A stretch of DNA of 64,000 bases from NCBI RefSeq assembly GCF_000733935.1, contig NZ_JPON01000001.1, forward strand, positions 3,031,501 through 3,095,500. The letters run 5' to 3'. This DNA comes from Methylomarinum vadi (lineage in GTDB: Bacteria; Pseudomonadota; Gammaproteobacteria; Methylococcales; Methylomonadaceae). Below the pieces are notes generated by a model. That model saw only the letters and a program-made list of their open reading frames with translations. It ran no database searches and had not been told where the DNA came from. This document shows positions 1 through 64,000 of the stretch, in pieces (the stretch's first letter is position 1; every line of letters starts with the position of its first letter). Made by a program: the position numbers and the translations under genes.

Positions 1-1415
1 TAAATCACCAGGGATTTCCTGGCGGCGGCGCGGAATTCCCACAATTGCGCATCGGGAATAGCGAAGATGTCTTCGGTCAGTGTTTCGCTGGTTCCCGACC
101 AACGATCCTGACCGCACGATTGTGTCCATATTTTATCGGCCATTGGCGAATCCCAGCTGGGCATGTGCACGCCGTTGGTGACGTGACCGACCGGGATATC
201 GGTCTTCGGCCAGCGTGGAAAAAGCGGCTGGAATATGCTGCGGCTGACATTGCCGTGTAACTGGCTGACACCGTTAACGGCGCCGCTGCCACGGATCGCC
301 AGGTAGGCCATGTTGAAGCTTTCCGCCGGATCGTCGGCGTTGTTGCGTCCCAATGCCAGTAATTGCTCCACCGAAATGCCCAACCGTTGCTCGGCATAGT
401 GACCGAGATATTGTTCGATCAAGGCGGGGGGAAAGAGGTCGAAGCCGGCCTTGACTGCGGTATGGGTAGTAAACAAGTTGCCGGCGCGGGTGGCGGCCAA
501 GGCGATCTCGAATGGCTGCCCGGTCTGTTCCATGAACAGCCGGGCGCGCTCCAGCACGGCAAAGGCGGCATGTCCTTCGTTCAAATGGCAGACTTCTGGC
601 TTTATACCCAGTTCGTGAAGCAGGCGCCAGCCGCCGATGCCCAGGATCATTTCCTGTTGCAATCGTTGTTCCAGTCCGCCGCCATATAGCTCGCTGGTGA
701 TGCCCTGATGGGCTGGGAAATTAGCCGCGTCGTTACTGTCCAACAGATATAGCACGGTCCGGCCGACTTGGACTTGCCAGGTACGCAACCAGACGGAATA
801 ACCGGGCAGCACGATTTTAAGGCGTAGCCATTCGCCGTCAGCTTCGCGCACCGGTGTGATCGGTAACTGTCCCGGATCGTTGTAGGGATAAAAAGCCTGT
901 TGCGAACCGTCCTGGCTGATCAGTTGCCGAAAATAACCTTGTTGATAAAGCAGGCCGACACCGATGATGGGAATGCCCAGGTCGCTGGCGGCTTTCAATT
1001 GGTCGCCGGCGACGTTGCCCAGACCTCCAGAGTAAATCGGCAGCGCCTCGCCCAGCATGAACTCCATGCTGAAATAGGCGACACCTGTGAGCGTCGAGTT
1101 GGCGTGTTTTTGTTGGAACCAGCCGGGGGCTTCCTTAAATTGCTGTTTACATTTCAATAATTCCGCGATGGTATCGCGAAACTCCGGGTCTGCGGTGACC
1201 TCTTCTACCCGGCTGCGGGAGACCGTTTGTAAAATGCCCCAAGGGTTACGGGTGATTTCCCATTGTTCCGGGTCGAGCCGGCGCCATATCTTATCGGCCG
1301 CATGGTTCCAGGCGCAGCGCATGTTCAGGGCCAGTTCGACCAGGGAGTCGAAGCCGTCGATATCCATCAGCTGAGGGCGGCAAACGGTATGATTGAGCGG
1401 TTGTTCTTGCTTCAT
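1..1415 (-). CDS. glgP: alpha-glucan (glycogen/maltodextrin) phosphorylase, C-terminus beyond window edge
   Basis: The minus-strand frame is open from an ATG at 1415 to the window edge, giving about 471 residues of a protein family usually over 800 long. It reads as a GT35 alpha-glucan phosphorylase of the shorter-N-terminus type: an N-terminal helical region, then AYFSMEF, LPIYSGGLGNVAGD and LNEGHAAFAVLERARL, and near the edge GHVTNGVHMPSW, all hallmarks of the family. The enzyme releases glucose-1-phosphate from alpha-1,4-glucans with pyridoxal phosphate; the PLP lysine lies in the missing C-terminal half. A purine-rich AGAGG sits just upstream of the ATG. It is followed on its upstream side by a proton ATPase and stress genes, all on the same strand. 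Identity is firm; the exact substrate (glycogen or maltodextrin) is not visible. Confidence 0.9.
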   Translation of the reverse strand, partial: MKQEQPLNHTVCRPQLMDIDGFDSLVELALNMRCAWNHAADKIWRRLDPEQWEITRNPWGILQTVSRSRVEEVTADPEFRDTIAELLKCKQQFKEAPGWFQQKHANSTLTGVAYFSMEFMLGEALPIYSGGLGNVAGDQLKAASDLGIPIIGVGLLYQQGYFRQLISQDGSQQAFYPYNDPGQLPITPVREADGEWLRLKIVLPGYSVWLRTWQVQVGRTVLYLLDSNDAANFPAHQGITSELYGGGLEQRLQQEMILGIGGWRLLHELGIKPEVCHLNEGHAAFAVLERARLFMEQTGQPFEIALAATRAGNLFTTHTAVKAGFDLFPPALIEQYLGHYAEQRLGISVEQLLALGRNNADDPAESFNMAYLAIRGSGAVNGVSQLHGNVSRSIFQPLFPRWPKTDIPVGHVTNGVHMPSWDSPMADKIWTQSCGQDRWSGTSETLTEDIFAIPDAQLWEFRAAARKSLVI

Positions 1416-1467
1416 GGGTTGCCTCTAATGATGCATTGGGAAGAAAGACCGTGCTTTATGGAAAAGT

Positions 1468-3993
1468 CTATTCATGATCGTTGTTTTTGCCATGAAAGTG
1501 CATGGAATGCCTGAGCCCGGACAAAAAAGACCTGTGCCGCGGCGAGCTATGTTCAAGGCGATGGTAGACCGTCAGTTTCAAACCGTCCTCGATGAATACC
1601 CATACCAGGCAATAGGCCCAGATCAGGCCGATGTATTGCCAGGAAATCGGTGTTACATGCCAGCCATAATGAGCGATGAGTACCGCGACCAGTTGAGTGG
1701 CGATGATCGTCATCAGCAATAACGGCGCGGGATAAGGGCGGGTCAGGAAAAAATGCCGGCCGCGCGCCACGAACAAGGTCAAATGCCCGGCCACCGCCAG
1801 TTTCAGAAAAATGATGGTTTGCAATTGCGCCGTTTCGACGTGAAAGTGGTTCTTGGCAATAATCAGCAACAAGAATGTTTCGATGACTCCTACCATGCCC
1901 AATACGGTCGCTACGGTCAAAACCCGCCGCATATCCCAACTTACCGGCGCCGAAGGCAGACGGGTGTTGTCCTTGGCGATGGTCAGGATCGGCAGATCGT
2001 TTAGCAGCGCCAACAGAATGATCATCACCGCGGTGATCGGATAAACGTTGTACACCAGGATCGCCGACACCATGAACAGCATGATGCGGATGGTTTCGGT
2101 GATGCGATAAATGGCATAGGCGTTCATGCGTTCGAAAATACGCCGCGCTTCCTCGATCGCATGGGTAATGACGCTCAGCCCCGGCGCGGTCAGCACCAGA
2201 TCGGCCGCGGCCCGGGCCGCGTCGGTCGCGCCGGAGACGGCGATGCCGACATCGGCCTGTTTCAGGGCGGGCGCGTCGTTGACGCCGTCCCCGGTCATGC
2301 CGACGAAATGATGGTCGGCTTGCAGGCTTTTGACCAAGCGGTATTTGTGTTCCGGAAACACCTGAGCGAAACCGTCGGCATGTTCGGCGCAGCGGGCGAC
2401 CGCCTCGACATCGTCCTGGTCTTTACTGCTGCTGATTTGTTCGGCCGGTACGATATTTTGTCCAAGACCTAGCTGGCCGGCGATTTGTTTGGCGATGGCC
2501 AGATTGTCGCCCGTCACCATTTTGATCGCGATGCCTTGGCGTTTGGCGGTGGCGATGGTTTCCCTGGCGTCTTCCCGGGGCGGATCGAACAGCGACAGGA
2601 TGCCCAGGAATTGCCAGCGACCCTCCTGGTCGGTGCGGGCCACGCCCAGGGCGCGATAACCCTTGACGGCAAAGCCGTCGACGACTTCTTCGGCCTGGCG
2701 CCGTTGTTGCGGATTGGGTTGGCATAAATCCAGCACGACCTGCGGCGCCCCCTTGCTGACGCGAAACTGCTTTCCGTCGCCGGCTTGAATCAGCGCCTCG
2801 GTGCGCTTGCTGACCGGATCGAAAGGAATGAAGTCGGTTTGGGAGTAGGCGGTTAAGACATTTTTGTCGCCGAGCTTGTGCAGGATGGCGCTGTCTATCG
2901 CGTCGGGATTTTCCGCTTCGGCCGCCAACGCCGCCGTCAAAATCAGCGTTGTTTCGTCGGCGCCGTTAAATAAGGCCGAATCACCCAGCGTCAGCTTGTT
3001 CTGGGTCAAGGTGCCGGTCTTGTCGGAGCAGAGGATGTCCATGCCGGCCAGTTCCTCGATCGACTCCAGACGAGAGACGATGGCTTTAAGCTTGGCCAGC
3101 GTCATCGCGCCGACCGCCATCGTCACCGACAAAACCGCCGGCATCGCCACCGGAATCGACGCCACGGTCAGGATCAACGCGAATTGCACCAGTTCCATGA
3201 TCGGCAGATGCCGTTCCAGGCCGACCAGAACCAGAACGGCGACTAATGCCATGCTCATGAAAATCAGGTAGTCGCCGATGGTTAGCACCGCTTTTTGAAA
3301 ATGCGAGACCGTTTTTACCGAGCCGACCAGCTTTGCGGTCTTGCCGAAGAAACTATGGGCGCCGGTAGCGACGACGACGCCGGTCATTTCACCTTGTTTA
3401 GCGATCGATCCGGAATAAACCAGGTCGCCGGCGCCTTTATCGACCGGCAACGATTCTCCGGTCAAGGCCGACTGGTCGATGCTCAGATAGTCGCCGGACA
3501 GCAACACGATATCGGCCGGGACGATATCGCCAAGCCGCAGGCGGACGATATCGCCGGGCACCAATTGCTCGGCCGGGGTGTCGTGCCACTCGCCATCGCG
3601 GCGCACCCGGGCGTGCAGCGCCAATTGTTTTTTCAATTGCGCTATCGCATTGCCGGCTTGGTATTCCTGCCAGAAACCGACGACGGCGTTGAACAGCAGC
3701 AGCACCAGGATGATGTCGAGGTCTTCGTAGTCACGCACGAAGGCTGACAATACGGCCGCCGCTTCGATCATCCAGGCGATGGGCCCCCAAAAAAAGGAAA
3801 GAAATTTCAGCAGCGGATGTTTACGCCGCTCCTGAATGGTATTGAGGCCGTAGAACGTCAGCCGGGCTTGGGCCGCCTGCTGGGAAAGACCGTTTTTCCC
3901 GCTTTGCAGATAGTCGAGAAGGTTGTCGACGCCTAGCGAGCGAATTTTTTCGTCGTTCGGTTGCGGAGGAAATTGCTGAAGCTTTTTTTTCAT
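1468..3993 (-). CDS. plasma-membrane proton-efflux P-type ATPase (P3A)
   Basis: 841 residues with the full P-type ATPase layout: N-terminal cytoplasmic tail, paired membrane helices, actuator TGES motif, phosphorylation motif DKTGTLT, MVTGDN, the hinge GDGVNDAPALKQADVG and a C-terminal membrane bundle. The M6 segment LLNDLPILTIAKD keeps the Asp that corresponds to the proton-binding Asp of plant/fungal H+-ATPases (AHA2 Asp684), which supports proton rather than metal or calcium transport. The length and the short N- and C-tails fit bacterial P3A pumps. It would expel protons at the expense of ATP, in acid or energy stress. Its neighbours are glycogen phosphorylase and a small heat shock protein on the same strand. 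Ion specificity is an inference from the family. Confidence 0.9.
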   Translation of the reverse strand: MKKKLQQFPPQPNDEKIRSLGVDNLLDYLQSGKNGLSQQAAQARLTFYGLNTIQERRKHPLLKFLSFFWGPIAWMIEAAAVLSAFVRDYEDLDIILVLLLFNAVVGFWQEYQAGNAIAQLKKQLALHARVRRDGEWHDTPAEQLVPGDIVRLRLGDIVPADIVLLSGDYLSIDQSALTGESLPVDKGAGDLVYSGSIAKQGEMTGVVVATGAHSFFGKTAKLVGSVKTVSHFQKAVLTIGDYLIFMSMALVAVLVLVGLERHLPIMELVQFALILTVASIPVAMPAVLSVTMAVGAMTLAKLKAIVSRLESIEELAGMDILCSDKTGTLTQNKLTLGDSALFNGADETTLILTAALAAEAENPDAIDSAILHKLGDKNVLTAYSQTDFIPFDPVSKRTEALIQAGDGKQFRVSKGAPQVVLDLCQPNPQQRRQAEEVVDGFAVKGYRALGVARTDQEGRWQFLGILSLFDPPREDARETIATAKRQGIAIKMVTGDNLAIAKQIAGQLGLGQNIVPAEQISSSKDQDDVEAVARCAEHADGFAQVFPEHKYRLVKSLQADHHFVGMTGDGVNDAPALKQADVGIAVSGATDAARAAADLVLTAPGLSVITHAIEEARRIFERMNAYAIYRITETIRIMLFMVSAILVYNVYPITAVMIILLALLNDLPILTIAKDNTRLPSAPVSWDMRRVLTVATVLGMVGVIETFLLLIIAKNHFHVETAQLQTIIFLKLAVAGHLTLFVARGRHFFLTRPYPAPLLLMTIIATQLVAVLIAHYGWHVTPISWQYIGLIWAYCLVWVFIEDGLKLTVYHRLEHSSPRHRSFLSGLRHSMHFHGKNNDHE

Positions 3994-4043
3994 GGGCAGC
4001 CTTCTTGGTTATTTTGTAACGCGAGAACGATATTTTTTCATCG

Positions 4044-4625
4044 CTAGGCCTTGGGGATAATAATAGTCAAAACGCCGTTCTTGTAATCGGATTTCATTGC
4101 CGAGGCGTTGACCGGGCCCGGCAGCGTCAGCGAACGATGAAAAGTGCCGGCAAAACGTTCACGGCGTTGAAAATGCTGCCGGCCTTGGCCCGGCTTGCTT
4201 TCGTCTTGCTGTTCCGTTTTCACGGTGATCGATAATTGCTCGCCGTCCAAATCGACCGATAACGATGACGTATCGGCCCCTGGAATGTCCATCTTGACGA
4301 TATACCGATCCGCTTCTTCCTTCAAGTCTAATGCCGGCATCTTGGTCAGGGAGGAAAAGCCTCGATGCAGATGGAAACGGGAGAAGGCATTGCCGAAGGT
4401 CCGGTCGATATTCTGCTGCAGCCGTTGGAATTCCTGGTAGGGGTCCCAGGTCTTATTGCCGAAAAAGTCGTCCTGGGGTAATTGGTTGAAAAACGATTCA
4501 TCATCAATGCCGGCCGGCTCGGATAATCGTTGCACCTGGTGGTGCAAGGTGTAAATCATGTAAGCTTGCCAGCCGATGATGGCGAACAGGATGAGTCCGG
4601 CGATCATTACCAACGATTTGTTCAT
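4044..4625 (-). CDS. membrane-anchored small heat shock protein (Hsp20/alpha-crystallin)
   Basis: 193 residues. A hydrophobic segment at about residues 5-25 is followed by a charged linker, then an alpha-crystallin domain from about residue 95 (DRYIVKMDIPGAD, DGEQLSITVKTE) ending in NGVLTIIIPKA, the conserved NGxL strand of Hsp20 proteins. Such chaperones hold unfolding proteins; most are soluble, so the N-terminal membrane segment suggests this one works at the inner membrane or is exported with an uncleaved anchor. The start has a good purine-rich site (GAGGTAAGG) just upstream. It lies between the proton ATPase and the YfdX gene, all on one strand. Family assignment is sure; location is inferred. 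Confidence 0.88.
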   Translation of the reverse strand: MNKSLVMIAGLILFAIIGWQAYMIYTLHHQVQRLSEPAGIDDESFFNQLPQDDFFGNKTWDPYQEFQRLQQNIDRTFGNAFSRFHLHRGFSSLTKMPALDLKEEADRYIVKMDIPGADTSSLSVDLDGEQLSITVKTEQQDESKPGQGRQHFQRRERFAGTFHRSLTLPGPVNASAMKSDYKNGVLTIIIPKA

Positions 4626-4711
4626 GACCTTACCTCGATGGTTTGGATTAATATAACGTCCTTGACAAGCAAAAGGATAAAAAATTTTCCTCCAGTTTGA
4701 TCAAGTCCGCG

Positions 4712-4732
4712 TTCCCGGTTGTAGACCGGGAA
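4712..4732. repeat. short hairpin in the sHSP-YfdX gap
   Basis: TTCCCGGT and ACCGGGAA form an 8-bp perfect stem around a 5-base loop. It lies downstream of the YfdX gene and upstream of the sHSP gene in the direction of transcription. There is no clear U-run, so it may be a weak terminator or an mRNA processing/stability stem. Confidence 0.4.
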
Positions 4733-4769
4733 AGTTCCGCCTTCTGCAGTAAAATAGCGGCACTGTATT

Positions 4770-4794
4770 CGTTGCCCCGGTCGCCGGGGCAACG
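4770..4794 (-). terminator. strong hairpin after the YfdX gene, possible terminator
   Basis: CGTTGCCCCGG and CCGGGGCAACG form an 11-bp perfect, GC-rich stem with a 3-base loop, 28 bases past the stop of the YfdX gene. No U-tract follows on the minus strand, so factor-independent termination is only a possibility; the position fits a terminator or 3'-end protecting stem. Confidence 0.45.
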
Positions 4795-4822
4795 AAGGGA
4801 AAGGCTTAGCGCCCGATCACTC

Positions 4823-5746
4823 TTATTTCGTCGGATGGATGATTTTGTTTTTAAAGTCTGAGAGCGATTTTTTGATCTTGTTCCAGGTCGCCGCTGATTT
4901 TTCCGAATGGATGACGTCCTTGATTTCGTCGATCGACTGGTAAAGCGGTTTATAATCCTTTTTATCGCCGTAGCCAAGCACTTCGGCCAGTTTTAATTTT
5001 TGTTTGGCGGCGTCGGTCAGTCTCAGTATATCCGCTCTGCTTTCTTGTTTACTAAGATCGCTTTTGTGCTCCAATTCCGATGCCGCTGTCAATAAGGCTT
5101 CGGCGCGTAGTACCGGCAAAGGGATGACGTCGGTAGTCGACACCAACATGTTCAGGACGTCCGACAAGGCCTCGGCCGCCTGATCGGTTTTACCCTGCTC
5201 GCTGAGCGAGGCCGCTTCCTTGATTGCTTCCGGAAAGACGCCCAACGGAATACTGGTCGTGGTAATACGGATTTCGCTAACCAACGCCGACAAGATATAG
5301 CGGGCGTCTTGAACTTTTTCATCGTCAAGCAATTCGTCGGCGGAATCGACCATCTTCTCGACTTGTTCCGGGCTGCTGTCCAAATCGAAGACTTGCGCCT
5401 GCACATCCGCGGGGATCATTTTCAAGTCGGGGTGCTTGGCCAGCAAGATATCGAGTTCCCCCGATACCTTTTGTAACAAAGCCGTGGCTTTGACGCTATC
5501 ATTCTGGCGCAAGGCTTGCAACGCTTCGCGGGTGCCTTGAATGGCGGCTTTGGCTTCCTGCTCAATTTTTTGCTGCTTTTCTCGCAGTAATTGCTCTTTG
5601 GTCGATTGCGTGCCCTTTTCTTGTTTGCTGTTCGTAGTGGCCGGGGGATTGGCAGCCGCGGCGGATACGCTCTGGCCTATAAAAGTGGAAGCGGTCAGGG
5701 CTAAGGCGACGGCGGCGGTGATTGTTTTCAATTTAGCTGGATACAT
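4823..5746 (-). CDS. YfdX family periplasmic protein
   Basis: 307 residues with a signal peptide (KLKTITAAVALALTASTFIGQSVSAAAA). The rest is almost all helical and charged, with the YfdX-type segment ALLQKVSGELDILLAKHPDLKMIPADVQ and a later repeat-like segment ending in VLPLPxLRAEALL-type sequence. YfdX proteins are induced in acid or other stress in enterobacteria and have been described as periplasmic with chaperone-like behaviour; no enzymatic role is established. The start has AAGGAG eight bases upstream. Its position next to an sHSP and a proton pump fits a stress role. Family recognition is by memory of the conserved segment, hence moderate-high confidence. Confidence 0.75.
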   Translation of the reverse strand: MYPAKLKTITAAVALALTASTFIGQSVSAAAANPPATTNSKQEKGTQSTKEQLLREKQQKIEQEAKAAIQGTREALQALRQNDSVKATALLQKVSGELDILLAKHPDLKMIPADVQAQVFDLDSSPEQVEKMVDSADELLDDEKVQDARYILSALVSEIRITTTSIPLGVFPEAIKEAASLSEQGKTDQAAEALSDVLNMLVSTTDVIPLPVLRAEALLTAASELEHKSDLSKQESRADILRLTDAAKQKLKLAEVLGYGDKKDYKPLYQSIDEIKDVIHSEKSAATWNKIKKSLSDFKNKIIHPTK

Positions 5747-6105
5747 GGCTGTTTCTCCTTGATTGATGGGTTAACGTTTACTTCACTAACAGCAAAGTCG
5801 ATGCCAAGAAAATTAAAAGCCTGTAAGGTCGGTAGTATTCAATGGCCAAGGCGCTGCAAAAGCTTGATGTGTCTTGCAATTGAGTGGGGCAAGGGTTATT
5901 GTCGATGCTGACCGTTGCGCGGATGTTGGAAAAAAAAGGGGCAACTTAAGCAAAAGTGGTTAATTACAACCAATCCCAACGGTGGAAATTAACCAAATTA
6001 CCGAGGGTCAAACGCTTGGGATTTTGCTATGCTACGGACCGACGTCGTCATTTCATGCACGCGAACGAACAATCCAGGCGGCGTAAGACGAGCAAATACA
6101 AGTCC
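5747..6105. promoter_or_regulatory. divergent intergenic region between YfdX and AraC genes
   Basis: About 360 bases lie between the divergent YfdX and AraC-type genes if the regulator starts at 6106. The region must hold promoters for both. I see no strong repeats or convincing sigma-70 boxes. An open frame continues upstream of 6106 to a GTG at 5956, but its predicted peptide is unlike the family. Confidence 0.3.
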
Positions 6106-6939
6106 ATGGCGGTTAAAGCATTCACAATTCCCTCTTTATTTGAGGTGCGCTTCGCTGATCGTGCCGGAGGGTGCGAGAGGCCCCATACGCATTCCTCGTT
6201 GATTATTGCTGCCGTATCGAAAGGGACTGTTTCGCTGCAAATGAATAGCTATGAAATTTGTCTGGGAAAAGAAAAGGTTGCCGCTATCGGGCCCCATGTC
6301 CGCCATTGTGTCTGCTCTTATTCTCCTGACTTTGCCGGTGTCTATGTGTTGGAAATATCGAGCTTGCCAACGGGTTGCGAAGAATTCGACGAATTCCATC
6401 TTCAAGCATTCGGCAGCCGGGTATATCAAGGAAAAGGGAGTTATGACGCTTTTCTTGTTCTTTGCCAAACACTTTTGGGCCGCGCATCTGTCTTTGATAA
6501 GGTCAAGGTCTATATCGATTGGGTGTATCGTCTTTTCAGCGACCGTTTCAGTGGCGATTCGCCACAAATACCCCAAAGCTACGAACCGAATTCGCTTGCT
6601 AATAGAATTCGGAAAATGCTGGATGAAGAGTGGAAAGAAATCCCTTCCTACGATGATATAGCGAGGTCTTGTGGCTGCAGTAAGGAACATTGCAACCGGG
6701 TATTCAAGCAAACTTTTAATCTTACTATGCAGGCCTATTTTCTCAATCAAAAAGCTGCCAAGGCCAGGGAGTTGCTGGTTTCCGAGACAAGGCTTACCGA
6801 AATATCGCTAATGTGCGGTTTTTACGATCAAAGTCATTTTACGCGGGTATTCAAGGCGATTTATCAGATTAGCCCGCAAAAGTACCGTGAAGCCGTGTTG
6901 GAAACACGTCATTCTCATACAAGAAAAAGCGACGAATAA
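6106..6939 (+). CDS. AraC family transcriptional regulator
   Basis: 277 residues from ATG 6106. The N-terminal half looks like an AraC-type cupin sensor (PHTHSSLIIAAVSKG near residue 26, with paired His). The C-terminal 100 residues carry two helix-turn-helix motifs: IPSYDDIARSCGCSKEHCNRVFKQ and LTEISLMCGFYDQSHFTRVFK followed by SPQKYR, the classic AraC signature. The frame also stays open to ATG 6055 and GTG 5956, but those extensions are basic and uncharacteristic; no start has a good ribosome site. It sits 47 bases before two methyltransferase genes on the same strand and probably controls them or the divergent stress genes. Ligand unknown. Confidence 0.88.
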   Translation: MAVKAFTIPSLFEVRFADRAGGCERPHTHSSLIIAAVSKGTVSLQMNSYEICLGKEKVAAIGPHVRHCVCSYSPDFAGVYVLEISSLPTGCEEFDEFHLQAFGSRVYQGKGSYDAFLVLCQTLLGRASVFDKVKVYIDWVYRLFSDRFSGDSPQIPQSYEPNSLANRIRKMLDEEWKEIPSYDDIARSCGCSKEHCNRVFKQTFNLTMQAYFLNQKAAKARELLVSETRLTEISLMCGFYDQSHFTRVFKAIYQISPQKYREAVLETRHSHTRKSDE

Positions 6940-6986
6940 TCTCTATGCTTTCTCTCCATCCCTTTGTTTTACAGCCAGGAGAGAGC

Positions 6987-7751
6987 ATGATAAAGCAACA
7001 AGCGCACGATGCAGAAATCGTTAACCAGTTTTCCAAACAAGCTATTCCCTTTGCGCAATTGACCGGCCATCGCGATTCGATGCAATTGCTCGTCGAGCTG
7101 AGCAAGGTTTCCGAAGATGACTCCGTGCTCGATGTGGCTTGTGGGCCAGGATTGGTGGCTTGCGAGTTTGCCAAGATCGCCCGGCATGTCACGGGTATCG
7201 ATCTCACCGAAACCATGATCGAACAGGCCAAACTGCGGCAAATGGACATGGGGTTGACTAATCTCTCATGGGATACCGGAAACGTATTGTCTTTGCCGTA
7301 TGAATCGAATTCTTTTGCTGTCGTGGTTTCCAGATACAGTTTTCATCATTTTCTTGATCATAAAGCAGTTTTAATGGAAATGATTCGGGTGTGTAAGCAC
7401 AATGGCATGGTTTTGATTGCCGATGTCGCGTTGCCGAAAGAGAAGGTCGATGCCTACAATCGTATGGAAAAACTTCGCGATCCTTCTCATATTAAAGCGC
7501 TTTCTTTGCAAGAGTGGGAACAACTTCTGGGGGAGGCTGGATTGCGAAATCTTCGGCGAGGCAGTTATCAAGTAACTATGGAACTGGAAAAACAGCTCGA
7601 GGCTTCATTTCCGAAGCCAGGCGATGATGACAAGTTAAGGCATATATTCAGGCATGATATTGGTCCTAACTGTCTGGGTGTCGATGCGCATTGGGTGGGA
7701 ACGGACATTCACTTTTCCTATCCGATATCTGTCTATGTTGGAACAAAATAG
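6987..7751 (+). CDS. class I SAM-dependent methyltransferase
   Basis: 254 residues from ATG 6987, chosen because AGGAGAG lies just upstream. Motif I is VLDVACGPGLVACEFA, motif II has an acidic residue in GIDLTETMIEQA, and SRYSFHHFLDH is the post-motif common in UbiE-like enzymes. The protein belongs to the Rossmann-fold methyltransferases acting on small molecules or lipids; the substrate cannot be read from sequence. It follows the AraC gene closely and precedes a second methyltransferase, suggesting a small regulated operon. Confidence 0.85.
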   Translation: MIKQQAHDAEIVNQFSKQAIPFAQLTGHRDSMQLLVELSKVSEDDSVLDVACGPGLVACEFAKIARHVTGIDLTETMIEQAKLRQMDMGLTNLSWDTGNVLSLPYESNSFAVVVSRYSFHHFLDHKAVLMEMIRVCKHNGMVLIADVALPKEKVDAYNRMEKLRDPSHIKALSLQEWEQLLGEAGLRNLRRGSYQVTMELEKQLEASFPKPGDDDKLRHIFRHDIGPNCLGVDAHWVGTDIHFSYPISVYVGTK

Positions 7752-7855
7752 CCTGGATGCGATCGGATCGATGAAACATCGCGCCGCTTTTCCCTAGACA
7801 GGAGGATTCGCGGCGTTGAGCGTTTGCAACGTTATTTTATTCAAAGGATCGCACC

Positions 7856-8458
7856 ATGACGGATTTGTTTAAAGAAAAAGCGCAGGACTGGGATGCTAAC
7901 GACATGGTCAGAGGGCTTTCCACTGGCATCGCTAACGCCATTCAGGCTAATGTGGCTTTGGACGAGACGCTGCAGGTAATGGATTTCGGTGCCGGCACCG
8001 GTCTGATCGCCTTGCAAATTGCAGACAAGGTTAACAAGGTGACCGCCGTAGATGTTTCCCAGGCCATGTTGGATAAACTGCAGGCCAAGGCGGAATTGCA
8101 TGGAAAAGTTGAGGCTCTGTGCCAAAATATTCTGGAGCAACCATTGGGGATTCGTTTCGACCTGATCGTCAGCGCGATGGCCATGCATCATGTGGAAGAC
8201 ACGGATAAAATGGTTGCATGCTTGGCCGAACATCTGAAGCCGGGAGGCAGGATAGCGCTGGCCGATTTGGATGAGGAGGACGGGTCTTTTCATTCCGTCG
8301 ACGCGAAAGGGGTCTATCATACCGGCTTCGACCGCGAAACCTTGCAGTCCTTATTGTCACGACACGGTTTCAAAGACATCCGTTTCGTCACCGCCCATGT
8401 TCTGAATAAGAGCGATAGACTATATCCTGTGTTCCTTGTGCTGGCGACCGGAGCATAA
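7856..8458 (+). CDS. class I SAM-dependent methyltransferase (short)
   Basis: 200 residues with motif I VMDFGAGTGLIALQIA, acidic motif II VTAVDVSQAMLDKL, AMAMHHVEDTDKM and LKPGGRIALADLDEEDGSFH. This pattern is typical of small stand-alone methyltransferases of the Methyltransf_11/25 group. AAGGA precedes the ATG. It is distinct in sequence from the methyltransferase upstream, so this is not a recent tandem duplication. Substrate unknown. It lies 104 bases after its neighbour and may share its transcript. Confidence 0.85.
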   Translation: MTDLFKEKAQDWDANDMVRGLSTGIANAIQANVALDETLQVMDFGAGTGLIALQIADKVNKVTAVDVSQAMLDKLQAKAELHGKVEALCQNILEQPLGIRFDLIVSAMAMHHVEDTDKMVACLAEHLKPGGRIALADLDEEDGSFHSVDAKGVYHTGFDRETLQSLLSRHGFKDIRFVTAHVLNKSDRLYPVFLVLATGA

Positions 8459-8687
8459 ATAATGTGTAATCGGTTAACGCTTTCGGCATCTGAGGCGCTA
8501 AACTTATCATTGGCCCCGGAGTTGATTGTAGAAAAGGCTTCGTATTTGAAGATTTTAAGACCCAGGCAGAGACCACCCTTTTGGGTAATCATCTAAGCAA
8601 TACCGTGTTTCATGAAATTCTTCACATTTTATGGGCGGATTTATAGCTAGTCTATTAACCATAGCGATCGCATCGGAGGTAATTGTC

Positions 8688-8987
8688 ATGAGCGCTGTTT
8701 CCATTGATATAAATACATTAAACGATCTTTTTGATAACCAAAAGAAGATGGACGAGCTGTTTGATTCGATTTTCGACGACGATAATTATTTTATCAACAG
8801 TCCCTCTTCTTCATCTCAAGCGACAAGTAGCGGTCCTTCTTATGACGAAGAGAACCCAATCTTATATGGGGGTGAAAGTGTTAAAGAATCACATTTAGCG
8901 GTAAGAATACAGAATCCATATTATTTCATTCTACCTATTGTGCTAGAAATTGCCGCAATTTATTGGGTGGCGACAAATCTATTGTAA
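8688..8987 (+). CDS. small acidic protein with C-terminal membrane anchor, unrecognised
   Basis: 99 residues from ATG 8688, which has a perfect GGAGG eight bases upstream; the frame is open further upstream but that part is not needed. The N-terminal half is strongly acidic (FDSIFDDDNYF), followed by a Ser-rich stretch and a single C-terminal hydrophobic segment (YYFILPIVLEIAAIYWVA) that ends the protein, i.e. a tail-anchor layout. I do not recognise a family. It is separated by about 230 bases from the methyltransferase before it. Confidence 0.6.
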   Translation: MSAVSIDINTLNDLFDNQKKMDELFDSIFDDDNYFINSPSSSSQATSSGPSYDEENPILYGGESVKESHLAVRIQNPYYFILPIVLEIAAIYWVATNLL

Positions 8988-9417
8988 GTTATTGCTGTTG
9001 CAGGGTGGTTTGTCTACCCGCGACCTTGTGGTTAACAAGGCTGTTTCTAGACCATTTTGTGGTCCGTAAAATACTAAGGGTTAACTGGCGTTGAAATTTT
9101 TCCGCTGATTGGCAACTGGTAATTTCCAAAATCAACTAATATCATGTCTTTGGCCGGCAAGGTCGAAAACATGAAAGCCCTATCAATTCAATTAGGTTGA
9201 AAACTTCAACGCCGGTTAGCTCCGCCTCATTACGAGCGTTTCCTCCACTCAATATAGCATTCAGCCTGTCGAACCGTTTGAAGGTGAGGGCATCGTCTCA
9301 AGGATATTGGCCCTTTTTTGCGGCGGAATTATTCAAAGTGGAGTAAAGCTGATTATCGAAAATATCCGACAAAATCTGACGTAAGATTAACAGGGGCTTA
9401 TTGTTTGGCTTTATTGC
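8988..9417. other. 430-bp gene-free stretch with a long-range inverted repeat
   Basis: No credible gene is seen. It contains small stems (for example CCTTG/CAAGG near 9030 and GACCA/TGGTC near 9050) and the arms listed separately at 9081-9219. It lies between the tail-anchored protein gene and the 3' end of the acyl-CoA dehydrogenase gene, which converge on it. Confidence 0.4.
9081..9219. repeat. imperfect inverted repeat pair, possible MITE-like remnant
   Basis: TTAACTGGCGTTGAA at 9081-9095 and TTCAACGCCGGTTAG at 9205-9219 are reverse complements with two mismatches, about 110 bases apart. The interior encodes nothing. This could be the ends of a small non-autonomous element or an accident of a decayed region; no target duplication was seen. 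Confidence 0.3.
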
Positions 9418-10494
9418 CTATTTATAACCGTCCCCAGTACCCAGTAATGCGGCGATGATATTCTTCTGTATTTCCGATGAGCCGGAGAACAGGCGGCTGG
9501 CGAGCGCGTCATGGACCAGTTCCGCCAGCGGATTGTTCTGTTGCAGCCCGCAGGCGCCGAGGATGTGGACGGCGTCGAGGCTGGATTGCAGGAAGGCTTC
9601 GGCGGCGAACAATTTGGTCTGGGCGCTGGCCATGGTGATTCGTTTGTTGCCGTCCTTCAGCCTGGCGCATTCTTTGACCCATAATCGGGTAGTGTCCAGC
9701 CTCAGTTTCATGTCGGCGATTTTATGGCTGATCGCCTGGTTCTTGCCTAGATGCACACCGTTGACCCTACGTTCGCGGCTATGCTTGATCACGTAGTCCA
9801 ATTGCCAGTCCATGATGCCGCAGATACCGGCGAAGATGAATGCCCGTTCCAGTTCCAGCGCCTGCTGAATCATCATATTGCCGGAGCCGCTTCGGCCCAG
9901 TTGCCTGTCCGCAGGGACTAGGCAATTTTCCAGAATGACATCACCCATCGGGGCACTGCGACAGGCCGTTACCTGAGGTGAGTCCAAAAAGTGGGCGCCG
10001 ATGTCGTCGTGATGGACGATGAAGGCGGATAATTTATCGTCGATGCGGGCGTACACCACCAGTATATCGGCGATCGGTGTATTGGTGATGTAACGTTTGT
10101 GGCCGTTCAGCAAAAAACCGCTATCGGTGTTTATTGCTTTCATGGCGAGGGCATTCAGGTCGGAGCCTGCTTGCGGTTCGGTGATAGCATGACCGCCGAC
10201 TAACAAGCCGGACATCAGTTTGTTGATATAGTCGCCTTGTTGTTGCGGATTGCCGTAATTCAATAACGGGAACAAGGCGCCCCACAGATGGGCATTGATG
10301 GAAAGTAACAAGCCTGGATCCTGGCTGTCTTTGCCGAGCGCTTCATGGGCGTCGACCAGGTCAGTGAAACGATTGCCGTAGCCGCCGCGATTGCTATGGA
10401 TGGCGTGTTTTAAGAGGCCTTGTTGCGCGCAATGTAATAGCCGTTGTAATGAGGCGGTATGATTCCCGCCGCAGGGTAGGTCGTTCGTGTCCAT
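9418..10494 (-). CDS. L-prolyl-[carrier protein] dehydrogenase, PltE/PigA/RedW-like acyl-CoA dehydrogenase fold
   Basis: 358 residues of acyl-CoA dehydrogenase fold: GGHAITEPQAGSDL at about 100 (flavin/substrate loop), NGHKRYITN at 130, and SGSSEIQKNIIAAL at 337. The catalytic Glu is not at the usual EGT position (here SGS) but in ALELERAF, Glu216, which aligns with Glu254 of isovaleryl-CoA dehydrogenase. That placement is shared by the enzymes that oxidise carrier-bound proline to pyrrole-2-carboxyl. The start is 2 bases after the stop of the prolyl-AMP ligase gene, so the two are translationally linked. Predicted role: four-electron oxidation of prolyl-S-carrier to pyrrolyl-S-carrier using FAD. 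Function is inferred from motif and neighbour; the family is certain. Confidence 0.82.
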   Translation of the reverse strand: MDTNDLPCGGNHTASLQRLLHCAQQGLLKHAIHSNRGGYGNRFTDLVDAHEALGKDSQDPGLLLSINAHLWGALFPLLNYGNPQQQGDYINKLMSGLLVGGHAITEPQAGSDLNALAMKAINTDSGFLLNGHKRYITNTPIADILVVYARIDDKLSAFIVHHDDIGAHFLDSPQVTACRSAPMGDVILENCLVPADRQLGRSGSGNMMIQQALELERAFIFAGICGIMDWQLDYVIKHSRERRVNGVHLGKNQAISHKIADMKLRLDTTRLWVKECARLKDGNKRITMASAQTKLFAAEAFLQSSLDAVHILGACGLQQNNPLAELVHDALASRLFSGSSEIQKNIIAALLGTGDGYK

Positions 10495-10496
10495 GC

Positions 10497-11942
10497 TTAG
10501 CTAGGCTCCAATTGAAGTTTCAAAGCCTGATAATCGATTTTGCCGTTACTCAAATAGGGCAGCGTTTCCAGCACGATAAATTTACAGGGATGCATATAGG
10601 TCGGCAAGCGTTGTTTACACGTTTTAACGATGGTTGCCAGGTCGGCGCCGGGAGTGACGACCAGGGCGGCGGCCGGCCTATGACCGCTAGCACTGTCAAT
10701 GATACCAACGACAGCGCATTGAGTCACTCCCGGACATCGTAACAGGGCCGTTTCGATTTCCGCCGGTTCGACTCTGTGACCGGAACATTTCAACATGCGA
10801 TCGAGTCGGCCGTGATAGCAAACTTCGCCGTGTTCGTTCAACGAAACTTTGTCGCCGCTCGCGAAATAACCGTCGGCCGATAAGGCGTCGACCAGCCGTC
10901 CTTGCTGCCAATAACCGGAGAGGTTATTGGCGCATTTGACCAGCAGTTCGCCGTTGCTGTCGGTAATTTTTAGCTCGGCGCCGCTGGCCGGAAAGCCGAT
11001 CGGAATGGGAAGATTGTTTCGCAGGCGCCGGCGTTCGACCGGCCAATAGCAACAGACATTGGTTTCGGTGGGTCCGTATAAATTAAAGAACTCGACCCTT
11101 GGCAACAATTCGCACAATTGTTTCAACTGCGCCGTCGGGAAGACTTCCCCGGCGAATAAGATCGATTTTAGGGCGGGCAGCGGCGTGGTGGTCAAAGCGC
11201 CTTTCAGCGCGAGGAAGGCGAGTAATGAAGGTACCGTATAGAAAACCGTGATGCGCTGTTGGCTCAGCCAGGCGCTTAACCGGCTCGGCGACAGTGTCAG
11301 GCCGGCGGGAACGAAACACACCGTCGCGCCGCTGCGCAGACTGGCGAACAGGTCGAAAACGGATAAATCGAAATGAAACGGGGCCAGCGAGGCGATACGG
11401 TCGGCAGGACCAATGTTGAAAGTGCGAACCGCCCAGTCGGCAAAATTAGTCATGGCCCTGTGGCTCAGCGCAACGCCTTTCGGCGTTCCGGTGGAGCCGG
11501 ACGTATAGAGTATCGCCGCCATGGCTTCGTCATTGCGAATTTGAGGAGATGGGTAGGCGGTTGACGGCGGCTCAATAGCGGCGATATCGAGCCATAGGGA
11601 AGGGTGCTCCAGCCAGTCCGGGCAGGGGCCTTGGCCGATGATGCAATGCGGGGCGGCATCGCTGCAAATGAAGCGCAGACGGTCGGCGGGGTTTTTCATA
11701 TCCAGCGGCACATAGCATGCGCCGGCCTGCAATGTTGCCAGAATGGCGATTGTCGCGTCGATGCCGCGTTCCAGCGCGATGGCGACTCGCTCGCAGTTTG
11801 TTGATGCGGTTAATATTCTGGCACGTAGCTGGCAGGCTTGTCGTTCGAGTTGACGATAGCTGAGCCGGCGTTCTCCCTCGCACAAAGCGATGCTGTCGGG
11901 AGCGGTTCGGCATTGCCGATGAAAAGCTGAAAGTAGTGGCAT
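10497..11942 (-). CDS. L-prolyl-AMP ligase (stand-alone NRPS adenylation protein, PltF/PigI-like)
   Basis: 481 residues, a free-standing adenylation domain. Core motifs: LYTSGSTGTPKG at 145, FHFDLSVFDLF at 189, NLYGPTETN at 287, YFASGDKV at 359, GRLDRMLKCSGHRVEP at 378 and the catalytic LSNGKID with Lys468. Aligning by eye with GrsA, the ten pocket residues are D192 L193 F196 Y235 L262 A264 L288 V296 C297 K468, i.e. DLFYLALVCK, the pattern known for proline-activating enzymes of pyrrole pathways (pyoluteorin, prodigiosin, undecylprodigiosin). It would load L-proline onto the carrier protein encoded two genes upstream. It lies in a minus-strand operon with carrier, condensation-like and dehydrogenase genes. 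Confidence 0.88.
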   Translation of the reverse strand: MPLLSAFHRQCRTAPDSIALCEGERRLSYRQLERQACQLRARILTASTNCERVAIALERGIDATIAILATLQAGACYVPLDMKNPADRLRFICSDAAPHCIIGQGPCPDWLEHPSLWLDIAAIEPPSTAYPSPQIRNDEAMAAILYTSGSTGTPKGVALSHRAMTNFADWAVRTFNIGPADRIASLAPFHFDLSVFDLFASLRSGATVCFVPAGLTLSPSRLSAWLSQQRITVFYTVPSLLAFLALKGALTTTPLPALKSILFAGEVFPTAQLKQLCELLPRVEFFNLYGPTETNVCCYWPVERRRLRNNLPIPIGFPASGAELKITDSNGELLVKCANNLSGYWQQGRLVDALSADGYFASGDKVSLNEHGEVCYHGRLDRMLKCSGHRVEPAEIETALLRCPGVTQCAVVGIIDSASGHRPAAALVVTPGADLATIVKTCKQRLPTYMHPCKFIVLETLPYLSNGKIDYQALKLQLEPS

Positions 11943-11966
11943 GATTCGTTGTTTTCCGTATCGCCT

Positions 11967-13298
11967 TTACGAGGTTTGCCCCAACAGCTCCTCCAGCATC
12001 AGCTGGTGCAATCGTTCGATGAGTGCGCTGTCGGCAATCGGTTCGACGAAGTTATAGCTTAATGTCAATCGGCCCTGAAAGATGCAGCTCAAAAATGCCA
12101 GCCCCGGCGGCGTCGTCATTTGGCAGACATGAAACACATTGCTGATTTCGGCCCCCGGAAAACTACCAGGGGCTATGTCCAGCCGTCCGATATCGGAAAA
12201 CCAGAACGAGCTGCGTTCCTTGCCAGAGCCGTAAGACAGGCGCAGGGTCTTGCCGTACTCGGGCAAGGACAGCCAACTGCCGGCCCACATCAAGGGCAGA
12301 AAGGCGTAATCCTGCTGTTTGCGAATGACCTCGGCGTTTTGTCGTTTCAAGTGTTCGAAAATTCGCGAACGGTCTTTAACGATGTCGCGCGGCGCCTGGG
12401 CGAATAAGGCGCAGACATGATTCCCGGTTACCGGCGCCAGGGCACGTTGCTTGCGCAGGTTGAAGGCGTAGGGTACGCAATAGGCCTCGCCGTCACGGTC
12501 GGGATGCAGTCTTTCCAGGGCGCGCATCAAACAACCGATGTAGTAAAGACTGGTGCCGGTCAGGCCGACCGATTCTCTCGCCAGTTTAAGCACCTGTTCG
12601 GTTTGCGCTTCGCTCAGCCTGTGCAATGAATAGTTCAACCGTTGCCGGGGCCTGTCGCAATCGAAAGGCTGAATGCTTTCCAATCGGTCCAGGTTGTCGA
12701 TATAGCGCTTGCCTTTCCACAACAACGCTATTTTTTGCCACCAACGGTATTTGGCTAATTGCGCATACACCAACGGTTCGCCGAGCGGCTGGCCGAAAGC
12801 GGATCGCTGTTCAGCATCGGCTGTGCACAAAAACTTGAGGATCAAATCGGCGCCGCGAGCGTCGCAGAAGGGATGTAGCCAACGGGTGAAAAGGGTGTTT
12901 TGCCGAGGTCCCGTCAGCAGATGAAATTCGATCGGCGGAGTGCTTTCCCGTGCCAATTTTTCGTTGACGATAAGGTCGATCGTGGCGCGCTGGAATCCGG
13001 CTTCTTCCTGATCTTCCGGACACCGATGATGGAAAAATAACGGCGGCGCCTCTTCGCGTCTGCACCAGTAAAAGCGGCGGCCGATTTGCCGAAGACTCGC
13101 CTGCGCCACCGGGAAACGTTCGGCGAATTCTTCGATGCGCCGTTTGAGTTCCTCGATATTCGGCGTTTTACTTAATTCCAGGGCAAAACAGCCGTAACTG
13201 CCGGCCAGGCCGTCGCGGCGGATTTCGTCGTCCATGGCCAGAGTAAAACTATCGGCGGGATTGAGCCGTTCGAGAATAGCCTGTTTATCAGCGCTCAT
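11967..13298 (-). CDS. stand-alone condensation-domain-like acyltransferase
   Basis: 443 residues with the overall character of the condensation/WES/PapA acyltransferase superfamily. The active-site motif is WLHPFCDARGAD, with His142 and Asp146 in the HxxxD arrangement; classical NRPS C domains have HHxxxDG, so the first His is replaced by Leu. A later segment (SFWFSDIGRLDIAPG) resembles the second-half bridging motif. These enzymes move an acyl group from a carrier or CoA to an alcohol or amine. Here it may transfer the finished polyene acyl chain to a lipid or other acceptor, or pass the pyrrolyl group onto the extension machinery. The carrier gene overlaps its start by 4 bases. Exact reaction unknown. 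Confidence 0.65.
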   Translation of the reverse strand: MSADKQAILERLNPADSFTLAMDDEIRRDGLAGSYGCFALELSKTPNIEELKRRIEEFAERFPVAQASLRQIGRRFYWCRREEAPPLFFHHRCPEDQEEAGFQRATIDLIVNEKLARESTPPIEFHLLTGPRQNTLFTRWLHPFCDARGADLILKFLCTADAEQRSAFGQPLGEPLVYAQLAKYRWWQKIALLWKGKRYIDNLDRLESIQPFDCDRPRQRLNYSLHRLSEAQTEQVLKLARESVGLTGTSLYYIGCLMRALERLHPDRDGEAYCVPYAFNLRKQRALAPVTGNHVCALFAQAPRDIVKDRSRIFEHLKRQNAEVIRKQQDYAFLPLMWAGSWLSLPEYGKTLRLSYGSGKERSSFWFSDIGRLDIAPGSFPGAEISNVFHVCQMTTPPGLAFLSCIFQGRLTLSYNFVEPIADSALIERLHQLMLEELLGQTS

Positions 13299-13534
13299 GT
13301 GCTTTTATGCCGTAAAATCCATTGCTCCAGGGCGTTAAAGGATTGGACGTTATCCGGTTCGATTTCGGTATCGGGCAGAGTGACGCCGAACTCGTTTTCT
13401 ATGTACATGATCAAGCGCATGATACCCATGCTGTCGAGGCCGGCTTCCAACAAGTCGTCGTCATCGCCGAAGAGCTCCGGTTCGGCCACGAACACCAGTT
13501 CCTGAAAGATAAAGTCGCGTAGTTTCTTTTTCAT
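13295..13534 (-). CDS. acyl/peptidyl carrier protein
   Basis: 79 residues, helical and acidic, with the phosphopantetheine site EAGLDSMGIMRL; Ser35 would carry the arm. Its position, first in an operon with a prolyl-AMP ligase and a prolyl dehydrogenase, makes it the likely carrier for proline and then pyrrole-2-carboxylate (as PltL/PigG). Whether it also serves chain extension is open: no second carrier gene is seen in the cluster. The stop overlaps the start of the condensation-like gene (ATGA). Confidence 0.85.
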   Translation of the reverse strand: MKKKLRDFIFQELVFVAEPELFGDDDDLLEAGLDSMGIMRLIMYIENEFGVTLPDTEIEPDNVQSFNALEQWILRHKST

Positions 13535-13704
13535 GGTCTTGGTAAGTTATACTTATGGCGGCCAATGATAGCCGATTGCGGCTACAATAGTCACCACCAA
13601 TCGGACCGGCCGATTTTTACTCGGGCGGCATTACAACAGAGTCCGCTGCGACTTTTTAGAGATTTTTTGCAATATGAATATGGACAGGCAGGTAGGCCGG
13701 CAAC
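13535..13704. promoter_or_regulatory. divergent promoter region of the pyrrole-polyene cluster
   Basis: 170 bases between the carrier gene (minus) and the halogenase-like gene (plus). Both arms of the cluster must be transcribed from here, since genes within each arm are separated by under 30 bases or overlap. No operator was identified by eye, and no cluster-specific regulator lies next to it. Confidence 0.45.
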
Positions 13705-14955
13705 ATGGCTGAGAGAGGCAACGTCGTCATTATCGGTGCGGGACCTGCCGGCAGCATTGCAGGAGCGCTGCTGAGCAAGAAAGGGCACCGGGTGACTATC
13801 GTCGAGAGGGACGCTTTTCCCCGATTTTGTATCGGCGAGAGCCTGTTACCGCAGTGCATGGAATTCATCGCCGAGGCCGGCATGCTGGAAGCGGTCAGGG
13901 AGGCCGGGTTCCAATTGAAAACCGGCGCGGCTTTTTTGCATCAAGACAAGTATTCCGAATTTTGCTTCGCCGATAAATTTACGCCCGGTTTCGATACCAC
14001 TTTTCAGGTACAGCGCGATCGTTTCGATGCCTTACTGGCAGAACAAGCGCAAGAAATGGGCGTCGGCATCCGCTGGCGGCAGGAGGTGGTCGCGGCCGAT
14101 TTCAGCACAAAACCGGTACTAACGATCCGCGATGAAAACGGCGAGCAGTTTGATTTAAGTGTCGACTTCGTTCTCGATGCCAGCGGTTTCGGCAGAGTAT
14201 TGCCGCGTTTGCTGGAACTGGAAAAGCCTTCCGCTTTTCCATTCCGGCAAGCCTTGTTCACGCATCTGGAAGACCGCATCGACGATCCAGGATACGATCG
14301 GAATCTGATCCGAATCATCGTACATCCGCGGATGCACGATGTCTGGTTTTGGTTGATTCCGTTCAGTAACGGCCGGTGCAGTCTCGGCGTGGTCGGTAAA
14401 CCGGAGATATTCAATCAGCCCGGACTAGATAATGAAACGATGTTGCAGCGCTTTGTCGCCGAAGAGCCTGGGCTGTCAGCTCTGTTGCATAATGCCGTGT
14501 TCGATACCCCGGTGAGCAGTCTTGGCGGCTACAGCGCCAATGTCAAAAGTTTGCACGGCAACGGCTTTGCCTTGTTGGGCAATGCTGGCGAATTTCTCGA
14601 TCCGGTGTTCTCCTCCGGCGTCACGATCGCGATGAAATCAGCCAGCCTGGCCGCCGCAGTATTGGACCGCCAATTCAAGGGCGAGCAAGTTGATTGGCGG
14701 AGTGAATTCGCCGAGCCGCTGCAACAGGGCGTAGAGACATTCCGAACTTTTGTCAGTGCCTGGTATGACGGAGGATTTCAGGATATCGTGTTTTATCCGC
14801 ACTTGAAACAGGCCGAGCAGAAGAACAATATCAAACAGATGATCTGTTCGATTCTGGCCGGCTATGTCTGGGACGAGAGCAACCCCTATGTCAAAAACCA
14901 CCGCCTGCGCCTGAAGACCCTGGTCGAGTTATGCCGCGAGCCGGGATGGCTATGA
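13705..14955 (+). CDS. FAD-dependent halogenase-like oxidoreductase
   Basis: 416 residues. FAD-binding GAGPAG at 11-16; FPRFCIGESLLP at 38; Lys72 in FQLKTGAAF, at the place of the catalytic Lys of flavin halogenases; and WFWLIP at 214-219, matching the WxWxIP halogenase signature. DPVFSSGVTIAMKSA is also typical of the pyrrole/phenol halogenase branch (PltA, CmlS-like). Such enzymes use FADH2, oxygen and chloride or bromide, fed by a separate flavin reductase not seen here. Related proteins occur in xanthomonadin-type polyene clusters, where halogenation is not always found, so it may be a halogenase or a relative with another oxidative role. The stop overlaps the ketosynthase start (ATGA). 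Confidence 0.8.
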   Translation: MAERGNVVIIGAGPAGSIAGALLSKKGHRVTIVERDAFPRFCIGESLLPQCMEFIAEAGMLEAVREAGFQLKTGAAFLHQDKYSEFCFADKFTPGFDTTFQVQRDRFDALLAEQAQEMGVGIRWRQEVVAADFSTKPVLTIRDENGEQFDLSVDFVLDASGFGRVLPRLLELEKPSAFPFRQALFTHLEDRIDDPGYDRNLIRIIVHPRMHDVWFWLIPFSNGRCSLGVVGKPEIFNQPGLDNETMLQRFVAEEPGLSALLHNAVFDTPVSSLGGYSANVKSLHGNGFALLGNAGEFLDPVFSSGVTIAMKSASLAAAVLDRQFKGEQVDWRSEFAEPLQQGVETFRTFVSAWYDGGFQDIVFYPHLKQAEQKNNIKQMICSILAGYVWDESNPYVKNHRLRLKTLVELCREPGWL

Positions 14956-16133
14956 CCTTGTTTTTGAATGACCTGGGCTTGCTGTGCGCGGCGGGCAGCG
15001 AAAAGAATGAAATCTTGCGTCGATTAGTGGCCGGCGACCGCTCGGGATTGGTCAAAACCGAGCGCTATTCGCCGGGACAGGAAGTGTTTGTCGGCGAGGT
15101 ACAAGGCGATTTGCCGAAAATCGAAGCGAAATTCGCCGTTTATGATTGCCGCAACAACCGCTTGTTGCTGGCGGCGCTGAATCAGATTCGGCCGACGGTG
15201 GACGCGATGATCGCCAAGTATGGACCGGAGCGGGTTGGCGTCGTGATAGGGACGAGCACTTCTGGCGTCAGAAATACCGAGTTGGCGCTGGCCGAAGTTG
15301 CTGCTGGCAGGCCCAAACCAAACTGGTTCCATTACAAGCAGCAACAGTTTGCAGGTGGTGCCGATTTTCTCGCCCATTTATTGGAGTTGCAAGGTCCCGC
15401 TTACGCCGTGTCGACGGCCTGTTCCTCCAGCGGGCGGGCGTTCGCCTCGGCGCGCCGTTTGTTGGCGTTAGGGCTTTGCGATGCCGTCATCGTCGGCGGC
15501 GCCGACAGCCTGTGTCGCTTTACCGTGACCGGGTTCGGCGCGCTGGAATCGGTGTCGGCGGGGCATTGTAAACCCTTCGGCCAGCATCGGGACGGCATCA
15601 ATCTGGCCGAGGCGGCGGGTTTGTTTGTTCTGAGCCGGGACGAAGGGCCGGTGCGTTTGAGCGGTATCGGCGCCAGCAGCGATGCCTATCATTTCTCCGC
15701 GCCCGATCCCGAGGGCGGGTCGGTGATCGGGGCGATGGAAATGGCTTTGGCCGAGGCGGACATGCGGCCTGAGCAAATCGATTATATAAACCTGCACGGC
15801 ACAGCCACGCCGTTGAACGATGCCATGGAAAGCAAGGCCGTCGATAAGGTTTTCGGCAGGCAGATCGCGGTCAGTTCTACGAAAGGCATGACCGGCCATG
15901 CCTTGGGCGCCGCCGCCGCGCTGGAGTTGGGGCTGTGTTGGTTGCTGTTGACCAGTGACGATGAGCAAGGGCTATTATTACCGAATAGCAGCGACGACGA
16001 GCTGGACGATTCGTTGCCGGCGTTGAATTTTGTCCAGGCCGGGCAAACGTTGGGCCGGCGCATCAATCATTGCCAGAGCAATTCCTTTGCTTTCGGTGGC
16101 AACAATATTTCCATTATCGTTTCCCGGACATGA
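14952..16133 (+). CDS. beta-ketoacyl-ACP synthase, aryl-polyene ApeO-like
   Basis: 393 residues from ATG 14952, chosen because it overlaps the preceding stop as ATGA (ATG 14946 is an alternative). Thiolase-fold ketosynthase with all three catalytic residues: Cys157 in VSTACSSSG, His282 in NLHGTATP and His316 in KGMTGHALGAA. It should therefore be able to decarboxylate malonyl-carrier and condense. The N-terminal region is shorter and more divergent than in FabF. It is the first of four genes in the order KS-DH-KR-KS known from aryl-polyene clusters (apeO-P-Q-R). Predicted role: iterative chain extension of the starter. Confidence 0.87.
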   Translation: MTLFLNDLGLLCAAGSEKNEILRRLVAGDRSGLVKTERYSPGQEVFVGEVQGDLPKIEAKFAVYDCRNNRLLLAALNQIRPTVDAMIAKYGPERVGVVIGTSTSGVRNTELALAEVAAGRPKPNWFHYKQQQFAGGADFLAHLLELQGPAYAVSTACSSSGRAFASARRLLALGLCDAVIVGGADSLCRFTVTGFGALESVSAGHCKPFGQHRDGINLAEAAGLFVLSRDEGPVRLSGIGASSDAYHFSAPDPEGGSVIGAMEMALAEADMRPEQIDYINLHGTATPLNDAMESKAVDKVFGRQIAVSSTKGMTGHALGAAAALELGLCWLLLTSDDEQGLLLPNSSDDELDDSLPALNFVQAGQTLGRRINHCQSNSFAFGGNNISIIVSRT

Positions 16134-16579
16134 CGGACTGGCGGCAATTCAGCGTCGAGGAACTGGTTCCCCATGCCGGTAACATGGTGTTGCTGGAGCG
16201 GGTAATTGAATTCGAGCCGGAAAAGATGGTCGCAGAGGTGATCGTGCGCGCAGACGGGTTGTTCGGCGACGAAGGCTCGGTCCCGGCCTGGCTGGGCATA
16301 GAATACATGGCGCAAACGGTGGCGGCCTTGGGCGGCATGAAGCGGAGGCTGGCCGGCAAGGCGATCAATTTGGGCTTTTTGTTGGGGACCCGGCGTTATG
16401 AATCCAATGTGGACCGGTTTGCGGTAGGAACGGTTCTGACGGTCGGCGTTCGGCATGTGATCCAGGACCAGGGGCTGGGCGTGTTCGATTGCCGTATCGA
16501 GGCTGATGGCATTGCGGCGTCGGCCAAACTGAATGTGTATCAACCCGATTCCGCGGTGAACCGGGTAATAACCGATTGA
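16130..16579 (+). CDS. 3-hydroxyacyl-ACP dehydratase, hotdog fold, ApeP-like
   Basis: 149 residues from ATG 16130, which overlaps the ketosynthase stop (ATGA); the longer frame to 16070 is rejected for that reason. Hotdog-fold features: His15 in LVPHAGNMVLLERV, the FabZ-type catalytic His, and Glu58 in WLGIEYMAQTVAALGG on the central helix. It would dehydrate the 3-hydroxyacyl chain in each cycle so that conjugated double bonds accumulate, since no enoyl reductase is encoded nearby. Second gene of the KS-DH-KR-KS cassette. Confidence 0.84.
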   Translation: MTDWRQFSVEELVPHAGNMVLLERVIEFEPEKMVAEVIVRADGLFGDEGSVPAWLGIEYMAQTVAALGGMKRRLAGKAINLGFLLGTRRYESNVDRFAVGTVLTVGVRHVIQDQGLGVFDCRIEADGIAASAKLNVYQPDSAVNRVITD

Positions 16580-16586
16580 ATAGAAA

Positions 16587-17312
16587 ATGAATGAAACAAT
16601 ATTGGTGACTGGCTCCAGTCGCGGTATCGGCAAGGCCGTAGCCTTGTATTTGGGACGTCAGGGTTTCGATGTGGTGGTGCATTGTCGGAGTCGCCGCGAC
16701 GAAGCGGAACAGGTGACGACGCAGTTGCGGGAGATGGGCCGGCAATCCCGGGTGCTGCAATTCGATTTGGCCGACCGCGAGCAATGCGCGCAGGTTTTGA
16801 GCGACGATATCGAGGCTTATGGCGCCTATTATGGCGTGGTCTGCAATGCCGGCATCAGCGCCGACAACGCCTTCCCGGCGATGAGCGGCGAGGAATGGGA
16901 CAGTGTCGTGCATACCAATCTGGACGGCTTTTACAATGTGCTGAATCCGCTAATCATGCCGATGATCCGGCGGCGCAAGCCGGGACGCATCGTGACGCTG
17001 TCCTCCGTGTCGGGAATGATCGGCAATCGCGGCCAGGTCAACTACAGCGCGGCCAAGGCCGGCATCATCGGCGCCACCAAGGCGTTGGCGCTGGAGCTGG
17101 CCAAGCGCAATATTACGGTCAATTGCGTCGCGCCGGGACTGATCGATACCGAAATGGTGGAAAATTTGCCGCTGGACGAGATCAAGAAAATGATTCCAAT
17201 GAGGCGGGTCGGCGCCGCCAGGGAAGTGGCCGCGACGGTGGCGTTTCTGCTGTCGGAGGATGCCGCCTATATCACCCGCCAAGTGATCTCGGTCAACGGA
17301 GGATTATGCTGA
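16587..17312 (+). CDS. 3-ketoacyl-ACP reductase, ApeQ/FabG-like
   Basis: 241 residues of short-chain dehydrogenase: nucleotide motif TGSSRGIG at 8-15, CNAG at 86-89, and the catalytic set Asn111, Ser140, Tyr153 and Lys157 (YSAAK), ending in SVNGGLC as FabG proteins do. Reduces the beta-keto group in each elongation round with NADPH. It begins 7 bases after the dehydratase stop, and its own stop overlaps the next ketosynthase start. Confidence 0.88.
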   Translation: MNETILVTGSSRGIGKAVALYLGRQGFDVVVHCRSRRDEAEQVTTQLREMGRQSRVLQFDLADREQCAQVLSDDIEAYGAYYGVVCNAGISADNAFPAMSGEEWDSVVHTNLDGFYNVLNPLIMPMIRRRKPGRIVTLSSVSGMIGNRGQVNYSAAKAGIIGATKALALELAKRNITVNCVAPGLIDTEMVENLPLDEIKKMIPMRRVGAAREVAATVAFLLSEDAAYITRQVISVNGGLC

Positions 17313-18535
17313 TGAAACGGGTCGTGGTGACAGGGATGGCTGCTCTCACGCCGTTGGGCAACGATTGGGATACGGTCGCGAAAAAACTGAAGACGCAGAT
17401 TACTGGCATCAGGCACATGGCCGATTGGGACAAGTATAACGGTCTCAATACCCGCTTGGCCGCGCCGGTCGATTTTTCTAGGCCCGAGCATTATACCCGC
17501 AAACAGGTGCGCGGCATGGGGCGGGTGGCGATGCTAGGCACTTATGCGACGGAGCTGGCGTTGCTCGATGCCGGTTTGCTGGACGATCCGATCCTGCGCA
17601 GCGGCCGGGTGGGCGTCGCCTACGGCAGTTCTTCGGGCAGTTTCGACGGGCTGATCGATTTTACCAAGATGCTGTTGAATTTCGACAAGGGCAGCCTGAA
17701 CGCGACGTCCTATATCCGCATGATGGGGCATACCTGTCCGGTCAATATCAGCCTGCATTTCAGCATCAACGGCCGTATCATTCCGACATCCAGTGCCTGT
17801 ACTTCCAGTAGCCAGGGCATCGGTTATGCCTATGAGGCGATCAAGCATGGTCAGCAATTGATCATGGTGGCCGGCGGTAGCGACGAGTTGTCGGCCTCGC
17901 AGGCCGCGGTTTTCGATACCCTGTTTGCCACCAGCCTGCGCAACGACGAGCCGGATAAAACGCCTCGTCCGTTCGATCAGGACCGCGACGGGCTGGTGAT
18001 TGGCGAAGGCGGCGGCAGCTTCATTCTAGAGGAGCGCGAGCACGCCTTGAGCCGGGGAGCGAAGATTTATGCCGAGATCATCGGTTTCGGCACCAATTGC
18101 GACGCCTTGCATGTGACCCAGCCCGACAGCGACAGCATGCAGGTGGCGATGCGGTTGGCTTTGCAGGATTCTGGCCTGGCGGCGGAGGCGATCGAATATG
18201 TCAGTGCCCACGGTACCGCCACCGAACTGGGCGACATCGCCGAAAGCCAGGCTACATTAGCCGTGTTAGGCGACCGCACGCCGATCAGTTCGATGAAGAG
18301 TTATACGGGGCATACCCTAGGCGCCTGCGGCGTAATTGAGGCTTGGGCTGCTTTACGGATGATGCGGGAAGGCTGGTTTCATCCGACCGCTAACCTTCAG
18401 CGGGTGGATCCCGCTTGCGCCGAGCTCGATTACATCATGGGGGATGTGCGCCGGCTGGATTGCGAGGTTCTGATGAGTAACAATTTCGCCTTCGGCGGCA
18501 TCAATACCTCGCTGATATTCAGGCGGGTTTCGTAG
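17312..18535 (+). CDS. beta-ketoacyl-ACP synthase II-type, ApeR-like
   Basis: 407 residues from ATG 17312; GGAGG at 17298-17302 gives a 9-base spacing to this codon, better than the 3 bases to ATG 17306. FabF-like start MKRVVVTGMAALTPLGN and a complete triad: Cys163 in SSACTSSSQ, His300 in SAHGTATELGD and His334 in SYTGHTLGA. With both ketosynthases catalytically complete, neither looks like a chain-length factor lacking the Cys. By analogy with aryl-polyene systems one may prime and the other extend, or they pair. The end overlaps the convergent methyltransferase gene by 17 bases. Confidence 0.87.
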   Translation: MKRVVVTGMAALTPLGNDWDTVAKKLKTQITGIRHMADWDKYNGLNTRLAAPVDFSRPEHYTRKQVRGMGRVAMLGTYATELALLDAGLLDDPILRSGRVGVAYGSSSGSFDGLIDFTKMLLNFDKGSLNATSYIRMMGHTCPVNISLHFSINGRIIPTSSACTSSSQGIGYAYEAIKHGQQLIMVAGGSDELSASQAAVFDTLFATSLRNDEPDKTPRPFDQDRDGLVIGEGGGSFILEEREHALSRGAKIYAEIIGFGTNCDALHVTQPDSDSMQVAMRLALQDSGLAAEAIEYVSAHGTATELGDIAESQATLAVLGDRTPISSMKSYTGHTLGACGVIEAWAALRMMREGWFHPTANLQRVDPACAELDYIMGDVRRLDCEVLMSNNFAFGGINTSLIFRRVS

Positions 18536-19217
18536 CGACCAGATTGAGCAGCGTTTCTTCGCGTTGCTGGGATGGATGAAAACCGAAAAATTCGCAGATG
18601 CCCAAATCCCAACGGCTCCACCAAAGATAAGGCTTGGAAATGGTTTCGGGCGCGACGCTGAAACCCGTAGCTTGAATCAATGCCAGGTATTGTTCCGACG
18701 TTTTTTGTACGTCCATCGGGTGGCGGAATAGCAGGCGAATGACCGGCGAGTGGATAAATTTGCGGCAGGATTCGGCGAACAGCAGGACGCCACCAGGTTT
18801 CAGCACCCGGTAGAATTCGCGCATGGCCTGTTCGTGCTCAATCAGATGGTGAAAGCTTTGGTGGCAGAATAACAGGTCGAAACTGTTATCCATATAAGGC
18901 AGGCATTCGGCGTTGCCCGCCGCGATGGCCACCCGAGCGCTGCATTGCCGCCCGTGCATGATGGCTTCCGGCAATAGGGTAGGATCGATTTCTATCGCGT
19001 TGATAGATTCCGGGGAGAACCGCTCGTCCAGCAACTTAAGGGAATGGCCCCGGCCGCAGCCGATATCCAAAAGTTTCGCATAACGCTCTTGTTTGTCCGG
19101 CATCAGCCGTTCCAGGTCGTTCAGAGCCAGCTTTAGCACATGGTTTAACCAAATGGATGAGTTTAAAAACCAAATGCCGAAAGCGGATTCCTTGACCCAG
19201 CGGGTATTTTTTCTCAT
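18519..19217 (-). CDS. class I SAM-dependent methyltransferase at the cluster border
   Basis: 232 residues: motif I LLDIGCGRGHSLKLL, acidic residue in AIEIDPTLLPEA, CHQSFHHLIEHEQAM and LKPGGVLLFAES. Aryl-polyene clusters often encode a methyltransferase that decorates the aromatic head. This gene converges on the second ketosynthase gene with a 17-base overlap of coding ends, so it needs its own promoter. It may modify the pyrrolyl polyene, but a role outside the pathway is equally possible on sequence alone. Confidence 0.82.
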   Translation of the reverse strand: MRKNTRWVKESAFGIWFLNSSIWLNHVLKLALNDLERLMPDKQERYAKLLDIGCGRGHSLKLLDERFSPESINAIEIDPTLLPEAIMHGRQCSARVAIAAGNAECLPYMDNSFDLLFCHQSFHHLIEHEQAMREFYRVLKPGGVLLFAESCRKFIHSPVIRLLFRHPMDVQKTSEQYLALIQATGFSVAPETISKPYLWWSRWDLGICEFFGFHPSQQREETLLNLVATKPA

Positions 19218-19321
19218 GGTATTCGATAGGTTAATGTGACGATGTGTCGGTATGACGGTCGAAACATAACCCGAATCAGCAAATTATTCAAAATTGTACG
19301 AGATATGAGGTGAATATCGTT

Positions 19322-19849
19322 ATGGGGACTATTGAAATCATTGACACCGATATTACCCAATTGCCTGTCGATGCTATCGTCAATGCCGCCAATACGTCGT
19401 TGCTGGGTGGCGGCGGTGTCGACGGCGCGATTCATCGTGCGGCCGGACCTGAATTGTTGCAAGAATGCCGGACCCTGAACGGCTGTCCGACAGGTCAGGC
19501 CAAGATCACGCAAGGATATCGCCTGCCCGCCAAATATGTCATTCATACCGTCGGTCCGGTGTGGCGGGGAGGCGCAAACAACGAGGCCGAATTGTTGGCT
19601 TCTTGTTACCGTGAAAGCCTGAAACTGGCGCAACAATACCGATTGAAAAGTATTGCCTTTCCGGCGATTTCCTGTGGCGTTTATCGTTTTCCAGTCGATC
19701 AGGCTGCAGCTATTGCCATCAACACTGTGCGACACGCTCTCGCCGACAATCCTGAACTGGAAAAGGTTTATCTGGTCTGTTTTGGACAGGCCGCACTAAC
19801 GGCGTACAATGAAGCATTTGCAAAGGGGAAGGTTGAAGATGGTCGATAA
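19322..19849 (+). CDS. macrodomain protein, O-acetyl-ADP-ribose deacetylase type
   Basis: 175 residues from ATG 19322 (GAGGTG ten bases upstream; a GTG at 19310 is less likely). Macrodomain hallmarks: [52 protein letters not shown] and [13 protein letters not shown], as in the YmdB/MacroD group that hydrolyses O-acetyl-ADP-ribose or removes ADP-ribose from proteins. Its end overlaps the msrB start, so the two are translationally coupled. Confidence 0.92.
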
Positions 19850-20234
19850 AGAAACGACAGAACAGGAATGGCGGGAAAAACTGACGCCCGAACAATTCAG
19901 CATCTGCCGGTTGAAGGGAACCGAGCCGCCCTTTACCGGTAAATACGCCGATTGCAAGAAAGACGGCATTTACCATTGTGTTTGTTGCGGCAATCCGCTG
20001 TTCGACTCCTCGGCCAAATACGATTCCGGTTCCGGCTGGCCCAGTTTTTGGGAGGTGTTGAACGAACGAAGTCTGGATCGGGTGCTCGACGAAAGCCACG
20101 GCATGCGCCGAGTGGAAGTGACCTGCCAATCCTGCGGCGCGCATTTGGGACATGTGTTCGAGGATGGGCCGGAGCCGACCGGTTTGCGTTATTGCATCAA
20201 CTCGGCGGCTTTGGAACTGAAGGAAAGAACATGA
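19839..20234 (+). CDS. msrB: peptide-methionine (R)-S-oxide reductase
   Basis: 131 residues from ATG 19839. Two CxxC zinc pairs (CVCCGN and CQSCGAH), the family motif [12 protein letters not shown], and the catalytic Cys in RYCINSAAL. Reduces methionine-R-sulfoxide in proteins with thioredoxin; no signal peptide, so cytoplasmic. It overlaps the macrodomain gene before it by 11 bases and the aminopeptidase gene after it by 4 bases (ATGA), forming a three-gene coupled unit. Confidence 0.95.
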
Positions 20235-21532
20235 ATGCTAAGGAACAGGTGCAGGACTTACTCAATTTCATCGATGCCAGTCCCAGCCCCTGGCATGCGG
20301 TCGCGACGCTAGAACAGCGTTTGCAACAATTCGATTTCGTGCGTTTGCACGAGGCCGAACAATGGTCGTTGGTGCCCGGCGGCCGGTACTATGTTATCCG
20401 CGACGGCTCCTCGATCATCGCCTTCGTGGCGGGAAGTAAGCCGCTCAGCGATACCGGTTTCAAGATTCTCGGCGCGCATACCGATTCGCCTGGGTTGAGG
20501 GTCAAGCCGAATGCCATCGGTTTGCTCGATGGCGTGATCAGGGTCGGCGTCGAGGTTTATGGCGGGCCGATCCTGGCGACCTTTACCGATCGCGATTTAA
20601 GTTTGGCGGGCAGGGTCAGTTATAAGGCCGACGATGGGGCTATCGCCAGCCGTCTGTGCCGCTTCGACCAGCCTTTGCTGCGTCTACCAAATCTGGCGAT
20701 CCACATGAATAGGAACGTCAACGACGAGGGTTTGAAACTGAACAAGCAGCTGGAACTGCCGTTATTGTTGACGACTTTTGCCGAGGAACAGTTGCCGCCC
20801 GCTTATTTTTATCAGTTGTTGCAGCAGGCAACCGCCATCGATAAAGAGCGGGTATTGAGTTGGGAGCTGCAGGTTTACGATACCCAGAAGGGAGTATTTT
20901 GGGGGCCGAGCGAGGAATTTTTCGCCGACAGCCAACTGGACAATCTGGCTTCGTGTCATGCCGGATTGAGCGCCTTACTCGATGAGAACAGTCTAAATGC
21001 GGAGGCTACATCGGTCTGCGCATTTTTCGATCACGAGGAAATCGGCAGCGAAAGTCACAAGGGGGCGGACGGCTGTTTTTTACCGGATGTGTTGGAAAGG
21101 ATGTCGCGCGCCGTGGGGGAAGACCGGGACGGCTATCAACGGGCGCTGGCGCGCAGTTTCATGATCAGCGCGGATATGGCGCACGCCTATCAACCCAATT
21201 TTCCCAATGCCTACGAGCCCGATCATAAGGTCATGATCAACCGGGGGCCGGTCATCAAGGTCAACGCCAATCAACGCTATACGTCGGAAAGTTTGTCCGA
21301 AGCAATGTTCATGGAATGGTGCCGACAAGCGGAAGTGGGCTGGCAACAATATTCCCATCGCACCGATATCGCCTGCGGCAGCACCATCGGGCCGATGCTA
21401 TCGGCCAGGTTGGGCGTTCGTACCGTCGATATCGGAAATCCGATGTGGGCAATGCATAGCGCACGAGAATCCGCCGGAGTGTATGACCATATTGATTTGA
21501 TTAAGGTATTGCGCTGTTTTTTTGCAGGATAA
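20231..21532 (+). CDS. M18 family aminopeptidase
   Basis: 433 residues from ATG 20231, overlapping the msrB stop. M18 metallopeptidase motifs: [14 protein letters not shown] (first metal His and Asp), [16 protein letters not shown] (general base and metal Glu) and [19 protein letters not shown] near the C-terminus with further metal ligands. A cytoplasmic, dodecameric enzyme in homologues, cleaving N-terminal acidic or other residues from peptides. The open frame extends far upstream but that part overlaps msrB. Confidence 0.93.
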
Positions 21533-21610
21533 TAGCTTATGACGGGAAATGGTCTATGCTTATAGTCTTACATAATATTTTTTTCACATAATTCAAGGAT
21601 ATCTGGTTGC

Positions 21611-21634
21611 CGGATCACCGCGCTTGGTGATCCG
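21611..21634. terminator. hairpin between the M18 and YfiR genes
   Basis: CGGATCACC and GGTGATCCG make a 9-bp perfect stem with a 6-base loop. It ends 15 bases before the YfiR ATG, so it could be the end of the upstream transcript or a 5' leader structure controlling YfiR translation. No U-run follows. Confidence 0.4.
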
Positions 21635-21649
21635 CCGGGTAACAAATTG

Positions 21650-22168
21650 ATGCTGCTTCGACGGATAGTATTAGTTTTTTGTATTTCCTCTTTGGCCCTG
21701 GCTAATAGCCAACCAGCGTTGGAATATAAGATCAAGGCAGCCTATCTGTATAATTTCACCAAATTCATCACCTGGCCCGAAAAGCACAGCGAAACCTTTA
21801 ATTTGTGCATTTTCGGCGCCGATCAATTTCTAGCATTGTTGAAGCCGTTGGAGCAAAGGACAGCTCTGGGGAAGCCTATTCGTTTACAACGGCTCGATAC
21901 GATCGATCAAGCCAAAATGTGTCATATCCTTTATATGGACGACGGCGAACCATTGCCCGCCTTCTTAACCGACGGCTCCTTGGATGGCATCTTGACGGTC
22001 AGCAGCCAACCATTTTTTGCTCAACGGGGCGGCATGATCGGTTTTATCCTGCGTGATGGCAGGATAAAACTGCAAGTGAATCTGGAGGAATTCAAAAAAA
22101 ATGGCTTGAAGATTAGTGCGAAGCTGATGGAGGTTGCGGAATTGGTTGAAGGAGAGAGCGATGATTAG
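21650..22168 (+). CDS. YfiR family periplasmic regulator (DUF4154)
   Basis: 172 residues with a signal peptide (RRIVLVFCISSLALANS) followed by the typical EYKIKAAYLYNFTKFITWP and a C-terminal GGMIGFILRDGRIKLQVNL. Cys residues are present as in YfiR. In Pseudomonas, YfiR binds the periplasmic part of the diguanylate cyclase YfiN and represses it. Here the next gene, overlapping by 8 bases, is a cyclase with a periplasmic sensor, so the same pairing is expected. The start ATG 21650 is preferred over TTG 21647. Confidence 0.88.
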   Translation: MLLRRIVLVFCISSLALANSQPALEYKIKAAYLYNFTKFITWPEKHSETFNLCIFGADQFLALLKPLEQRTALGKPIRLQRLDTIDQAKMCHILYMDDGEPLPAFLTDGSLDGILTVSSQPFFAQRGGMIGFILRDGRIKLQVNLEEFKKNGLKISAKLMEVAELVEGESDD

Positions 22169-24530
22169 TCATTTTCGCTATTTGTCGATCAAATGGAAAT
22201 TATTGTCGATTCTGAGTTTCTCCAGCATTTTGTCGCTGTTATTGGCGTTATTGCTATTAGTCATTGTCGAAACCATCGAATTGAAAGCGAAGGCCAATAG
22301 CGATTTGACGGCAATGGCGAGTTTGATCGCCAACCGGAGTACCGCCGCATTGTCATTTGACGATCCTAACGTGGCCCAGGAAAACTTGGCGGCATTGAAG
22401 GAGTTCGGCGAAGTCGAGGCCGCTTGTCTCTATGGCATGGACGGAAAGGTTTTCACCTCGTTGCATGAGGGACGTAAACAAGTCTCCTCTTGCCCTCAAG
22501 CCTCCGAAGGGATGCGAACACACTTCGAACGCCTGGACCTGTTTGTTATCGAGCCGGTATTATTGGATGGAGAAAAAATCGGCGCCGTCTATATCGCTGC
22601 CGATTTGCTGCCGTTACTCTGGCGTAAACTTCAATTCATCGGATTGGTCTTGGGCATTCTCTTTATAGCCTCTCTGATCACCTTTTTTCTAACCGCGCCG
22701 CTGCTGAACCTGGTGTCCGAACCGCTCATCAAGTTGGCCGTCACCGCCCGTAAAATCAGCCGGGAAAAAAATTATTCGTTACGCGCGGTCAAACGCAGTG
22801 ATGACGAGTTAGATGTATTGGTCGATGCCTTTAATAATATGATCGAGACCGTCGACCAGCAGAACAAGGCCTTAGTCAGCGTCAAAAACAACTATTTGGC
22901 ACTTTACGATAATAATCCGACCATGGTGTTTTATCTGAACATGGATGGTTTGGTATTGTCGGTCAACCGTTTTGGCGCCAGGCAATTGCATATGACTGCG
23001 GAGCAGGTTCAAGGGTGTTTGATTTATGACTTTGTGCATCCCGACGATATCAATGCGATCAGGGCTTTGTTCGATTTATGCCAATTGAATATCAACAAGG
23101 TTTATAAACAGGAAGTCAGGATCATTTGCGATAACGGCACCATCATTTGGGGACGAGTGTCGGCGCGTTTGCTGACCAACGATCAAGGCCAGCGCAATAT
23201 GCTGCTGGTTTGCGAAGACGTGACCGAAACCAAACGCTTGACCGAGAAAATAGAATATCAGGCCCGTCACGACGCCTTGACCGGCTTGGTCAACCGCCGG
23301 GAGTTCGATACTTATGTACAGAAACTGGTGGAACGCACCCGGCAGCTACAGGGAGAACATGCGCTTTGTTATCTGGATCTGGACCAATTCAAGGTGGTCA
23401 ACGATACGTGCGGTCACATGGCCGGCGACGAGTTGTTGCGGCAGTTGGGTGATTTGCTAAGACAAAATATCCGGCAGAATGATGTGCTGGCGCGGCTGGG
23501 AGGCGACGAATTCGGTATTCTGATGTACGATTGCCCGTTGATTCAAGCGATCAATGTCAGCGAGAAATTGCGTAATGTGGTGCGCGATTTCCAGTTCGGC
23601 TGGGACGATAGAAGTTTCAGCGTCGGCGTCAGTATTGGCGTGACGTTGATAAACCGTACCAGCGGCAATGCCGTCGAATTGTTGAAAATGGCCGACGCGG
23701 CCTGTTATGCCGCCAAGGAAAAAGGCCGTAACCGGGTGCATGTCTTCAGCCCGGATGACGAAGAACTGGCCTCACGCCAGGGAGAAATGCAATGGGTGCA
23801 AAAAATCCAGCAAGGCATTGAAAATAATCGCTTTTGTTTGTATGGCCAGTTGATCGTTCCGGTCGGCAAAATGACGGAAGGATTGCATTTCGAAACGTTG
23901 ATCCGTTACCGTAACGAGCAGGGAGTCGCCGTCCCGCCCGGTGCGTTTCTACCGGCGGCGGAACGCTATAATATGGCGGCTTCGCTGGATCGCTGGGTGA
24001 TCGAAAATTTGTTTGCTTGGCTGGCCGAAAAGCCTGGAGTCTTGGAAAAAGTGGCCTTATGTTCGGTCAATTTGTCCGGATTGACTCTGTCGGATGAAAG
24101 TATGTTGGCATATATCGACCGTGCTCTTCGGCATTGGCAAATTCCGACACAAAAAATCTGTTTCGAAATCACCGAGACCGCCGCAATCAGCAATCTGGGC
24201 TATGCCAGGCATTTTATCGATCATTTTAGGCAAAAAGGTTGCAGTTTTTCCCTGGACGATTTCGGCAGCGGCCTGTCTTCCTTTGCCTATTTAAAAAATT
24301 TGCCGGTAGATTATCTGAAAATCGATGGGCTCTTCGTCAAGGATATCCTAGACGATAAAGTCGATTTAGCCATGGTGGAATCGATCAATTCGGTTGGTCA
24401 TGTCATGGGGAAGAAGACCATCGCCGAATTTGTGGAAAATGACGGAATACTGGCTAAACTTGACGAACTAGGTGTGGATTATGCCCAAGGGTATGGCATC
24501 GCTAAGCCCGTGCCATTGGATGAACTGTAA
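22161..24530 (+). CDS. YfiN-like membrane GGDEF-EAL protein (CHASE8-HAMP-PAS-GGDEF-EAL)
   Basis: 789 residues from ATG 22161 (GGAGAG upstream). Membrane helices near residues 15-35 and 160-180 flank a periplasmic sensor; a HAMP linker follows, then PAS (LALYDNNPTMVFYLNMDG), GGDEF with intact GGDEF at about 447 preceded by RQND as RxxD inhibitory site, and a C-terminal EAL domain in which the signature reads ETL (FETLIRY) while FEITET, LDDFGSG, YLKIDG and EFVEN are kept. It probably makes c-di-GMP and may also degrade it. Compared with YfiN of Pseudomonas (CHASE8-HAMP-GGDEF) it has an added PAS and EAL. The partner YfiR is encoded upstream and a TonB receptor downstream. Confidence 0.9.
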   Translation: MISHFRYLSIKWKLLSILSFSSILSLLLALLLLVIVETIELKAKANSDLTAMASLIANRSTAALSFDDPNVAQENLAALKEFGEVEAACLYGMDGKVFTSLHEGRKQVSSCPQASEGMRTHFERLDLFVIEPVLLDGEKIGAVYIAADLLPLLWRKLQFIGLVLGILFIASLITFFLTAPLLNLVSEPLIKLAVTARKISREKNYSLRAVKRSDDELDVLVDAFNNMIETVDQQNKALVSVKNNYLALYDNNPTMVFYLNMDGLVLSVNRFGARQLHMTAEQVQGCLIYDFVHPDDINAIRALFDLCQLNINKVYKQEVRIICDNGTIIWGRVSARLLTNDQGQRNMLLVCEDVTETKRLTEKIEYQARHDALTGLVNRREFDTYVQKLVERTRQLQGEHALCYLDLDQFKVVNDTCGHMAGDELLRQLGDLLRQNIRQNDVLARLGGDEFGILMYDCPLIQAINVSEKLRNVVRDFQFGWDDRSFSVGVSIGVTLINRTSGNAVELLKMADAACYAAKEKGRNRVHVFSPDDEELASRQGEMQWVQKIQQGIENNRFCLYGQLIVPVGKMTEGLHFETLIRYRNEQGVAVPPGAFLPAAERYNMAASLDRWVIENLFAWLAEKPGVLEKVALCSVNLSGLTLSDESMLAYIDRALRHWQIPTQKICFEITETAAISNLGYARHFIDHFRQKGCSFSLDDFGSGLSSFAYLKNLPVDYLKIDGLFVKDILDDKVDLAMVESINSVGHVMGKKTIAEFVENDGILAKLDELGVDYAQGYGIAKPVPLDEL

Positions 24531-24549
24531 TATTGGCTTTTAATTTTTT

Positions 24550-26724
24550 ATGATCTCAACAAGGCTCAAACGATTAAGTTGTTCGCTGTTGCTGCTGTCA
24601 GACTGTGGTTTAGGCTATAGCCAGGAAGCCCTGGACGATTTTTTCGCCTTGTCTCCCGCCGAGTTGGCCAACATTCCGGTAACGATCGCCACCGGCACCG
24701 CCAAGCCGGTCTTCCGTTCCGCCGCCGTGACCAGCGTGATCACCGTCGAACAGATCACCGAAATGGGAGCTACCGATTTGCACGAAGTGCTGGATACCGT
24801 ACCGGGGTTGCACGTCAGTAAACAGCCGGTGACCAACGATTATGTTTATACCATGCGGGGTATCGCCAATACTACCAATACCGAAGTGCTGGTTATGATG
24901 AACGGCAGCCGCTATTCACTGCCTTATAAAGGTAGTCATATGCAAGGCATGGAAATTCCGGTCGAGGCGATACAGCGCATCGAGGTGATCCGCGGGCCCG
25001 GATCCGCCTTGTATGGCGCCGACGCTTTCGCGGGGGTCATTAATATCATCACCAAGAAAGCCGCCGATATCGATGGCGTCGTTGTCGGAGGAAGAGGCGG
25101 TTCCTGGGGCACACGCAGCACCTGGGGGCAAGTCGGGAAAAAATGGCAGGGTTGGGATATCGCCGCCAGTCTGCAATACAGCAATAACGGTGTTGATGAA
25201 GATAGGATAATCAAAGCTGACGCTCAGACGGCTTTGGACAAAATTTTTGGCACTAAGGCTACGCTGGCGCCGGGAGCGATGCAAACGCAGGGGGAAAGAT
25301 GGAATGCCCATCTCAATCTGCAAAGAAAATACATCGATGTCAATTTTTGGGCGTTTAGCGAGGTGGATGCCGGACTACGAGCGGGAGCAGGAGGGGCCCT
25401 GGATAACCGCGGAAAAGTAAATGGGGAAAGCTATTTGGCCGATATCAAATTGTCCACAGCGGATGCTTTGGAAGACTGGGAATTTCAGGCTCATCTGAGT
25501 TATTTAACCACATCAATCGACAGCCAGATTTATAATTTTCCCGCGGGTGCTGTGCTGCCAATCGGGACGGATGGCAATCCTGTCTTCGCTCCCGGCTCTT
25601 CTCCGGCAGCTTTAGTCATGTTTCCAGATGGCATGCGCACTAATATCGGTATTGATAACCGGATGCCCATTGTCGAATTGAGCAGTCTGTATCAAGGATT
25701 CAATAATCACTTGATTCGTGTCATAGCCGGTTACCGTTACGAGGCCGTTGTCACTAAGGAAAGCAGAAATTTCGGAGTGGGTGTCATTGATGGCGCCAAT
25801 TTGTTGCAATTAGCCTTTAATCCTCCGACATTCATCGCCGGTAATATGGTAAAGGTCACCGGAACTCCTAATACTTTCTTACCTAATCGCCATAGAGATA
25901 TCTGGTCGCTGGCTTTGCAGGACGAATGGCAGTTCGCCGACGGTTGGCAATTGACCGCCGGAATTCGTTACGATGAATATTCCGATTTTGGCAGCACATT
26001 CAATCCGCGTGTTGCGTTGGTATGGGATATCAACGAACAACTGACGACCAAATTATTGTATGGTCAGGCCTACCGGGCGCCTAGTTTTCTGGAACAATAT
26101 CAACAAAACAGCCAATTTTTTATTGGCAATTCCGAGTTGGAACCAGAAGAAATCGAAACCGTCGAGCTGGCCTTCGATTATCGGCCGGCTAAAGATCTGC
26201 GCACCGCTCTGAATATTTTTTATTATGAAATTGACAATTTAATTGGTAATGAAAACGCATTTACTAGCAAATCTACAATAACGGTAGCAAATGGCAAAGG
26301 TCAACAAGGTGTGGGTTCAGAGTTCGAATGGGATTGGCAATTCCACGAGGACTGGCATTTTCGCGGTAATTACGCCTGGCAATATGCGCGCAACAAGGAG
26401 TTCAATCGCCGGGTCAGCGGCGTGCCGGAACATAAATTGTATTCGGCGCTGGCGTGGAAGTTCATTCCACAATGGCAATTACAAACCCAGCTGAACTGGG
26501 TCGGACACCGGGTCAGTCCGGTGGGCGATTCGAGGGTATTGGATGATTATGAAACGGTCGATATCACTTTGAATGGCAGGAAATTATTCGGTCATGTCGA
26601 TGTCACCGCCTCGGTGCGTAATCTGTTCGACAGTGACGGCAAGGAGCCGGCGATTTCAGCCTATCCCGACAGCATACCCATTCCCGGGCAAAGTTTTTAT
26701 TTCGAAGCGGCCGTTCATTTTTAA
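24550..26724 (+). CDS. TonB-dependent outer-membrane receptor
   Basis: 724 residues: signal peptide, an N-terminal segment ending in IPVTIATGTAKP (TonB-box-like), plug domain (VTSVITVEQITEMGATDLHEVLDTVPGLHV is cited here only by its ends; VIRGPGSALYGADAFAGVINI-type plug motif follows), and a beta-barrel ending in Phe (FYFEAAVHF). It resembles siderophore/haem receptors but the ligand cannot be read. It lies 20 bases after the YfiN-like gene and may sense or import the signal for that system, taking the place that yfiB has in Pseudomonas. The stop shares a base with the next start (TAATG). Confidence 0.9.
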   Translation: MISTRLKRLSCSLLLLSDCGLGYSQEALDDFFALSPAELANIPVTIATGTAKPVFRSAAVTSVITVEQITEMGATDLHEVLDTVPGLHVSKQPVTNDYVYTMRGIANTTNTEVLVMMNGSRYSLPYKGSHMQGMEIPVEAIQRIEVIRGPGSALYGADAFAGVINIITKKAADIDGVVVGGRGGSWGTRSTWGQVGKKWQGWDIAASLQYSNNGVDEDRIIKADAQTALDKIFGTKATLAPGAMQTQGERWNAHLNLQRKYIDVNFWAFSEVDAGLRAGAGGALDNRGKVNGESYLADIKLSTADALEDWEFQAHLSYLTTSIDSQIYNFPAGAVLPIGTDGNPVFAPGSSPAALVMFPDGMRTNIGIDNRMPIVELSSLYQGFNNHLIRVIAGYRYEAVVTKESRNFGVGVIDGANLLQLAFNPPTFIAGNMVKVTGTPNTFLPNRHRDIWSLALQDEWQFADGWQLTAGIRYDEYSDFGSTFNPRVALVWDINEQLTTKLLYGQAYRAPSFLEQYQQNSQFFIGNSELEPEEIETVELAFDYRPAKDLRTALNIFYYEIDNLIGNENAFTSKSTITVANGKGQQGVGSEFEWDWQFHEDWHFRGNYAWQYARNKEFNRRVSGVPEHKLYSALAWKFIPQWQLQTQLNWVGHRVSPVGDSRVLDDYETVDITLNGRKLFGHVDVTASVRNLFDSDGKEPAISAYPDSIPIPGQSFYFEAAVHF

Positions 26725-27329
26725 TGGCCGGGCTCTTTTTTAATGCCGAAAATCTTGCCCCTATAGATGGGGAGTTGTATCTTATCAGGGAATTTTATCC
26801 ACCGGAGCGGGCCGACAGTTTTTTCCAAACATTATTGGATGAGCTGGACTGGCGGCAGGAGCAAATACTGATATATGGCCGTCAGGTCGGCGTACCGCGT
26901 CTGATGTGCTGGTATGGCGATCCCGGCATGCATTACCACTATTCAGGCACCGACCATTCCCCCACGCCGTGGACCGGGACCTTGCTGCGGATCAAGGCCG
27001 ATGTCGAAAAAGCCTGTGCCGTGGAATTTAACAGTGTCATGGCCAACTTGTATCGAAACGAGCGGGATTCGATGGGGTGCCATGCCGACGATGAGAAAGA
27101 ATTGGGCATCAATCCGCTGATCGCCTCGCTGAGTTTCGGCGAACGCCGGCTGATGCGATTCCGCCATAAGAAGCAGCGGCAAAAACTCGAACTGGAACTC
27201 GGGCATGGCGACTTGTTGCTGATGGCGGGCGAGTTGCAACATCATTGGCGCCACGAGCTGCCGAAAACCCGGCAGCCAAAAAAGGCCAGGATCAACCTGA
27301 CCTTTCGCCGAATTTATCCTGGCACGTGA
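26724..27329 (+). CDS. AlkB-like 2-oxoglutarate/Fe(II) dioxygenase
   Basis: 201 residues with the AlkB family set: GVPRLMCWYGDPG, iron ligands in MGCHADDEKEL (HxD) and HHWRHELPKT (distal His), and Arg residues in RINLTFRRI that bind 2-oxoglutarate. This shorter type is close to bacterial/eukaryotic ALKBH2-like DNA repair enzymes that remove alkyl groups from bases. Its start codon shares a base with the stop of the TonB receptor gene (TAATG), so it is coupled although functionally unlike it. Converges on purD with a 13-base gap. Confidence 0.9.
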   Translation: MAGLFFNAENLAPIDGELYLIREFYPPERADSFFQTLLDELDWRQEQILIYGRQVGVPRLMCWYGDPGMHYHYSGTDHSPTPWTGTLLRIKADVEKACAVEFNSVMANLYRNERDSMGCHADDEKELGINPLIASLSFGERRLMRFRHKKQRQKLELELGHGDLLLMAGELQHHWRHELPKTRQPKKARINLTFRRIYPGT

Positions 27330-27342
27330 TGGGGCGCCTTAT

Positions 27343-28617
27343 CTATTTGATCGCCTTGAAGCCGATATCGGTTCGGTAGTAAACATCGTCCCAGCTGATT
27401 TGCCGCGCCAGCCGGTAGGCTTTGTCCTGGGCCTCGGCGATACTGTCGCCCAGGGCGCAGGCGCACAGAACCCGGCCGCCGGCGGTGACAACGCCTTGCG
27501 GGGTCTGCCGGGTGCCGGCATGAAAAACCTTGCTGTCCTCTGATTCATCTTGCGGCAGACCGCTGATCGGGTCGCCCTTGCGGTAACTGCTGGGGTAGCC
27601 GCCGGCCGCCAGCACAACGCCCAGTGCGACGCGATTGTCCCATTGCGTCTCGGTTGTATCTAATTGCTTATTCAGCGCGGCCAGGCATAATTCCACCAAG
27701 TCGCTTTGCAGACGCATCATGATCGGCTGGGTTTCCGGGTCGCCGAAACGGCAATTGTATTCCAATACCTTGACCGAACCATCCTTGCCGATCATCAGGC
27801 CGGCATAAAGAAAGCCGCAGTATTCGTGGCCGTCTTCGCGCATGCCTTGTAAGGTTGGGGTGATCACATCAGACATCACCTTCTGATAAATTTCATTAGT
27901 GACCACCGGAGCCGGCGAATAGGCGCCCATGCCGCCGGTATTGGGGCCGGTATCGCCATTATCCCGGGCTTTGTGATCCTGCGAGGTCGCCATCGGCAGG
28001 GCATGTTCGCCGTCGGCGATGACGATGAAACTCGCTTCCTCGCCATCGAGAAACTCCTCGATGACGACGCGGTGGCCGGCCTCGCCGAAGCTGTTGCCGG
28101 ATAACATGTCCTCGACGGCGGCGATGGCCTCGGCCTCGCTTTGGGCGACGATTACGCCTTTGCCGGCCGCCAGGCCATCGGCTTTGACCACGATAGGCGC
28201 ACCCTTGCTTTGAATGTAAGCGATAGCCTGTTGCGGATTGGTAAAGGTCTGGTATTCGGCGGTCGGAATGTGGTGACGCGCCATGAAATCCTTGCAGAAC
28301 GATTTCGAGCCTTCCAGCTGCGCGGCTTGCGCCGTGGGGCCGAAACAGGCGAGACCGGCCTCGCGGAAACGGTCCACGATGCCCGCCACCAGCGGTGCTT
28401 CCGGGCCGACGATGGTCAAGTCGATCTGTTCCTTTTGGGCGAAGTTTAGCAGGGACGGGATGTCATCGGAGCCGATGGCGACATTCTCGATGCCGTCTTC
28501 CAATGCTGTACCGGCATTACCCGGTGCGACAAAAACCTTGTCCGCCTGAGGCGATTGTTTTGCTTTCCAGGCCAGTGCGTGTTCTCGGCCGCCGCTGCCA
28601 ACGATAAGGATTTTCAT
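27343..28617 (-). CDS. purD: phosphoribosylamine-glycine ligase
   Basis: 424 residues, the usual GARS length. KILIVGSGGREHALAWK at the N-terminus, the ATP-grasp region with VKADGLAAGKGVIVA, and GPNTGGMGAYSPAPVV followed by EYNCRFGDPETQ. Catalyses the second step of purine synthesis. It lies last in the conserved dusB-fis-purH-purD order, separated from purH by a gap holding a palindromic repeat. Confidence 0.97.
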   Translation of the reverse strand: MKILIVGSGGREHALAWKAKQSPQADKVFVAPGNAGTALEDGIENVAIGSDDIPSLLNFAQKEQIDLTIVGPEAPLVAGIVDRFREAGLACFGPTAQAAQLEGSKSFCKDFMARHHIPTAEYQTFTNPQQAIAYIQSKGAPIVVKADGLAAGKGVIVAQSEAEAIAAVEDMLSGNSFGEAGHRVVIEEFLDGEEASFIVIADGEHALPMATSQDHKARDNGDTGPNTGGMGAYSPAPVVTNEIYQKVMSDVITPTLQGMREDGHEYCGFLYAGLMIGKDGSVKVLEYNCRFGDPETQPIMMRLQSDLVELCLAALNKQLDTTETQWDNRVALGVVLAAGGYPSSYRKGDPISGLPQDESEDSKVFHAGTRQTPQGVVTAGGRVLCACALGDSIAEAQDKAYRLARQISWDDVYYRTDIGFKAIK

Positions 28618-28656
28618 GATTATTCTTTCACAGTAAATACGGAGTTGCTAATAAAC

Positions 28657-28733
28657 TGTAGGATGATGACGATAGGAAGCGCATCAGCGAATCTTTTTTT
28701 TGATGCGCTTAACTTTGTTCAGCGCATCCTACA
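28657..28733. repeat. REP-like nested palindrome between purH and purD
   Basis: Outer arms TGTAGGATG (28657-28665) and CATCCTACA (28725-28733) enclose an inner 10-bp perfect stem AAGCGCATCA/TGATGCGCTT (28677-28686 and 28701-28710), with a further copy of AGCGCATC in the right arm. This GTAGGATGCGCT-type motif is typical of dispersed extragenic palindromes in gammaproteobacteria. In the purH-purD transcript it would fold into a large stem and could separate expression of the two genes. Confidence 0.65.
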
Positions 28734-28756
28734 AATGTTTTTTCGGGTTATCGCGA

Positions 28757-30316
28757 TCAATGTCGGAAATGCCGCATGCCGGTGAATACCATGGCAATGC
28801 CGTGCTCGTCGGCGGCAGCGATGACCTCGTCATCGCGCATGGAACCGCCGGGTTGGATAACTGCAGTGATACCGGCCTCGGCGGCCGCATCGATGCCGTC
28901 GCGGAAAGGGAAGAAGGCGTCCGACGCCATCACCGAGCCCGGTACTTCCAGACCTTCATCGGCCGCCTTGATGCCGGCGATTTTCGCCGAATAGACCCGG
29001 CTCATTTGGCCCGCGCCGACGCCGATGGTCTGGCCGTTCTTGGCATAGACGATGGCATTGGATTTGACGAACTTGGCGACTTTCCAACTGAACAGCAAAT
29101 CGCGCATTTCCTGTTCGCTCGGCGCGCGCTGGGTGACGACTTTGACTTCGGCGGCGCTGATGCAGCCGTGGTCCTTGTCCTGTACCAACAAACCGCCCGA
29201 CACCCGTTTGAAATCCCATGCCGGCGAGTGCCCGCTGTTCCAGATGCCGCATTCCAGCACACGGACATTTTGTTTGGCCCCTAATACCTCTTCCGCCGCG
29301 GCGCTGACGGTCGGCGCAATAATCACTTCGACGAATTGGCGCTTGATGATTTCGGCGGCGGTTTGTTCGTCCAGTTCGCTGTTGAAGGCGATGATGCCGC
29401 CGAAAGCAGATGTTGGATCGGTAGCATGGGCACGGTCATAGGCGGTGTAAATGGAATCGGCGACGGCCACGCCGCACGGATTGGAATGTTTGACGATGAC
29501 GCAAGCCGGCTGTTCGCTGAATTCCTTGACGCATTCCAATGCGGCATCGGCATCGGCTATGTTGTTATAGGATAAATCCTTGCCCTGCAATTGCCTGGCT
29601 GCCGAGATCGTTCCTGATTCGGGGTCTTTTTCCCGGTAGAATGCCGCGTGCTGATGCGGATTCTCACCGTAGCGCATCGTTTGCAGATGGTGAAACTGCA
29701 GGTTCAGTGTGCCAGGAAAGCGTTGCTGGTTGAGTCCTCCCAAATAGGCGGAAATCGCGGTGTCGTAACGGGCGGTATGCTCGAAGCTTTTCAGGGCCAA
29801 ATTGAAACGGGTTTGTTGGCACAGGTTACCGTCATTGGCTTTTAACTCGGTCACGATCGGTGCATAGTCTTCCGGATCGACCACGACGGCGACATCGGTG
29901 TGGTTTTTGGCCGCCGCACGGATCATGGTCGGCCCTCCTATATCGATATTCTCGATTGCCGTTTCCAAATCGCAACTCGGCCGGGCCACGGTTTGCTCGA
30001 ATGGGTACAAGTTGACGACGACCATGTCGATTGCCTTGATACCGTTGGCGGCCATGATCTTATCGTCGATGCCGCGGCGGCCGAGAATGCCGCCGTGAAC
30101 TTTTGGGTGCAAAGTCTTGACCCGTCCCGCCATCATCTCCGGAAAGCCGGTGTAATCGGAGACTTCGGTCACGGTAATATTGTTGTCCTGCAATAACTTG
30201 GCAGTACCGCCGGTAGACAACAGTTCAATGCCCAGTTGATCGAGCTCCCGACAGAATTCAAGAACTCCGGTTTTGTCGGAAACGCTGATCAGGGCGCGGT
30301 TGACTTTTTTATTCAT
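28757..30316 (-). CDS. purH: bifunctional AICAR transformylase / IMP cyclohydrolase
   Basis: 519 residues. N-terminal IMP cyclohydrolase domain ([25 protein letters not shown]) and C-terminal transformylase with [13 protein letters not shown], where Lys and His take part in catalysis, and the end motif FTGMRHFRH. Performs the last two steps of IMP synthesis. It starts 31 bases after the fis stop, in the standard dusB-fis-purH order. Confidence 0.97.
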
Positions 30317-30347
30317 TAGAACCTCAAAAGGGGAATTGGGAAGAATG

Positions 30348-30635
30348 TTAACTGATTCCGTATTGATCGAGCTTTTTGCGCAGGGTGCTGCGGCTGAGGC
30401 CCAGGATTTTTGCGGTTTTGGTTTGATTGTAATTGGCGTGTTTCAAGGCGGTTTCCAACAGGGGTTTTTCGACTTCGGTCAGGACCAACGCATAAAGCCC
30501 GCTAGAATCGTGGCCGTTGAGCTGGGAAAAATAATTTTCAATCGAAAGGCGGACATGCTCGGACAGCGGTCGGCCGTTATCGCTGGCCGGGGTTAAAGCA
30601 ATGCTGTCATTTTCAATTTGGGATGATGCTTCCAT
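30348..30635 (-). CDS. fis: Fis family nucleoid-associated DNA-binding protein
   Basis: 95 residues, close to the 98 of E. coli Fis. The N-terminal half corresponds to the beta-hairpin arm and dimer helices; the C-terminal helix-turn-helix reads [22 protein letters not shown]. Organises the chromosome and modulates rRNA and other promoters. Encoded 3 bases after dusB, the conserved dusB-fis operon. Confidence 0.95.
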
Positions 30636-30638
30636 TAT

Positions 30639-31619
30639 TCAAGCTGCGTTGTGCGTGATGTCGGTGAACGATAAATTGACCAGGGCCAGTTGCTCAGAAG
30701 GGAGTTGCGCCTGGTTAATTTCTTGCTTGCGGGCCGGAGGAATAGCGCCCAGGTTGTCGAAATACCAACCGATGTGTTTTCTTGCTATTTTAACACCGCT
30801 GATTTTGCCGTAGAAGCAGTATAAGTTTTCAAGATGATTATTAAGTATTGATTGAGCCTCTGCCAACGAAGGCCGGCCGTCATTATCGCTTACGTTTCGG
30901 CTATTGAGGATTTCCCGGAAAATCCAGGGACGACCTTGTGCGGCGCGGCCGATCATAACGCCATCCGCTCCGGTATGGGCTAATACTTCTTTGGCCTTGG
31001 CGGCGGAATTGATGTCGCCGTTGGCGATTACCGGGATGGAGACGGCTTGTTTGACTTGTCTGATCGTGTCGTATTCCGCCTTGCCGGTAAATCTACAGGC
31101 GCGGGTGCGGCCATGGATCGTCAATGCCTGAATGCCGCAGTTTTCGGCGATTTTGGCGACACTCAGCGCATTGCGATGCTGTTTATTCCAGCCGGTACGG
31201 ATTTTCAGGGTAACAGGCACGTCGACGGCATTAACGACGACGGAGAGGATTCTTTCTACCAGTCCTTCATTTTTCATCAATGCCGAACCGGCGGCAACCG
31301 AACAGACCTTTTTGGCCGGACAACCCATGTTAATGTCGATGATCTGTGCGCCGCGGTCGACATTGAGGCGGGCCGCAGCGGCCATTTGTTCCGGATCGGT
31401 GCCGAGAATCTGCACCGAGCGCAAGCCGTTGCCGCCTTTGTGATCGATTTTTCGCAATGTCTTATGGTGGTCTTGCAGATGCGGAATGGACGTCACCATT
31501 TCCGATACGGTCAGACCGGCGCCGAATTGCAGGCACAAGTCCCTGAAAGGCCGGTCGCTAACGCCTGCCATCGGTGCGAGAATCAAGTTGTTAGCGAGGT
31601 GATAGGGGCCAATCTGCAT
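30639..31619 (-). CDS. dusB: tRNA-dihydrouridine synthase B
   Basis: 326 residues, FMN-binding TIM barrel: LILAPMAGVSDRPFR at the start, the catalytic Cys in INMGCPAKKVCS, TLKIRTGW, ALTIHGRTRAC and VIANGDI. Reduces uridine 17 region positions of tRNA to dihydrouridine. First gene of the dusB-fis operon; conserved context. Confidence 0.95.
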   Translation of the reverse strand: MQIGPYHLANNLILAPMAGVSDRPFRDLCLQFGAGLTVSEMVTSIPHLQDHHKTLRKIDHKGGNGLRSVQILGTDPEQMAAAARLNVDRGAQIIDINMGCPAKKVCSVAAGSALMKNEGLVERILSVVVNAVDVPVTLKIRTGWNKQHRNALSVAKIAENCGIQALTIHGRTRACRFTGKAEYDTIRQVKQAVSIPVIANGDINSAAKAKEVLAHTGADGVMIGRAAQGRPWIFREILNSRNVSDNDGRPSLAEAQSILNNHLENLYCFYGKISGVKIARKHIGWYFDNLGAIPPARKQEINQAQLPSEQLALVNLSFTDITHNAA

Positions 31620-31859
31620 GGGTCTGGACAGTTGCGAAAAGGCCGCATATTCTACCTAAAATGGAGGTGCGGGGAAAGGCGTAGCAATTCGGGGCTTGTC
31701 CATTTATGCGTTGTTTCGTGGATCCAGTCAGGCTGCCGACGAGCAGTGTAAGTCTTGATGCCAGCAACTAAATTAGAAATTGCTGTAGAAGACGAACGGA
31801 TGTTTTCTTTGATCAGAAGATGCCTCCCTTATCGGGATTGTCTGCGTCAATGTGGAAAC

Positions 31860-31882
31860 GGCGGAGAGATAACAACTCCGCC
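31860..31882 (-). terminator. possible terminator after the 31.9-kb membrane protein gene
   Basis: GGCGGAG and CTCCGCC form a 7-bp perfect stem with a 9-base loop, 8 bases past the stop codon on the minus strand. A GTTTCC stretch follows; the U-run is weak. The rest of the 270 bases down to dusB holds nothing recognisable. Confidence 0.45.
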
Positions 31883-31890
31883 CCACGAGG

Positions 31891-32418
31891 TTATTTCTCA
31901 GAGTTTTCGGTGAAGATCGGATTGTTTTTATCGTCTTCATGCAATTTGATTTTGTCTTCCGGGTAGATATGCCAGAACGATTGGTCGATCGCGCCTTCGT
32001 CGTATTGCTCTTTACGCGAATGGCCGAACGGGCACCACCAGTTCTCGACCACTTTGACCATGTAGGCGTGCCATTCGAACAAGGCGACGCTGTAAGGGCA
32101 ATACCAGGTGCAGTTAAGGATCCAATAAAGTTTCGATTGCGCCAGGCTCAGTTTGAAGGTGCCTTCCATCGTGATCTGGCTTTTCAGGTCGTAGCGGTGG
32201 CTGGCACGGTCGGGCAGGAAGTCTCCCCATGTCTTGACGTTTTCGGCGCCTACCAGCTTCAGGCTGAAATAAGTCATGTAGGCGCTGAGGATGACGAAAG
32301 GCAGCGTCAAAATTGGTAAATAGATGAATAACAGGCCGATGGCGCGGGACAGCACCGAACGTTGTTTATGGTTGCAGCCGATCTTGACGCGGTCGTTACA
32401 GGATTCGCAGGCTTTCAT
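31891..32418 (-). CDS. cysteine-containing membrane protein, unrecognised
   Basis: 175 residues. The N-terminus has a CESCN...GC pattern suggesting a metal or redox site, followed by one long hydrophobic segment at about 24-50 (LLFIYLPILTLPFVILSAY). The C-terminal part is rich in aromatic residues with two further Cys (TWYCPYSVALFEWHAY and NWWCPFGHSRKEQYDEG) and a charged tail. I do not recognise a family; the strict Trp/Cys/His pattern suggests a conserved function rather than drift. It interrupts the usual zinc-ribbon/dusB neighbourhood together with rlmI. A good TCTCC-complement (GGAGAAA) lies before the start. Confidence 0.7.
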   Translation of the reverse strand: MKACESCNDRVKIGCNHKQRSVLSRAIGLLFIYLPILTLPFVILSAYMTYFSLKLVGAENVKTWGDFLPDRASHRYDLKSQITMEGTFKLSLAQSKLYWILNCTWYCPYSVALFEWHAYMVKVVENWWCPFGHSRKEQYDEGAIDQSFWHIYPEDKIKLHEDDKNNPIFTENSEK

Positions 32419-32565
32419 TTTTTCTCCTTGGTTGGCGGTTGGATGTTATGTTGTTCGTTAGCGTAATTGTTTTTGGGCCTTGGGTCTTCCGCCGGTAGGG
32501 GCTGCACCCGGAAATTGGCGGCGATTGCCGAAATGGGACGGGAAGTATTGATTGCATATAAAGCG

Positions 32566-33762
32566 TTATAAACTGGCCGAAACCGAACAGAAGAAAGTCT
32601 TCAAGTATTCGGTTTCCGGTACGGCCGGGTGGATGGGATGGTCTGGCCCCTGGCCGCCACCGGCGAAAAACACGACGTGGCGATCGATATGGCGGGCCGA
32701 CGAACGCAGGATCTCATGCAAATTGTCCCGGCTCAGATGATGCGAACAAGAGGCGGAGACCAGAATGCCATTCTTGTTCAAAACTTGCAAGGCCAAATGG
32801 TTCAGGCGACGGTAGGCTTCGTAGCCTGCCTTGAAATCTTTCTTGCGCTTGATCAGCGCCGGCGGATCCAGCACGATCAGGTCATAGCGTTCGTTTTGCT
32901 CCCGAGCTTGGCGCAGAAATTCGAACGCGTCGCTGCGGATGAAATGCATCTTGTGGTCTACGCGGTTTAACTTGGCGCTGTCGGCCGCGATGGCCAGTGC
33001 CGATTCGGAACTGTCGACACAGCTCACTTGAGTTGCGCCGGCCAGCGCGGCCGGTATGCCCCAGGCGCCGGAATAGGCAAACAGGTCCAGGACTTTTTGG
33101 CCCTGCGCCAATGAAGCGAGCATCGCCCGGCTGCGGCGGTGGTCGTAGAACCAGCCGGTTTTCTGGCCTTCCAGGATGGAGACGTAAAAACGGGCGTCGT
33201 TTTCCTCGATGATCAAGGGCTCCGGTAAACGACCGTAAATGACTTCCGATTCCTGCGATAAGCCTTCCAGTTGCCGCTGTCCGCTGTCGTTTTTCAGTAC
33301 GATGGCTGCCGGCGCCACTAAGTCGACCAAGCAGGCGATCAGTATATCCTTGAGTTTGTCTATACCGGCGGTAGTGATTTGCAGCGACAGCACCGGGCCG
33401 AATCGGTCGATGACGAGGCCCGGCAGGCCGTCGCTTTCGCCGAAAACCAAACGGTAATAGGGGTTGTCGAACAGGCGTTCGCGCAAGGCCAAGGCATCGC
33501 TCAGCCGGGCATGCAGGAATTTGGCCCCGATTTTCAGGTTGGTCTTGCGCGATAGCAGGCGGGCGGCGATCAGCGTGTTGGGATTGACGTAAGCGGTTCC
33601 CAAGGCTTTGCCGCCATGGTCCTTGACCACGACTAGATCGCCGGCGGAAAAATGCTCCAATAGACTGCGCCGCGTGTCGATTTCATTGCTGAATACCCAC
33701 ATGTGGCCCTTGCGCAGGCGTTTGTCTTCGTGTTTTTTCAGGAATAGTTCGGGATAAGACAT
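32566..33762 (-). CDS. rlmI: 23S rRNA (cytosine-5)-methyltransferase RlmI-like
   Basis: 398 residues, matching RlmI length. N-terminal PUA domain (KHEDKRLRKGHMWVFSNEI), a central EEHEH region with EGQKTGWFYDHR, and a Rossmann methyltransferase domain with VLDLFAYSGAWG, VLDPPALIK and SASCSHHLSRD (Cys of the C5-methyltransferase mechanism). Methylates C1962 of 23S rRNA in E. coli. Ends 5 bases before... the zinc-ribbon gene on its upstream side, so it may be cotranscribed with it. Confidence 0.92.
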   Translation of the reverse strand: MSYPELFLKKHEDKRLRKGHMWVFSNEIDTRRSLLEHFSAGDLVVVKDHGGKALGTAYVNPNTLIAARLLSRKTNLKIGAKFLHARLSDALALRERLFDNPYYRLVFGESDGLPGLVIDRFGPVLSLQITTAGIDKLKDILIACLVDLVAPAAIVLKNDSGQRQLEGLSQESEVIYGRLPEPLIIEENDARFYVSILEGQKTGWFYDHRRSRAMLASLAQGQKVLDLFAYSGAWGIPAALAGATQVSCVDSSESALAIAADSAKLNRVDHKMHFIRSDAFEFLRQAREQNERYDLIVLDPPALIKRKKDFKAGYEAYRRLNHLALQVLNKNGILVSASCSHHLSRDNLHEILRSSARHIDRHVVFFAGGGQGPDHPIHPAVPETEYLKTFFCSVSASL

Positions 33763-33767
33763 GGGTA

Positions 33768-34415
33768 TTACAATAATTTGAAACTGTAGCCGCCTATTTT
33801 TCGCGCCGGCGCGGCGATGTCGAGAATAATTTCGCCGCTTTTATCGGCATCCAATACAGGGAGTGCGGGCCGATAATCGTCGGCGGTAAAAACTCTCTCG
33901 GCGAAGGCTTCGCCGGTAAAGTTGAGCAGGGTCAGACGAATATTCGGAAAGGGTTGGCTGAAACCGGCTTGATTGACGATGATGGCTTTAAAACGGTAGC
34001 TGGTTGCGCCGCTTGCTTCCAACGACCCCTGCAGAATACTGATTTCCTCGGCGTTTTTATACGCCGGCAAACTGCAAGAAAAAGTCTGGCAAGCTTGCAC
34101 TAGCCAAGGGCGCAAGATTGGATTCTGGCTTAGATTGTAACTTTCGAAATAAAAGAACTGTCCCGCCAAAGCCATCAGCCCAATGACTAGCCCCACCGTC
34201 CAGAGTGCATTATGTTTACCGCTTGTCGCTTCCTCGACGGGGAAAAATTCAACCCGTTTCGACTCCATTGATTGGTCGATTGGGGTGTCGCTGATGAATT
34301 CGAGCGCATCAAACATGGCGCCGCATTTGTCGCATTTCAACATGCCGCGGGTCGTGCGCAGCAGCTCGGTATCGATGCTATGTTGAGTCTTACATTCCGG
34401 GCATTGCGTGTACAT
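33768..34415 (-). CDS. zinc-ribbon and DUF3426 membrane protein
   Basis: 215 residues from ATG 34415, chosen because the family starts right at the zinc ribbon: MYTQCPECKTQ ... MLKCDKCGAMFDA, two CxxC pairs. A transmembrane helix follows at about 90-110 (LWTVGLVIGLMALAGQFFYF) and then the DUF3426 domain, probably periplasmic. The frame is open up to 34580 but that region is not like the family. Always found near prmA/dusB in gammaproteobacteria; function not known. Confidence 0.85.
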   Translation of the reverse strand: MYTQCPECKTQHSIDTELLRTTRGMLKCDKCGAMFDALEFISDTPIDQSMESKRVEFFPVEEATSGKHNALWTVGLVIGLMALAGQFFYFESYNLSQNPILRPWLVQACQTFSCSLPAYKNAEEISILQGSLEASGATSYRFKAIIVNQAGFSQPFPNIRLTLLNFTGEAFAERVFTADDYRPALPVLDADKSGEIILDIAAPARKIGGYSFKLL

Positions 34416-34598
34416 GGGACGATAATGTTGAAAAGCTAAAGCCATAGTATAGGCATGGTTTGTTCTTGGGAAAATGCCGAGTAAATCGCTTCCTACCCGC
34501 GCTTTTGGAAATGCTGGTTTTTTCGGCAGTTGCATTTTCCGCGCCAAGCAGAAAATCAACCAGACAGGAGCCAATGCCAATACCCACGATGACTCTAC

Positions 34599-35483
34599 TT
34601 AAACAGGCTTGTTCCCATCCAGCCGGCTCCAGTCTTCTCGGCTAAGAGGGGGGGCGAAATGCAATCCGTGCTGGCGATAGGCGGATGCAACGGCCTCGGC
34701 CTGCTCATTGAGAATGCCGGATAATATCAATTGACCGCCGGGTTTCACGAGGGCACTGATGGGGGCAGCCAATTCGATCAATGGCTTGGCCAGAATATTG
34801 GCCAGCACGATATCGCTTTCCCGCGCGCTGAACTGCTCCGGTAAATAACAGAAGACGCGGTCTTGAACGCCGTTTTTTTCGGCGTTGCTTTGCGTAGCTT
34901 CCAGAGCCTGTGGATCGATATCGATGCAATGGGCTTCGCGAGCCCCCAATAACAAGGCCGCAACTGCCAGAATCCCCGAACCACAACCGTAATCGATGAC
35001 GACCTTATCCTGAAGCGGATGGGTTGCCAGCCATTCCAGACAGAGGGCGGTAGTCGGATGAGTGCCGGTACCGAATGCCAGGCCCGGGTCCAGCGTCATG
35101 CAGACACAGCCTTCTTCATTCCGCTCTTGTCCGGTTGGGCAGACCCATAGGCGCCCGCCGAATTTCATTGGCTTGTAATGGTCCATCCAGGCCCGTTCCC
35201 AAGTTTGATCCTCGATTAACTCTTGTTGCCAATGTTGCAACTCTTGGTCTTCGAATCGGGAAAAAACCAGCGTTTTGACCAACTCGGGTTCGATCTCCTG
35301 TTCGAACAGGGCGATCACCCTGGTCTGTTCCCAGATTCGGGTTTCCCCGGGCGCTGGCTCGTAAACCGGCCGGTCTTCGGCGTCCATATAAGTGACGGAG
35401 ACGGCGCCCAGGTCGCTGAAAAAATCGGACAATTCCGGTGCGGTATGTTGGTCTGTGATGACCGATAATTGATGCCAGGTCAT
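34599..35483 (-). CDS. prmA: ribosomal protein L11 methyltransferase
   Basis: 294 residues, typical length. N-terminal substrate-recognition domain, then DPGLAFGTGTHPTT and the SAM-binding VIDYGCGSGILAVAAL, with VLANILAKPLIELA (NxxP-like motif). Trimethylates L11. Follows accC by 49 bases, a gap that holds a perfect hairpin. Confidence 0.95.
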   Translation of the reverse strand: MTWHQLSVITDQHTAPELSDFFSDLGAVSVTYMDAEDRPVYEPAPGETRIWEQTRVIALFEQEIEPELVKTLVFSRFEDQELQHWQQELIEDQTWERAWMDHYKPMKFGGRLWVCPTGQERNEEGCVCMTLDPGLAFGTGTHPTTALCLEWLATHPLQDKVVIDYGCGSGILAVAALLLGAREAHCIDIDPQALEATQSNAEKNGVQDRVFCYLPEQFSARESDIVLANILAKPLIELAAPISALVKPGGQLILSGILNEQAEAVASAYRQHGLHFAPPLSREDWSRLDGNKPV

Positions 35484-35503
35484 GCTTTAATAGATCGAGG
35501 GAC

Positions 35504-35526
35504 GGGTTTCCGCTCTGCGGAAACCC
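35504..35526 (-). terminator. perfect hairpin in the accC-prmA gap
   Basis: GGGTTTCCGC and GCGGAAACCC form a 10-bp perfect stem with a TCT loop, 7 bases after the accC stop. There is no U-run, so it may be a partial terminator or an mRNA-stability stem that sets accC above prmA expression. Confidence 0.5.
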
Positions 35527-35532
35527 CGCCGG

Positions 35533-36879
35533 TTATTTCGTAATACCCAGTTTCTTTTCCAGGTAATGAATGTTTTGGCAGCCTTGAGCAAAGGCGCTGT
35601 CGGCCATGATGTCCTGCTGTAGCGGGATATTGGTCTTGATGCCGTCTATGACCATTTCGCTCAATGCGGTCTGCATGCGGGCGATGGCGCTTAGCCGATC
35701 ATCGCCGTGTGCGATCAGTTTGCCGATCATCGAGTCATAATAAGGCGGCACCTTGTAGCCGTTGTAGATATGCGTTTCGCAGCGGATACCCGGGCCGCCA
35801 GGCATGTGGAATTGGTCGATCGTGCCCGGACTGGGCATGAAGGTTTTCGGGTCTTCGGCATTCAAGCGGCATTCGATGGCATGGCCACGGAAGATTACCT
35901 CATCTTGGGTAATCGACAACGGCTCGCCGGCAGCAATACGCAATTGCTCCTTGACGATGTCGAAACCGGTGATCATCTCGGTGACAGGGTGTTCGACCTG
36001 GACGCGAGTATTCATTTCAATGAAATAGAACTCGCCTTTTTCATACAGGAACTCGAACGTGCCCGCGCCCAGATAGCCGATATCGATACAGGCTTTGGCG
36101 CATAACTCGCCCATGCGTTGGCGTTGTTCGGGGGTGATGCCGGGAGCAGGCGCTTCTTCGACCACTTTTTGGTGGCGACGCTGCATCGAACAATCACGTT
36201 CACCCAGGTGAATGGCATTGCCGTGGGCGTCGGCCAGAACCTGGAATTCGATATGACGAGGATCTTCCAGGAATTTTTCCATGTACACGGTATCGTTGCC
36301 GAATGCAGTCGAAGCTTCGGCCTTGGTCATCGTGATGGAGTTGATTAGCGCCGCCTCGGTATGAACGGTGCGCATGCCGCGACCGCCACCGCCGCCGGCC
36401 GCCTTGATGATGACCGGATAACCGATTTCCTGCGCCAGCTTCAAATTGGCCGCGTTATCATTGCCCAACGGGTCACCGTTGCCGGGAACACAAGGAATGC
36501 CCGCGTCCCGCATGGCTTTCTTGGCGGAAATCTTGTCTCCCATCATGCGAATGGTTTCCGCCCTGGGGCCGATGAAAGTGAAGCCGCTTTGACTGACTTT
36601 TTCGGCAAAGTCGGCGTTTTCGGATAAAAAGCCGTAGCCGGGATGTATCGCTTCGGCATCGGTCACTTCGGCGGCACTGATGATGGCCGGGATATTGAGG
36701 TAGCTGTCGGTCGAAGCGGCGGGGCCGATACAGACGGCTTCGTCGGCCAGGCGCACATGTTTCAGGTCGCGGTCGGCGACGGAATGGACGGCAACGGCCT
36801 TGACGCCGAGTTCCCGGCAGGCTCGTAGAATGCGTAATGCTATCTCGCCTCGATTGGCGATTACAATTTTATCGAACAT
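35533..36879 (-). CDS. accC: acetyl-CoA carboxylase, biotin carboxylase subunit
   Basis: 448 residues, the standard length. [16 protein letters not shown] start, ATP-grasp glycine loop [12 protein letters not shown], biotin carboxylase signature [14 protein letters not shown] and ECRLNAEDP. Carboxylates the biotin on AccB in the first step of fatty acid synthesis. Starts 17 bases after accB; same operon. Confidence 0.97.
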
Positions 36880-36896
36880 GTATATTCACCTTTTCG

Positions 36897-37346
36897 TTAT
36901 TCAATAATGAATAAGGGTTGGTCATATTCGACGGGTTGTGCATTTTCGACCAGGATTTGTTTGATCTTACCGCTCTTGTCCGCTTCGATTTGGTTGAGGA
37001 TTTTCATCGCTTCGATGATGCACAGGGTCTCGCCAAGCGAAACGGTTTGTCCCAGCTCGACGAACGGTTTAGCGCCTGGAGAAGCGGCGCGGTAAAAGGT
37101 GCCGACCATCGGCGATTTGACCACATGACCGCTGATTTTCTCTTCGGCGGCAGCCGGAGCGGCTTCAACGGCGGCTGGCGCAGGAGCCGGAGCAGCGGCG
37201 GCCGGGGCGGACACTGCGACTTGCGGCGGCGCGATGGATGAAATTCGGCTGATTCTGACAGATTCTTCGCCTTCACTGATTTCCAGTTCGGCGACGTCGG
37301 AATCTTCGATAATTTCGATCAGTTTTTTTATTTTTCTAATATCCAT
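36897..37346 (-). CDS. accB: acetyl-CoA carboxylase, biotin carboxyl carrier protein
   Basis: 149 residues. N-terminal helical segment, an Ala/Pro-rich flexible linker (about residues 38-70), and the biotinyl domain with [12 protein letters not shown], where Lys in AMK is biotinylated. Partner of AccC. Begins 4 bases after the aroQ stop. Confidence 0.97.
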
Positions 37347-37350
37347 GATG

Positions 37351-37797
37351 TTAGTTTCTCTCTGCTATTATCTGATGAGCGGCTTGCAGAGCCAGTTCAT
37401 AGCCATGAGCTCCCAGTCCGCAAATAACGCCCTTGGCGATGTCGGAAAGATAGGAATGTTTTCTGAACGGCTCTCGTGCATGAACGTTGGATAAATGCAC
37501 TTCTATAAATGGAATTTTCGTAGCCAGTAATGCGTCGCGAATGGCGACACTGGTATGGGTGAATGCTGCCGGATTGATAATGATAAAATCGGTGCCGTCC
37601 TGCATGGCTTGGTGTATGTGCCCGACGATTTCGTGTTCGGCATTATTTTGGTAAAAATTGAGACGATGGCCCAGGTTTTGAGACAGCGATTCCACTGCGT
37701 TTTGTATGTCCCTAAGCGTCCTGCTGCCATAGTGTCCGGGTTCGCGTACGCCTAAAAGATTTAAGTTGGGGCCGTTTAGTATTGTTATTATCGCCAT
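37351..37797 (-). CDS. aroQ: type II 3-dehydroquinate dehydratase
   Basis: 148 residues from ATG 37797 ([16 protein letters not shown] is the conserved start; the frame extends a little further upstream without need). [26 protein letters not shown] and [14 protein letters not shown] carry the catalytic Tyr, His and substrate-binding residues. Third step of the shikimate pathway. Upstream of it the ancestral block is interrupted by the c-di-GMP gene. Confidence 0.96.
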
Positions 37798-37925
37798 TGA
37801 AAGGTATCGAATCGGAAACACTCAGGGCGGTAATTTTGCCTAATTTGCAGTGTTTTGTCTAGATCTATGTCATTTCCTATCAGATGGCGGCAAAAACTCG
37901 AATTTTATCTCTGTTTAATTGCAAT

Positions 37926-38101
37926 TTAATGACTTTTTCGCAGGCCGCCGGCTTGCCACAACATAGGTTCGAGTTTCGCGAAGGCGTCATTCAGCTCGAC
38001 AATTCCTTCCAGGGCCAGGGTGCGGTCGCCGTTCATATAATGATTCATTAGCGTGGAACCGATTTGATGCAGTTTCTTATGGGCCGTATCCAGTTGCTTT
38101 A
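37926..38101 (-). pseudogene. 3' fragment of the IS-split NIT-PAS-GGDEF-EAL-CZB gene
   Basis: When IS copy 1 (38102-38690) is removed, the frame from 38691 continues here as IKQLDTAHKKLHQIG...LRKSH and stops at TAA 37928-37926. The segment completes a CZB-like zinc-binding domain: HWLQRL and CHCGRW in the middle fragment, then HKKLH here, giving the 3-His/1-Cys pattern. This piece has no start of its own and is presumably not translated. Confidence 0.8.
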
Positions 38102-38690
38102 ATTATCCATCATAAGGTTTAAACCACCGGCTTTAGCCGGTCAGCTTTAGCTGCGATAATTTGCCCAAGGAGGTGGCGATGGACTATAGATACGGCAGCC
38201 ATACGGTTTACCAAATTGAGTATCATTTTGTTTGGGTTACGAAGTATCGTTATAAAGTGCTGAAGGATGAAATAGCCGAACGAGTGAGAGACTTGGTGCG
38301 GCAGACATGCGAAGCCTTTGAGATACGGATTATCAAAGGTGTCGTGAGCAAAGATCATGTGCACATTTTGGTGAGTGCGCCGCCGACTATGGCCCCAAGC
38401 GAAATCATGAGGCGAATCAAGGGACGAACTTCGAGCTATCTGTTCGAAGAGTTCCCGCACTTGAAAAAGCGATATTGGGGTCGACATTTTTGAGCCCGCG
38501 GTTATTTTTGCGCCACAGTGGGGCAAATGACTGATGAGATGATAAAGCAATATTTGGAGCATCACTTTGAACCTAATCCAAACGATAATTTCAAGATGGA
38601 GCCCGACTAAGACGCGTCGTTTAGTCGACGCGTATCCGGACTTTCAGTCCGTTATTGGAACCCACCCGCTTGAGCGGGTGGTTGTTTAGT
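38102..38690 (+). mobile_element. IS200-type insertion element, copy 1
   Basis: 589 bases identical, apart from one observed base, to copy 2 at 40575-41163. Left flank TTTA (38098-38101) is shared by both insertions and is the likely target tetranucleotide; no target duplication on the right. Subterminal hairpins: ACCGGC-TTTA-GCCGGT near the left end, and ACGCGTCG/CGACGCGT and CCACCCGC-TTGA-GCGGGTGG at the right. Encodes only tnpA (no tnpB), as in the IS200 group. The transposase is broken by a stop codon. The insertion provides the premature stop of the host gene. Confidence 0.85.
38179..38610 (+). pseudogene. tnpA: IS200-type transposase tnpA, inactivated by a nonsense mutation
   Basis: Same gene as at 40652-41083, with AAGGAGG before ATG 38179. 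Codon 105 is TGA (38491-38493) where copy 2 has TGG, so the product stops after 104 residues and lacks the catalytic Tyr at 125. The HUH motif (HVH, residues 60-62) is still encoded. The element could still move if the intact copy acts in trans on its ends. Confidence 0.88.
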
Positions 38691-40574
38691 TAGCCGGGTC
38701 GAAGTCGCCGTGTATCTGGGCGAGTTTGAGCCAGCGGCCACAATGACATAAATGATAATTCATGATGGGCCAATCCGGTAGGGTATTAGAAGAAGACAGC
38801 AGGCAATTTTTCAACCGCTGCAACCAATGTTTGTCGGTCAGCCACAACTGTTCCAGGGCGGCCTGATGTTCGGACAATGGCTTATTGGCCAATTCTATCC
38901 ATTGCTTGGGACAGCGGTATTCGCTCAGCCATTGCGGTAACTCCTCGGCTGGCATGGGGCGGGCGATGCCATAACCTTGGGCCAGATAGCAGCCCTGCAT
39001 CAGCAACATCAGGCCGTGGTCGCTCGACTCCACGCCTTCGGCGATGACCTGCCGGTGCAGCGCCTGCGACAAGCTGATCACGCCTTCGATGATACTGAAG
39101 TCGTTTGGGTCGTCCAGCATGTCGCGGACAAAGCCTTGGTCGATTTTGACCGTATCGACCGGTAAATAGCGTAAATGGGTCAGCGAGGAGTAACCGGTAC
39201 CGAAATCATCGAGGGCGGTACTGACGTGCAGCGTCTCGGACAAGGTCTTGATGACTTTATTGACCAGGTTCAGATCGCCCAATGCGCTGTTTTCCAGAAT
39301 TTCCAATTGCACATTTTCAGGGCTGATGGTGGGATAATTGCTGAGTATTTCCTGGAACTGGGTAATGAAGTCCGAATCCAATAAATGCCGGGATGAAATA
39401 TTGATGCTCATTTCGAGCGTCAGCCCTTGTTGTCGCCATTGATCCAGTTGGTCGATGGCGGTTTCGATGACCCATTGCCCGACTTGGCACTCCAGGTGGC
39501 TACCTTCGATGATCGGCAAAAAAGCGGCAGGTTGCAGCATGCCCTTTTGTGGATGCCGCCAACGTAATAATGCCTCCGCGCCGAAAACGCGGCCGTTTCT
39601 CATATCGATTTTCGGTTGAAAATAAAGACAGAATTCCTGTTGTTCGAATGCTTTTTCGATGTTTTGTAATTGCCGGTGTTTATGCGCCAATTGTTGTACC
39701 GCGCCGGTATCGAAAAAATGATAGCGGTTTTTGCCTGCCATTTTGGCCTGATACATGGCGTGGTCGGCGTGCCGTAGCAAGGTGTCGGGATCGCCGTCGT
39801 CCAGGGGATAAAGTGTTACGCCACCACTGACCCCCAGTGCCAATGTTTGATCGTCCAACGAATAGGGGCGAGAAATGGCCTGATAAATGCGGGACAAAAT
39901 TTGTTTGCATTGGTCCTGGGAAACGATACCGGTCAAGAGCAAGGCGAATTCATCGCCACCCAGGCGTGATGCGGTGTCCTCGTCGCGAATGGCGTGTTTA
40001 ATGCGTTTCGCTACTTCGATCAAGACTTTGTCGCCGCTTTCATGGCCATAGCGATCATTAATCGGTTTGAAGCCATCCAGGTCGAGAAAAACAATGGCCA
40101 ACAGGGATTTGTTGCGTTTACAGCGGGCAATGGCCTGATGAAAGCGGTCGGCGAAAAGGGTCCGGTTGGGCAGGCGGGTCAGTACATCAAAGTGAGCCAT
40201 TTGTTCCAGCGCTTGTTGCTGGTATTTGAGTTGAGTGATGTCTGAGAATAGGCTGATATAGTTTTGTACCTTGCCTTCATCGTCATAAACCGAAGAAATC
40301 GTCAGCAGTTCCGCATACAGTGTACCGTCTTTTTTTCGGTTCCAGATTTCCCCTTGCCAATGCCCCGTTTCCAGAATCGATTTCCACATGTTTGCGTAAA
40401 ATTCCTGGGATTGCTTGTTGGATCTGAGAATATTGGGGTTTTTGCCGATGACTTCTTCGGCGCTGTAGCCGGTGATTTCGCTGAATACCGGATTGACGTT
40501 TATGATCGCGGGGCGGGTGTCGGTGATCATGATGCCTTCGTGCGCATGACTGAAAACCTTGGCCGCCAGTTTTA
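38691..40574 (-). pseudogene. middle fragment: PAS-GGDEF-EAL and part of CZB of the split signalling gene
   Basis: This piece reads from the PAS domain (LAAKVFSHAHEGIMITD, SEITGYSAEEVIGKNP) through GGDEF (RDED as RxxD five residues before an intact GGDEF) and EAL (intact EALLRWRHP, LDDFGTGYSSL, VKIDQGFV) to the start of a CZB-like domain (HWLQRL, CHCGRW). It has ATG codons near its left boundary (for example 40530) and could be translated as a free 614-residue c-di-GMP enzyme ending on a stop supplied by IS copy 1, but it lacks its sensor and membrane parts. Joined across both IS elements the frame is unbroken. Confidence 0.85.
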
Positions 40575-41163
40575 ATTATCCATCATAAGGTTTAAACCAC
40601 CGGCTTTAGCCGGTCAGCTTTAGCTGCGATAATTTGCCCAAGGAGGTGGCGATGGACTATAGATACGGCAGCCATACGGTTTACCAAATTGAGTATCATT
40701 TTGTTTGGGTTACGAAGTATCGTTATAAAGTGCTGAAGGATGAAATAGCCGAACGAGTGAGAGACTTGGTGCGGCAGACATGCGAAGCCTTTGAGATACG
40801 GATTATCAAAGGTGTCGTGAGCAAAGATCATGTGCACATTTTGGTGAGTGCGCCGCCGACTATGGCCCCAAGCGAAATCATGAGGCGAATCAAGGGACGA
40901 ACTTCGAGCTATCTGTTCGAAGAGTTCCCGCACTTGAAAAAGCGATATTGGGGTCGACATTTTTGGGCCCGCGGTTATTTTTGCGCCACAGTGGGGCAAA
41001 TGACTGATGAGATGATAAAGCAATATTTGGAGCATCACTTTGAACCTAATCCAAACGATAATTTCAAGATGGAGCCCGACTAAGACGCGTCGTTTAGTCG
41101 ACGCGTATCCGGACTTTCAGTCCGTTATTGGAACCCACCCGCTTGAGCGGGTGGTTGTTTAGT
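40575..41163 (+). mobile_element. IS200-type insertion element, copy 2 (intact)
   Basis: 589 bases, flanked on the left by TTTA (40571-40574). It lies between the two PAS-coding parts of the host gene, on the opposite strand. Removing it joins GAGGAGC to TAAAACTGG, which reads EELKLAAKVF, a usual PAS linker, so the boundaries are well supported; a 3-base shift of the left boundary would also keep frame. Same terminal hairpins as copy 1. Its tnpA is complete. Confidence 0.88.
40652..41083 (+). CDS. tnpA: IS200/IS605 family transposase TnpA
   Basis: 143 residues from ATG 40652 with AAGGAGG five bases upstream. Single-domain Y1 transposase: YQIEYHFVWVTKYR, HUH motif DHVHILVSAP (His60, His62), IKGRTSSYLFEEFPHLKK and the nucleophile Tyr125 in MIKQYLEHH. 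It cuts and joins single-stranded ends next to a short target, without target duplication. No tnpB is present. The intact sequence suggests recent activity. Confidence 0.95.
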   Translation: MDYRYGSHTVYQIEYHFVWVTKYRYKVLKDEIAERVRDLVRQTCEAFEIRIIKGVVSKDHVHILVSAPPTMAPSEIMRRIKGRTSSYLFEEFPHLKKRYWGRHFWARGYFCATVGQMTDEMIKQYLEHHFEPNPNDNFKMEPD

Positions 41164-43027
41164 GCTCCTCGGACCGCTTGCGCTCGGAAATATCGGTATT
41201 GGAGCCGAACCATTTGCTGATGCTGTCATTTTCATCATGTTGCGGAATTGCCCGGACCAGATGCCAACGATAGGAACCATTATGATGTTTGAGACGAAAT
41301 TCGGTTTCAAATTCAGCGCCGGTTTGTAAAGAATGGCTCCATAATTCGAGTGTCTGTGCCAAATCATCCGGATGTATCACTCGAGGCCATCCCTCTTTCA
41401 GTATTTGTTCCTCGGGAAGCCCGAAGTAATCCAGAGCCCGCTGATTGACGAAATCAACATTGCCGTCGGGGGTGGCGGTCCAGATTTGTTGTGGCAATAG
41501 TGAGCTGATCAGGCGGTATCTGGCTTCCGAGCGGCGTAGTTTTTGGTTGGTTTCTCTAAGGTTCGCCAGCAAATGATTGAAGGCTTCCGCCATATCGCTG
41601 ATTTCATCGCTACCCTCGACAATCAGCGTTTGATCGTGGTGGTTGTTGGCAATCTCGTGCATTTTTTCGGCAATGCCGACAATTTCACCGACCAGGCGCC
41701 GCTTCAAGCGTTTGCCCAATAGCACAGTGACGAAGAAAATGGAAAGGGTCAGGGTGAAATTACCGATAAATTTACTGGCGGTCAGTAGTTGATTGCGCTC
41801 GGTTTGTTGACGTAGTTCGGTTTCTACCGTGGCGATAACGCTCTCAAGCAAATCAATTCTTGCCGCGGCCAACTTCCACCACTGTTGAGCGTCGAATTGG
41901 CCGGTTAGCAGGCTTAATTCGTTAATGGCATTCAGCGCGGGATTGTCGTCGACCCTGACTCTGGCATCGATTGCCGTGATCGGTTGCCCTTCTTCCCGCA
42001 TGCGCTGTATCGTGGAAAGATGGTTTGCGTAGGTGGCGAAGGTATTTTCGATGACATCCAGGTTATGCTTTTCCTTGGCGGTAATATTGGGCAAACTGCG
42101 GTACTTAGCGATAATGTTGTGCGCCTCGCTATGGATTCGTTTAAATCGTTTTAAATAGTGTAGGTCGCCACGAATAACGTAGTTTTTGAAATGATGAATC
42201 AGGCCGCCATAGCCGATCATGATTTGCAGTTCGTTGAGCGCCAGGCTTTTTTCCGCCTTATGCAGAATGGCGCCGCGAAAATCCATGAAATCGCCGATAA
42301 CTGAGGCATTCAACCGGTTTTGTAATAGATCTCGATAGGCAGCTGGGGCAATTTTTAGGAATTTGTTCAAATAGGCATCTTGCGCGGCGATGTGGGCATT
42401 CAGATCGGAATAGATCAAGGCGGTGAAGTTTTTGCCGGCAAGTAATTTGTACAAAGCGCTCTGTTCCAGCGCGGCATTTTCCTTCAACCATTGCAAGGCA
42501 TTGTAACAGCGAGCGATTTGGGCAATATCGAGGTTTGCGGAAACCAACTGCATTTGCAAGATCATTTCCAGGATATGGTCGATGACCTCACTGAAATAAA
42601 TGCTGGACTGCCCCGAATCTATGTCTTCGCGTACGGAGGCGATCTTGTTAAACAACGAGACAAGCCTTTCGGATTCCCGAGGAAAATCCTGCAGGTGAAC
42701 ATGGGGGGGATGACTGATTTCTCTCCTGAACCTATCGATGAGCCGATCAACCTTGATGCGTTGCTGTTGCAGTTGGTTGGCGACGTGGTTATCGCCTGCC
42801 AGAAATTTAGTGCTCAATCCCCGTTCCTGTTGTAATTGTCTGGCCAGGGATGATAGCGTTGTGCCCATGGTTAAAAAGCCGCGAGAGGCAGTGGCGTTCG
42901 ACCAGCGTTGATAATCATCGGTGAGTTCGCTGGCGGCAAAAAAAAGCAATCCGAGTAGGGGAATAGCCAAATAAAGGCGCAGCTTGCTGAGTATCCTCAG
43001 GTTGTGGAAGGCAGGGAAGAGCCTCAT
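41164..43027 (-). pseudogene. 5' fragment: NIT sensor, HAMP and PAS of the split signalling gene
   Basis: Starts at ATG 43027. A membrane helix (LYLAIPLLGLLFFAA) leads into a periplasmic NIT domain (LQQERGLSTKFLAG, typical nitrate/nitrite-sensing helix), a second membrane helix near residue 420 (FIGNFTLTLSIFFVTVLLG), HAMP, and a PAS/PAC (GNVDFVNQRALDYFG, WFGSNTDISERKRSEE). Translation now ends in the IS with a stop two codons past the junction. The product would be a sensor without output. Together the three fragments give 3924 bases, 1308 codons. Confidence 0.88.
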
Positions 43028-43171
43028 GAGTAATGATGCAATGGCAACAATGATTGTTTCTTACGTAAATATAAGCCTAAGCTTACATCAAAAACAGATT
43101 GTATTGTCTTTATTGCGAGTTCGAAGACAAAAATGAGAGGTGGAAGAGAGTGGAAACCGTTGGGAACCCGG

Positions 43172-44542
<1,371 letters not shown>

Positions 44543-44632
44543 GAAGATCACCTTTCGGGAAAATCTGTTTGCGTCCTGGTCCGTTGATTCATGCAGGTTT
44601 TGTCATTTGCCGCTTTACGAATGCATCAGAAG

Positions 44633-45163
44633 TCAGTGCGTCTGAGCTTGATCGATTAGAGGAGATAATAACTCAAGCAATCGATTTTTGCTCAATTCCC
44701 CGGGATGTCTGTGAACGATTTGCCCTGTTGGGTTGACGATGACCGTGAACGGTACGGCGCCGACGATATTGCCCAGTTGTTGCGACAACGCGATGCCGGC
44801 ATCGCCGCCGATTAACATCGGATAATTGACCGAATGGGACGCGAGGAATTCCGCGACCGGCTCTTGTTCCTCGATCGCGATGCCGATGAACTGGACGTTC
44901 TTAGACGTCAGCTCTGTTTGTAGTTTGACGAATTCCGGTATTTCCTTCAGGCAAGGAGGGCACCAGGTGGCCCAAAAATTGATGATCAGAATCTTTCCTC
45001 GCCACTCGTTGATGTCGCGCATCTTACCCTTTACATCGGGCAGTTTGATGTCCAGCCGGGGCTTGGCTTGCAGCTGGGCAGGCGAAGCGGTGAACTTTTG
45101 CAGCATTATGCCGCCGGTCAAGGCAAGCAAAGCCGCTAGCAGAATCATAAGGTTTTGTTTCAT
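44633..45163 (-). CDS. TlpA/ResA-like membrane-anchored thioredoxin
   Basis: 176 residues from ATG 45163, overlapping the dsbD stop (ATGA). N-terminal anchor (LMILLAALLALTGGIML), then a TlpA-type fold with the active site FWATWCPPCLKEIPEF (Cys68, Cys71) and the cis-Pro segment VGAVPFTVIVNPTG. Acts in the periplasm, probably as a reductant kept reduced by DsbD, for cytochrome c maturation or similar. Coupling to dsbD supports that. Confidence 0.9.
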   Translation of the reverse strand: MKQNLMILLAALLALTGGIMLQKFTASPAQLQAKPRLDIKLPDVKGKMRDINEWRGKILIINFWATWCPPCLKEIPEFVKLQTELTSKNVQFIGIAIEEQEPVAEFLASHSVNYPMLIGGDAGIALSQQLGNIVGAVPFTVIVNPTGQIVHRHPGELSKNRLLELLSPLIDQAQTH

Positions 45164-47364
45164 AACTGGCGAATGGTTTGGCTGAAGATGGTGGCATCCT
45201 GATAACCGATAACCCGGGCGTGGGCCAGTTCCTGGCGGTCGGTGCCGAAGAAAATGATTCCCGGCGGGCCGATCAGGTTGAAACGCCGCAGCAAGGCCTG
45301 GTCGTCTTGGTCGTTGGCCGTGACATCGGCCTGCAGCAGCACGAAGTTCGCCAGTTGTTGCTGAACGCCAGGATCGGTAAAGGTATAGGCTTCCATTTCC
45401 TTGCAGGAAATGCACCAGTCGGCATAAAAATCCAGCATCACCAATTGGCCGTTGGCGCTGGCTTGTTGAATATGCCTGTCCAGTTCGGCCACCGTTTTGA
45501 TGCGGGTGAAGCGTAAGCTTTCTTCGCTGGCTGTGGCAGTGTTGGCGGCCAGTCCTTTCAAGGGTTGCAAGGGATTATTGTTGCCGGCGCTGACGCCGAT
45601 CAACAGCAGCACGCCGTAGACGAGCATGATCAAGCCCAAGCCTTTCCACAACCGGCGCCAGTTCGAGGCTTCCTGCGGCAACGGATCGATGGCGCTCAAA
45701 TAAATGGCCGGTACGATCAGTAAAGAAGCCCACAGCAACATCGTGACCGGTGCCGGCACAATACGGTCCAGCATCCACACCGCGACCGCCAGCATGATGA
45801 CGCCGAATACCGCCTTGGTCGAATTGAGCCAACCGCCGGCCTTGGGCAGCAGTTTCCCGGCCGAGGCGCCGATCAGCAACAAGGGGGTGCCCATGCCCAT
45901 ACCTAACACGAACAAGGCCGATCCGCCCAACAACACATCGCCGGTTTGGCCGATATAGACCAGTGCCGCAGCCAATGGCGCGGCCACGCAGGGGCCGACG
46001 ATCAAGGACGACAGCGAGCCCATGATGAAGGCGCCCAGGTAAGAACCATCGCGATGTTTGTCGCTGGAATGGTGCAGGCGGTTCTGCAGTGATTGCGGCA
46101 TTTCCAGGTCATAGAATCCGAACATCGACAACGACAACAGGATGAAGATGCCGCTGAATACGGCGATCACCCAGGGTTCCTGAAAGATGGCCTGGAGATT
46201 GCTGCCGAACAACGCGGCGAGGACGCCGAACGCGGTGTAAGTCAGCGCCGAGGCCAATACATAGCTGAACGACAGCATGAAGGCTTTGCGCGTGGTCATC
46301 TCCTTGCCATGACCGACGATGATGCCGGATAGGATCGGAATCATCGGAAAAACGCAGGGCGTGAACGAGAGCAACAGGCCGAAGCCGAAGAAACTGAGCA
46401 GGGTCAGCCACAGCGTATCCTGTTGCAATGAATTGACGATTCGGTCCTGTTCCGACAATGGCGGGGTTGCCGGGCTGGCCAATGTTTGTGCGATCGGCAG
46501 CGCCAAATCGACGATCGATTGCATGGGCGGATAACAGACGCCGCGGTCGGCGCAGCCTTGATATTTGGCCGTCAATTGTAGGATTTGGGCGGCCTTGTCC
46601 TGGCGTATCAAGGGAATATCGAAACTCAATTCGCCGTGAAAAATTTCCACTTGCCCGAACTCTTCGTCGTGGTAAGGTTCGCCGCGTGGAATGTGGTACT
46701 CGCCGAGTCGTGTCGCGCTAGCGCCATTTAGGTTGAAGCCGATCTTGTCGCGGTACAAATAGTAGCCGTCGGCGACGACCCAATTGACATGCAGGGTATG
46801 GGCGTTCTTGACGCTGGCGAAGAACTGGAAGGCCTGCTCGGCCGGCAGCAATTCGTCCTCGAACAGATTGAGCTTGAGGCCGCCGGTCAAGCCTTTCAGC
46901 AAATCGCCGACCGTACCGCCGTTGTCGGCCGCTTGCGGTAGGTCGATGTCCAGCGTCGTTTTTTGCGGCGGATAACAGACGCCGATATCGGCGCAGCCCT
47001 GATATTTGACCAATAGTTGCAGGCGTTGTTGTTGCGCGGCACCGGTCAACGGCAGCATGACTCGCAACTGGCCGCGGTAAATTTCGACATCGCCGAAAAA
47101 ATCGTCATGCTTGATCTTGCCGTCCGGCAGTTCGGGTTGCCCGGCTGCGATAGTTGCCGTTTGGGATTCGAACCCCAGCTTTTTGCGGTACAGATAGTAG
47201 CCGTCGTGGATGTCCCAGGTTATTTCGATCTTGTCCTTGGCAACCGCCTTGGCCGACAGTTTGAACGCCTGCTGCGGGGGCAATAATTCCTCGGGACTGA
47301 TGGCGGCACTTTGTTGGCTGAAAAAGGTCAGTAAAAAAAGAACGATTATCGGGTAACGAGGCAT
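45160..47364 (-). CDS. dsbD: thiol:disulfide interchange protein DsbD with duplicated N-terminal domain
   Basis: 734 residues versus about 565 in E. coli. The extra length is a second nDsbD-alpha domain: two tandem copies at about residues 22-145 and 168-290, each with YYLYR-K-GF and the Cys pair CADxGVCYPP (Cys124/Cys130 and Cys271/Cys277). Then the membrane domain with TPCVFPMIPI (Cys337) and the partner Cys in VGPCVAAPL, and a C-terminal thioredoxin domain with DWCISCKEME. Carries electrons from cytoplasmic thioredoxin to periplasmic substrates. The start overlaps cutA by 19 bases. Confidence 0.95.
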   Translation of the reverse strand: MPRYPIIVLFLLTFFSQQSAAISPEELLPPQQAFKLSAKAVAKDKIEITWDIHDGYYLYRKKLGFESQTATIAAGQPELPDGKIKHDDFFGDVEIYRGQLRVMLPLTGAAQQQRLQLLVKYQGCADIGVCYPPQKTTLDIDLPQAADNGGTVGDLLKGLTGGLKLNLFEDELLPAEQAFQFFASVKNAHTLHVNWVVADGYYLYRDKIGFNLNGASATRLGEYHIPRGEPYHDEEFGQVEIFHGELSFDIPLIRQDKAAQILQLTAKYQGCADRGVCYPPMQSIVDLALPIAQTLASPATPPLSEQDRIVNSLQQDTLWLTLLSFFGFGLLLSFTPCVFPMIPILSGIIVGHGKEMTTRKAFMLSFSYVLASALTYTAFGVLAALFGSNLQAIFQEPWVIAVFSGIFILLSLSMFGFYDLEMPQSLQNRLHHSSDKHRDGSYLGAFIMGSLSSLIVGPCVAAPLAAALVYIGQTGDVLLGGSALFVLGMGMGTPLLLIGASAGKLLPKAGGWLNSTKAVFGVIMLAVAVWMLDRIVPAPVTMLLWASLLIVPAIYLSAIDPLPQEASNWRRLWKGLGLIMLVYGVLLLIGVSAGNNNPLQPLKGLAANTATASEESLRFTRIKTVAELDRHIQQASANGQLVMLDFYADWCISCKEMEAYTFTDPGVQQQLANFVLLQADVTANDQDDQALLRRFNLIGPPGIIFFGTDRQELAHARVIGYQDATIFSQTIRQL

Positions 47365-47663
47365 GAGTCAATCCATTTCAGGTAATCGGGAAGTCCGCGG
47401 TCGATTGAGACCGCGATGATTTCCGGAAGTTCATACGGATGCAGGGATTTGATTTGTTCCTCGACTGCAGCAAAGTGATCGGCGCGGGTCTTGATCAGCA
47501 GCAACAATTCCTGCTCCATTTCGATAGCATTCTTCCATTGAAAAACAGAGGTCACCGTAGGCAGGATATTGATGCAGGCCGCATGGTTCGATTGGACGAG
47601 ATGGCGGGCGATTTTTTCCGCCGTTTCACGGTCTGGGCAGGTGCAGAAAATGATTTGATGCAT
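47346..47663 (-). CDS. cutA: divalent-cation tolerance protein CutA
   Basis: 105 residues from ATG 47663 (the family begins at this Met). MHQIIFCTCPDRETAEKIA, ACINILPTVTSVFQW and LHPYELPEIIAVSI are the CutA signatures of this trimeric, signal-protein-like fold. Role in metal tolerance is historical and not settled. Overlaps dsbD, an old gammaproteobacterial pair. Confidence 0.95.
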   Translation of the reverse strand: MHQIIFCTCPDRETAEKIARHLVQSNHAACINILPTVTSVFQWKNAIEMEQELLLLIKTRADHFAAVEEQIKSLHPYELPEIIAVSIDRGLPDYLKWIDSCLVTR

Positions 47664-47784
47664 GTTAAAAAGTAACCCTTTGTCAGATAGTGGTGGAAAT
47701 TCGGCAGGGATGCCCATACTATTAAATCAATGCCGACGGAAATACTCGTTCCGGCAATGTATTACTCTTTTACCGGTTATTTTA

Positions 47785-48222
47785 ATGAAAGTCGTACAAA
47801 TAATATTCCTGTTTTTTCTGATCGTGCCGTTCGTAGAAATTTATCTGTTGCTGCAAATCGGCGGCTTGATCGGCCCGTTTCCGACCATCTTCATGGTGGT
47901 GTTTACCGCCGTTCTCGGCGCTTGGTTATTGCGGCGCCAAGGTCTGGCGACCTGGCGGCGGTTCCAGGACAGCCTCAATCAAGGCGCGATACCGGCCTAT
48001 GAAATGATTGAGGGACCGCTTCTGTTGGTCGGCGGCGCCCTGTTGTTGACGCCCGGTTTTTTTACCGACGCGCTGGGCTTTGCCTGCCTGGTTCCGCAAT
48101 TGCGGCGGAAAATCGCGCAATATGTCATCGAGCACCACCTGATCGTCAGTGCCAACGGATCCCCCTTTACCAGAAGGCCGCCGCATGATGTCATCGAGGG
48201 CGAGTACACCAAGGAAGACTGA
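47785..48222 (+). CDS. fxsA: FxsA family membrane protein
   Basis: 145 residues from ATG 47785. Hydrophobic N-terminus (IIFLFFLIVPFVEIYLLLQIGG), GPFPTIFMVVFTAVLGAWLLRRQGL, then LLLVGGALLLTPGFFTDALGF, all typical of FxsA, which in E. coli reduces exclusion of phage T7 by F. Inner membrane. Divergent from cutA and convergent with the DUF3422 gene (1-base gap). Confidence 0.93.
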   Translation: MKVVQIIFLFFLIVPFVEIYLLLQIGGLIGPFPTIFMVVFTAVLGAWLLRRQGLATWRRFQDSLNQGAIPAYEMIEGPLLLVGGALLLTPGFFTDALGFACLVPQLRRKIAQYVIEHHLIVSANGSPFTRRPPHDVIEGEYTKED

Positions 48223-48223
48223 C

Positions 48224-49519
48224 TCAGTTCTCGTCTATTTTTTGAATCAACTTATGAATCCGCCGCACGCCGATCGCGACTAGGGTTAGCACAAAGGGAA
48301 TCGAAATCCCGATGATTAATGGCGGGTTGATGTCCCACCCGGTCGATTTCATCGCTTTGGCGATCGAACCGATCAGGCTGACCGCATAACTGGTGATCGC
48401 GAAAATGGAAACGCCTTCCACGGTGCCCTGTAAGCGAAATTGCATTTTGGCATGGGTGTTCATCGATTTCAGCAAATCCTGGTTTTGCCGCTCGATCGAG
48501 ATGTCGACCCGGGTGCGGAGCAATTCGCCGGCATTGCTGATCCTTTCGGATAACAGCGTGAAGCGTTTGGCGGTAGATTGACAGGTATTGATGGCGGGCT
48601 CCAGGCGCCGGCTCATGAATTCGCTGAAGGTCTGCAAGCCTTGGATTCTGACTTCGCGCAATTCCTCGATACGCTGGCTGACCAGGTTGTAATAGGCATT
48701 GGCGGCGCTGAAGCGATAATGATTGCTGGAAATGTGATTTTCTACCTCGGCCGCCAAGGTAGTCAATTCATCCAGCAATTTCCCGTCGTTGCAACCCGCC
48801 TCGGCCATTTCCGCGGTAATTTCCTTCAATTGCCGGTCGGCTTTAATCAATGCCGGCGTCAGCTTGCGGGCGATCGGAAAGGCCAGCAGGGCCATGACCC
48901 GATAATCCTCGATTTCGAACAGGCGCTGCAACAGGCGGCCGGCCTGCGCTTTTTTCAGGTGGTCGTTAACGATCAGAAAACGGCTGAAACCGTCGACATG
49001 GATTCTGAAATCGGTGTAGGCCTTGGCAGCCCCGCCGCTGACTTCGGCACCGACCAGCGCATTGCCGGCGAAATGGCCGGACAATGATTCGATGTTGCCG
49101 CTGCTTGGCGTGGCTGGAATGATCGAGGCATGGGCGGCGACGATGACCTTGCCCGATAACTTCGCCATCCAGTCGACCGGGGCATTTTTCAACGCCGGTT
49201 TCCCGAATGGGTCGTCGGAAATTTTGTTGACGTAAAACGTATAGGTCGAAAACTCGCTATGCTGCTCCCAACGAAGCTGAAAGTTATCGAAGCGGGCGGT
49301 GAAATGGTTAGCGTCCTGTTTCGGCGGCGCCATGCCGAAGCGCTCGCACAATGCCAACAAGTGCTGGCGGTCCAGTTTTTTTTCCTCGCTATTCAGCATC
49401 AAGGCCAGATGCGAGGCCGTGACCGGCAGGTCGAGAACGACCGAGGAACGGGCATGGACTTCATTGTGCAACTGAAACCGTTGCGGGTGATTGTCAGGAA
49501 GTGGGAATAGTGTTGGCAC
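48224..49519 (-). CDS. DUF3422 family membrane-anchored protein
   Basis: 431 residues. The N-terminal part (PQRFQLHNEVHARSS) is the start expected of the DUF3422 family; a long soluble region with helical, coiled-coil-prone stretches (about 230-340) follows, and two C-terminal hydrophobic segments (ISIFAITSYAVSLIGSIA, PLIIGISIPFVLTLVAIGV). Function unknown in the family; topology suggests a C-terminally anchored cytoplasmic protein. Confidence 0.85.
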   Translation of the reverse strand: MPTLFPLPDNHPQRFQLHNEVHARSSVVLDLPVTASHLALMLNSEEKKLDRQHLLALCERFGMAPPKQDANHFTARFDNFQLRWEQHSEFSTYTFYVNKISDDPFGKPALKNAPVDWMAKLSGKVIVAAHASIIPATPSSGNIESLSGHFAGNALVGAEVSGGAAKAYTDFRIHVDGFSRFLIVNDHLKKAQAGRLLQRLFEIEDYRVMALLAFPIARKLTPALIKADRQLKEITAEMAEAGCNDGKLLDELTTLAAEVENHISSNHYRFSAANAYYNLVSQRIEELREVRIQGLQTFSEFMSRRLEPAINTCQSTAKRFTLLSERISNAGELLRTRVDISIERQNQDLLKSMNTHAKMQFRLQGTVEGVSIFAITSYAVSLIGSIAKAMKSTGWDINPPLIIGISIPFVLTLVAIGVRRIHKLIQKIDEN

Positions 49520-49690
49520 AGGTCCGATGTGTAAGGTATTCGATTGAAATGTTTATGTCCGTAAAAAGGCGGTTGAAGAGAGCGTCGGTACGGGGGATTT
49601 TTAGCCGGGCCGCTCGCCGCATAAATGAACCACCTAATCGAGTCCATGTCCGGGTATAATAACGACATGGACTCGTAAGAGAATTAACGC

Positions 49691-49939
49691 TTAACTTTCG
49701 GCATTATCGCCAGAGGGTTTTTCACCTTCTTCCACGGTGCTTTTATTCATGCCGGAATAGGCGGGGCACCAGCCGGAATAACCGGTGGCAATCAGAATGA
49801 CGCCCAAAACCAATAAGATGATACTAGCTGTGAATAAGGAGATTAGTACCAACGCCGCGCCAGCCGCCATGCGATATTTTTTTTCTTTTTCGCCGACGTT
49901 ATGTTCAAATTTAATCATGCGTTTTACATCAAAGCTCAT
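49691..49939 (-). CDS. small DUF2892-type inner-membrane protein
   Basis: 82 residues with GAGGG eight bases before the ATG. Conserved N-terminal NVGEKEKKYRM, a hydrophobic hairpin (AAGAALVLISLFTASIILLVLGVILIATG is described here only by its ends GAALVLI and VILIATG), then WCPAYSGM, matching the DUF2892 (YgaP-like transmembrane) family. Possibly a membrane partner of sulfurtransferase-like activities; unproven. Confidence 0.8.
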   Translation of the reverse strand: MSFDVKRMIKFEHNVGEKEKKYRMAAGAALVLISLFTASIILLVLGVILIATGYSGWCPAYSGMNKSTVEEGEKPSGDNAES

Positions 49940-50050
49940 CTTTAAAACCCTCTGTGTGTCGTTATTGTTATCCAGTCCCGATTAAAGGCATTATTTTTCC
50001 GTAAGAGAGGCAAATATACACAGCTCCTAGAAATGTGCAAGTGATAAAAG

Positions 50051-52213
50051 ATGGAAATTAGCTCAATAATCAATTCCTTAAACGACGCGCAACGCATCGC
50101 GGTCTCCTCGCCGCCGCAATCCCTGCTGGTTTTGGCCGGCGCCGGCAGCGGTAAGACGCGGGTGCTGGTGCACCGGATCGCCTGGCATATACAAGTGGAC
50201 GGCGTGTCTCCGCACAATATTCTGGCCGTGACCTTCACCAACAAGGCGGCGACGGAAATGCGCGGCCGGATCGAGGAATTGCTGAATATTTCCGCGCGCT
50301 CGATGTGGATCGGCACCTTTCACGGCCTGGCGCACCGCTTGCTCAGACGGCACGCCAAACAGGCGAAATTGCCGGAAAGCTTTCAGGTGATGGACTCGGA
50401 CGATCAGCTGCGCTTGATCAAACGGCTGATCAGAAATCTTAATCTGGACGAGGCCAAATGGCCGCCCAAGCAAGTGCAGTGGTTCATCAATGCGCAGAAA
50501 GACGAAGGCATCCGCGCCAGGCATATGGTCGAGACCGGCGATTTCTTCCAGCGCCAGATGGTGGCCATCTATAAAGCCTATGAGGAAATCTGCGAGCGTT
50601 CCGGTCTGGTCGATTTCGCCGAATTGCTGCTGCGGGCCCACGAATTGTTGCGCGACAACGAGGACGTGTTGGAGTTTTATCAGCGCCGCTTTCGTTTCGT
50701 TCATGTCGACGAGTTTCAGGATACCAATACGATCCAGTATGCCTGGCTGCGCTTGTTGACCGAAGGGCGGGACAACCTGTTCGTGGTCGGCGACGACGAC
50801 CAATCCATCTATGGCTGGCGCGGTGCCAAGATTGAAAATATCTACAATTTCCAGCAGCATTATCCCAATCATAAGGTCGTGCGCCTGGAACAAAATTACC
50901 GCTCCACCGGCCATATCCTGAAGGCGGCCAATAGTTTAATCGCCAACAACGACGGCCGCATGGGCAAGGAGTTATGGACCGATTCCGGCGACGGTGAGTT
51001 GATCTCGCTGTATACGGCCTTCAACGAACAGGACGAAGCCTATTTCGTGGTCGAAAAGATCCGCCAGTGGGTCAACGACGGCGGCATGCGCAGCGATGTG
51101 GCGATACTTTACCGCTCCAATGCCCAGTCCCGCCAGTTCGAGGAAAAACTGATGAGCACCGGAACGCCTTATCGGGTTTACGGCGGTCTGCGCTTTTTCG
51201 AGCGCATGGAAATCAAGAATGCCTTGGCCTATTTGCGCTTGATCTCCAACCGCCATGACGATGCCTCGTTCGAACGCGTCGTCAACACACCGGCGCGCGG
51301 TATCGGCGCGAAGACGATCGAGGACATTCGCTTGTTGGCCAGGGGGCAGGGAATATCGCTATGGCAGGCGGCGCTGGATTCGATCGCCCATGGCCAATTA
51401 TCGGCTCGCGCGACTAATGCCTTGAAAGGCTTCATGAACTTGGTCGCGCAACTGGAGCAAGATGCCGAAGAACAGGAGTTGTTCGAAAAGGTCAAATGGG
51501 TCGTGGAAAAAAGCGGCCTGATCGAACTGTATAAAAAGGAAAAAGGCGATAAGGGCGAGGCGCGGGTCGAGAACCTGGAGGAATTGGTCAATGCCGCGCG
51601 CATGTTCGATTACGAGGAAGACAACGAGGAAAATCTGAGCGAGCTGGATATGTTCTTGGCCCATGCCGCGCTGGAAGCCGGTGAGATGCAGGGCGATGCC
51701 TACGAGGATTGCGTGCAGTTGATGACGTTGCATTCGGCCAAGGGCTTGGAGTTCAAGCTGGTGTTCTTGGTCGGCATGGAGGAGGGCTTGTTTCCGTCGC
51801 AACAATCGCTGGAGGACCCCGGCCGGTTGGAGGAGGAACGCCGGCTGTGTTATGTCGGCATCACCCGCGCAATGGAGCATCTGTATTTGACTCATGCCGA
51901 ATCCAGGCGTTTGTACGGCAAGGAAAATTATCCCCGACAATCGCGCTTCATTCGCGAGATTCCGGTCGAATATATCCAGGAAATCCGCATGCGCGCCAAC
52001 GTCAGTCGGCTGGTAACCTCGTCTGTCGCGACCGTCTCGTCGCTACAAACCGGCACGTTCAAACTCGGCCAGCGCGTCAGGCATGCCAAGTTCGGCGAGG
52101 GCGTCGTATTGCAGATGGAAGGAGAGGGCGCCCAGGAACGGGTGCAGATCAATTTCCATGATGTCGGCTTGAAATGGCTGATGTTGTCCTATGCCAAATT
52201 GGAGGTGTTGTAA
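50051..52213 (+). CDS. uvrD: DNA helicase II
   Basis: 720 residues, UvrD/Rep superfamily 1A. Q-motif LNDAQRIAV, Walker A GAGSGKT, VDEFQDTN, GDDDQSIYGWRGA, EQNYRS, TLHSAKGLEF and YVGITRA are all present in order, and the C-terminus (LGQRVRHAKFGEGVV...) is the Tudor-like tail found in UvrD rather than Rep. 3'-5' helicase in mismatch and excision repair. Confidence 0.95.
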   Translation: MEISSIINSLNDAQRIAVSSPPQSLLVLAGAGSGKTRVLVHRIAWHIQVDGVSPHNILAVTFTNKAATEMRGRIEELLNISARSMWIGTFHGLAHRLLRRHAKQAKLPESFQVMDSDDQLRLIKRLIRNLNLDEAKWPPKQVQWFINAQKDEGIRARHMVETGDFFQRQMVAIYKAYEEICERSGLVDFAELLLRAHELLRDNEDVLEFYQRRFRFVHVDEFQDTNTIQYAWLRLLTEGRDNLFVVGDDDQSIYGWRGAKIENIYNFQQHYPNHKVVRLEQNYRSTGHILKAANSLIANNDGRMGKELWTDSGDGELISLYTAFNEQDEAYFVVEKIRQWVNDGGMRSDVAILYRSNAQSRQFEEKLMSTGTPYRVYGGLRFFERMEIKNALAYLRLISNRHDDASFERVVNTPARGIGAKTIEDIRLLARGQGISLWQAALDSIAHGQLSARATNALKGFMNLVAQLEQDAEEQELFEKVKWVVEKSGLIELYKKEKGDKGEARVENLEELVNAARMFDYEEDNEENLSELDMFLAHAALEAGEMQGDAYEDCVQLMTLHSAKGLEFKLVFLVGMEEGLFPSQQSLEDPGRLEEERRLCYVGITRAMEHLYLTHAESRRLYGKENYPRQSRFIREIPVEYIQEIRMRANVSRLVTSSVATVSSLQTGTFKLGQRVRHAKFGEGVVLQMEGEGAQERVQINFHDVGLKWLMLSYAKLEVL

Positions 52214-52346
52214 TCAAGGGTGCATGACGTTTGTGTATTGCCGTTACCTTTTTGCTATCGCCAAGCGAGTGGTTTTTACATGGCGATTCGCCGGTCGGCG
52301 ACCAGTTCTTCGATGCCGGACAGCGTGCAGCTGTGCTAATTCGCGA

Positions 52347-53426
52347 TTAGGAACGAATGCTTTGGCAGGCAGCTAATTGCCGGATGATGTCTTCGATGGT
52401 CCGGCGTTGCCGACGAATATCCTCGCATAGCCGGAACTGCTCGGCGGCGCGCAGCAGGTTCTGGGTTGGCTGGCTGGTCTTGAAGTAGCGGTCGCCGTTC
52501 AGGAAATCGGTGAAAAAGCGCAGGCCCAGTTCAAATGGAATCAATTCGATGGCGGCATACAAATAATCATAATCGGCGCGATCGAAAAAATGCCCCGCTT
52601 CCGCGAGATAATGGCGTAGGATCGCTGCGCAGACTTCCAGGTCGAAACGGTTATCTTGTTTGCGATGGCAGCAGGAGCGCAGGCAGTCGCCGATATCGTA
52701 ATGCACCAATCCCGGCTTGACGGTATCCAAATCGATCAGGCTGACGATGCGGTCGGAATTTTCGGCAAACAGGAAATTATTCAATTTGGGGTCGCCGTGG
52801 ATGATGCGTTCCCGCAATCTGCCGTGCTGTCTGGCTTGTTCCAGGACGCCCGCTTTTTCCTTATACGCGGCGATAACATGCCGGCAATAAGCGAATTCGT
52901 CGAGTTCGCAACGCACCGTCGACTGAACGCTGATACGGTGATAAGTTCGCAGGTAGTTTGGAGTGATATGAAAGCCCGGTAAGGTGTCGTGCAAAGTTTC
53001 CGGGGCGAGATCGCTGACGAGGCGATGGAAATGGCCCAAGGCGAAACCGGCCTGTTCGGCTTCGGTAATCCTGCTGATGTTTTCCCGGCTTTCACTCTTT
53101 TCGACCAGTTGCCAAGCGCGCCAATAACGACCTATGGGGTCGATATGGAAACTGTTTGCCGATGTCGTCTTGAGCAGGGCGGGTATTTGCAAGCAGACGG
53201 CTGTTTGCTGTTTCGCCTGGACATGGCGAGTAAGCTGTTGCAGATTTTCCATGACCTGGACGGGTTTTGGGAAAACCTGTTCATTGATGCATTGCAGAAC
53301 GAAGTGGAAATCCTCCGCCGTGACCAGGAATGTGTCGTTGATCAGGCCGTTGCCCAACGGTGCCAGGTTAGTAATCCGACGGTTGCCGCTAAATTGCCGG
53401 GCAATATCGGTTAGCCGTTCATTCAC
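52347..53426 (-). CDS. APH-fold phosphotransferase, N-acetylhexosamine-kinase-like
   Basis: 359 residues with the aminoglycoside phosphotransferase/choline kinase fold: LGNGLINDTFLV (glycine loop), catalytic IIHGDPKLNNFLF and metal-binding LIDLDTVKPG, then DIGDCLRSCC. This arrangement is that of NahK-type sugar kinases and related genes of unknown substrate, not of a resistance enzyme. Overlaps the rdgB gene end by 4 bases, so it is in the rph-rdgB transcript. Confidence 0.8.
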   Translation of the reverse strand: MNERLTDIARQFSGNRRITNLAPLGNGLINDTFLVTAEDFHFVLQCINEQVFPKPVQVMENLQQLTRHVQAKQQTAVCLQIPALLKTTSANSFHIDPIGRYWRAWQLVEKSESRENISRITEAEQAGFALGHFHRLVSDLAPETLHDTLPGFHITPNYLRTYHRISVQSTVRCELDEFAYCRHVIAAYKEKAGVLEQARQHGRLRERIIHGDPKLNNFLFAENSDRIVSLIDLDTVKPGLVHYDIGDCLRSCCHRKQDNRFDLEVCAAILRHYLAEAGHFFDRADYDYLYAAIELIPFELGLRFFTDFLNGDRYFKTSQPTQNLLRAAEQFRLCEDIRRQRRTIEDIIRQLAACQSIRS

Positions 53427-54022
53427 CGCGCTTGCATCAGTTGTGTCAGACTTTGCAGCGCCTTGCCGCGATGGCTAATGGCGTTTTTGACTTCCGGCGC
53501 CAATTGCGCGGAGGAACAGTGGTAATCCGGCACCCAAAAGACTGGATCGTAACCAAAACCGTTTTCGCCACAAGGCGCTTGTAGGATGCGTCCTTCCCAG
53601 AAGCCTTGGGCGACTATCGGTGTCGGGTCGTCGGCGTGTTCCATGAACACGATGACGCAGACAAAACGGGCCGTGCGTTGCTGCTCCGGCACGCCTTCGA
53701 GATCCTGCAGCAATTTCAACAAATTGTCCTGGTCGGAAGCGCCGACGCCGGCATAGCGCGCGGAAATGACGCCCGGCGCGCCGTTCAGCGCGTCCACCAC
53801 GATACCGGAATCGTCGGCGATGGCCGGCGCCTTGGCATGCAGGGCGGCATTACGGGCCTTGATGATGGCGTTCTCGATAAAGGTGGAACCGGTTTCCTCG
53901 GCCTCGGCGACGTTGAATTGCGATTGCGGCAGGATGGGATGGTTTTTCAGAATGGCCTGAATTTCCCTGATCTTACCTTGGTTATTGCTGGCCAGGACGA
54001 TTTGCTGATGCTTGTCGAACAT
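53423..54022 (-). CDS. rdgB: RdgB/HAM1 non-canonical purine NTP pyrophosphatase
   Basis: 199 residues. QIVLASNNQGKIREIQAIL at the start, IADDSGIVVDALNGAPGVISARYAG in the middle (quoted in part: ADDSGI, SARYAG) and GFGYDPVFWVP. Removes dITP, XTP and similar from the nucleotide pool. Starts in the last base of rph. Confidence 0.95.
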   Translation of the reverse strand: MFDKHQQIVLASNNQGKIREIQAILKNHPILPQSQFNVAEAEETGSTFIENAIIKARNAALHAKAPAIADDSGIVVDALNGAPGVISARYAGVGASDQDNLLKLLQDLEGVPEQQRTARFVCVIVFMEHADDPTPIVAQGFWEGRILQAPCGENGFGYDPVFWVPDYHCSSAQLAPEVKNAISHRGKALQSLTQLMQAR

Positions 54023-54744
54023 TATTTGACGCTGTCCAGTGCTTCGCGTTGTTTTTCCAACAATGAATGGATGCCTTGCTCGGCCAGGCCCAGCATGTTA
54101 TCCAGTTCGTCCCGTCTGAAGGCATGACCTTCCGCGGTGCCTTGAATTTCGATGAAAGCGCCGGCTTCGTTCATGACCACGTTCATATCGGTTTCGGCAT
54201 TGCTGTCCTCAGCGTAATCGAGGTCCAGTACCGGCACGCCGTCGTAGATGCCGACCGATACCGATGCGACTTGGCCGTGTAATGGGTTTTTCTTAATTTT
54301 GTTTTTATCCAGCAAATGCTGGATGGCGATCGACAGTGCCACGAAACCGCCGGTTATGGATGCGGTTCGGGTTCCGCCGTCGGCCTGGATAACGTCGCAA
54401 TCGACCGTGATGGTGTTTTCGCCCAGCGCCTTCAGATCCGCTGCGGCCCTCAACGAACGACCGATGAGACGCTGAATTTCCATGGTGCGGCCGCCTTGCT
54501 TGCCTCGGCCGGCCTCGCGTTGCATGCGTTCGTGGGTCGACCTGGGCAGCATGCCGTATTCGGCGGTAATCCAGCCTTCGCCCTTGCCTTTCAGGAAGAA
54601 CGGCACGCGATTCTCCACGCTGGCCGTGCACAGGACACGGGTGTCGCCAAACTCAACCAGAACAGAGCCTTCCGCATGCTTGGTATAGTTGCAGGTAAAT
54701 CGAATTTCTCGTAATTGGTCTGGGTTGCGTCCGCTTGGTCTCAT
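54022..54744 (-). CDS. rph: ribonuclease PH
   Basis: 240 residues, the expected size. [13 protein letters not shown] start, [17 protein letters not shown], and [16 protein letters not shown] carry the phosphate- and metal-binding residues. Trims tRNA 3' ends by phosphorolysis. Operon with rdgB. Confidence 0.96.
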
Positions 54745-54788
54745 AGTGTTCTCGGCAAAATTAAAACGCGACAGTATACCCGTTTTTT

Positions 54789-55691
54789 TTAATTTTCGCC
54801 GTTCAAAGCCTGTTGCAGTTCCGCCACCGATTTTGGCCGGTCTTCCGGCTGGACGGCCATTGCCCAGTCGATCGCCTTGAGCAGGTATTCGGGATATTTA
54901 GTTTTATGCGCCTTGACCGCCGGTATCAAAGTATCCTCTTGTTCCCGGATAGGCGCCGGAACTGGCGGTTTGTAATCCAAGCAGGCGCGCATGCTGGCGC
55001 CGACCGCGTAAATGTCGGACCAGGGACCCAGGCGGGTTTGATTGGTATATTGTTCGACAGGGGAGAAGCCCTTGGTGAGCACCTTGGTGCGATTGCTGTT
55101 CTTGGCGACGGGAAAGCTTTGAATCGCGCCGAAATCGAGCAACAGGGGATCGTGTTGCGCGCGAATCAAAATATTGGCCGGTTTGATGTCCAGGTGCAAA
55201 AAATTCTGCCGATGGATTTCGGCGATGCCGTTGAGCAGGTCGTTGAACACCTTGAGCAGAAACGACTCGTTCATCGGAATGATTTTCTTCAAAAGAATTT
55301 TGTCCAGCGTCAGGCCGTAATCGTAAGTCATCACCATATAGACGGTTTCATTGGCCTTGAAGAAATTGATCACTTCGACGATGTTGTGGTGTTTAAGATT
55401 GGCCAGCACCTTGGCTTCCTCGAAGAACAGGGCGCGGCCGCGTAAATAGAGGGTTTTGCTCTCGTCGCTGTTGGGGGTGACGACATTGTTCCAGGTGCGA
55501 TGCGCCAATTTGCGGGGCAGATATTCCTTGATCGCCACCTGAACCTGATCCTCCAATTGCCTGGCCAGATAAACCGAGCTGAAGCCGCCGTGGGCGAGTT
55601 CCCGCTCGATCATGTACTGGTCTATAATGGTGCCCGTTTGCAGATAATTCCACGCTTGTGGATAGGTTTCCGGATCGTAATATTCAGACAT
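54789..55691 (-). CDS. eukaryotic-type serine/threonine protein kinase
   Basis: 300 residues of kinase domain alone. Glycine loop [14 protein letters not shown] Lys in VAIKEYLP, catalytic [12 protein letters not shown] (HLD variant of HRD with Asp, Lys and Asn kept), and LLDFGAI. No transmembrane or sensor part, so soluble. Similar kinases sit between rph and yicC in several gammaproteobacteria. Substrate unknown. Its start faces yicC, which diverges. Confidence 0.88.
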
Positions 55692-55736
55692 TGGGGATTT
55701 GAGAGACTTAATTAGCCCTTCAATTATAGGTGAAAA

Positions 55737-56600
55737 ATGATAAGAAGTATGACGGCTTTCGCCGGCGCCGAGGCCGAGATCGGCAGTTTACTGATCAATT
55801 GTGAATTACGTTCGGTCAACCACCGTTATTGCGACATCAGTCTTAAACTCCCGGAACGCCTGCGCTTCGCCGAGGCCGATATACGCGCCGCCATTTCTGC
55901 GCGGCTGAAGCGGGGCAAGATCGAGTGCGCCCTCAATTATAAAAAAAGGGACGCGGAGCAGACCTATGAATTCAATGAAGCGGCGGTAAAAGGCTTGTTG
56001 GCCGCGACCGCAGCGATAGAGAAATACATGGATGGGCCGAAACCTTTTTCCGCGTTGGACGTGTTGGCCTTTCCGGGTATTCAGCAGGAACAGGAAGGCG
56101 AGCGCGATTCTCTGCAACGGGGTATCAACGAGTTACTGGACAAGGCCTTGATCGATCTGGTGGTTGCCCGCGAGCGGGAAGGTGAACAACTGGGTCAATT
56201 GATCGAGGACCGCAGCGCCAGCATGCGGAAATTGGTCGAGCGGGCTAAGGCCAGGATGCCGGAAGTGTTGCGCCTGCTGCGCGAGAAAATCACCGAGCGT
56301 ATCAAGGAACTGGTCGCCGAGCCCGATTTCGACCGTCTTGAACAGGAACTGGTGTTGCTGGCGCAGAAACTGGATGTCGCGGAAGAACTGGACCGGCTGC
56401 AGAACCATATCGACGAAGTGTCCCGCATCCTGGCCCAGGACGAACCGGTCGGCCGCCGCCTGGATTTCCTGATGCAGGAAATGAACCGGGAAGCCAACAC
56501 GCTGGGCTCGAAGTCGGCGGACAAGGAAATGACCGGCATTTCAATCGACTTGAAGGTGCTGATCGAGCAGATGCGCGAGCAGATTCAGAATATTGAATAA
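55737..56600 (+). CDS. yicC: YicC family endoribonuclease
   Basis: 287 residues with the conserved start MIRSMTAFAGAEAE, the central ELRSVNHRYCDISLKLPE (quoted in part) and the C-terminal DFLMQEMNREANTLGSK. The family acts as an endoribonuclease in E. coli and Bacillus homologues. Divergent from the kinase gene, in the usual rph-yicC neighbourhood. Confidence 0.93.
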   Translation: MIRSMTAFAGAEAEIGSLLINCELRSVNHRYCDISLKLPERLRFAEADIRAAISARLKRGKIECALNYKKRDAEQTYEFNEAAVKGLLAATAAIEKYMDGPKPFSALDVLAFPGIQQEQEGERDSLQRGINELLDKALIDLVVAREREGEQLGQLIEDRSASMRKLVERAKARMPEVLRLLREKITERIKELVAEPDFDRLEQELVLLAQKLDVAEELDRLQNHIDEVSRILAQDEPVGRRLDFLMQEMNREANTLGSKSADKEMTGISIDLKVLIEQMREQIQNIE

Positions 56601-56730
56601 TGTTGAGGTTCATTGCCCGGCCTAGTGATTCTGATAACGTCGAGAGCCCGGCAGGGGAGTTCTATGGGAATATTCGGGGCCTGAACTTTTGCGTTCGGGA
56701 AATTGTTGATTTTGCTCTTATCCTTAAGTC

Positions 56731-57057
56731 TTATTTCTTATAAAATTTAGCGGTGTAGCAGGACATAAGCGCGCCCCTAACTTTTGCCGCATCGCTTTGT
56801 TTATAGAGTTGACTGTCCTTATCATTCATAGTCGGCATCAGCTTTTTGGTCTCTACGGATATGTCCTTGTTTCCGAAAACCGCATCAGCGACACAGTCAC
56901 AGTAAGATTTGGCTTGGCCTTCGGAGCGTGAGGAACTCTGTTGCTTGACGCATGCATTGAGAAAAGCCGACTTGATTTTATAGTCTTCCCCTTTGTTCTC
57001 GGCGCATGCCGAAATGACGATGCCTAAAGACGCTATAACCACCAATTTTTTGTTCAT
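56731..57057 (-). CDS. small lipoprotein, unrecognised
   Basis: 108 residues: signal peptide with lipobox VISAC (Cys18), then a mature part with three Cys (NACVKQQ, YCDCVADAV) and a final MSCYTAKFYKK. The CxC pair and the outer Cys could form disulfides. No family recognised; location periplasm/outer membrane inferred. Confidence 0.65.
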   Translation of the reverse strand: MNKKLVVIASLGIVISACAENKGEDYKIKSAFLNACVKQQSSSRSEGQAKSYCDCVADAVFGNKDISVETKKLMPTMNDKDSQLYKQSDAAKVRGALMSCYTAKFYKK

Positions 57058-57124
57058 TTCGTTCCAGATTGTAGATTGTTATCGTGAAATAATTCTATAC
57101 AAGCATCGTCTCGAGCCGGAATGG

Positions 57125-58354
57125 TCAGCACTCTCTGAATAACCGCTCGTATACGGCCTGCACCTGGCTGACGTGATTTTCCACCGCGAAGGTTTTCAGC
57201 GCATGGGCGCGGGCGTTGGCGCCCAAGGTTTGTCGTAATTCAGGTTTTTCGTAAAAGGTCAGGATCGCGTCGGCCAGCGACCCGGCGTCGCCGTGTTTGA
57301 ACAACAAACCGGTGCGTTCGTGTTCGATCATTTCGGCGGCGCCGCCGTGGTCAGGTCCTATCAAGGGGCGCGCCAGTGCCAGGCTTTCGATGACGACGGT
57401 GCCGAGCGGCTCGGGGGACGTCGAGGCGGAAACGACGACATCCAGCCCATTGTAAACCGGCTCCATTTTGCTAGCATGGCCGGTGAAGACGACGATGTTT
57501 TCCAGATTTTCGTCGGCTACTCGCTGTCTCAGCATTTTTTCATAGCCGACGCAGTCGTCCGGTGTTCCCCCGATGATCAGCATTTTCAGATTGGGGATCT
57601 TGTCGCGCAACAATTTCGCCGCGTCGAGAAAGAGTTCCTGCCCTTTCCACGGGATCAATAGGCCGACCAGGCCGACGGCGAAGGTTTCAGAATTTAGGCT
57701 GTATTGTTGGCGGAAAGCCTGGCCGTCGGCGTCGAGATCGAGCTTTTCCAGTTCGATGCCGTCGTAGATCACGCTGATGTCCGCGGCGGGAACCTGCAAT
57801 GTATTTTGCATGTTACGGGAGACCCATTCCGACACGGAAATAAAATGATCGGGCAGGCTATAGGACCAGGACATCAGGCGCGAGCCGTCCAGATCGCCGC
57901 GCACATGGCAAACAGTCGGGATATTCAGCGTCTTTCCCACCAATAATGCCGCGCGGTTGCAGAGGGGCTCGTTGTTGGCATGGACCAGGTCGGCCTTGAA
58001 GCGCCAGGCGGTCCACAGCAGTTGCAGGAAGAAGGGCAGAAAGTTGCCTAAATCATCCATTCTTGCCAATAGTTGGTTCAATAGCCAGTGCAAGCCGAGA
58101 ATCTGTTTTACCCATGCCGCTTGGTCCAATCGGCGGCGCATGCCGACGACATCGATGCGCCTATCCGGCAAATAGCGCCAATCGGCCTCCTGAGCGATTT
58201 CGCGGTAGTGCGGGCCGGTGCGGCCGGTGACGACTAGGGGGCGATAGCGATTGCGGTCGAGGTTGCGGACTAAGTGCCGTAGGCAAATGATGGCACCGCC
58301 GTAGCCGATGCCGTTTTCGATATAAATGATATTTTTGCTATCGTTTTGGTTCAC
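57125..58354 (-). CDS. GT4 family glycosyltransferase
   Basis: 409 residues with two Rossmann halves. N-terminal GYGGAIICLRHL (acceptor side), HVRGDLDGSR, C-terminal VGLLIPWKGQELFLDAA and the donor-binding PEPLGTVVIESLALARPLIG with GLLFKHGDAGSLA. Transfers a sugar from a nucleotide donor, probably to a surface polysaccharide. No other polysaccharide genes are beside it, so the acceptor is unknown. Confidence 0.88.
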   Translation of the reverse strand: MNQNDSKNIIYIENGIGYGGAIICLRHLVRNLDRNRYRPLVVTGRTGPHYREIAQEADWRYLPDRRIDVVGMRRRLDQAAWVKQILGLHWLLNQLLARMDDLGNFLPFFLQLLWTAWRFKADLVHANNEPLCNRAALLVGKTLNIPTVCHVRGDLDGSRLMSWSYSLPDHFISVSEWVSRNMQNTLQVPAADISVIYDGIELEKLDLDADGQAFRQQYSLNSETFAVGLVGLLIPWKGQELFLDAAKLLRDKIPNLKMLIIGGTPDDCVGYEKMLRQRVADENLENIVVFTGHASKMEPVYNGLDVVVSASTSPEPLGTVVIESLALARPLIGPDHGGAAEMIEHERTGLLFKHGDAGSLADAILTFYEKPELRQTLGANARAHALKTFAVENHVSQVQAVYERLFREC

Positions 58355-58408
58355 GGGGTTTCTCTTTATTTTTATGCCGATTCAGTCAGTATAGTTGAAT
58401 AATATCCC

Positions 58409-59899
58409 TTACCGCTTCTTTAGTGGAACCAGCAATTTTTCCAATAAATCGGCATCATCGAAATGCCGCCGCCCGACGAAGGCGATGGCATGGCTGCCCC
58501 ATTGGCGCATGGCGCCGGGACTGGCGACGCCGAAAGGCCATAGGAAAAAGCGTTCTGTTCGTGTGCTGGAGTCGATAATGCCGTCAGGGCCGAACGGGTT
58601 TTTGCGCTTACCCTCAGCGGTTGGCAGCGAGCGTAATTGGTCGTATTGAGTCAAACGATAGTTTTTAGCTTGGTCCGAATTCGGTTGAGCGGAAACGTGT
58701 TGCAGATAATGGGTTCTCGACGCCAAACGGATGGTCAAGCGCTGTCGGAAAGGATCGATGCCGATCGGTTTAGGCGCTAATACCGGTTCGCCGCCTTCCT
58801 CGTTTGGTGACGCGGCATAGCCTTTACCCGGAAACAATAAATAATAACAACCACAGGCGTGGATCGAATCGTAGGCGACTGGCGAACCCTGGCTGTTCAG
58901 CGTGACGCGCCAAATCACGCTGTCCAGTTTGCCGCCGTAAGGGTCGAACCAGCCGGTTTTTTCCCGCGCAGGAAACCAGATCTGATAAATCAACTGTAAC
59001 AGGTTTTCGCCGCGAAAACGGGTATGGCTCGTGTTGACATAAACCGTGGGGCGGCCAGTGTCGATCGACGGCGTTGCCGGATCGGCAAATGTCAGCGCGC
59101 CAAACGCATCGTTGTTATTGCGAGTGTCGATTTCCCAAACCGGCGCGTAATGTCGGAAGAGGCGAGCTAGTTGTTCGGCTTTCAGCAAGGGGATCCGTAA
59201 AGGATTACGGTACGACGCCGAAAGCATGTCGCCGATCTGTTGTTGGTTCAGTTTAGCGGGCTGAGCCGGTTGATAACGAACTCGTTTGCCGGTCGTGAGA
59301 ATCTGATCCATGGCAAGCTGAAAGGGACGGTTCAGTTCCCGGTGTAGATCGTCGATACTGTTTTTCGCGAACCAACGCGCCAATGGATAAAATCCCACGA
59401 CTCGTTGCCAGGTCAGATAATTGTCGGGGACGGCGACGGCGTTCTCCAATTTAGTTTTTGTGGCGGCACCGGTTGTGGTGATCGTCTTGTTTAACGACTG
59501 ACCGCAAACCTTTAGATGTTGTCGTAATGAATTCCCGGCCGGTAAGCGTGTCGTTATTCGCGTCCTGGCATCGGTTGGTAAGTTGGCGAATTCCAGCATT
59601 CTTGCCTCTTCGTCCAGTCTGCGCAGTTTTTCCAGCCATTGCGCGTAAGCGCTTTCGGATAATGACTCGTTTGCAAACGAAGCCAAAAAGCGGTTGCTGC
59701 GTAGAAAGGGAAAACCGGCCACTCGATGCTCGCTGGTATCCTCGGCATTATGAGCGAAAATGGCTTCGTCCATTTGCTGGTAAAACAATAAGCAGAGCGC
59801 CTGTTGGTGATCGACCGGAGCAGGCAAGCCTATTTGCTTGGTAGTGCAGCTGGAGGCGATGACCGATAAAAGAAAGAGACAAAGGAATTGTCGTGACAT
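58409..59899 (-). CDS. large lipoprotein, unrecognised
   Basis: 496 residues from ATG 59899, chosen because it gives a clean signal peptide FLCLFLLSVIASSC with lipobox Cys. The mature protein has no membrane segments; notable are TRITTRLPAGN, VYVNTSHTRFRGENLLQLIYQIWFPAR (quoted in part) and HACGCYYLLFPG, conserved-looking Cys and aromatic clusters. I do not recognise it. The longer frame to 59995 would lose the signal. A periplasmic/outer-membrane place is inferred. Confidence 0.7.
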   Translation of the reverse strand: MSRQFLCLFLLSVIASSCTTKQIGLPAPVDHQQALCLLFYQQMDEAIFAHNAEDTSEHRVAGFPFLRSNRFLASFANESLSESAYAQWLEKLRRLDEEARMLEFANLPTDARTRITTRLPAGNSLRQHLKVCGQSLNKTITTTGAATKTKLENAVAVPDNYLTWQRVVGFYPLARWFAKNSIDDLHRELNRPFQLAMDQILTTGKRVRYQPAQPAKLNQQQIGDMLSASYRNPLRIPLLKAEQLARLFRHYAPVWEIDTRNNNDAFGALTFADPATPSIDTGRPTVYVNTSHTRFRGENLLQLIYQIWFPAREKTGWFDPYGGKLDSVIWRVTLNSQGSPVAYDSIHACGCYYLLFPGKGYAASPNEEGGEPVLAPKPIGIDPFRQRLTIRLASRTHYLQHVSAQPNSDQAKNYRLTQYDQLRSLPTAEGKRKNPFGPDGIIDSSTRTERFFLWPFGVASPGAMRQWGSHAIAFVGRRHFDDADLLEKLLVPLKKR

Positions 59900-60120
59900 A
59901 AAACTCGGGATAAATTTCAACACATTGGACCTTATCATATAAAGGCAACGCGCAAAAAGTAGTGACGGCGTTGCCGCATTGCCGGAATTATGCAACGAAA
60001 TTTCACCGAGAAAGCGATGACTTGGCGGTGATAAGATGCTCGGTTAATCGTTGCTCCGGTAGCATGAATAGTAAGCCGACTCTATAATTCGAATGATGGT
60101 TAAAAACAAAGGAGGAGCGG

Positions 60121-60696
60121 ATGAAAACGACTTATATCGCAGGATTGATGTGTTTATCATTGGTTGGCTGCACGACCAACATCCATCCAACGCAAACAGA
60201 GAACCCGCCGCCGGCGCAAAAATTTTCCGACTTTCAGTGTTTAGAACTGGCTAAATTAGCGGCAGGCGACAAACATGTTGCTGAACAAAAAGCGGCGTTA
60301 GTGAAAATTCAGGAGAACATCGATGCTTCGTTACAACCGGAATTGGACAAATGGAATAAAAAAAATTGTACGAGTGACACCAATAATAAAACGCTTTTAA
60401 TAGAGCCAACGATAAGCAATCTGAAGTTTGTCGGTGCCGGAAAGCGTGTCTGGGTAGGCGCGCTGGGGGGTAGTTCCGCCGTATTAATGCATGTGCGTTT
60501 CAGCGATAAAGAATCCGGAATCGTTATCGCTACACCGGAATTTTATTCCAAAAGCAGCGCTATGGCGGGTGCCTACAGTTTCGGCGTTAACGATAACGCT
60601 ATGTTGGTTAGAATCGCAAAGGTTTTTTCAGCTTACGTGGTGAAAAATTACCAAAGTGCCGTTGGCGGCTCGGTAAAACCGATCAACTTGAACTAA
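60121..60696 (+). CDS. lipoprotein, unrecognised (DUF4410-like character)
   Basis: 191 residues with AAAGGAGGAG directly before the ATG. Lipobox LVGC (Cys17). The C-terminal part (AMAGAYSFGVNDNAMLVRIAKVF) looks beta/helical with GG turns as in curli- or DUF4410-type lipoproteins, but the match is weak. Probably outer membrane. Confidence 0.65.
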   Translation: MKTTYIAGLMCLSLVGCTTNIHPTQTENPPPAQKFSDFQCLELAKLAAGDKHVAEQKAALVKIQENIDASLQPELDKWNKKNCTSDTNNKTLLIEPTISNLKFVGAGKRVWVGALGGSSAVLMHVRFSDKESGIVIATPEFYSKSSAMAGAYSFGVNDNAMLVRIAKVFSAYVVKNYQSAVGGSVKPINLN

Positions 60697-60725
60697 TCAA
60701 GGCAAGGTCTGGGATTTTCAAGCTA

Positions 60726-61058
60726 TCAGTATCCGTAACCCAGGCGGCGGATTTCCTTTAAAATGCCGTTTTCGAAGATGAGGGATTGCATGAAATATCT
60801 GGGGCCGAAATTGTAAATCCATTCATCGATGACGATTTCCTCCTGTTTCTCGAGATCGAGCGTGCGCCGGGGATGATGGAATTCCTCGCCGACGATTCGG
60901 GTGCGGCGGTCCATCATGGCAGGATAGCCGCATTTATGCAGCACGTCGATCTGATGGTCGCCGATATCGACCAGCATGCGACCGCAACGCATGGCTGCCG
61001 AAGACGCATTTGCCATGCATAGTAAAAATAACAGCAGTGCCGGCGTTGTGCTTTTCAT
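60726..61058 (-). CDS. DUF2845 family exported protein
   Basis: 110 residues: signal peptide ending SSAAMRCG, then RCGRMLVDIGDHQIDVLHKCGYP, the DUF2845 hallmark with two Cys, and YNFGPRYFMQSLIFENG-type ending (quoted in part). Small periplasmic protein of unknown role. Faces the lipoprotein gene at 60121 (30-base gap). Confidence 0.85.
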   Translation of the reverse strand: MKSTTPALLLFLLCMANASSAAMRCGRMLVDIGDHQIDVLHKCGYPAMMDRRTRIVGEEFHHPRRTLDLEKQEEIVIDEWIYNFGPRYFMQSLIFENGILKEIRRLGYGY

Positions 61059-61290
61059 GGTTTTAGTCGTCCGGGCAGCAAAGGTTTCATACTAATGCAA
61101 TCGCAGGGGCTAATCTAGCTAATTGTCGGTATTTAAGCTGAATGTTCCCAAAGCGATAGATCAAAATACCGCTAAGGTGATTTGGTTCGCCATGTTTTCT
61201 GACGTCAAATGAACGTTTAATTGTCGCGCGATGCTGGTAGATCCGGGATAATAAGGCGGCGCTATTTTCCCAATTTGATTCCCTAACCGT

Positions 61291-62274
61291 TTGAAGCTTA
61301 ACAAACCGATATTATTTAATCTTATTCTGGCTCTGTTTATTTGGAGCGCATGGTATGCCTATAGTTCACCGCAACCCTTCGAAATTTTGCGGGAAAACTG
61401 GCCCATATCGCTAACCATGGTATTCGGTTCCTTTATCGCCGGCGCTACCAGTGAAGGTGGCGGAGCGGTCGCCTTTCCGGTGTTCACCAAGGCCCTCCAT
61501 ATCGCGCCGCTCGACGCCAAAATCTTTTCTTTGGCAATCCAAAGCGTCGGCATGACGGCGGCGACCTTGACTATCATCGTCATGCAAGTGCCCGTGGCTT
61601 GGCGGGGGATTGCCTGGTGCAGTCTCGGCGGAGTGGGTGGCGTCGTGATCAGTTCGTTGCTGGTAGCGCCATTATTGCAGCCGGCGTTGTTGAAGATGTT
61701 GTTTACGGCAATGATCGTCAGCTTCGCGCTGACGCTTACGATTCTGAATTGGCGTCCCCGATACTATAACTCCGTATTACCTATTTGCAGTTGGCGGGAA
61801 AGGACTATTTTAGTGGCGAGCGGGATAGTCGGCGGAGGCATGACCGGCTTGGTCGGTAACGGCATCGATATTATCTGTTTTTCGGTGTTAGTGTTACTGT
61901 TCCGGTTGGCGGAGAAGGTCGCCACGCCCACCTCGGTGGTGCTGATGGCGTTTAATTCATTGGTCGGTTTTCTATTGCATTTGTTTCTTATTGACGGTTT
62001 TAACGAACGGGTCGAGCAATATTGGTTGGCTGCCGTGCCCGTAGTGGTAATCGGTGCGCCCTTGGGCGCCTATTTCTGCACCAAGTTGAATAACAGAACC
62101 ATTGCCGGTATTTTAATTGGGCTGATCGTGGTCGAATTGATCAGTTCGCTGTGTTTGATTCCATTAACTGATAAGATTGCTACTGTGAGTTCGGCGGTTT
62201 TTATCGTCTTTTCGGTCATTTACTATCTAATGTCCAGGTCCGAACAGTACTGGCCGCCTGGAGGGGAGGAATAG
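61291..62274 (+). CDS. TauE/SafE family permease
   Basis: 327 residues starting at TTG 61291; no upstream ATG fits and the first in-frame ATG would remove the first helix. At least eight hydrophobic segments, with the repeat signature GSFIAGATSEGGGAVAFPV and GGGMTGLVGNGIDI in the two halves, as in sulfite/organosulfonate exporters of the TauE family. Substrate unknown. Followed within 2 bases by a lipoprotein gene. Confidence 0.82.
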   Translation: MKLNKPILFNLILALFIWSAWYAYSSPQPFEILRENWPISLTMVFGSFIAGATSEGGGAVAFPVFTKALHIAPLDAKIFSLAIQSVGMTAATLTIIVMQVPVAWRGIAWCSLGGVGGVVISSLLVAPLLQPALLKMLFTAMIVSFALTLTILNWRPRYYNSVLPICSWRERTILVASGIVGGGMTGLVGNGIDIICFSVLVLLFRLAEKVATPTSVVLMAFNSLVGFLLHLFLIDGFNERVEQYWLAAVPVVVIGAPLGAYFCTKLNNRTIAGILIGLIVVELISSLCLIPLTDKIATVSSAVFIVFSVIYYLMSRSEQYWPPGGEE

Positions 62275-62276
62275 TT

Positions 62277-62840
62277 ATGCGCGTATTTACCCGAAGTTTT
62301 TTGTTGTTACTGATAATGTTGTCTCTGGCTTCCTGCAAGAGAGCGTTAAAGCCAGAGGAAATACCGGCACATATCGTCATTGGCGATACCTATTACACCC
62401 AGTTCGTGATTCGGTACGAAAAGGGCGTCCACCTGACCACCAATTTCCGCCGCGGTGCCGCCATTCCGGTCAATACGCCGGTAAAGTTGTTGGGCATTAC
62501 CAGCAAGACCATCGAAGTCGAGGTGGATGACTCCAAACAAACATTATTGGTCAAGAATGTCGAGAAACATACCGGCGACGATGTTTTCGCGGCCTTTGAC
62601 AAACTATTCGGGAAAAGAAAAATCAATCTGGCGAAATTTACTAGGCTGGAAAGGCAGCATATCAAGAGCGGTACGGTCGCCAAGGGCATGCGCAAGAATG
62701 CCGTGGTGGTCGCGATCGGCTATCCGCCTGTTACCGAGACGATGAATTTGGACAGCGATCTCTGGGTTTACTGGAGCGGCCGCTTCAATAAATTCAATGT
62801 CTATTTCAAAAATGGCAAGGTGAGTCGAATTGAGGATTGA
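62277..62840 (+). CDS. lipoprotein of unknown function
   Basis: 187 residues: lipobox LASC (Cys20), then a mature domain with VKLLGITSKTIEVEV and KGMRKNAVVVAIGYPPVT, and a C-terminal DLWVYWSGRFNKFNVYFKNGKV, which resembles small beta-rich SmpA-like folds (KGM...V...GxPp pattern). Starts 2 bases after the permease gene and precedes the COG4648 gene by 20 bases. Confidence 0.7.
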   Translation: MRVFTRSFLLLLIMLSLASCKRALKPEEIPAHIVIGDTYYTQFVIRYEKGVHLTTNFRRGAAIPVNTPVKLLGITSKTIEVEVDDSKQTLLVKNVEKHTGDDVFAAFDKLFGKRKINLAKFTRLERQHIKSGTVAKGMRKNAVVVAIGYPPVTETMNLDSDLWVYWSGRFNKFNVYFKNGKVSRIED

Positions 62841-62860
62841 TGTGTTAAGCGGGACAGATC

Positions 62861-63490
62861 ATGTTAGCGGTAGTTAAAAGCGTTCTTGTCACTTGTTTGT
62901 TTTTGGTCTATCCCTATCTGGTTTATCGGGGAATCGAAAGTGGCATGGCCTGGCTGGCACCGGCTGTTTTCTCCGGCATTTATTTGGTGCAGGCCTTAAA
63001 AGTGCGCAATGTCAAAACCAAGCTTTATAGAGCGACGGTCGCGATCGCTCTGTTACTCGGCGCCTATTATCTGCAAACGCTTACCGCCAAGGTTATGCCG
63101 GTTTTTATCCAACTGATGCTGATGTATTTCTTCGGCCGCACTTTGCTCAAGGACAAGGGGCCTTCCTTCATCGAAAGTTTCGTGCGCTTGGAGTTTCCCG
63201 AGTTTCCGCCCGGCGTCAGCGAATATTGCCGCCAGCTCACCATTTTGTGGACCGGTTTCTTCGCCTTCAATGCGGCGATGTGCATAGGGCTTGCGGTCTG
63301 GGGCACGGATTTCTGGTGGACTTTGTTCAATGGTGTGGTGATTTACTTACTGATTGGTTTGTTGATGATCGGAGAATATATTTATCGCCATTTCCGCTTT
63401 CCCGAGCTATGGATTCCCGATCCCGGCTCGACGATCAGAACGATGATCGTTAATGGCCGAAAAATCTGGCTCGATGTGCAGGGGCGCTGA
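62861..63490 (+). CDS. COG4648-type integral membrane protein, aryl-polyene accessory (ApeG-like)
   Basis: 209 residues with about six hydrophobic segments. Conserved pattern TLLKDKGPSFIESFVRLEFPEFPPGVSEYCRQLTILWT (quoted as parts: SFIESFVRLEFPEFPPG, YCRQLTILW), which I know from the COG4648 proteins of aryl-polyene and dialkylresorcinol clusters. Role unknown; perhaps membrane assembly of the pigment machinery. Its stop abuts the start of a LolA-like gene, also an aryl-polyene neighbour. Confidence 0.72.
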   Translation: MLAVVKSVLVTCLFLVYPYLVYRGIESGMAWLAPAVFSGIYLVQALKVRNVKTKLYRATVAIALLLGAYYLQTLTAKVMPVFIQLMLMYFFGRTLLKDKGPSFIESFVRLEFPEFPPGVSEYCRQLTILWTGFFAFNAAMCIGLAVWGTDFWWTLFNGVVIYLLIGLLMIGEYIYRHFRFPELWIPDPGSTIRTMIVNGRKIWLDVQGR

Positions 63491-64000
63491 ATGAAATTGA
63501 ACCGTTTTTCCATCTTAGCTTTATTATTTGCAACAATATTCGTAAACGGCGTTCGGGCCGATGATTCGTTATCGGCTTTGATGCAGAGAATGCGATCCGA
63601 ACAGGCGGTCAGAATCGCTTATCAGGAGACCCGCACGCTGGCGCTTATGGATCAGCCCTGGCGGGGCAGTGGATATATGTATTCGCTGCCGCCCGATACG
63701 ATGCTCAAAGAGCAGTTGCAGCCGGAACGGTTGTTGATGGCCATCGTCGGGGGCGACATGTATTATTACGATCCCGGTAACGATGTCCGGCATCAGGCGG
63801 CGCTGGACGAAGACAATCCGATGAGCTTGAATATCGCCGTGTTCAAGGCGCTAATGATGGCCGATCGTAAGTTGTTGGAAAGGATGTACGCGGTCGATTT
63901 TTCCGTGCAGCCGGAACAGTGGGTGTTGCGGCTGACCGCCAAGCATGAGCCCGATTCCGGTTTCGGCATAGAAATCTCGGGATTGCCGCAACAACAGCCC
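63491..64000 (+). CDS. LolA-like periplasmic carrier, 3' end outside the window
   Basis: Open from ATG 63491 to the edge, 170 residues seen. Signal peptide (ILALLFATIFVNGVRA), then LMQRMRSEQAVRIAYQETR, PWRGSGYMYSLPPD and MLKEQLQPERLLMAIVGGDMYYYDP (quoted in part), the pattern of LolA-related lipoprotein-carrier folds in aryl-polyene clusters. It starts directly after the COG4648 gene (TGAATG). In known clusters an MMPL-type exporter follows; that would lie beyond the window. Confidence 0.75.
   Translation, partial: MKLNRFSILALLFATIFVNGVRADDSLSALMQRMRSEQAVRIAYQETRTLALMDQPWRGSGYMYSLPPDTMLKEQLQPERLLMAIVGGDMYYYDPGNDVRHQAALDEDNPMSLNIAVFKALMMADRKLLERMYAVDFSVQPEQWVLRLTAKHEPDSGFGIEISGLPQQQP

Follow-up and report, generated by a model that had tools for sequence, protein, structure and literature searches.

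Ten genes occupy positions 9418 to 19217 of the window, the whole 64,000-nucleotide stretch of Methylomarinum vadi DNA that was analysed (Table 1). All ten frames are open and are placed as first described. Pfam or NCBIfam assigns nine of them to the expected families, the exception being the gene of the condensation-like (C-like) enzyme. Gene starts come from a home-made gene caller and can be misplaced; the ApeP-type dehydratase starts with an ATG at 16130, and its open frame extends upstream to a TTG at 16070. The C-like gene and the carrier gene share 4 bases. Promoter and terminator scans gave a signal no better than that of shuffled sequence. The methyltransferase gene had no tblastn match at 31 relative loci, and none is shown for 55 named loci; it is a candidate member of the pathway. 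The host genome also contains a methane monooxygenase gene.

Table 1. Genes of the divergent cluster, with window coordinates and the evidence for each assignment
Feature	Position	Strand	Evidence
Predicted prolyl-carrier-protein dehydrogenase (PigA/AnaB-like ACAD)	9418..10494	-	Profiles, PDB 4irn, motifs
Stand-alone adenylation enzyme, predicted prolyl-AMP ligase	10497..11942	-	TIGR01733, code, PDB ranking
Condensation-like (C-like) enzyme, HPxxDAxG-type motif	11967..13298	-	H142 and D146 invariant
Pyrrole-module carrier protein	13295..13534	-	PF00550 3.8e-11; DSM serine site, residue 34
3nix-like flavoprotein, halogenase superfamily; goes with APE cassette	13705..14955	+	Trp_halogenase, PDB 3nix
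KS1, ApeO-type ketosynthase	14931..16133	+	6qsp_A, apeO identity, tree
ApeP-type dehydratase	16130..16579	+	PF22817, 6qsr_B, apeP identity
ApeQ-type ketoreductase	16587..17312	+	FabG2 model, apeQ identity, S-Y-K
KS2, ApeR-type ketosynthase	17309..18535	+	apeR identity, tree
SAM methyltransferase, tail to tail with KS2	18519..19217	-	PF08241 3.1e-23

A predicted pyrrole module and its condensation-like neighbour

The first-pass annotation had recognized in the minus-strand genes a ligase, a carrier and a prolyl dehydrogenase, and this set was borne out by family profiles, a proline-type code in the adenylation (A) enzyme and motifs of the ACAD shared with solved enzymes. The best named models for the ACAD are PigA (1.5e-81) and RedW (6.1e-75), both under their curated NCBIfam cut-offs. 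Its closest solved relative is the prolyl-ACP dehydrogenase 4irn (3e-60). With 4irn and two further solved relatives, 6cxt and 5zw0, it has in common an FSG motif and a glutamate, Glu216, within an L-E-R stretch. These prolyl dehydrogenases presumably act on a prolyl group with a free NH.

The ligase just missed the cut-off of the adenylation model TIGR01733 (2.1e-88; 296.9 bits against 317.4). Its specificity code, D-L-F-Y-L-A-L-V-C-K in what we take to be the GrsA numbering, is assumed here to stand for proline. Across 33 ligase rows, drawn from 29 genomes, the code varies at two positions only, both hydrophobic; a literal search for the string in papers found none. In the PDB ranking, three kinds of multi-domain synthetases come first, followed by 6o6e and 7thn, both labelled L-proline--[L-prolyl-carrier protein] ligase. 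A scan of viral contigs for the ligase yielded no confirmed match. Judged from these sequences, the module looks able to convert proline into a carrier-bound pyrrole. Its ligase, dehydrogenase and carrier belong to the same families as PltF-E-L and PigI-A-G; in contrast to the pyoluteorin and prodigiosin sets, the neighbouring KS genes are here of the aryl-polyene (APE) type, and the carrier has a C-like enzyme as its companion.

The C-like protein had no sequence match in NCBIfam, Pfam or the PDB, and none to any known transferase. H142 and D146 of its HxxxD motif are invariant in 37 sequences. Condensation (C) domains usually acylate the amine of an amino acid held on a carrier, taking the acyl group from a donor. 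This orphan family is a testable question in its own right.

The aryl-polyene cassette and its second half

The plus-strand KS-DH-KR-KS cassette indeed follows the apeO-P-Q-R order and is homologous to the E. coli CFT073 genes (KS1/apeO 46%, DH/apeP 35%, KR/apeQ 59% and KS2/apeR 58% identity). The best PDB match is 6qsp_A for KS1 (1.2e-100) and 6qsr_B for the dehydratase (1.4e-18), which also matches PF22817 (2.8e-23); the ketoreductase passed the FabG2 model above its cut-off and contains S-Y-K. Phylogenetic trees placed both ketosynthases within the aryl-polyene clades, KS1 clustering with ApeO (support 100/98) and KS2 with ApeR in one 20-row set (100/100). PF00109 has four matches in the host genome, two of them being KS1 and KS2 and the other two falling outside the APE clades.

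A second APE locus (L082) lies on the same chromosome at ~2.25-2.26 Mb, 785 kb from the window cluster. It contains homologues of apeC, D, E, F, G, H, I and J in that order, including two ACPs, the ApeH starter ligase and the ApeI, ApeD and ApeJ homologues. ApeC, the chain-length-factor partner of ApeO, is encoded at C1:2259746 (PF13723 6.5e-59; best PDB match 6qsp_B, 3.9e-18; 28% identity to E. coli apeC). An aromatic ammonia-lyase family gene at C1:2253048-2254595 (PF00221 1.9e-165) would account for the supply of aryl acid; its F-H motif gave no PAL, TAL or HAL assignment. No homologues of the ApeL/M/N exporter were found among the L082 and window-cluster proteins.

The absence of lyase and chorismatase genes, first noted for the cluster, holds for its ten genes; the ammonia-lyase and the ApeH homologue are found elsewhere in the genome. 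The proposal built on it, that pyrrole replaces the aryl starter, finds no support in view of the ApeC-J homologues, starter ligase and ammonia-lyase 785 kb away, and pyrrole as the sole starter in this host was rejected. These data suggest that an aryl acid most likely primes the polyene and that the window ketosynthases belong to a split pathway with an aryl starter, of which they appear to make up one half. Since the second half brings its own starter genes, pyrrole would be likelier an extra piece than the starting unit.

Compared with the E. coli CFT073 ape cluster, with which it shares the O-P-Q-R order and homology and the C-J homologues of L082, the host pathway is split over two loci, the ApeH and ApeI parts are fused, ApeJ corresponds to two genes, and an ammonia-lyase, a flavoprotein and the pyrrole module are added. 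Two unlinked APE loci and a gene labelled halogenase are also described for arcuflavin of Azoarcus sp. BH72, whose polyene acid is predicted to form an ester with a second aromatic unit (excerpts of PMC3949708). There, however, the second unit is a dialkylresorcinol, the starter arises via a chorismatase, and the excerpted description contains no pyrrole module (PMC3949708). Aryl-polyene clusters are reported to be dominant in Methylococcaceae (excerpt of PMC11964084). A search of titles and abstracts found no paper joining an aryl polyene with a pyrrole module. Fungal polyenylpyrroles appear in the literature.

Distribution in relatives and two halogenase-like enzymes

Genes were surveyed in the host and 100 relatives of its order (101 genomes), with genome lists assembled by hand and the two PF13723 classes split by E-value; the co-occurrence counts ignore kinship. 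The pyrrole module was present in 32 genomes, among which G006 had no close ACAD. An ApeH-type ligase was found in 31 of these 32 (in G007 by a separate search) and none in G091, the query being a protein with 28% identity to E. coli apeH (1e-28). Methylomonas sp. LW13 (L162) also carries the module, as do genomes of mussel symbionts (L140, L154), and in Methylotuvimicrobium buryatense 5G (L167 = G015) it adjoins the cassette; strains 5G and LW13 are, we assume, genetically tractable. A contig scan for relatives gave matches in methanotroph records; it used two peptide patterns and may miss distant relatives, so that a restriction to methanotrophs cannot be claimed.

The halogenase-like flavoenzyme announced for the window is present: it matches Trp_halogenase (6.6e-27) and carries GxGxxG, WxWxIP and the active-site Lys of 'LKTGA', aligned with that of ChlB4 and CmlS, which we take to be halogenase motifs. 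Its best PDB match is 3nix (4.1e-111, against 1.9e-36 for PltA), a flavoprotein without a stated reaction. It occurs in 12 of the 32 module genomes and 20 of the 69 others. The ammonia-lyase, by comparison, is found in 28 of the 32 genomes with this flavoprotein against 1 of the 69 without, and the flavoprotein also co-occurs with KS2. Because it follows the ammonia-lyase cassette and not the module, it was rejected as pyrrole halogenase.

A second halogenase-like gene lies ~105 kb from the window cluster. Unlike the window flavoprotein, nearest to 3nix, its product resembles PltA, 5buk and ChlB4, its nearest solved relatives being ChlB4, RadH, 5buk, CmlS and PltA. Among the genes tested it follows the module most closely (27/32 module genomes against 1/69 others; five module genomes lack it). 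These comparisons make it the likelier pyrrole halogenase of the two.

Among the f1 genomes, 29 have a KS2 of at least 67% identity (host included). Where KS2 was 76-100% identical, an additional gene set was present in 12/12 genomes, namely the pyrrole module in eight and an alternative set in four (G012, G034, G053, G004); at 67-74%, 0/17 had an intact one. The alternative set, directly upstream of flavoprotein-KS1 on the same strand, comprises a halogenase, an ACP, C-like2 with the motif HHxLMDAxG, a FAD oxidase and a ligase. The latter was rejected as an amino-acid ligase, since the position of the amino-acid Asp (Asp235) holds another residue. All 12 genomes have an ammonia-lyase gene, which in G003 and in G012 is interrupted by a single in-frame stop. 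That the same KS genes can have either a pyrrole or a non-amino-acid module next to them is a testable question in its own right.

Possible roles of the pyrrole module

We give about even chances to a decorating role, with the C-like enzyme passing a (halo)pyrroloyl group on to either the aryl polyene or the anchor of the latter. The plus-strand genes would be the O-P-Q-R half of an aryl-polyene pathway encoded at two sites on the chromosome, and the divergent minus-strand genes a separate add-on. The ligase would load proline onto the carrier protein, the ACAD would oxidize the bound prolyl group to pyrrole-2-carboxyl-S-carrier, and the second halogenase would probably halogenate it there. 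The C-like enzyme would then attach the (halo)pyrroloyl group covalently, using as acceptor a hydroxyl or amine on the aryl polyene itself or on its lipid or sugar anchor. In clorobiocin and coumermycin biosynthesis, an acyltransferase likewise passes pyrroloyl from a carrier to a hydroxyl, the acceptor there being a deoxysugar.

This add-on role is favoured because the second half of the APE pathway is in the same genome, the additional sets are confined to one KS2 group, the ApeH-type ligase and the second halogenase accompany the module, and the C-like motif is invariant; arcuflavin offers a precedent for split APE loci and for the predicted ester to another aromatic unit. It is disfavoured by the ten module genomes without a window-type cassette, by the separation of module and cassette in G003 and G005, by the five genomes without the second halogenase, by G006 and by the absence of a sequence match between the C-like enzyme and any known transferase. 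The sets also appeared incomplete at six adjacent-type loci (L037, L123, L126, L127, L128, L119), where some members gave no match on the stretch, L119 having no KS1 or flavoprotein match. A second APE-like KS partner class, KSn2b, occurs in 23/32 module genomes, nine of which carry it no more than 16 kb from the C-like gene on one contig; this counts against an add-on, and a pyrrole starter would fit it too. If the module does decorate the pigment, the envelope compound of methanotrophs is a hybrid of pyrrole and aryl polyene, one that would probably be catalogued as an ordinary aryl polyene.

The pyrroloyl-S-carrier could instead serve KS1-ApeC and KS2 as a second starter, giving a pyrrolyl polyene beside or instead of the aryl one, a reading we hold to be rather unlikely. 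Module and cassette are directly adjacent and divergent in 6/101 genomes; of 55 named loci, 13 show such an arrangement with a cassette KS on the stretch, some being the same genomes (L167 = G015, L116 = G027). The C-like genes of adjacent loci form one set in the tree (100/100), as would result from a single joining of module and cassette. At other loci the module often adjoins a KSb-KSn2b pair with ACP and flavoproteins, and 24/32 module genomes have no close ammonia-lyase (G064 has a 36% relative only). Furthermore, initiation in vitro in X. doucetiae needs ApeR (as told in an excerpt of PMC8253772), which makes it conceivable that KS2 accepts another starter. Against such priming, the ammonia-lyase gene is kept in all eight genomes with the module and the cassette group (one with a stop), the ApeH-type ligase is kept nearly throughout, and seven f4 genomes have KSn2b and the ApeH-type ligase without the module. 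To our knowledge, the pyrrole-primed pyoluteorin and prodigiosin pathways need no C-like enzyme. That the same type II ketosynthases of Methylococcales take both starters, giving two polyene families of which one has a (halo)pyrrolyl head, is an equally tentative proposal.

Less likely again are two unrelated neighbours, the module making a small pyrrole amide or ester and the cassette an ordinary aryl polyene. They lie on opposite strands, are found at separate loci in G003 and G005, and each occurs without the other (the module in 10 genomes, the window-type cassette in 21). However, an APE-type ketosynthase of varying type accompanies the module in 32/32 genomes against 29/69 others, which, in counts that ignore kinship, upholds the first-drawn link between the two beyond chance; and the 12/12 against 0/17 contrast ties the additional sets to one KS2 group among the f1 cassettes. 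Finally, the ligase might activate an amino acid other than proline, or the product might be a dehydroproline whose nitrogen the C-like enzyme, working as a genuine condensation domain, acylates with the polyene. This would suit the usual role of such domains, ligase code and ACAD being judged by sequence only, but is highly improbable given the near-constant code and the agreement of the ACAD motifs with those of solved prolyl dehydrogenases.

Gene layout and the aryl-polyene cassette

The genome is a single contig of 4.34 Mb, of which the window is part. It carries a methane/ammonia monooxygenase gene (PF02461, 1.2e-128), and the window's relatives in the contig scan were named methanotrophs. 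The cluster holds two divergent gene groups: a pyrrole module, with a condensation-like HxxxD enzyme (C-like) and a predicted prolyl-carrier dehydrogenase (ACAD), and a cassette of a flavoprotein (FDH) with KS1, DH, KR and KS2, homologues of the aryl-polyene (APE) proteins ApeO-P-Q-R. We found the C-H-H motif of KS1, S-Y-K of KR, DSM of the carrier, and the flavoprotein motifs; both histidine motifs of KS2 were matched, and in translation its cysteine sits in SACTS. A methyltransferase family gene also follows ACAD at three other loci (L031, L035, L036).

Features of the cluster, its surroundings and related sites
Feature	Position	Strand	Remark
Cluster	window 9418-19217		two divergent groups
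Carrier protein, C-like, ligase, ACAD		minus	carrier and C-like genes share a 4-base overlap
Flavoprotein, KS1, DH, KR, KS2		plus	genes overlapping or almost so
Methyltransferase	window 18519-19217	minus	end falls within KS2 tail
AraC-type regulator (by eye), then two SAM methyltransferase genes	window 5956-8458		upstream of cluster
Macro domain, MsrB, aminopeptidase, YfiR-like, GGDEF/EAL, TonB receptor genes (named by eye)	window 19310-26724		part of the run also adjoins a module-free cassette locus in G003 and G005
Own copy of second flavoprotein (second halogenase-like gene of host)	C1:2935018-2936271		105 kb from cluster
Same second halogenase-like gene, as placed on L169	L169:8959-10383	minus	~105 kb from co-occurring module; overlaps a small gene, lipoprotein-looking by eye
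C-like remnant, G052	C56:17758-17904		49 residues, one stop

The closest PDB matches of KS1 and DH were 6qsp_A and 6qsr_B, which we take to be the structures of ApeO and ApeP from X. doucetiae. As the first-pass annotation had proposed, the four genes are of the apeO-P-Q-R type (46, 35, 59 and 58% identity to the E. coli genes, respectively). In a tree, for which the program warned of long branches, KS1 grouped with ApeO (17 rows, 100/98) and KS2 with ApeR (20 rows, 100/100). Searching this genome with PF13723 and PF22818 brought up homologues of ApeC and ApeI at about 2.26 Mb. There, 785 kb away from the cassette, lies a second APE locus (L082) with apeC, D, E, F, G, H, I and J homologues and an aromatic ammonia-lyase gene. 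Judged by homology, the cassette is one predicted half of an APE pathway. Two of the four PF00109 matches in this genome are KS1 and KS2, and no other APE-type KS was found in it. The available portions of PMC8253772 and PMC8358021 describe ApeO-ApeC as the elongating pair, ApeR as acting in initiation or throughput, and ApeH as the starter ligase. Since L082 combines ApeH-type and ammonia-lyase genes with other ape homologues, the aryl polyene would have its own starter supply, and the earlier proposal that pyrrole replaces the aryl starter was not upheld.

The pyrrole module and the candidate halogenase

The predicted set of prolyl-type ligase, carrier and prolyl dehydrogenase is supported by the carrier motif and by the following features of ACAD and the ligase. 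ACAD scored highest among NCBIfam models with PigA and RedW, both short of the model cut-offs; its closest PDB match was the prolyl-ACP dehydrogenase 4irn, and its Glu216 and FSG motif are common to 4irn, 6cxt and 5zw0. The ligase code is DLFYLALVCK. DLFY opens the code in all 33 ligase rows (29 genomes), two hydrophobic positions otherwise varying; the last position is missing from two rows. The C-like protein had no relative by sequence in NCBIfam, Pfam or PDB, and its H142 and D146 were unchanged across 37 sequences.

Among 101 genomes (this one and 100 of its order), the window flavoprotein was present in 12 of 32 with the pyrrole module versus 20 of 69 without it, while the ammonia-lyase was found in 28/32 genomes having this flavoprotein versus 1/69 lacking it. 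A second flavoprotein occurred in 27 of the 32 module genomes versus 1 of the 69 others (p 2e-18), and within G000-G060 in 15/17 versus 1/44. The module lacks it in G027, G042, G069, G081 and G096; the reverse holds in G048. The closest solved relatives of the own copy are ChlB4, RadH, 5buk, CmlS and PltA; its halogen and substrate we infer.

Distribution of module and cassette

Counting the pyrrole carrier at E 1e-12 or better and window-type KS2 at E 1e-110 or better, we found that the carrier and strong C-like matches pick out the same 32 of 101 genomes, and KS2 occurs in 43; the two occur together in 22, the module alone in 10 and the cassette alone in 21, and 48 have neither. Either KS2 or a second PF13723 class was present in 32/32 module genomes versus 29/69 others (p 1.4e-9, with no correction for relatedness). 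The two units are adjacent in this genome, G002, G015, G041, G027 and G007; in G007 the carrier and C-like adjoin the cassette and ACAD lies on a different contig. They lie at different loci in G003 and G005, whose cassette, like that of the window, has MsrB and aminopeptidase genes next to it. The module and the cassette are thus separate yet linked units. A close ACAD was found in eight of nine genomes searched, G006 being the one without.

The contig scan gave 55 loci, partly repeating these genomes, titled Methylococcales, Methylococcaceae, Methylothermaceae or their symbionts, or else unclassified, gammaproteobacterial or (one) Thiotrichaceae MAGs. Cassette KS1 or KS2 lay on the stretch in 13 of the 55 and the flavoprotein alone in two more, many stretches being short. 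In the C-like tree (46 rows), the 16 adjacent rows, the two separate rows and L122 formed one set (100/100).

KS2 identity was at least 67% in 29 f1 genomes. All 12 at 76-100% carried an add-on, pyrrole in eight and an alternative module in four (Pfam-checked), and the C-like search found no intact add-on in the 17 at 67-74%. In the KS2 tree the 12 formed one set (100/99) versus three plain rows. All 12 have the ammonia-lyase gene, with one stop each in G003 and G012. The C-like remnant of G052, a genome without a pyrrole carrier match, is perhaps a trace of module loss. At L062-L065 (G012, G034, G053, G004) the alternative module takes the place of the pyrrole module, with the same cassette (FDH-KS1-DH-KR-KS2) immediately downstream; this module comprises a halogenase-like gene, an ACP, an HHxxxD enzyme (C-like2), an FAD oxidase and a ligase without the amino-acid Asp.

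Cap or starter

We hold with moderate confidence that the pyrrole module is an add-on, its C-like enzyme passing a (halo)pyrroloyl group as a cap to the aryl polyene or its anchor. An ApeH-type ligase is present in 31 of the 32 module genomes, mostly of a type at 28% identity to E. coli apeH, and was not found in G091. The C-like enzyme is present in all 32, the ammonia-lyase gene in all eight module genomes of this cassette group, and four genomes carry the alternative acyl-carrier module in the pyrrole module's place. That pyrrole instead primes the polyene is a tentative reading, on the unlikely side: the module directly adjoins the cassette, 23 of the 32 module genomes have the second KS class (in nine on the same contig, at most 16 kb from C-like), and 24 have no close ammonia-lyase. 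By analogy with E. coli, these last may use 4-hydroxybenzoate. That module and cassette are neighbours by chance is quite improbable, and some other chemistry highly so.

Aryl polyenes are common in methanotrophs according to the accessible parts of two surveys (PMC11964084, PMC12810054), whose main texts do not contain the term pyrrole. A literature search, with most subscription journals outside its coverage, found no paper combining an APE with a pyrrole module. The closest precedent found was arcuflavin: in the portions of PMC3949708 that describe it, the loci are split, the cluster has a halogenase-labelled gene, and an ester bond is predicted between the polyene acid and a second aromatic unit.

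A second APE-like system was also seen in Methylococcales, often adjoining the pyrrole module (L095, L097, L100, L110, L160, L162 and others). It contains an ApeO-like KS (42% to apeO), a divergent PF13723 partner, an ACP, LolA-like and ApeM-like (23%) proteins and halogenase-like flavoproteins.
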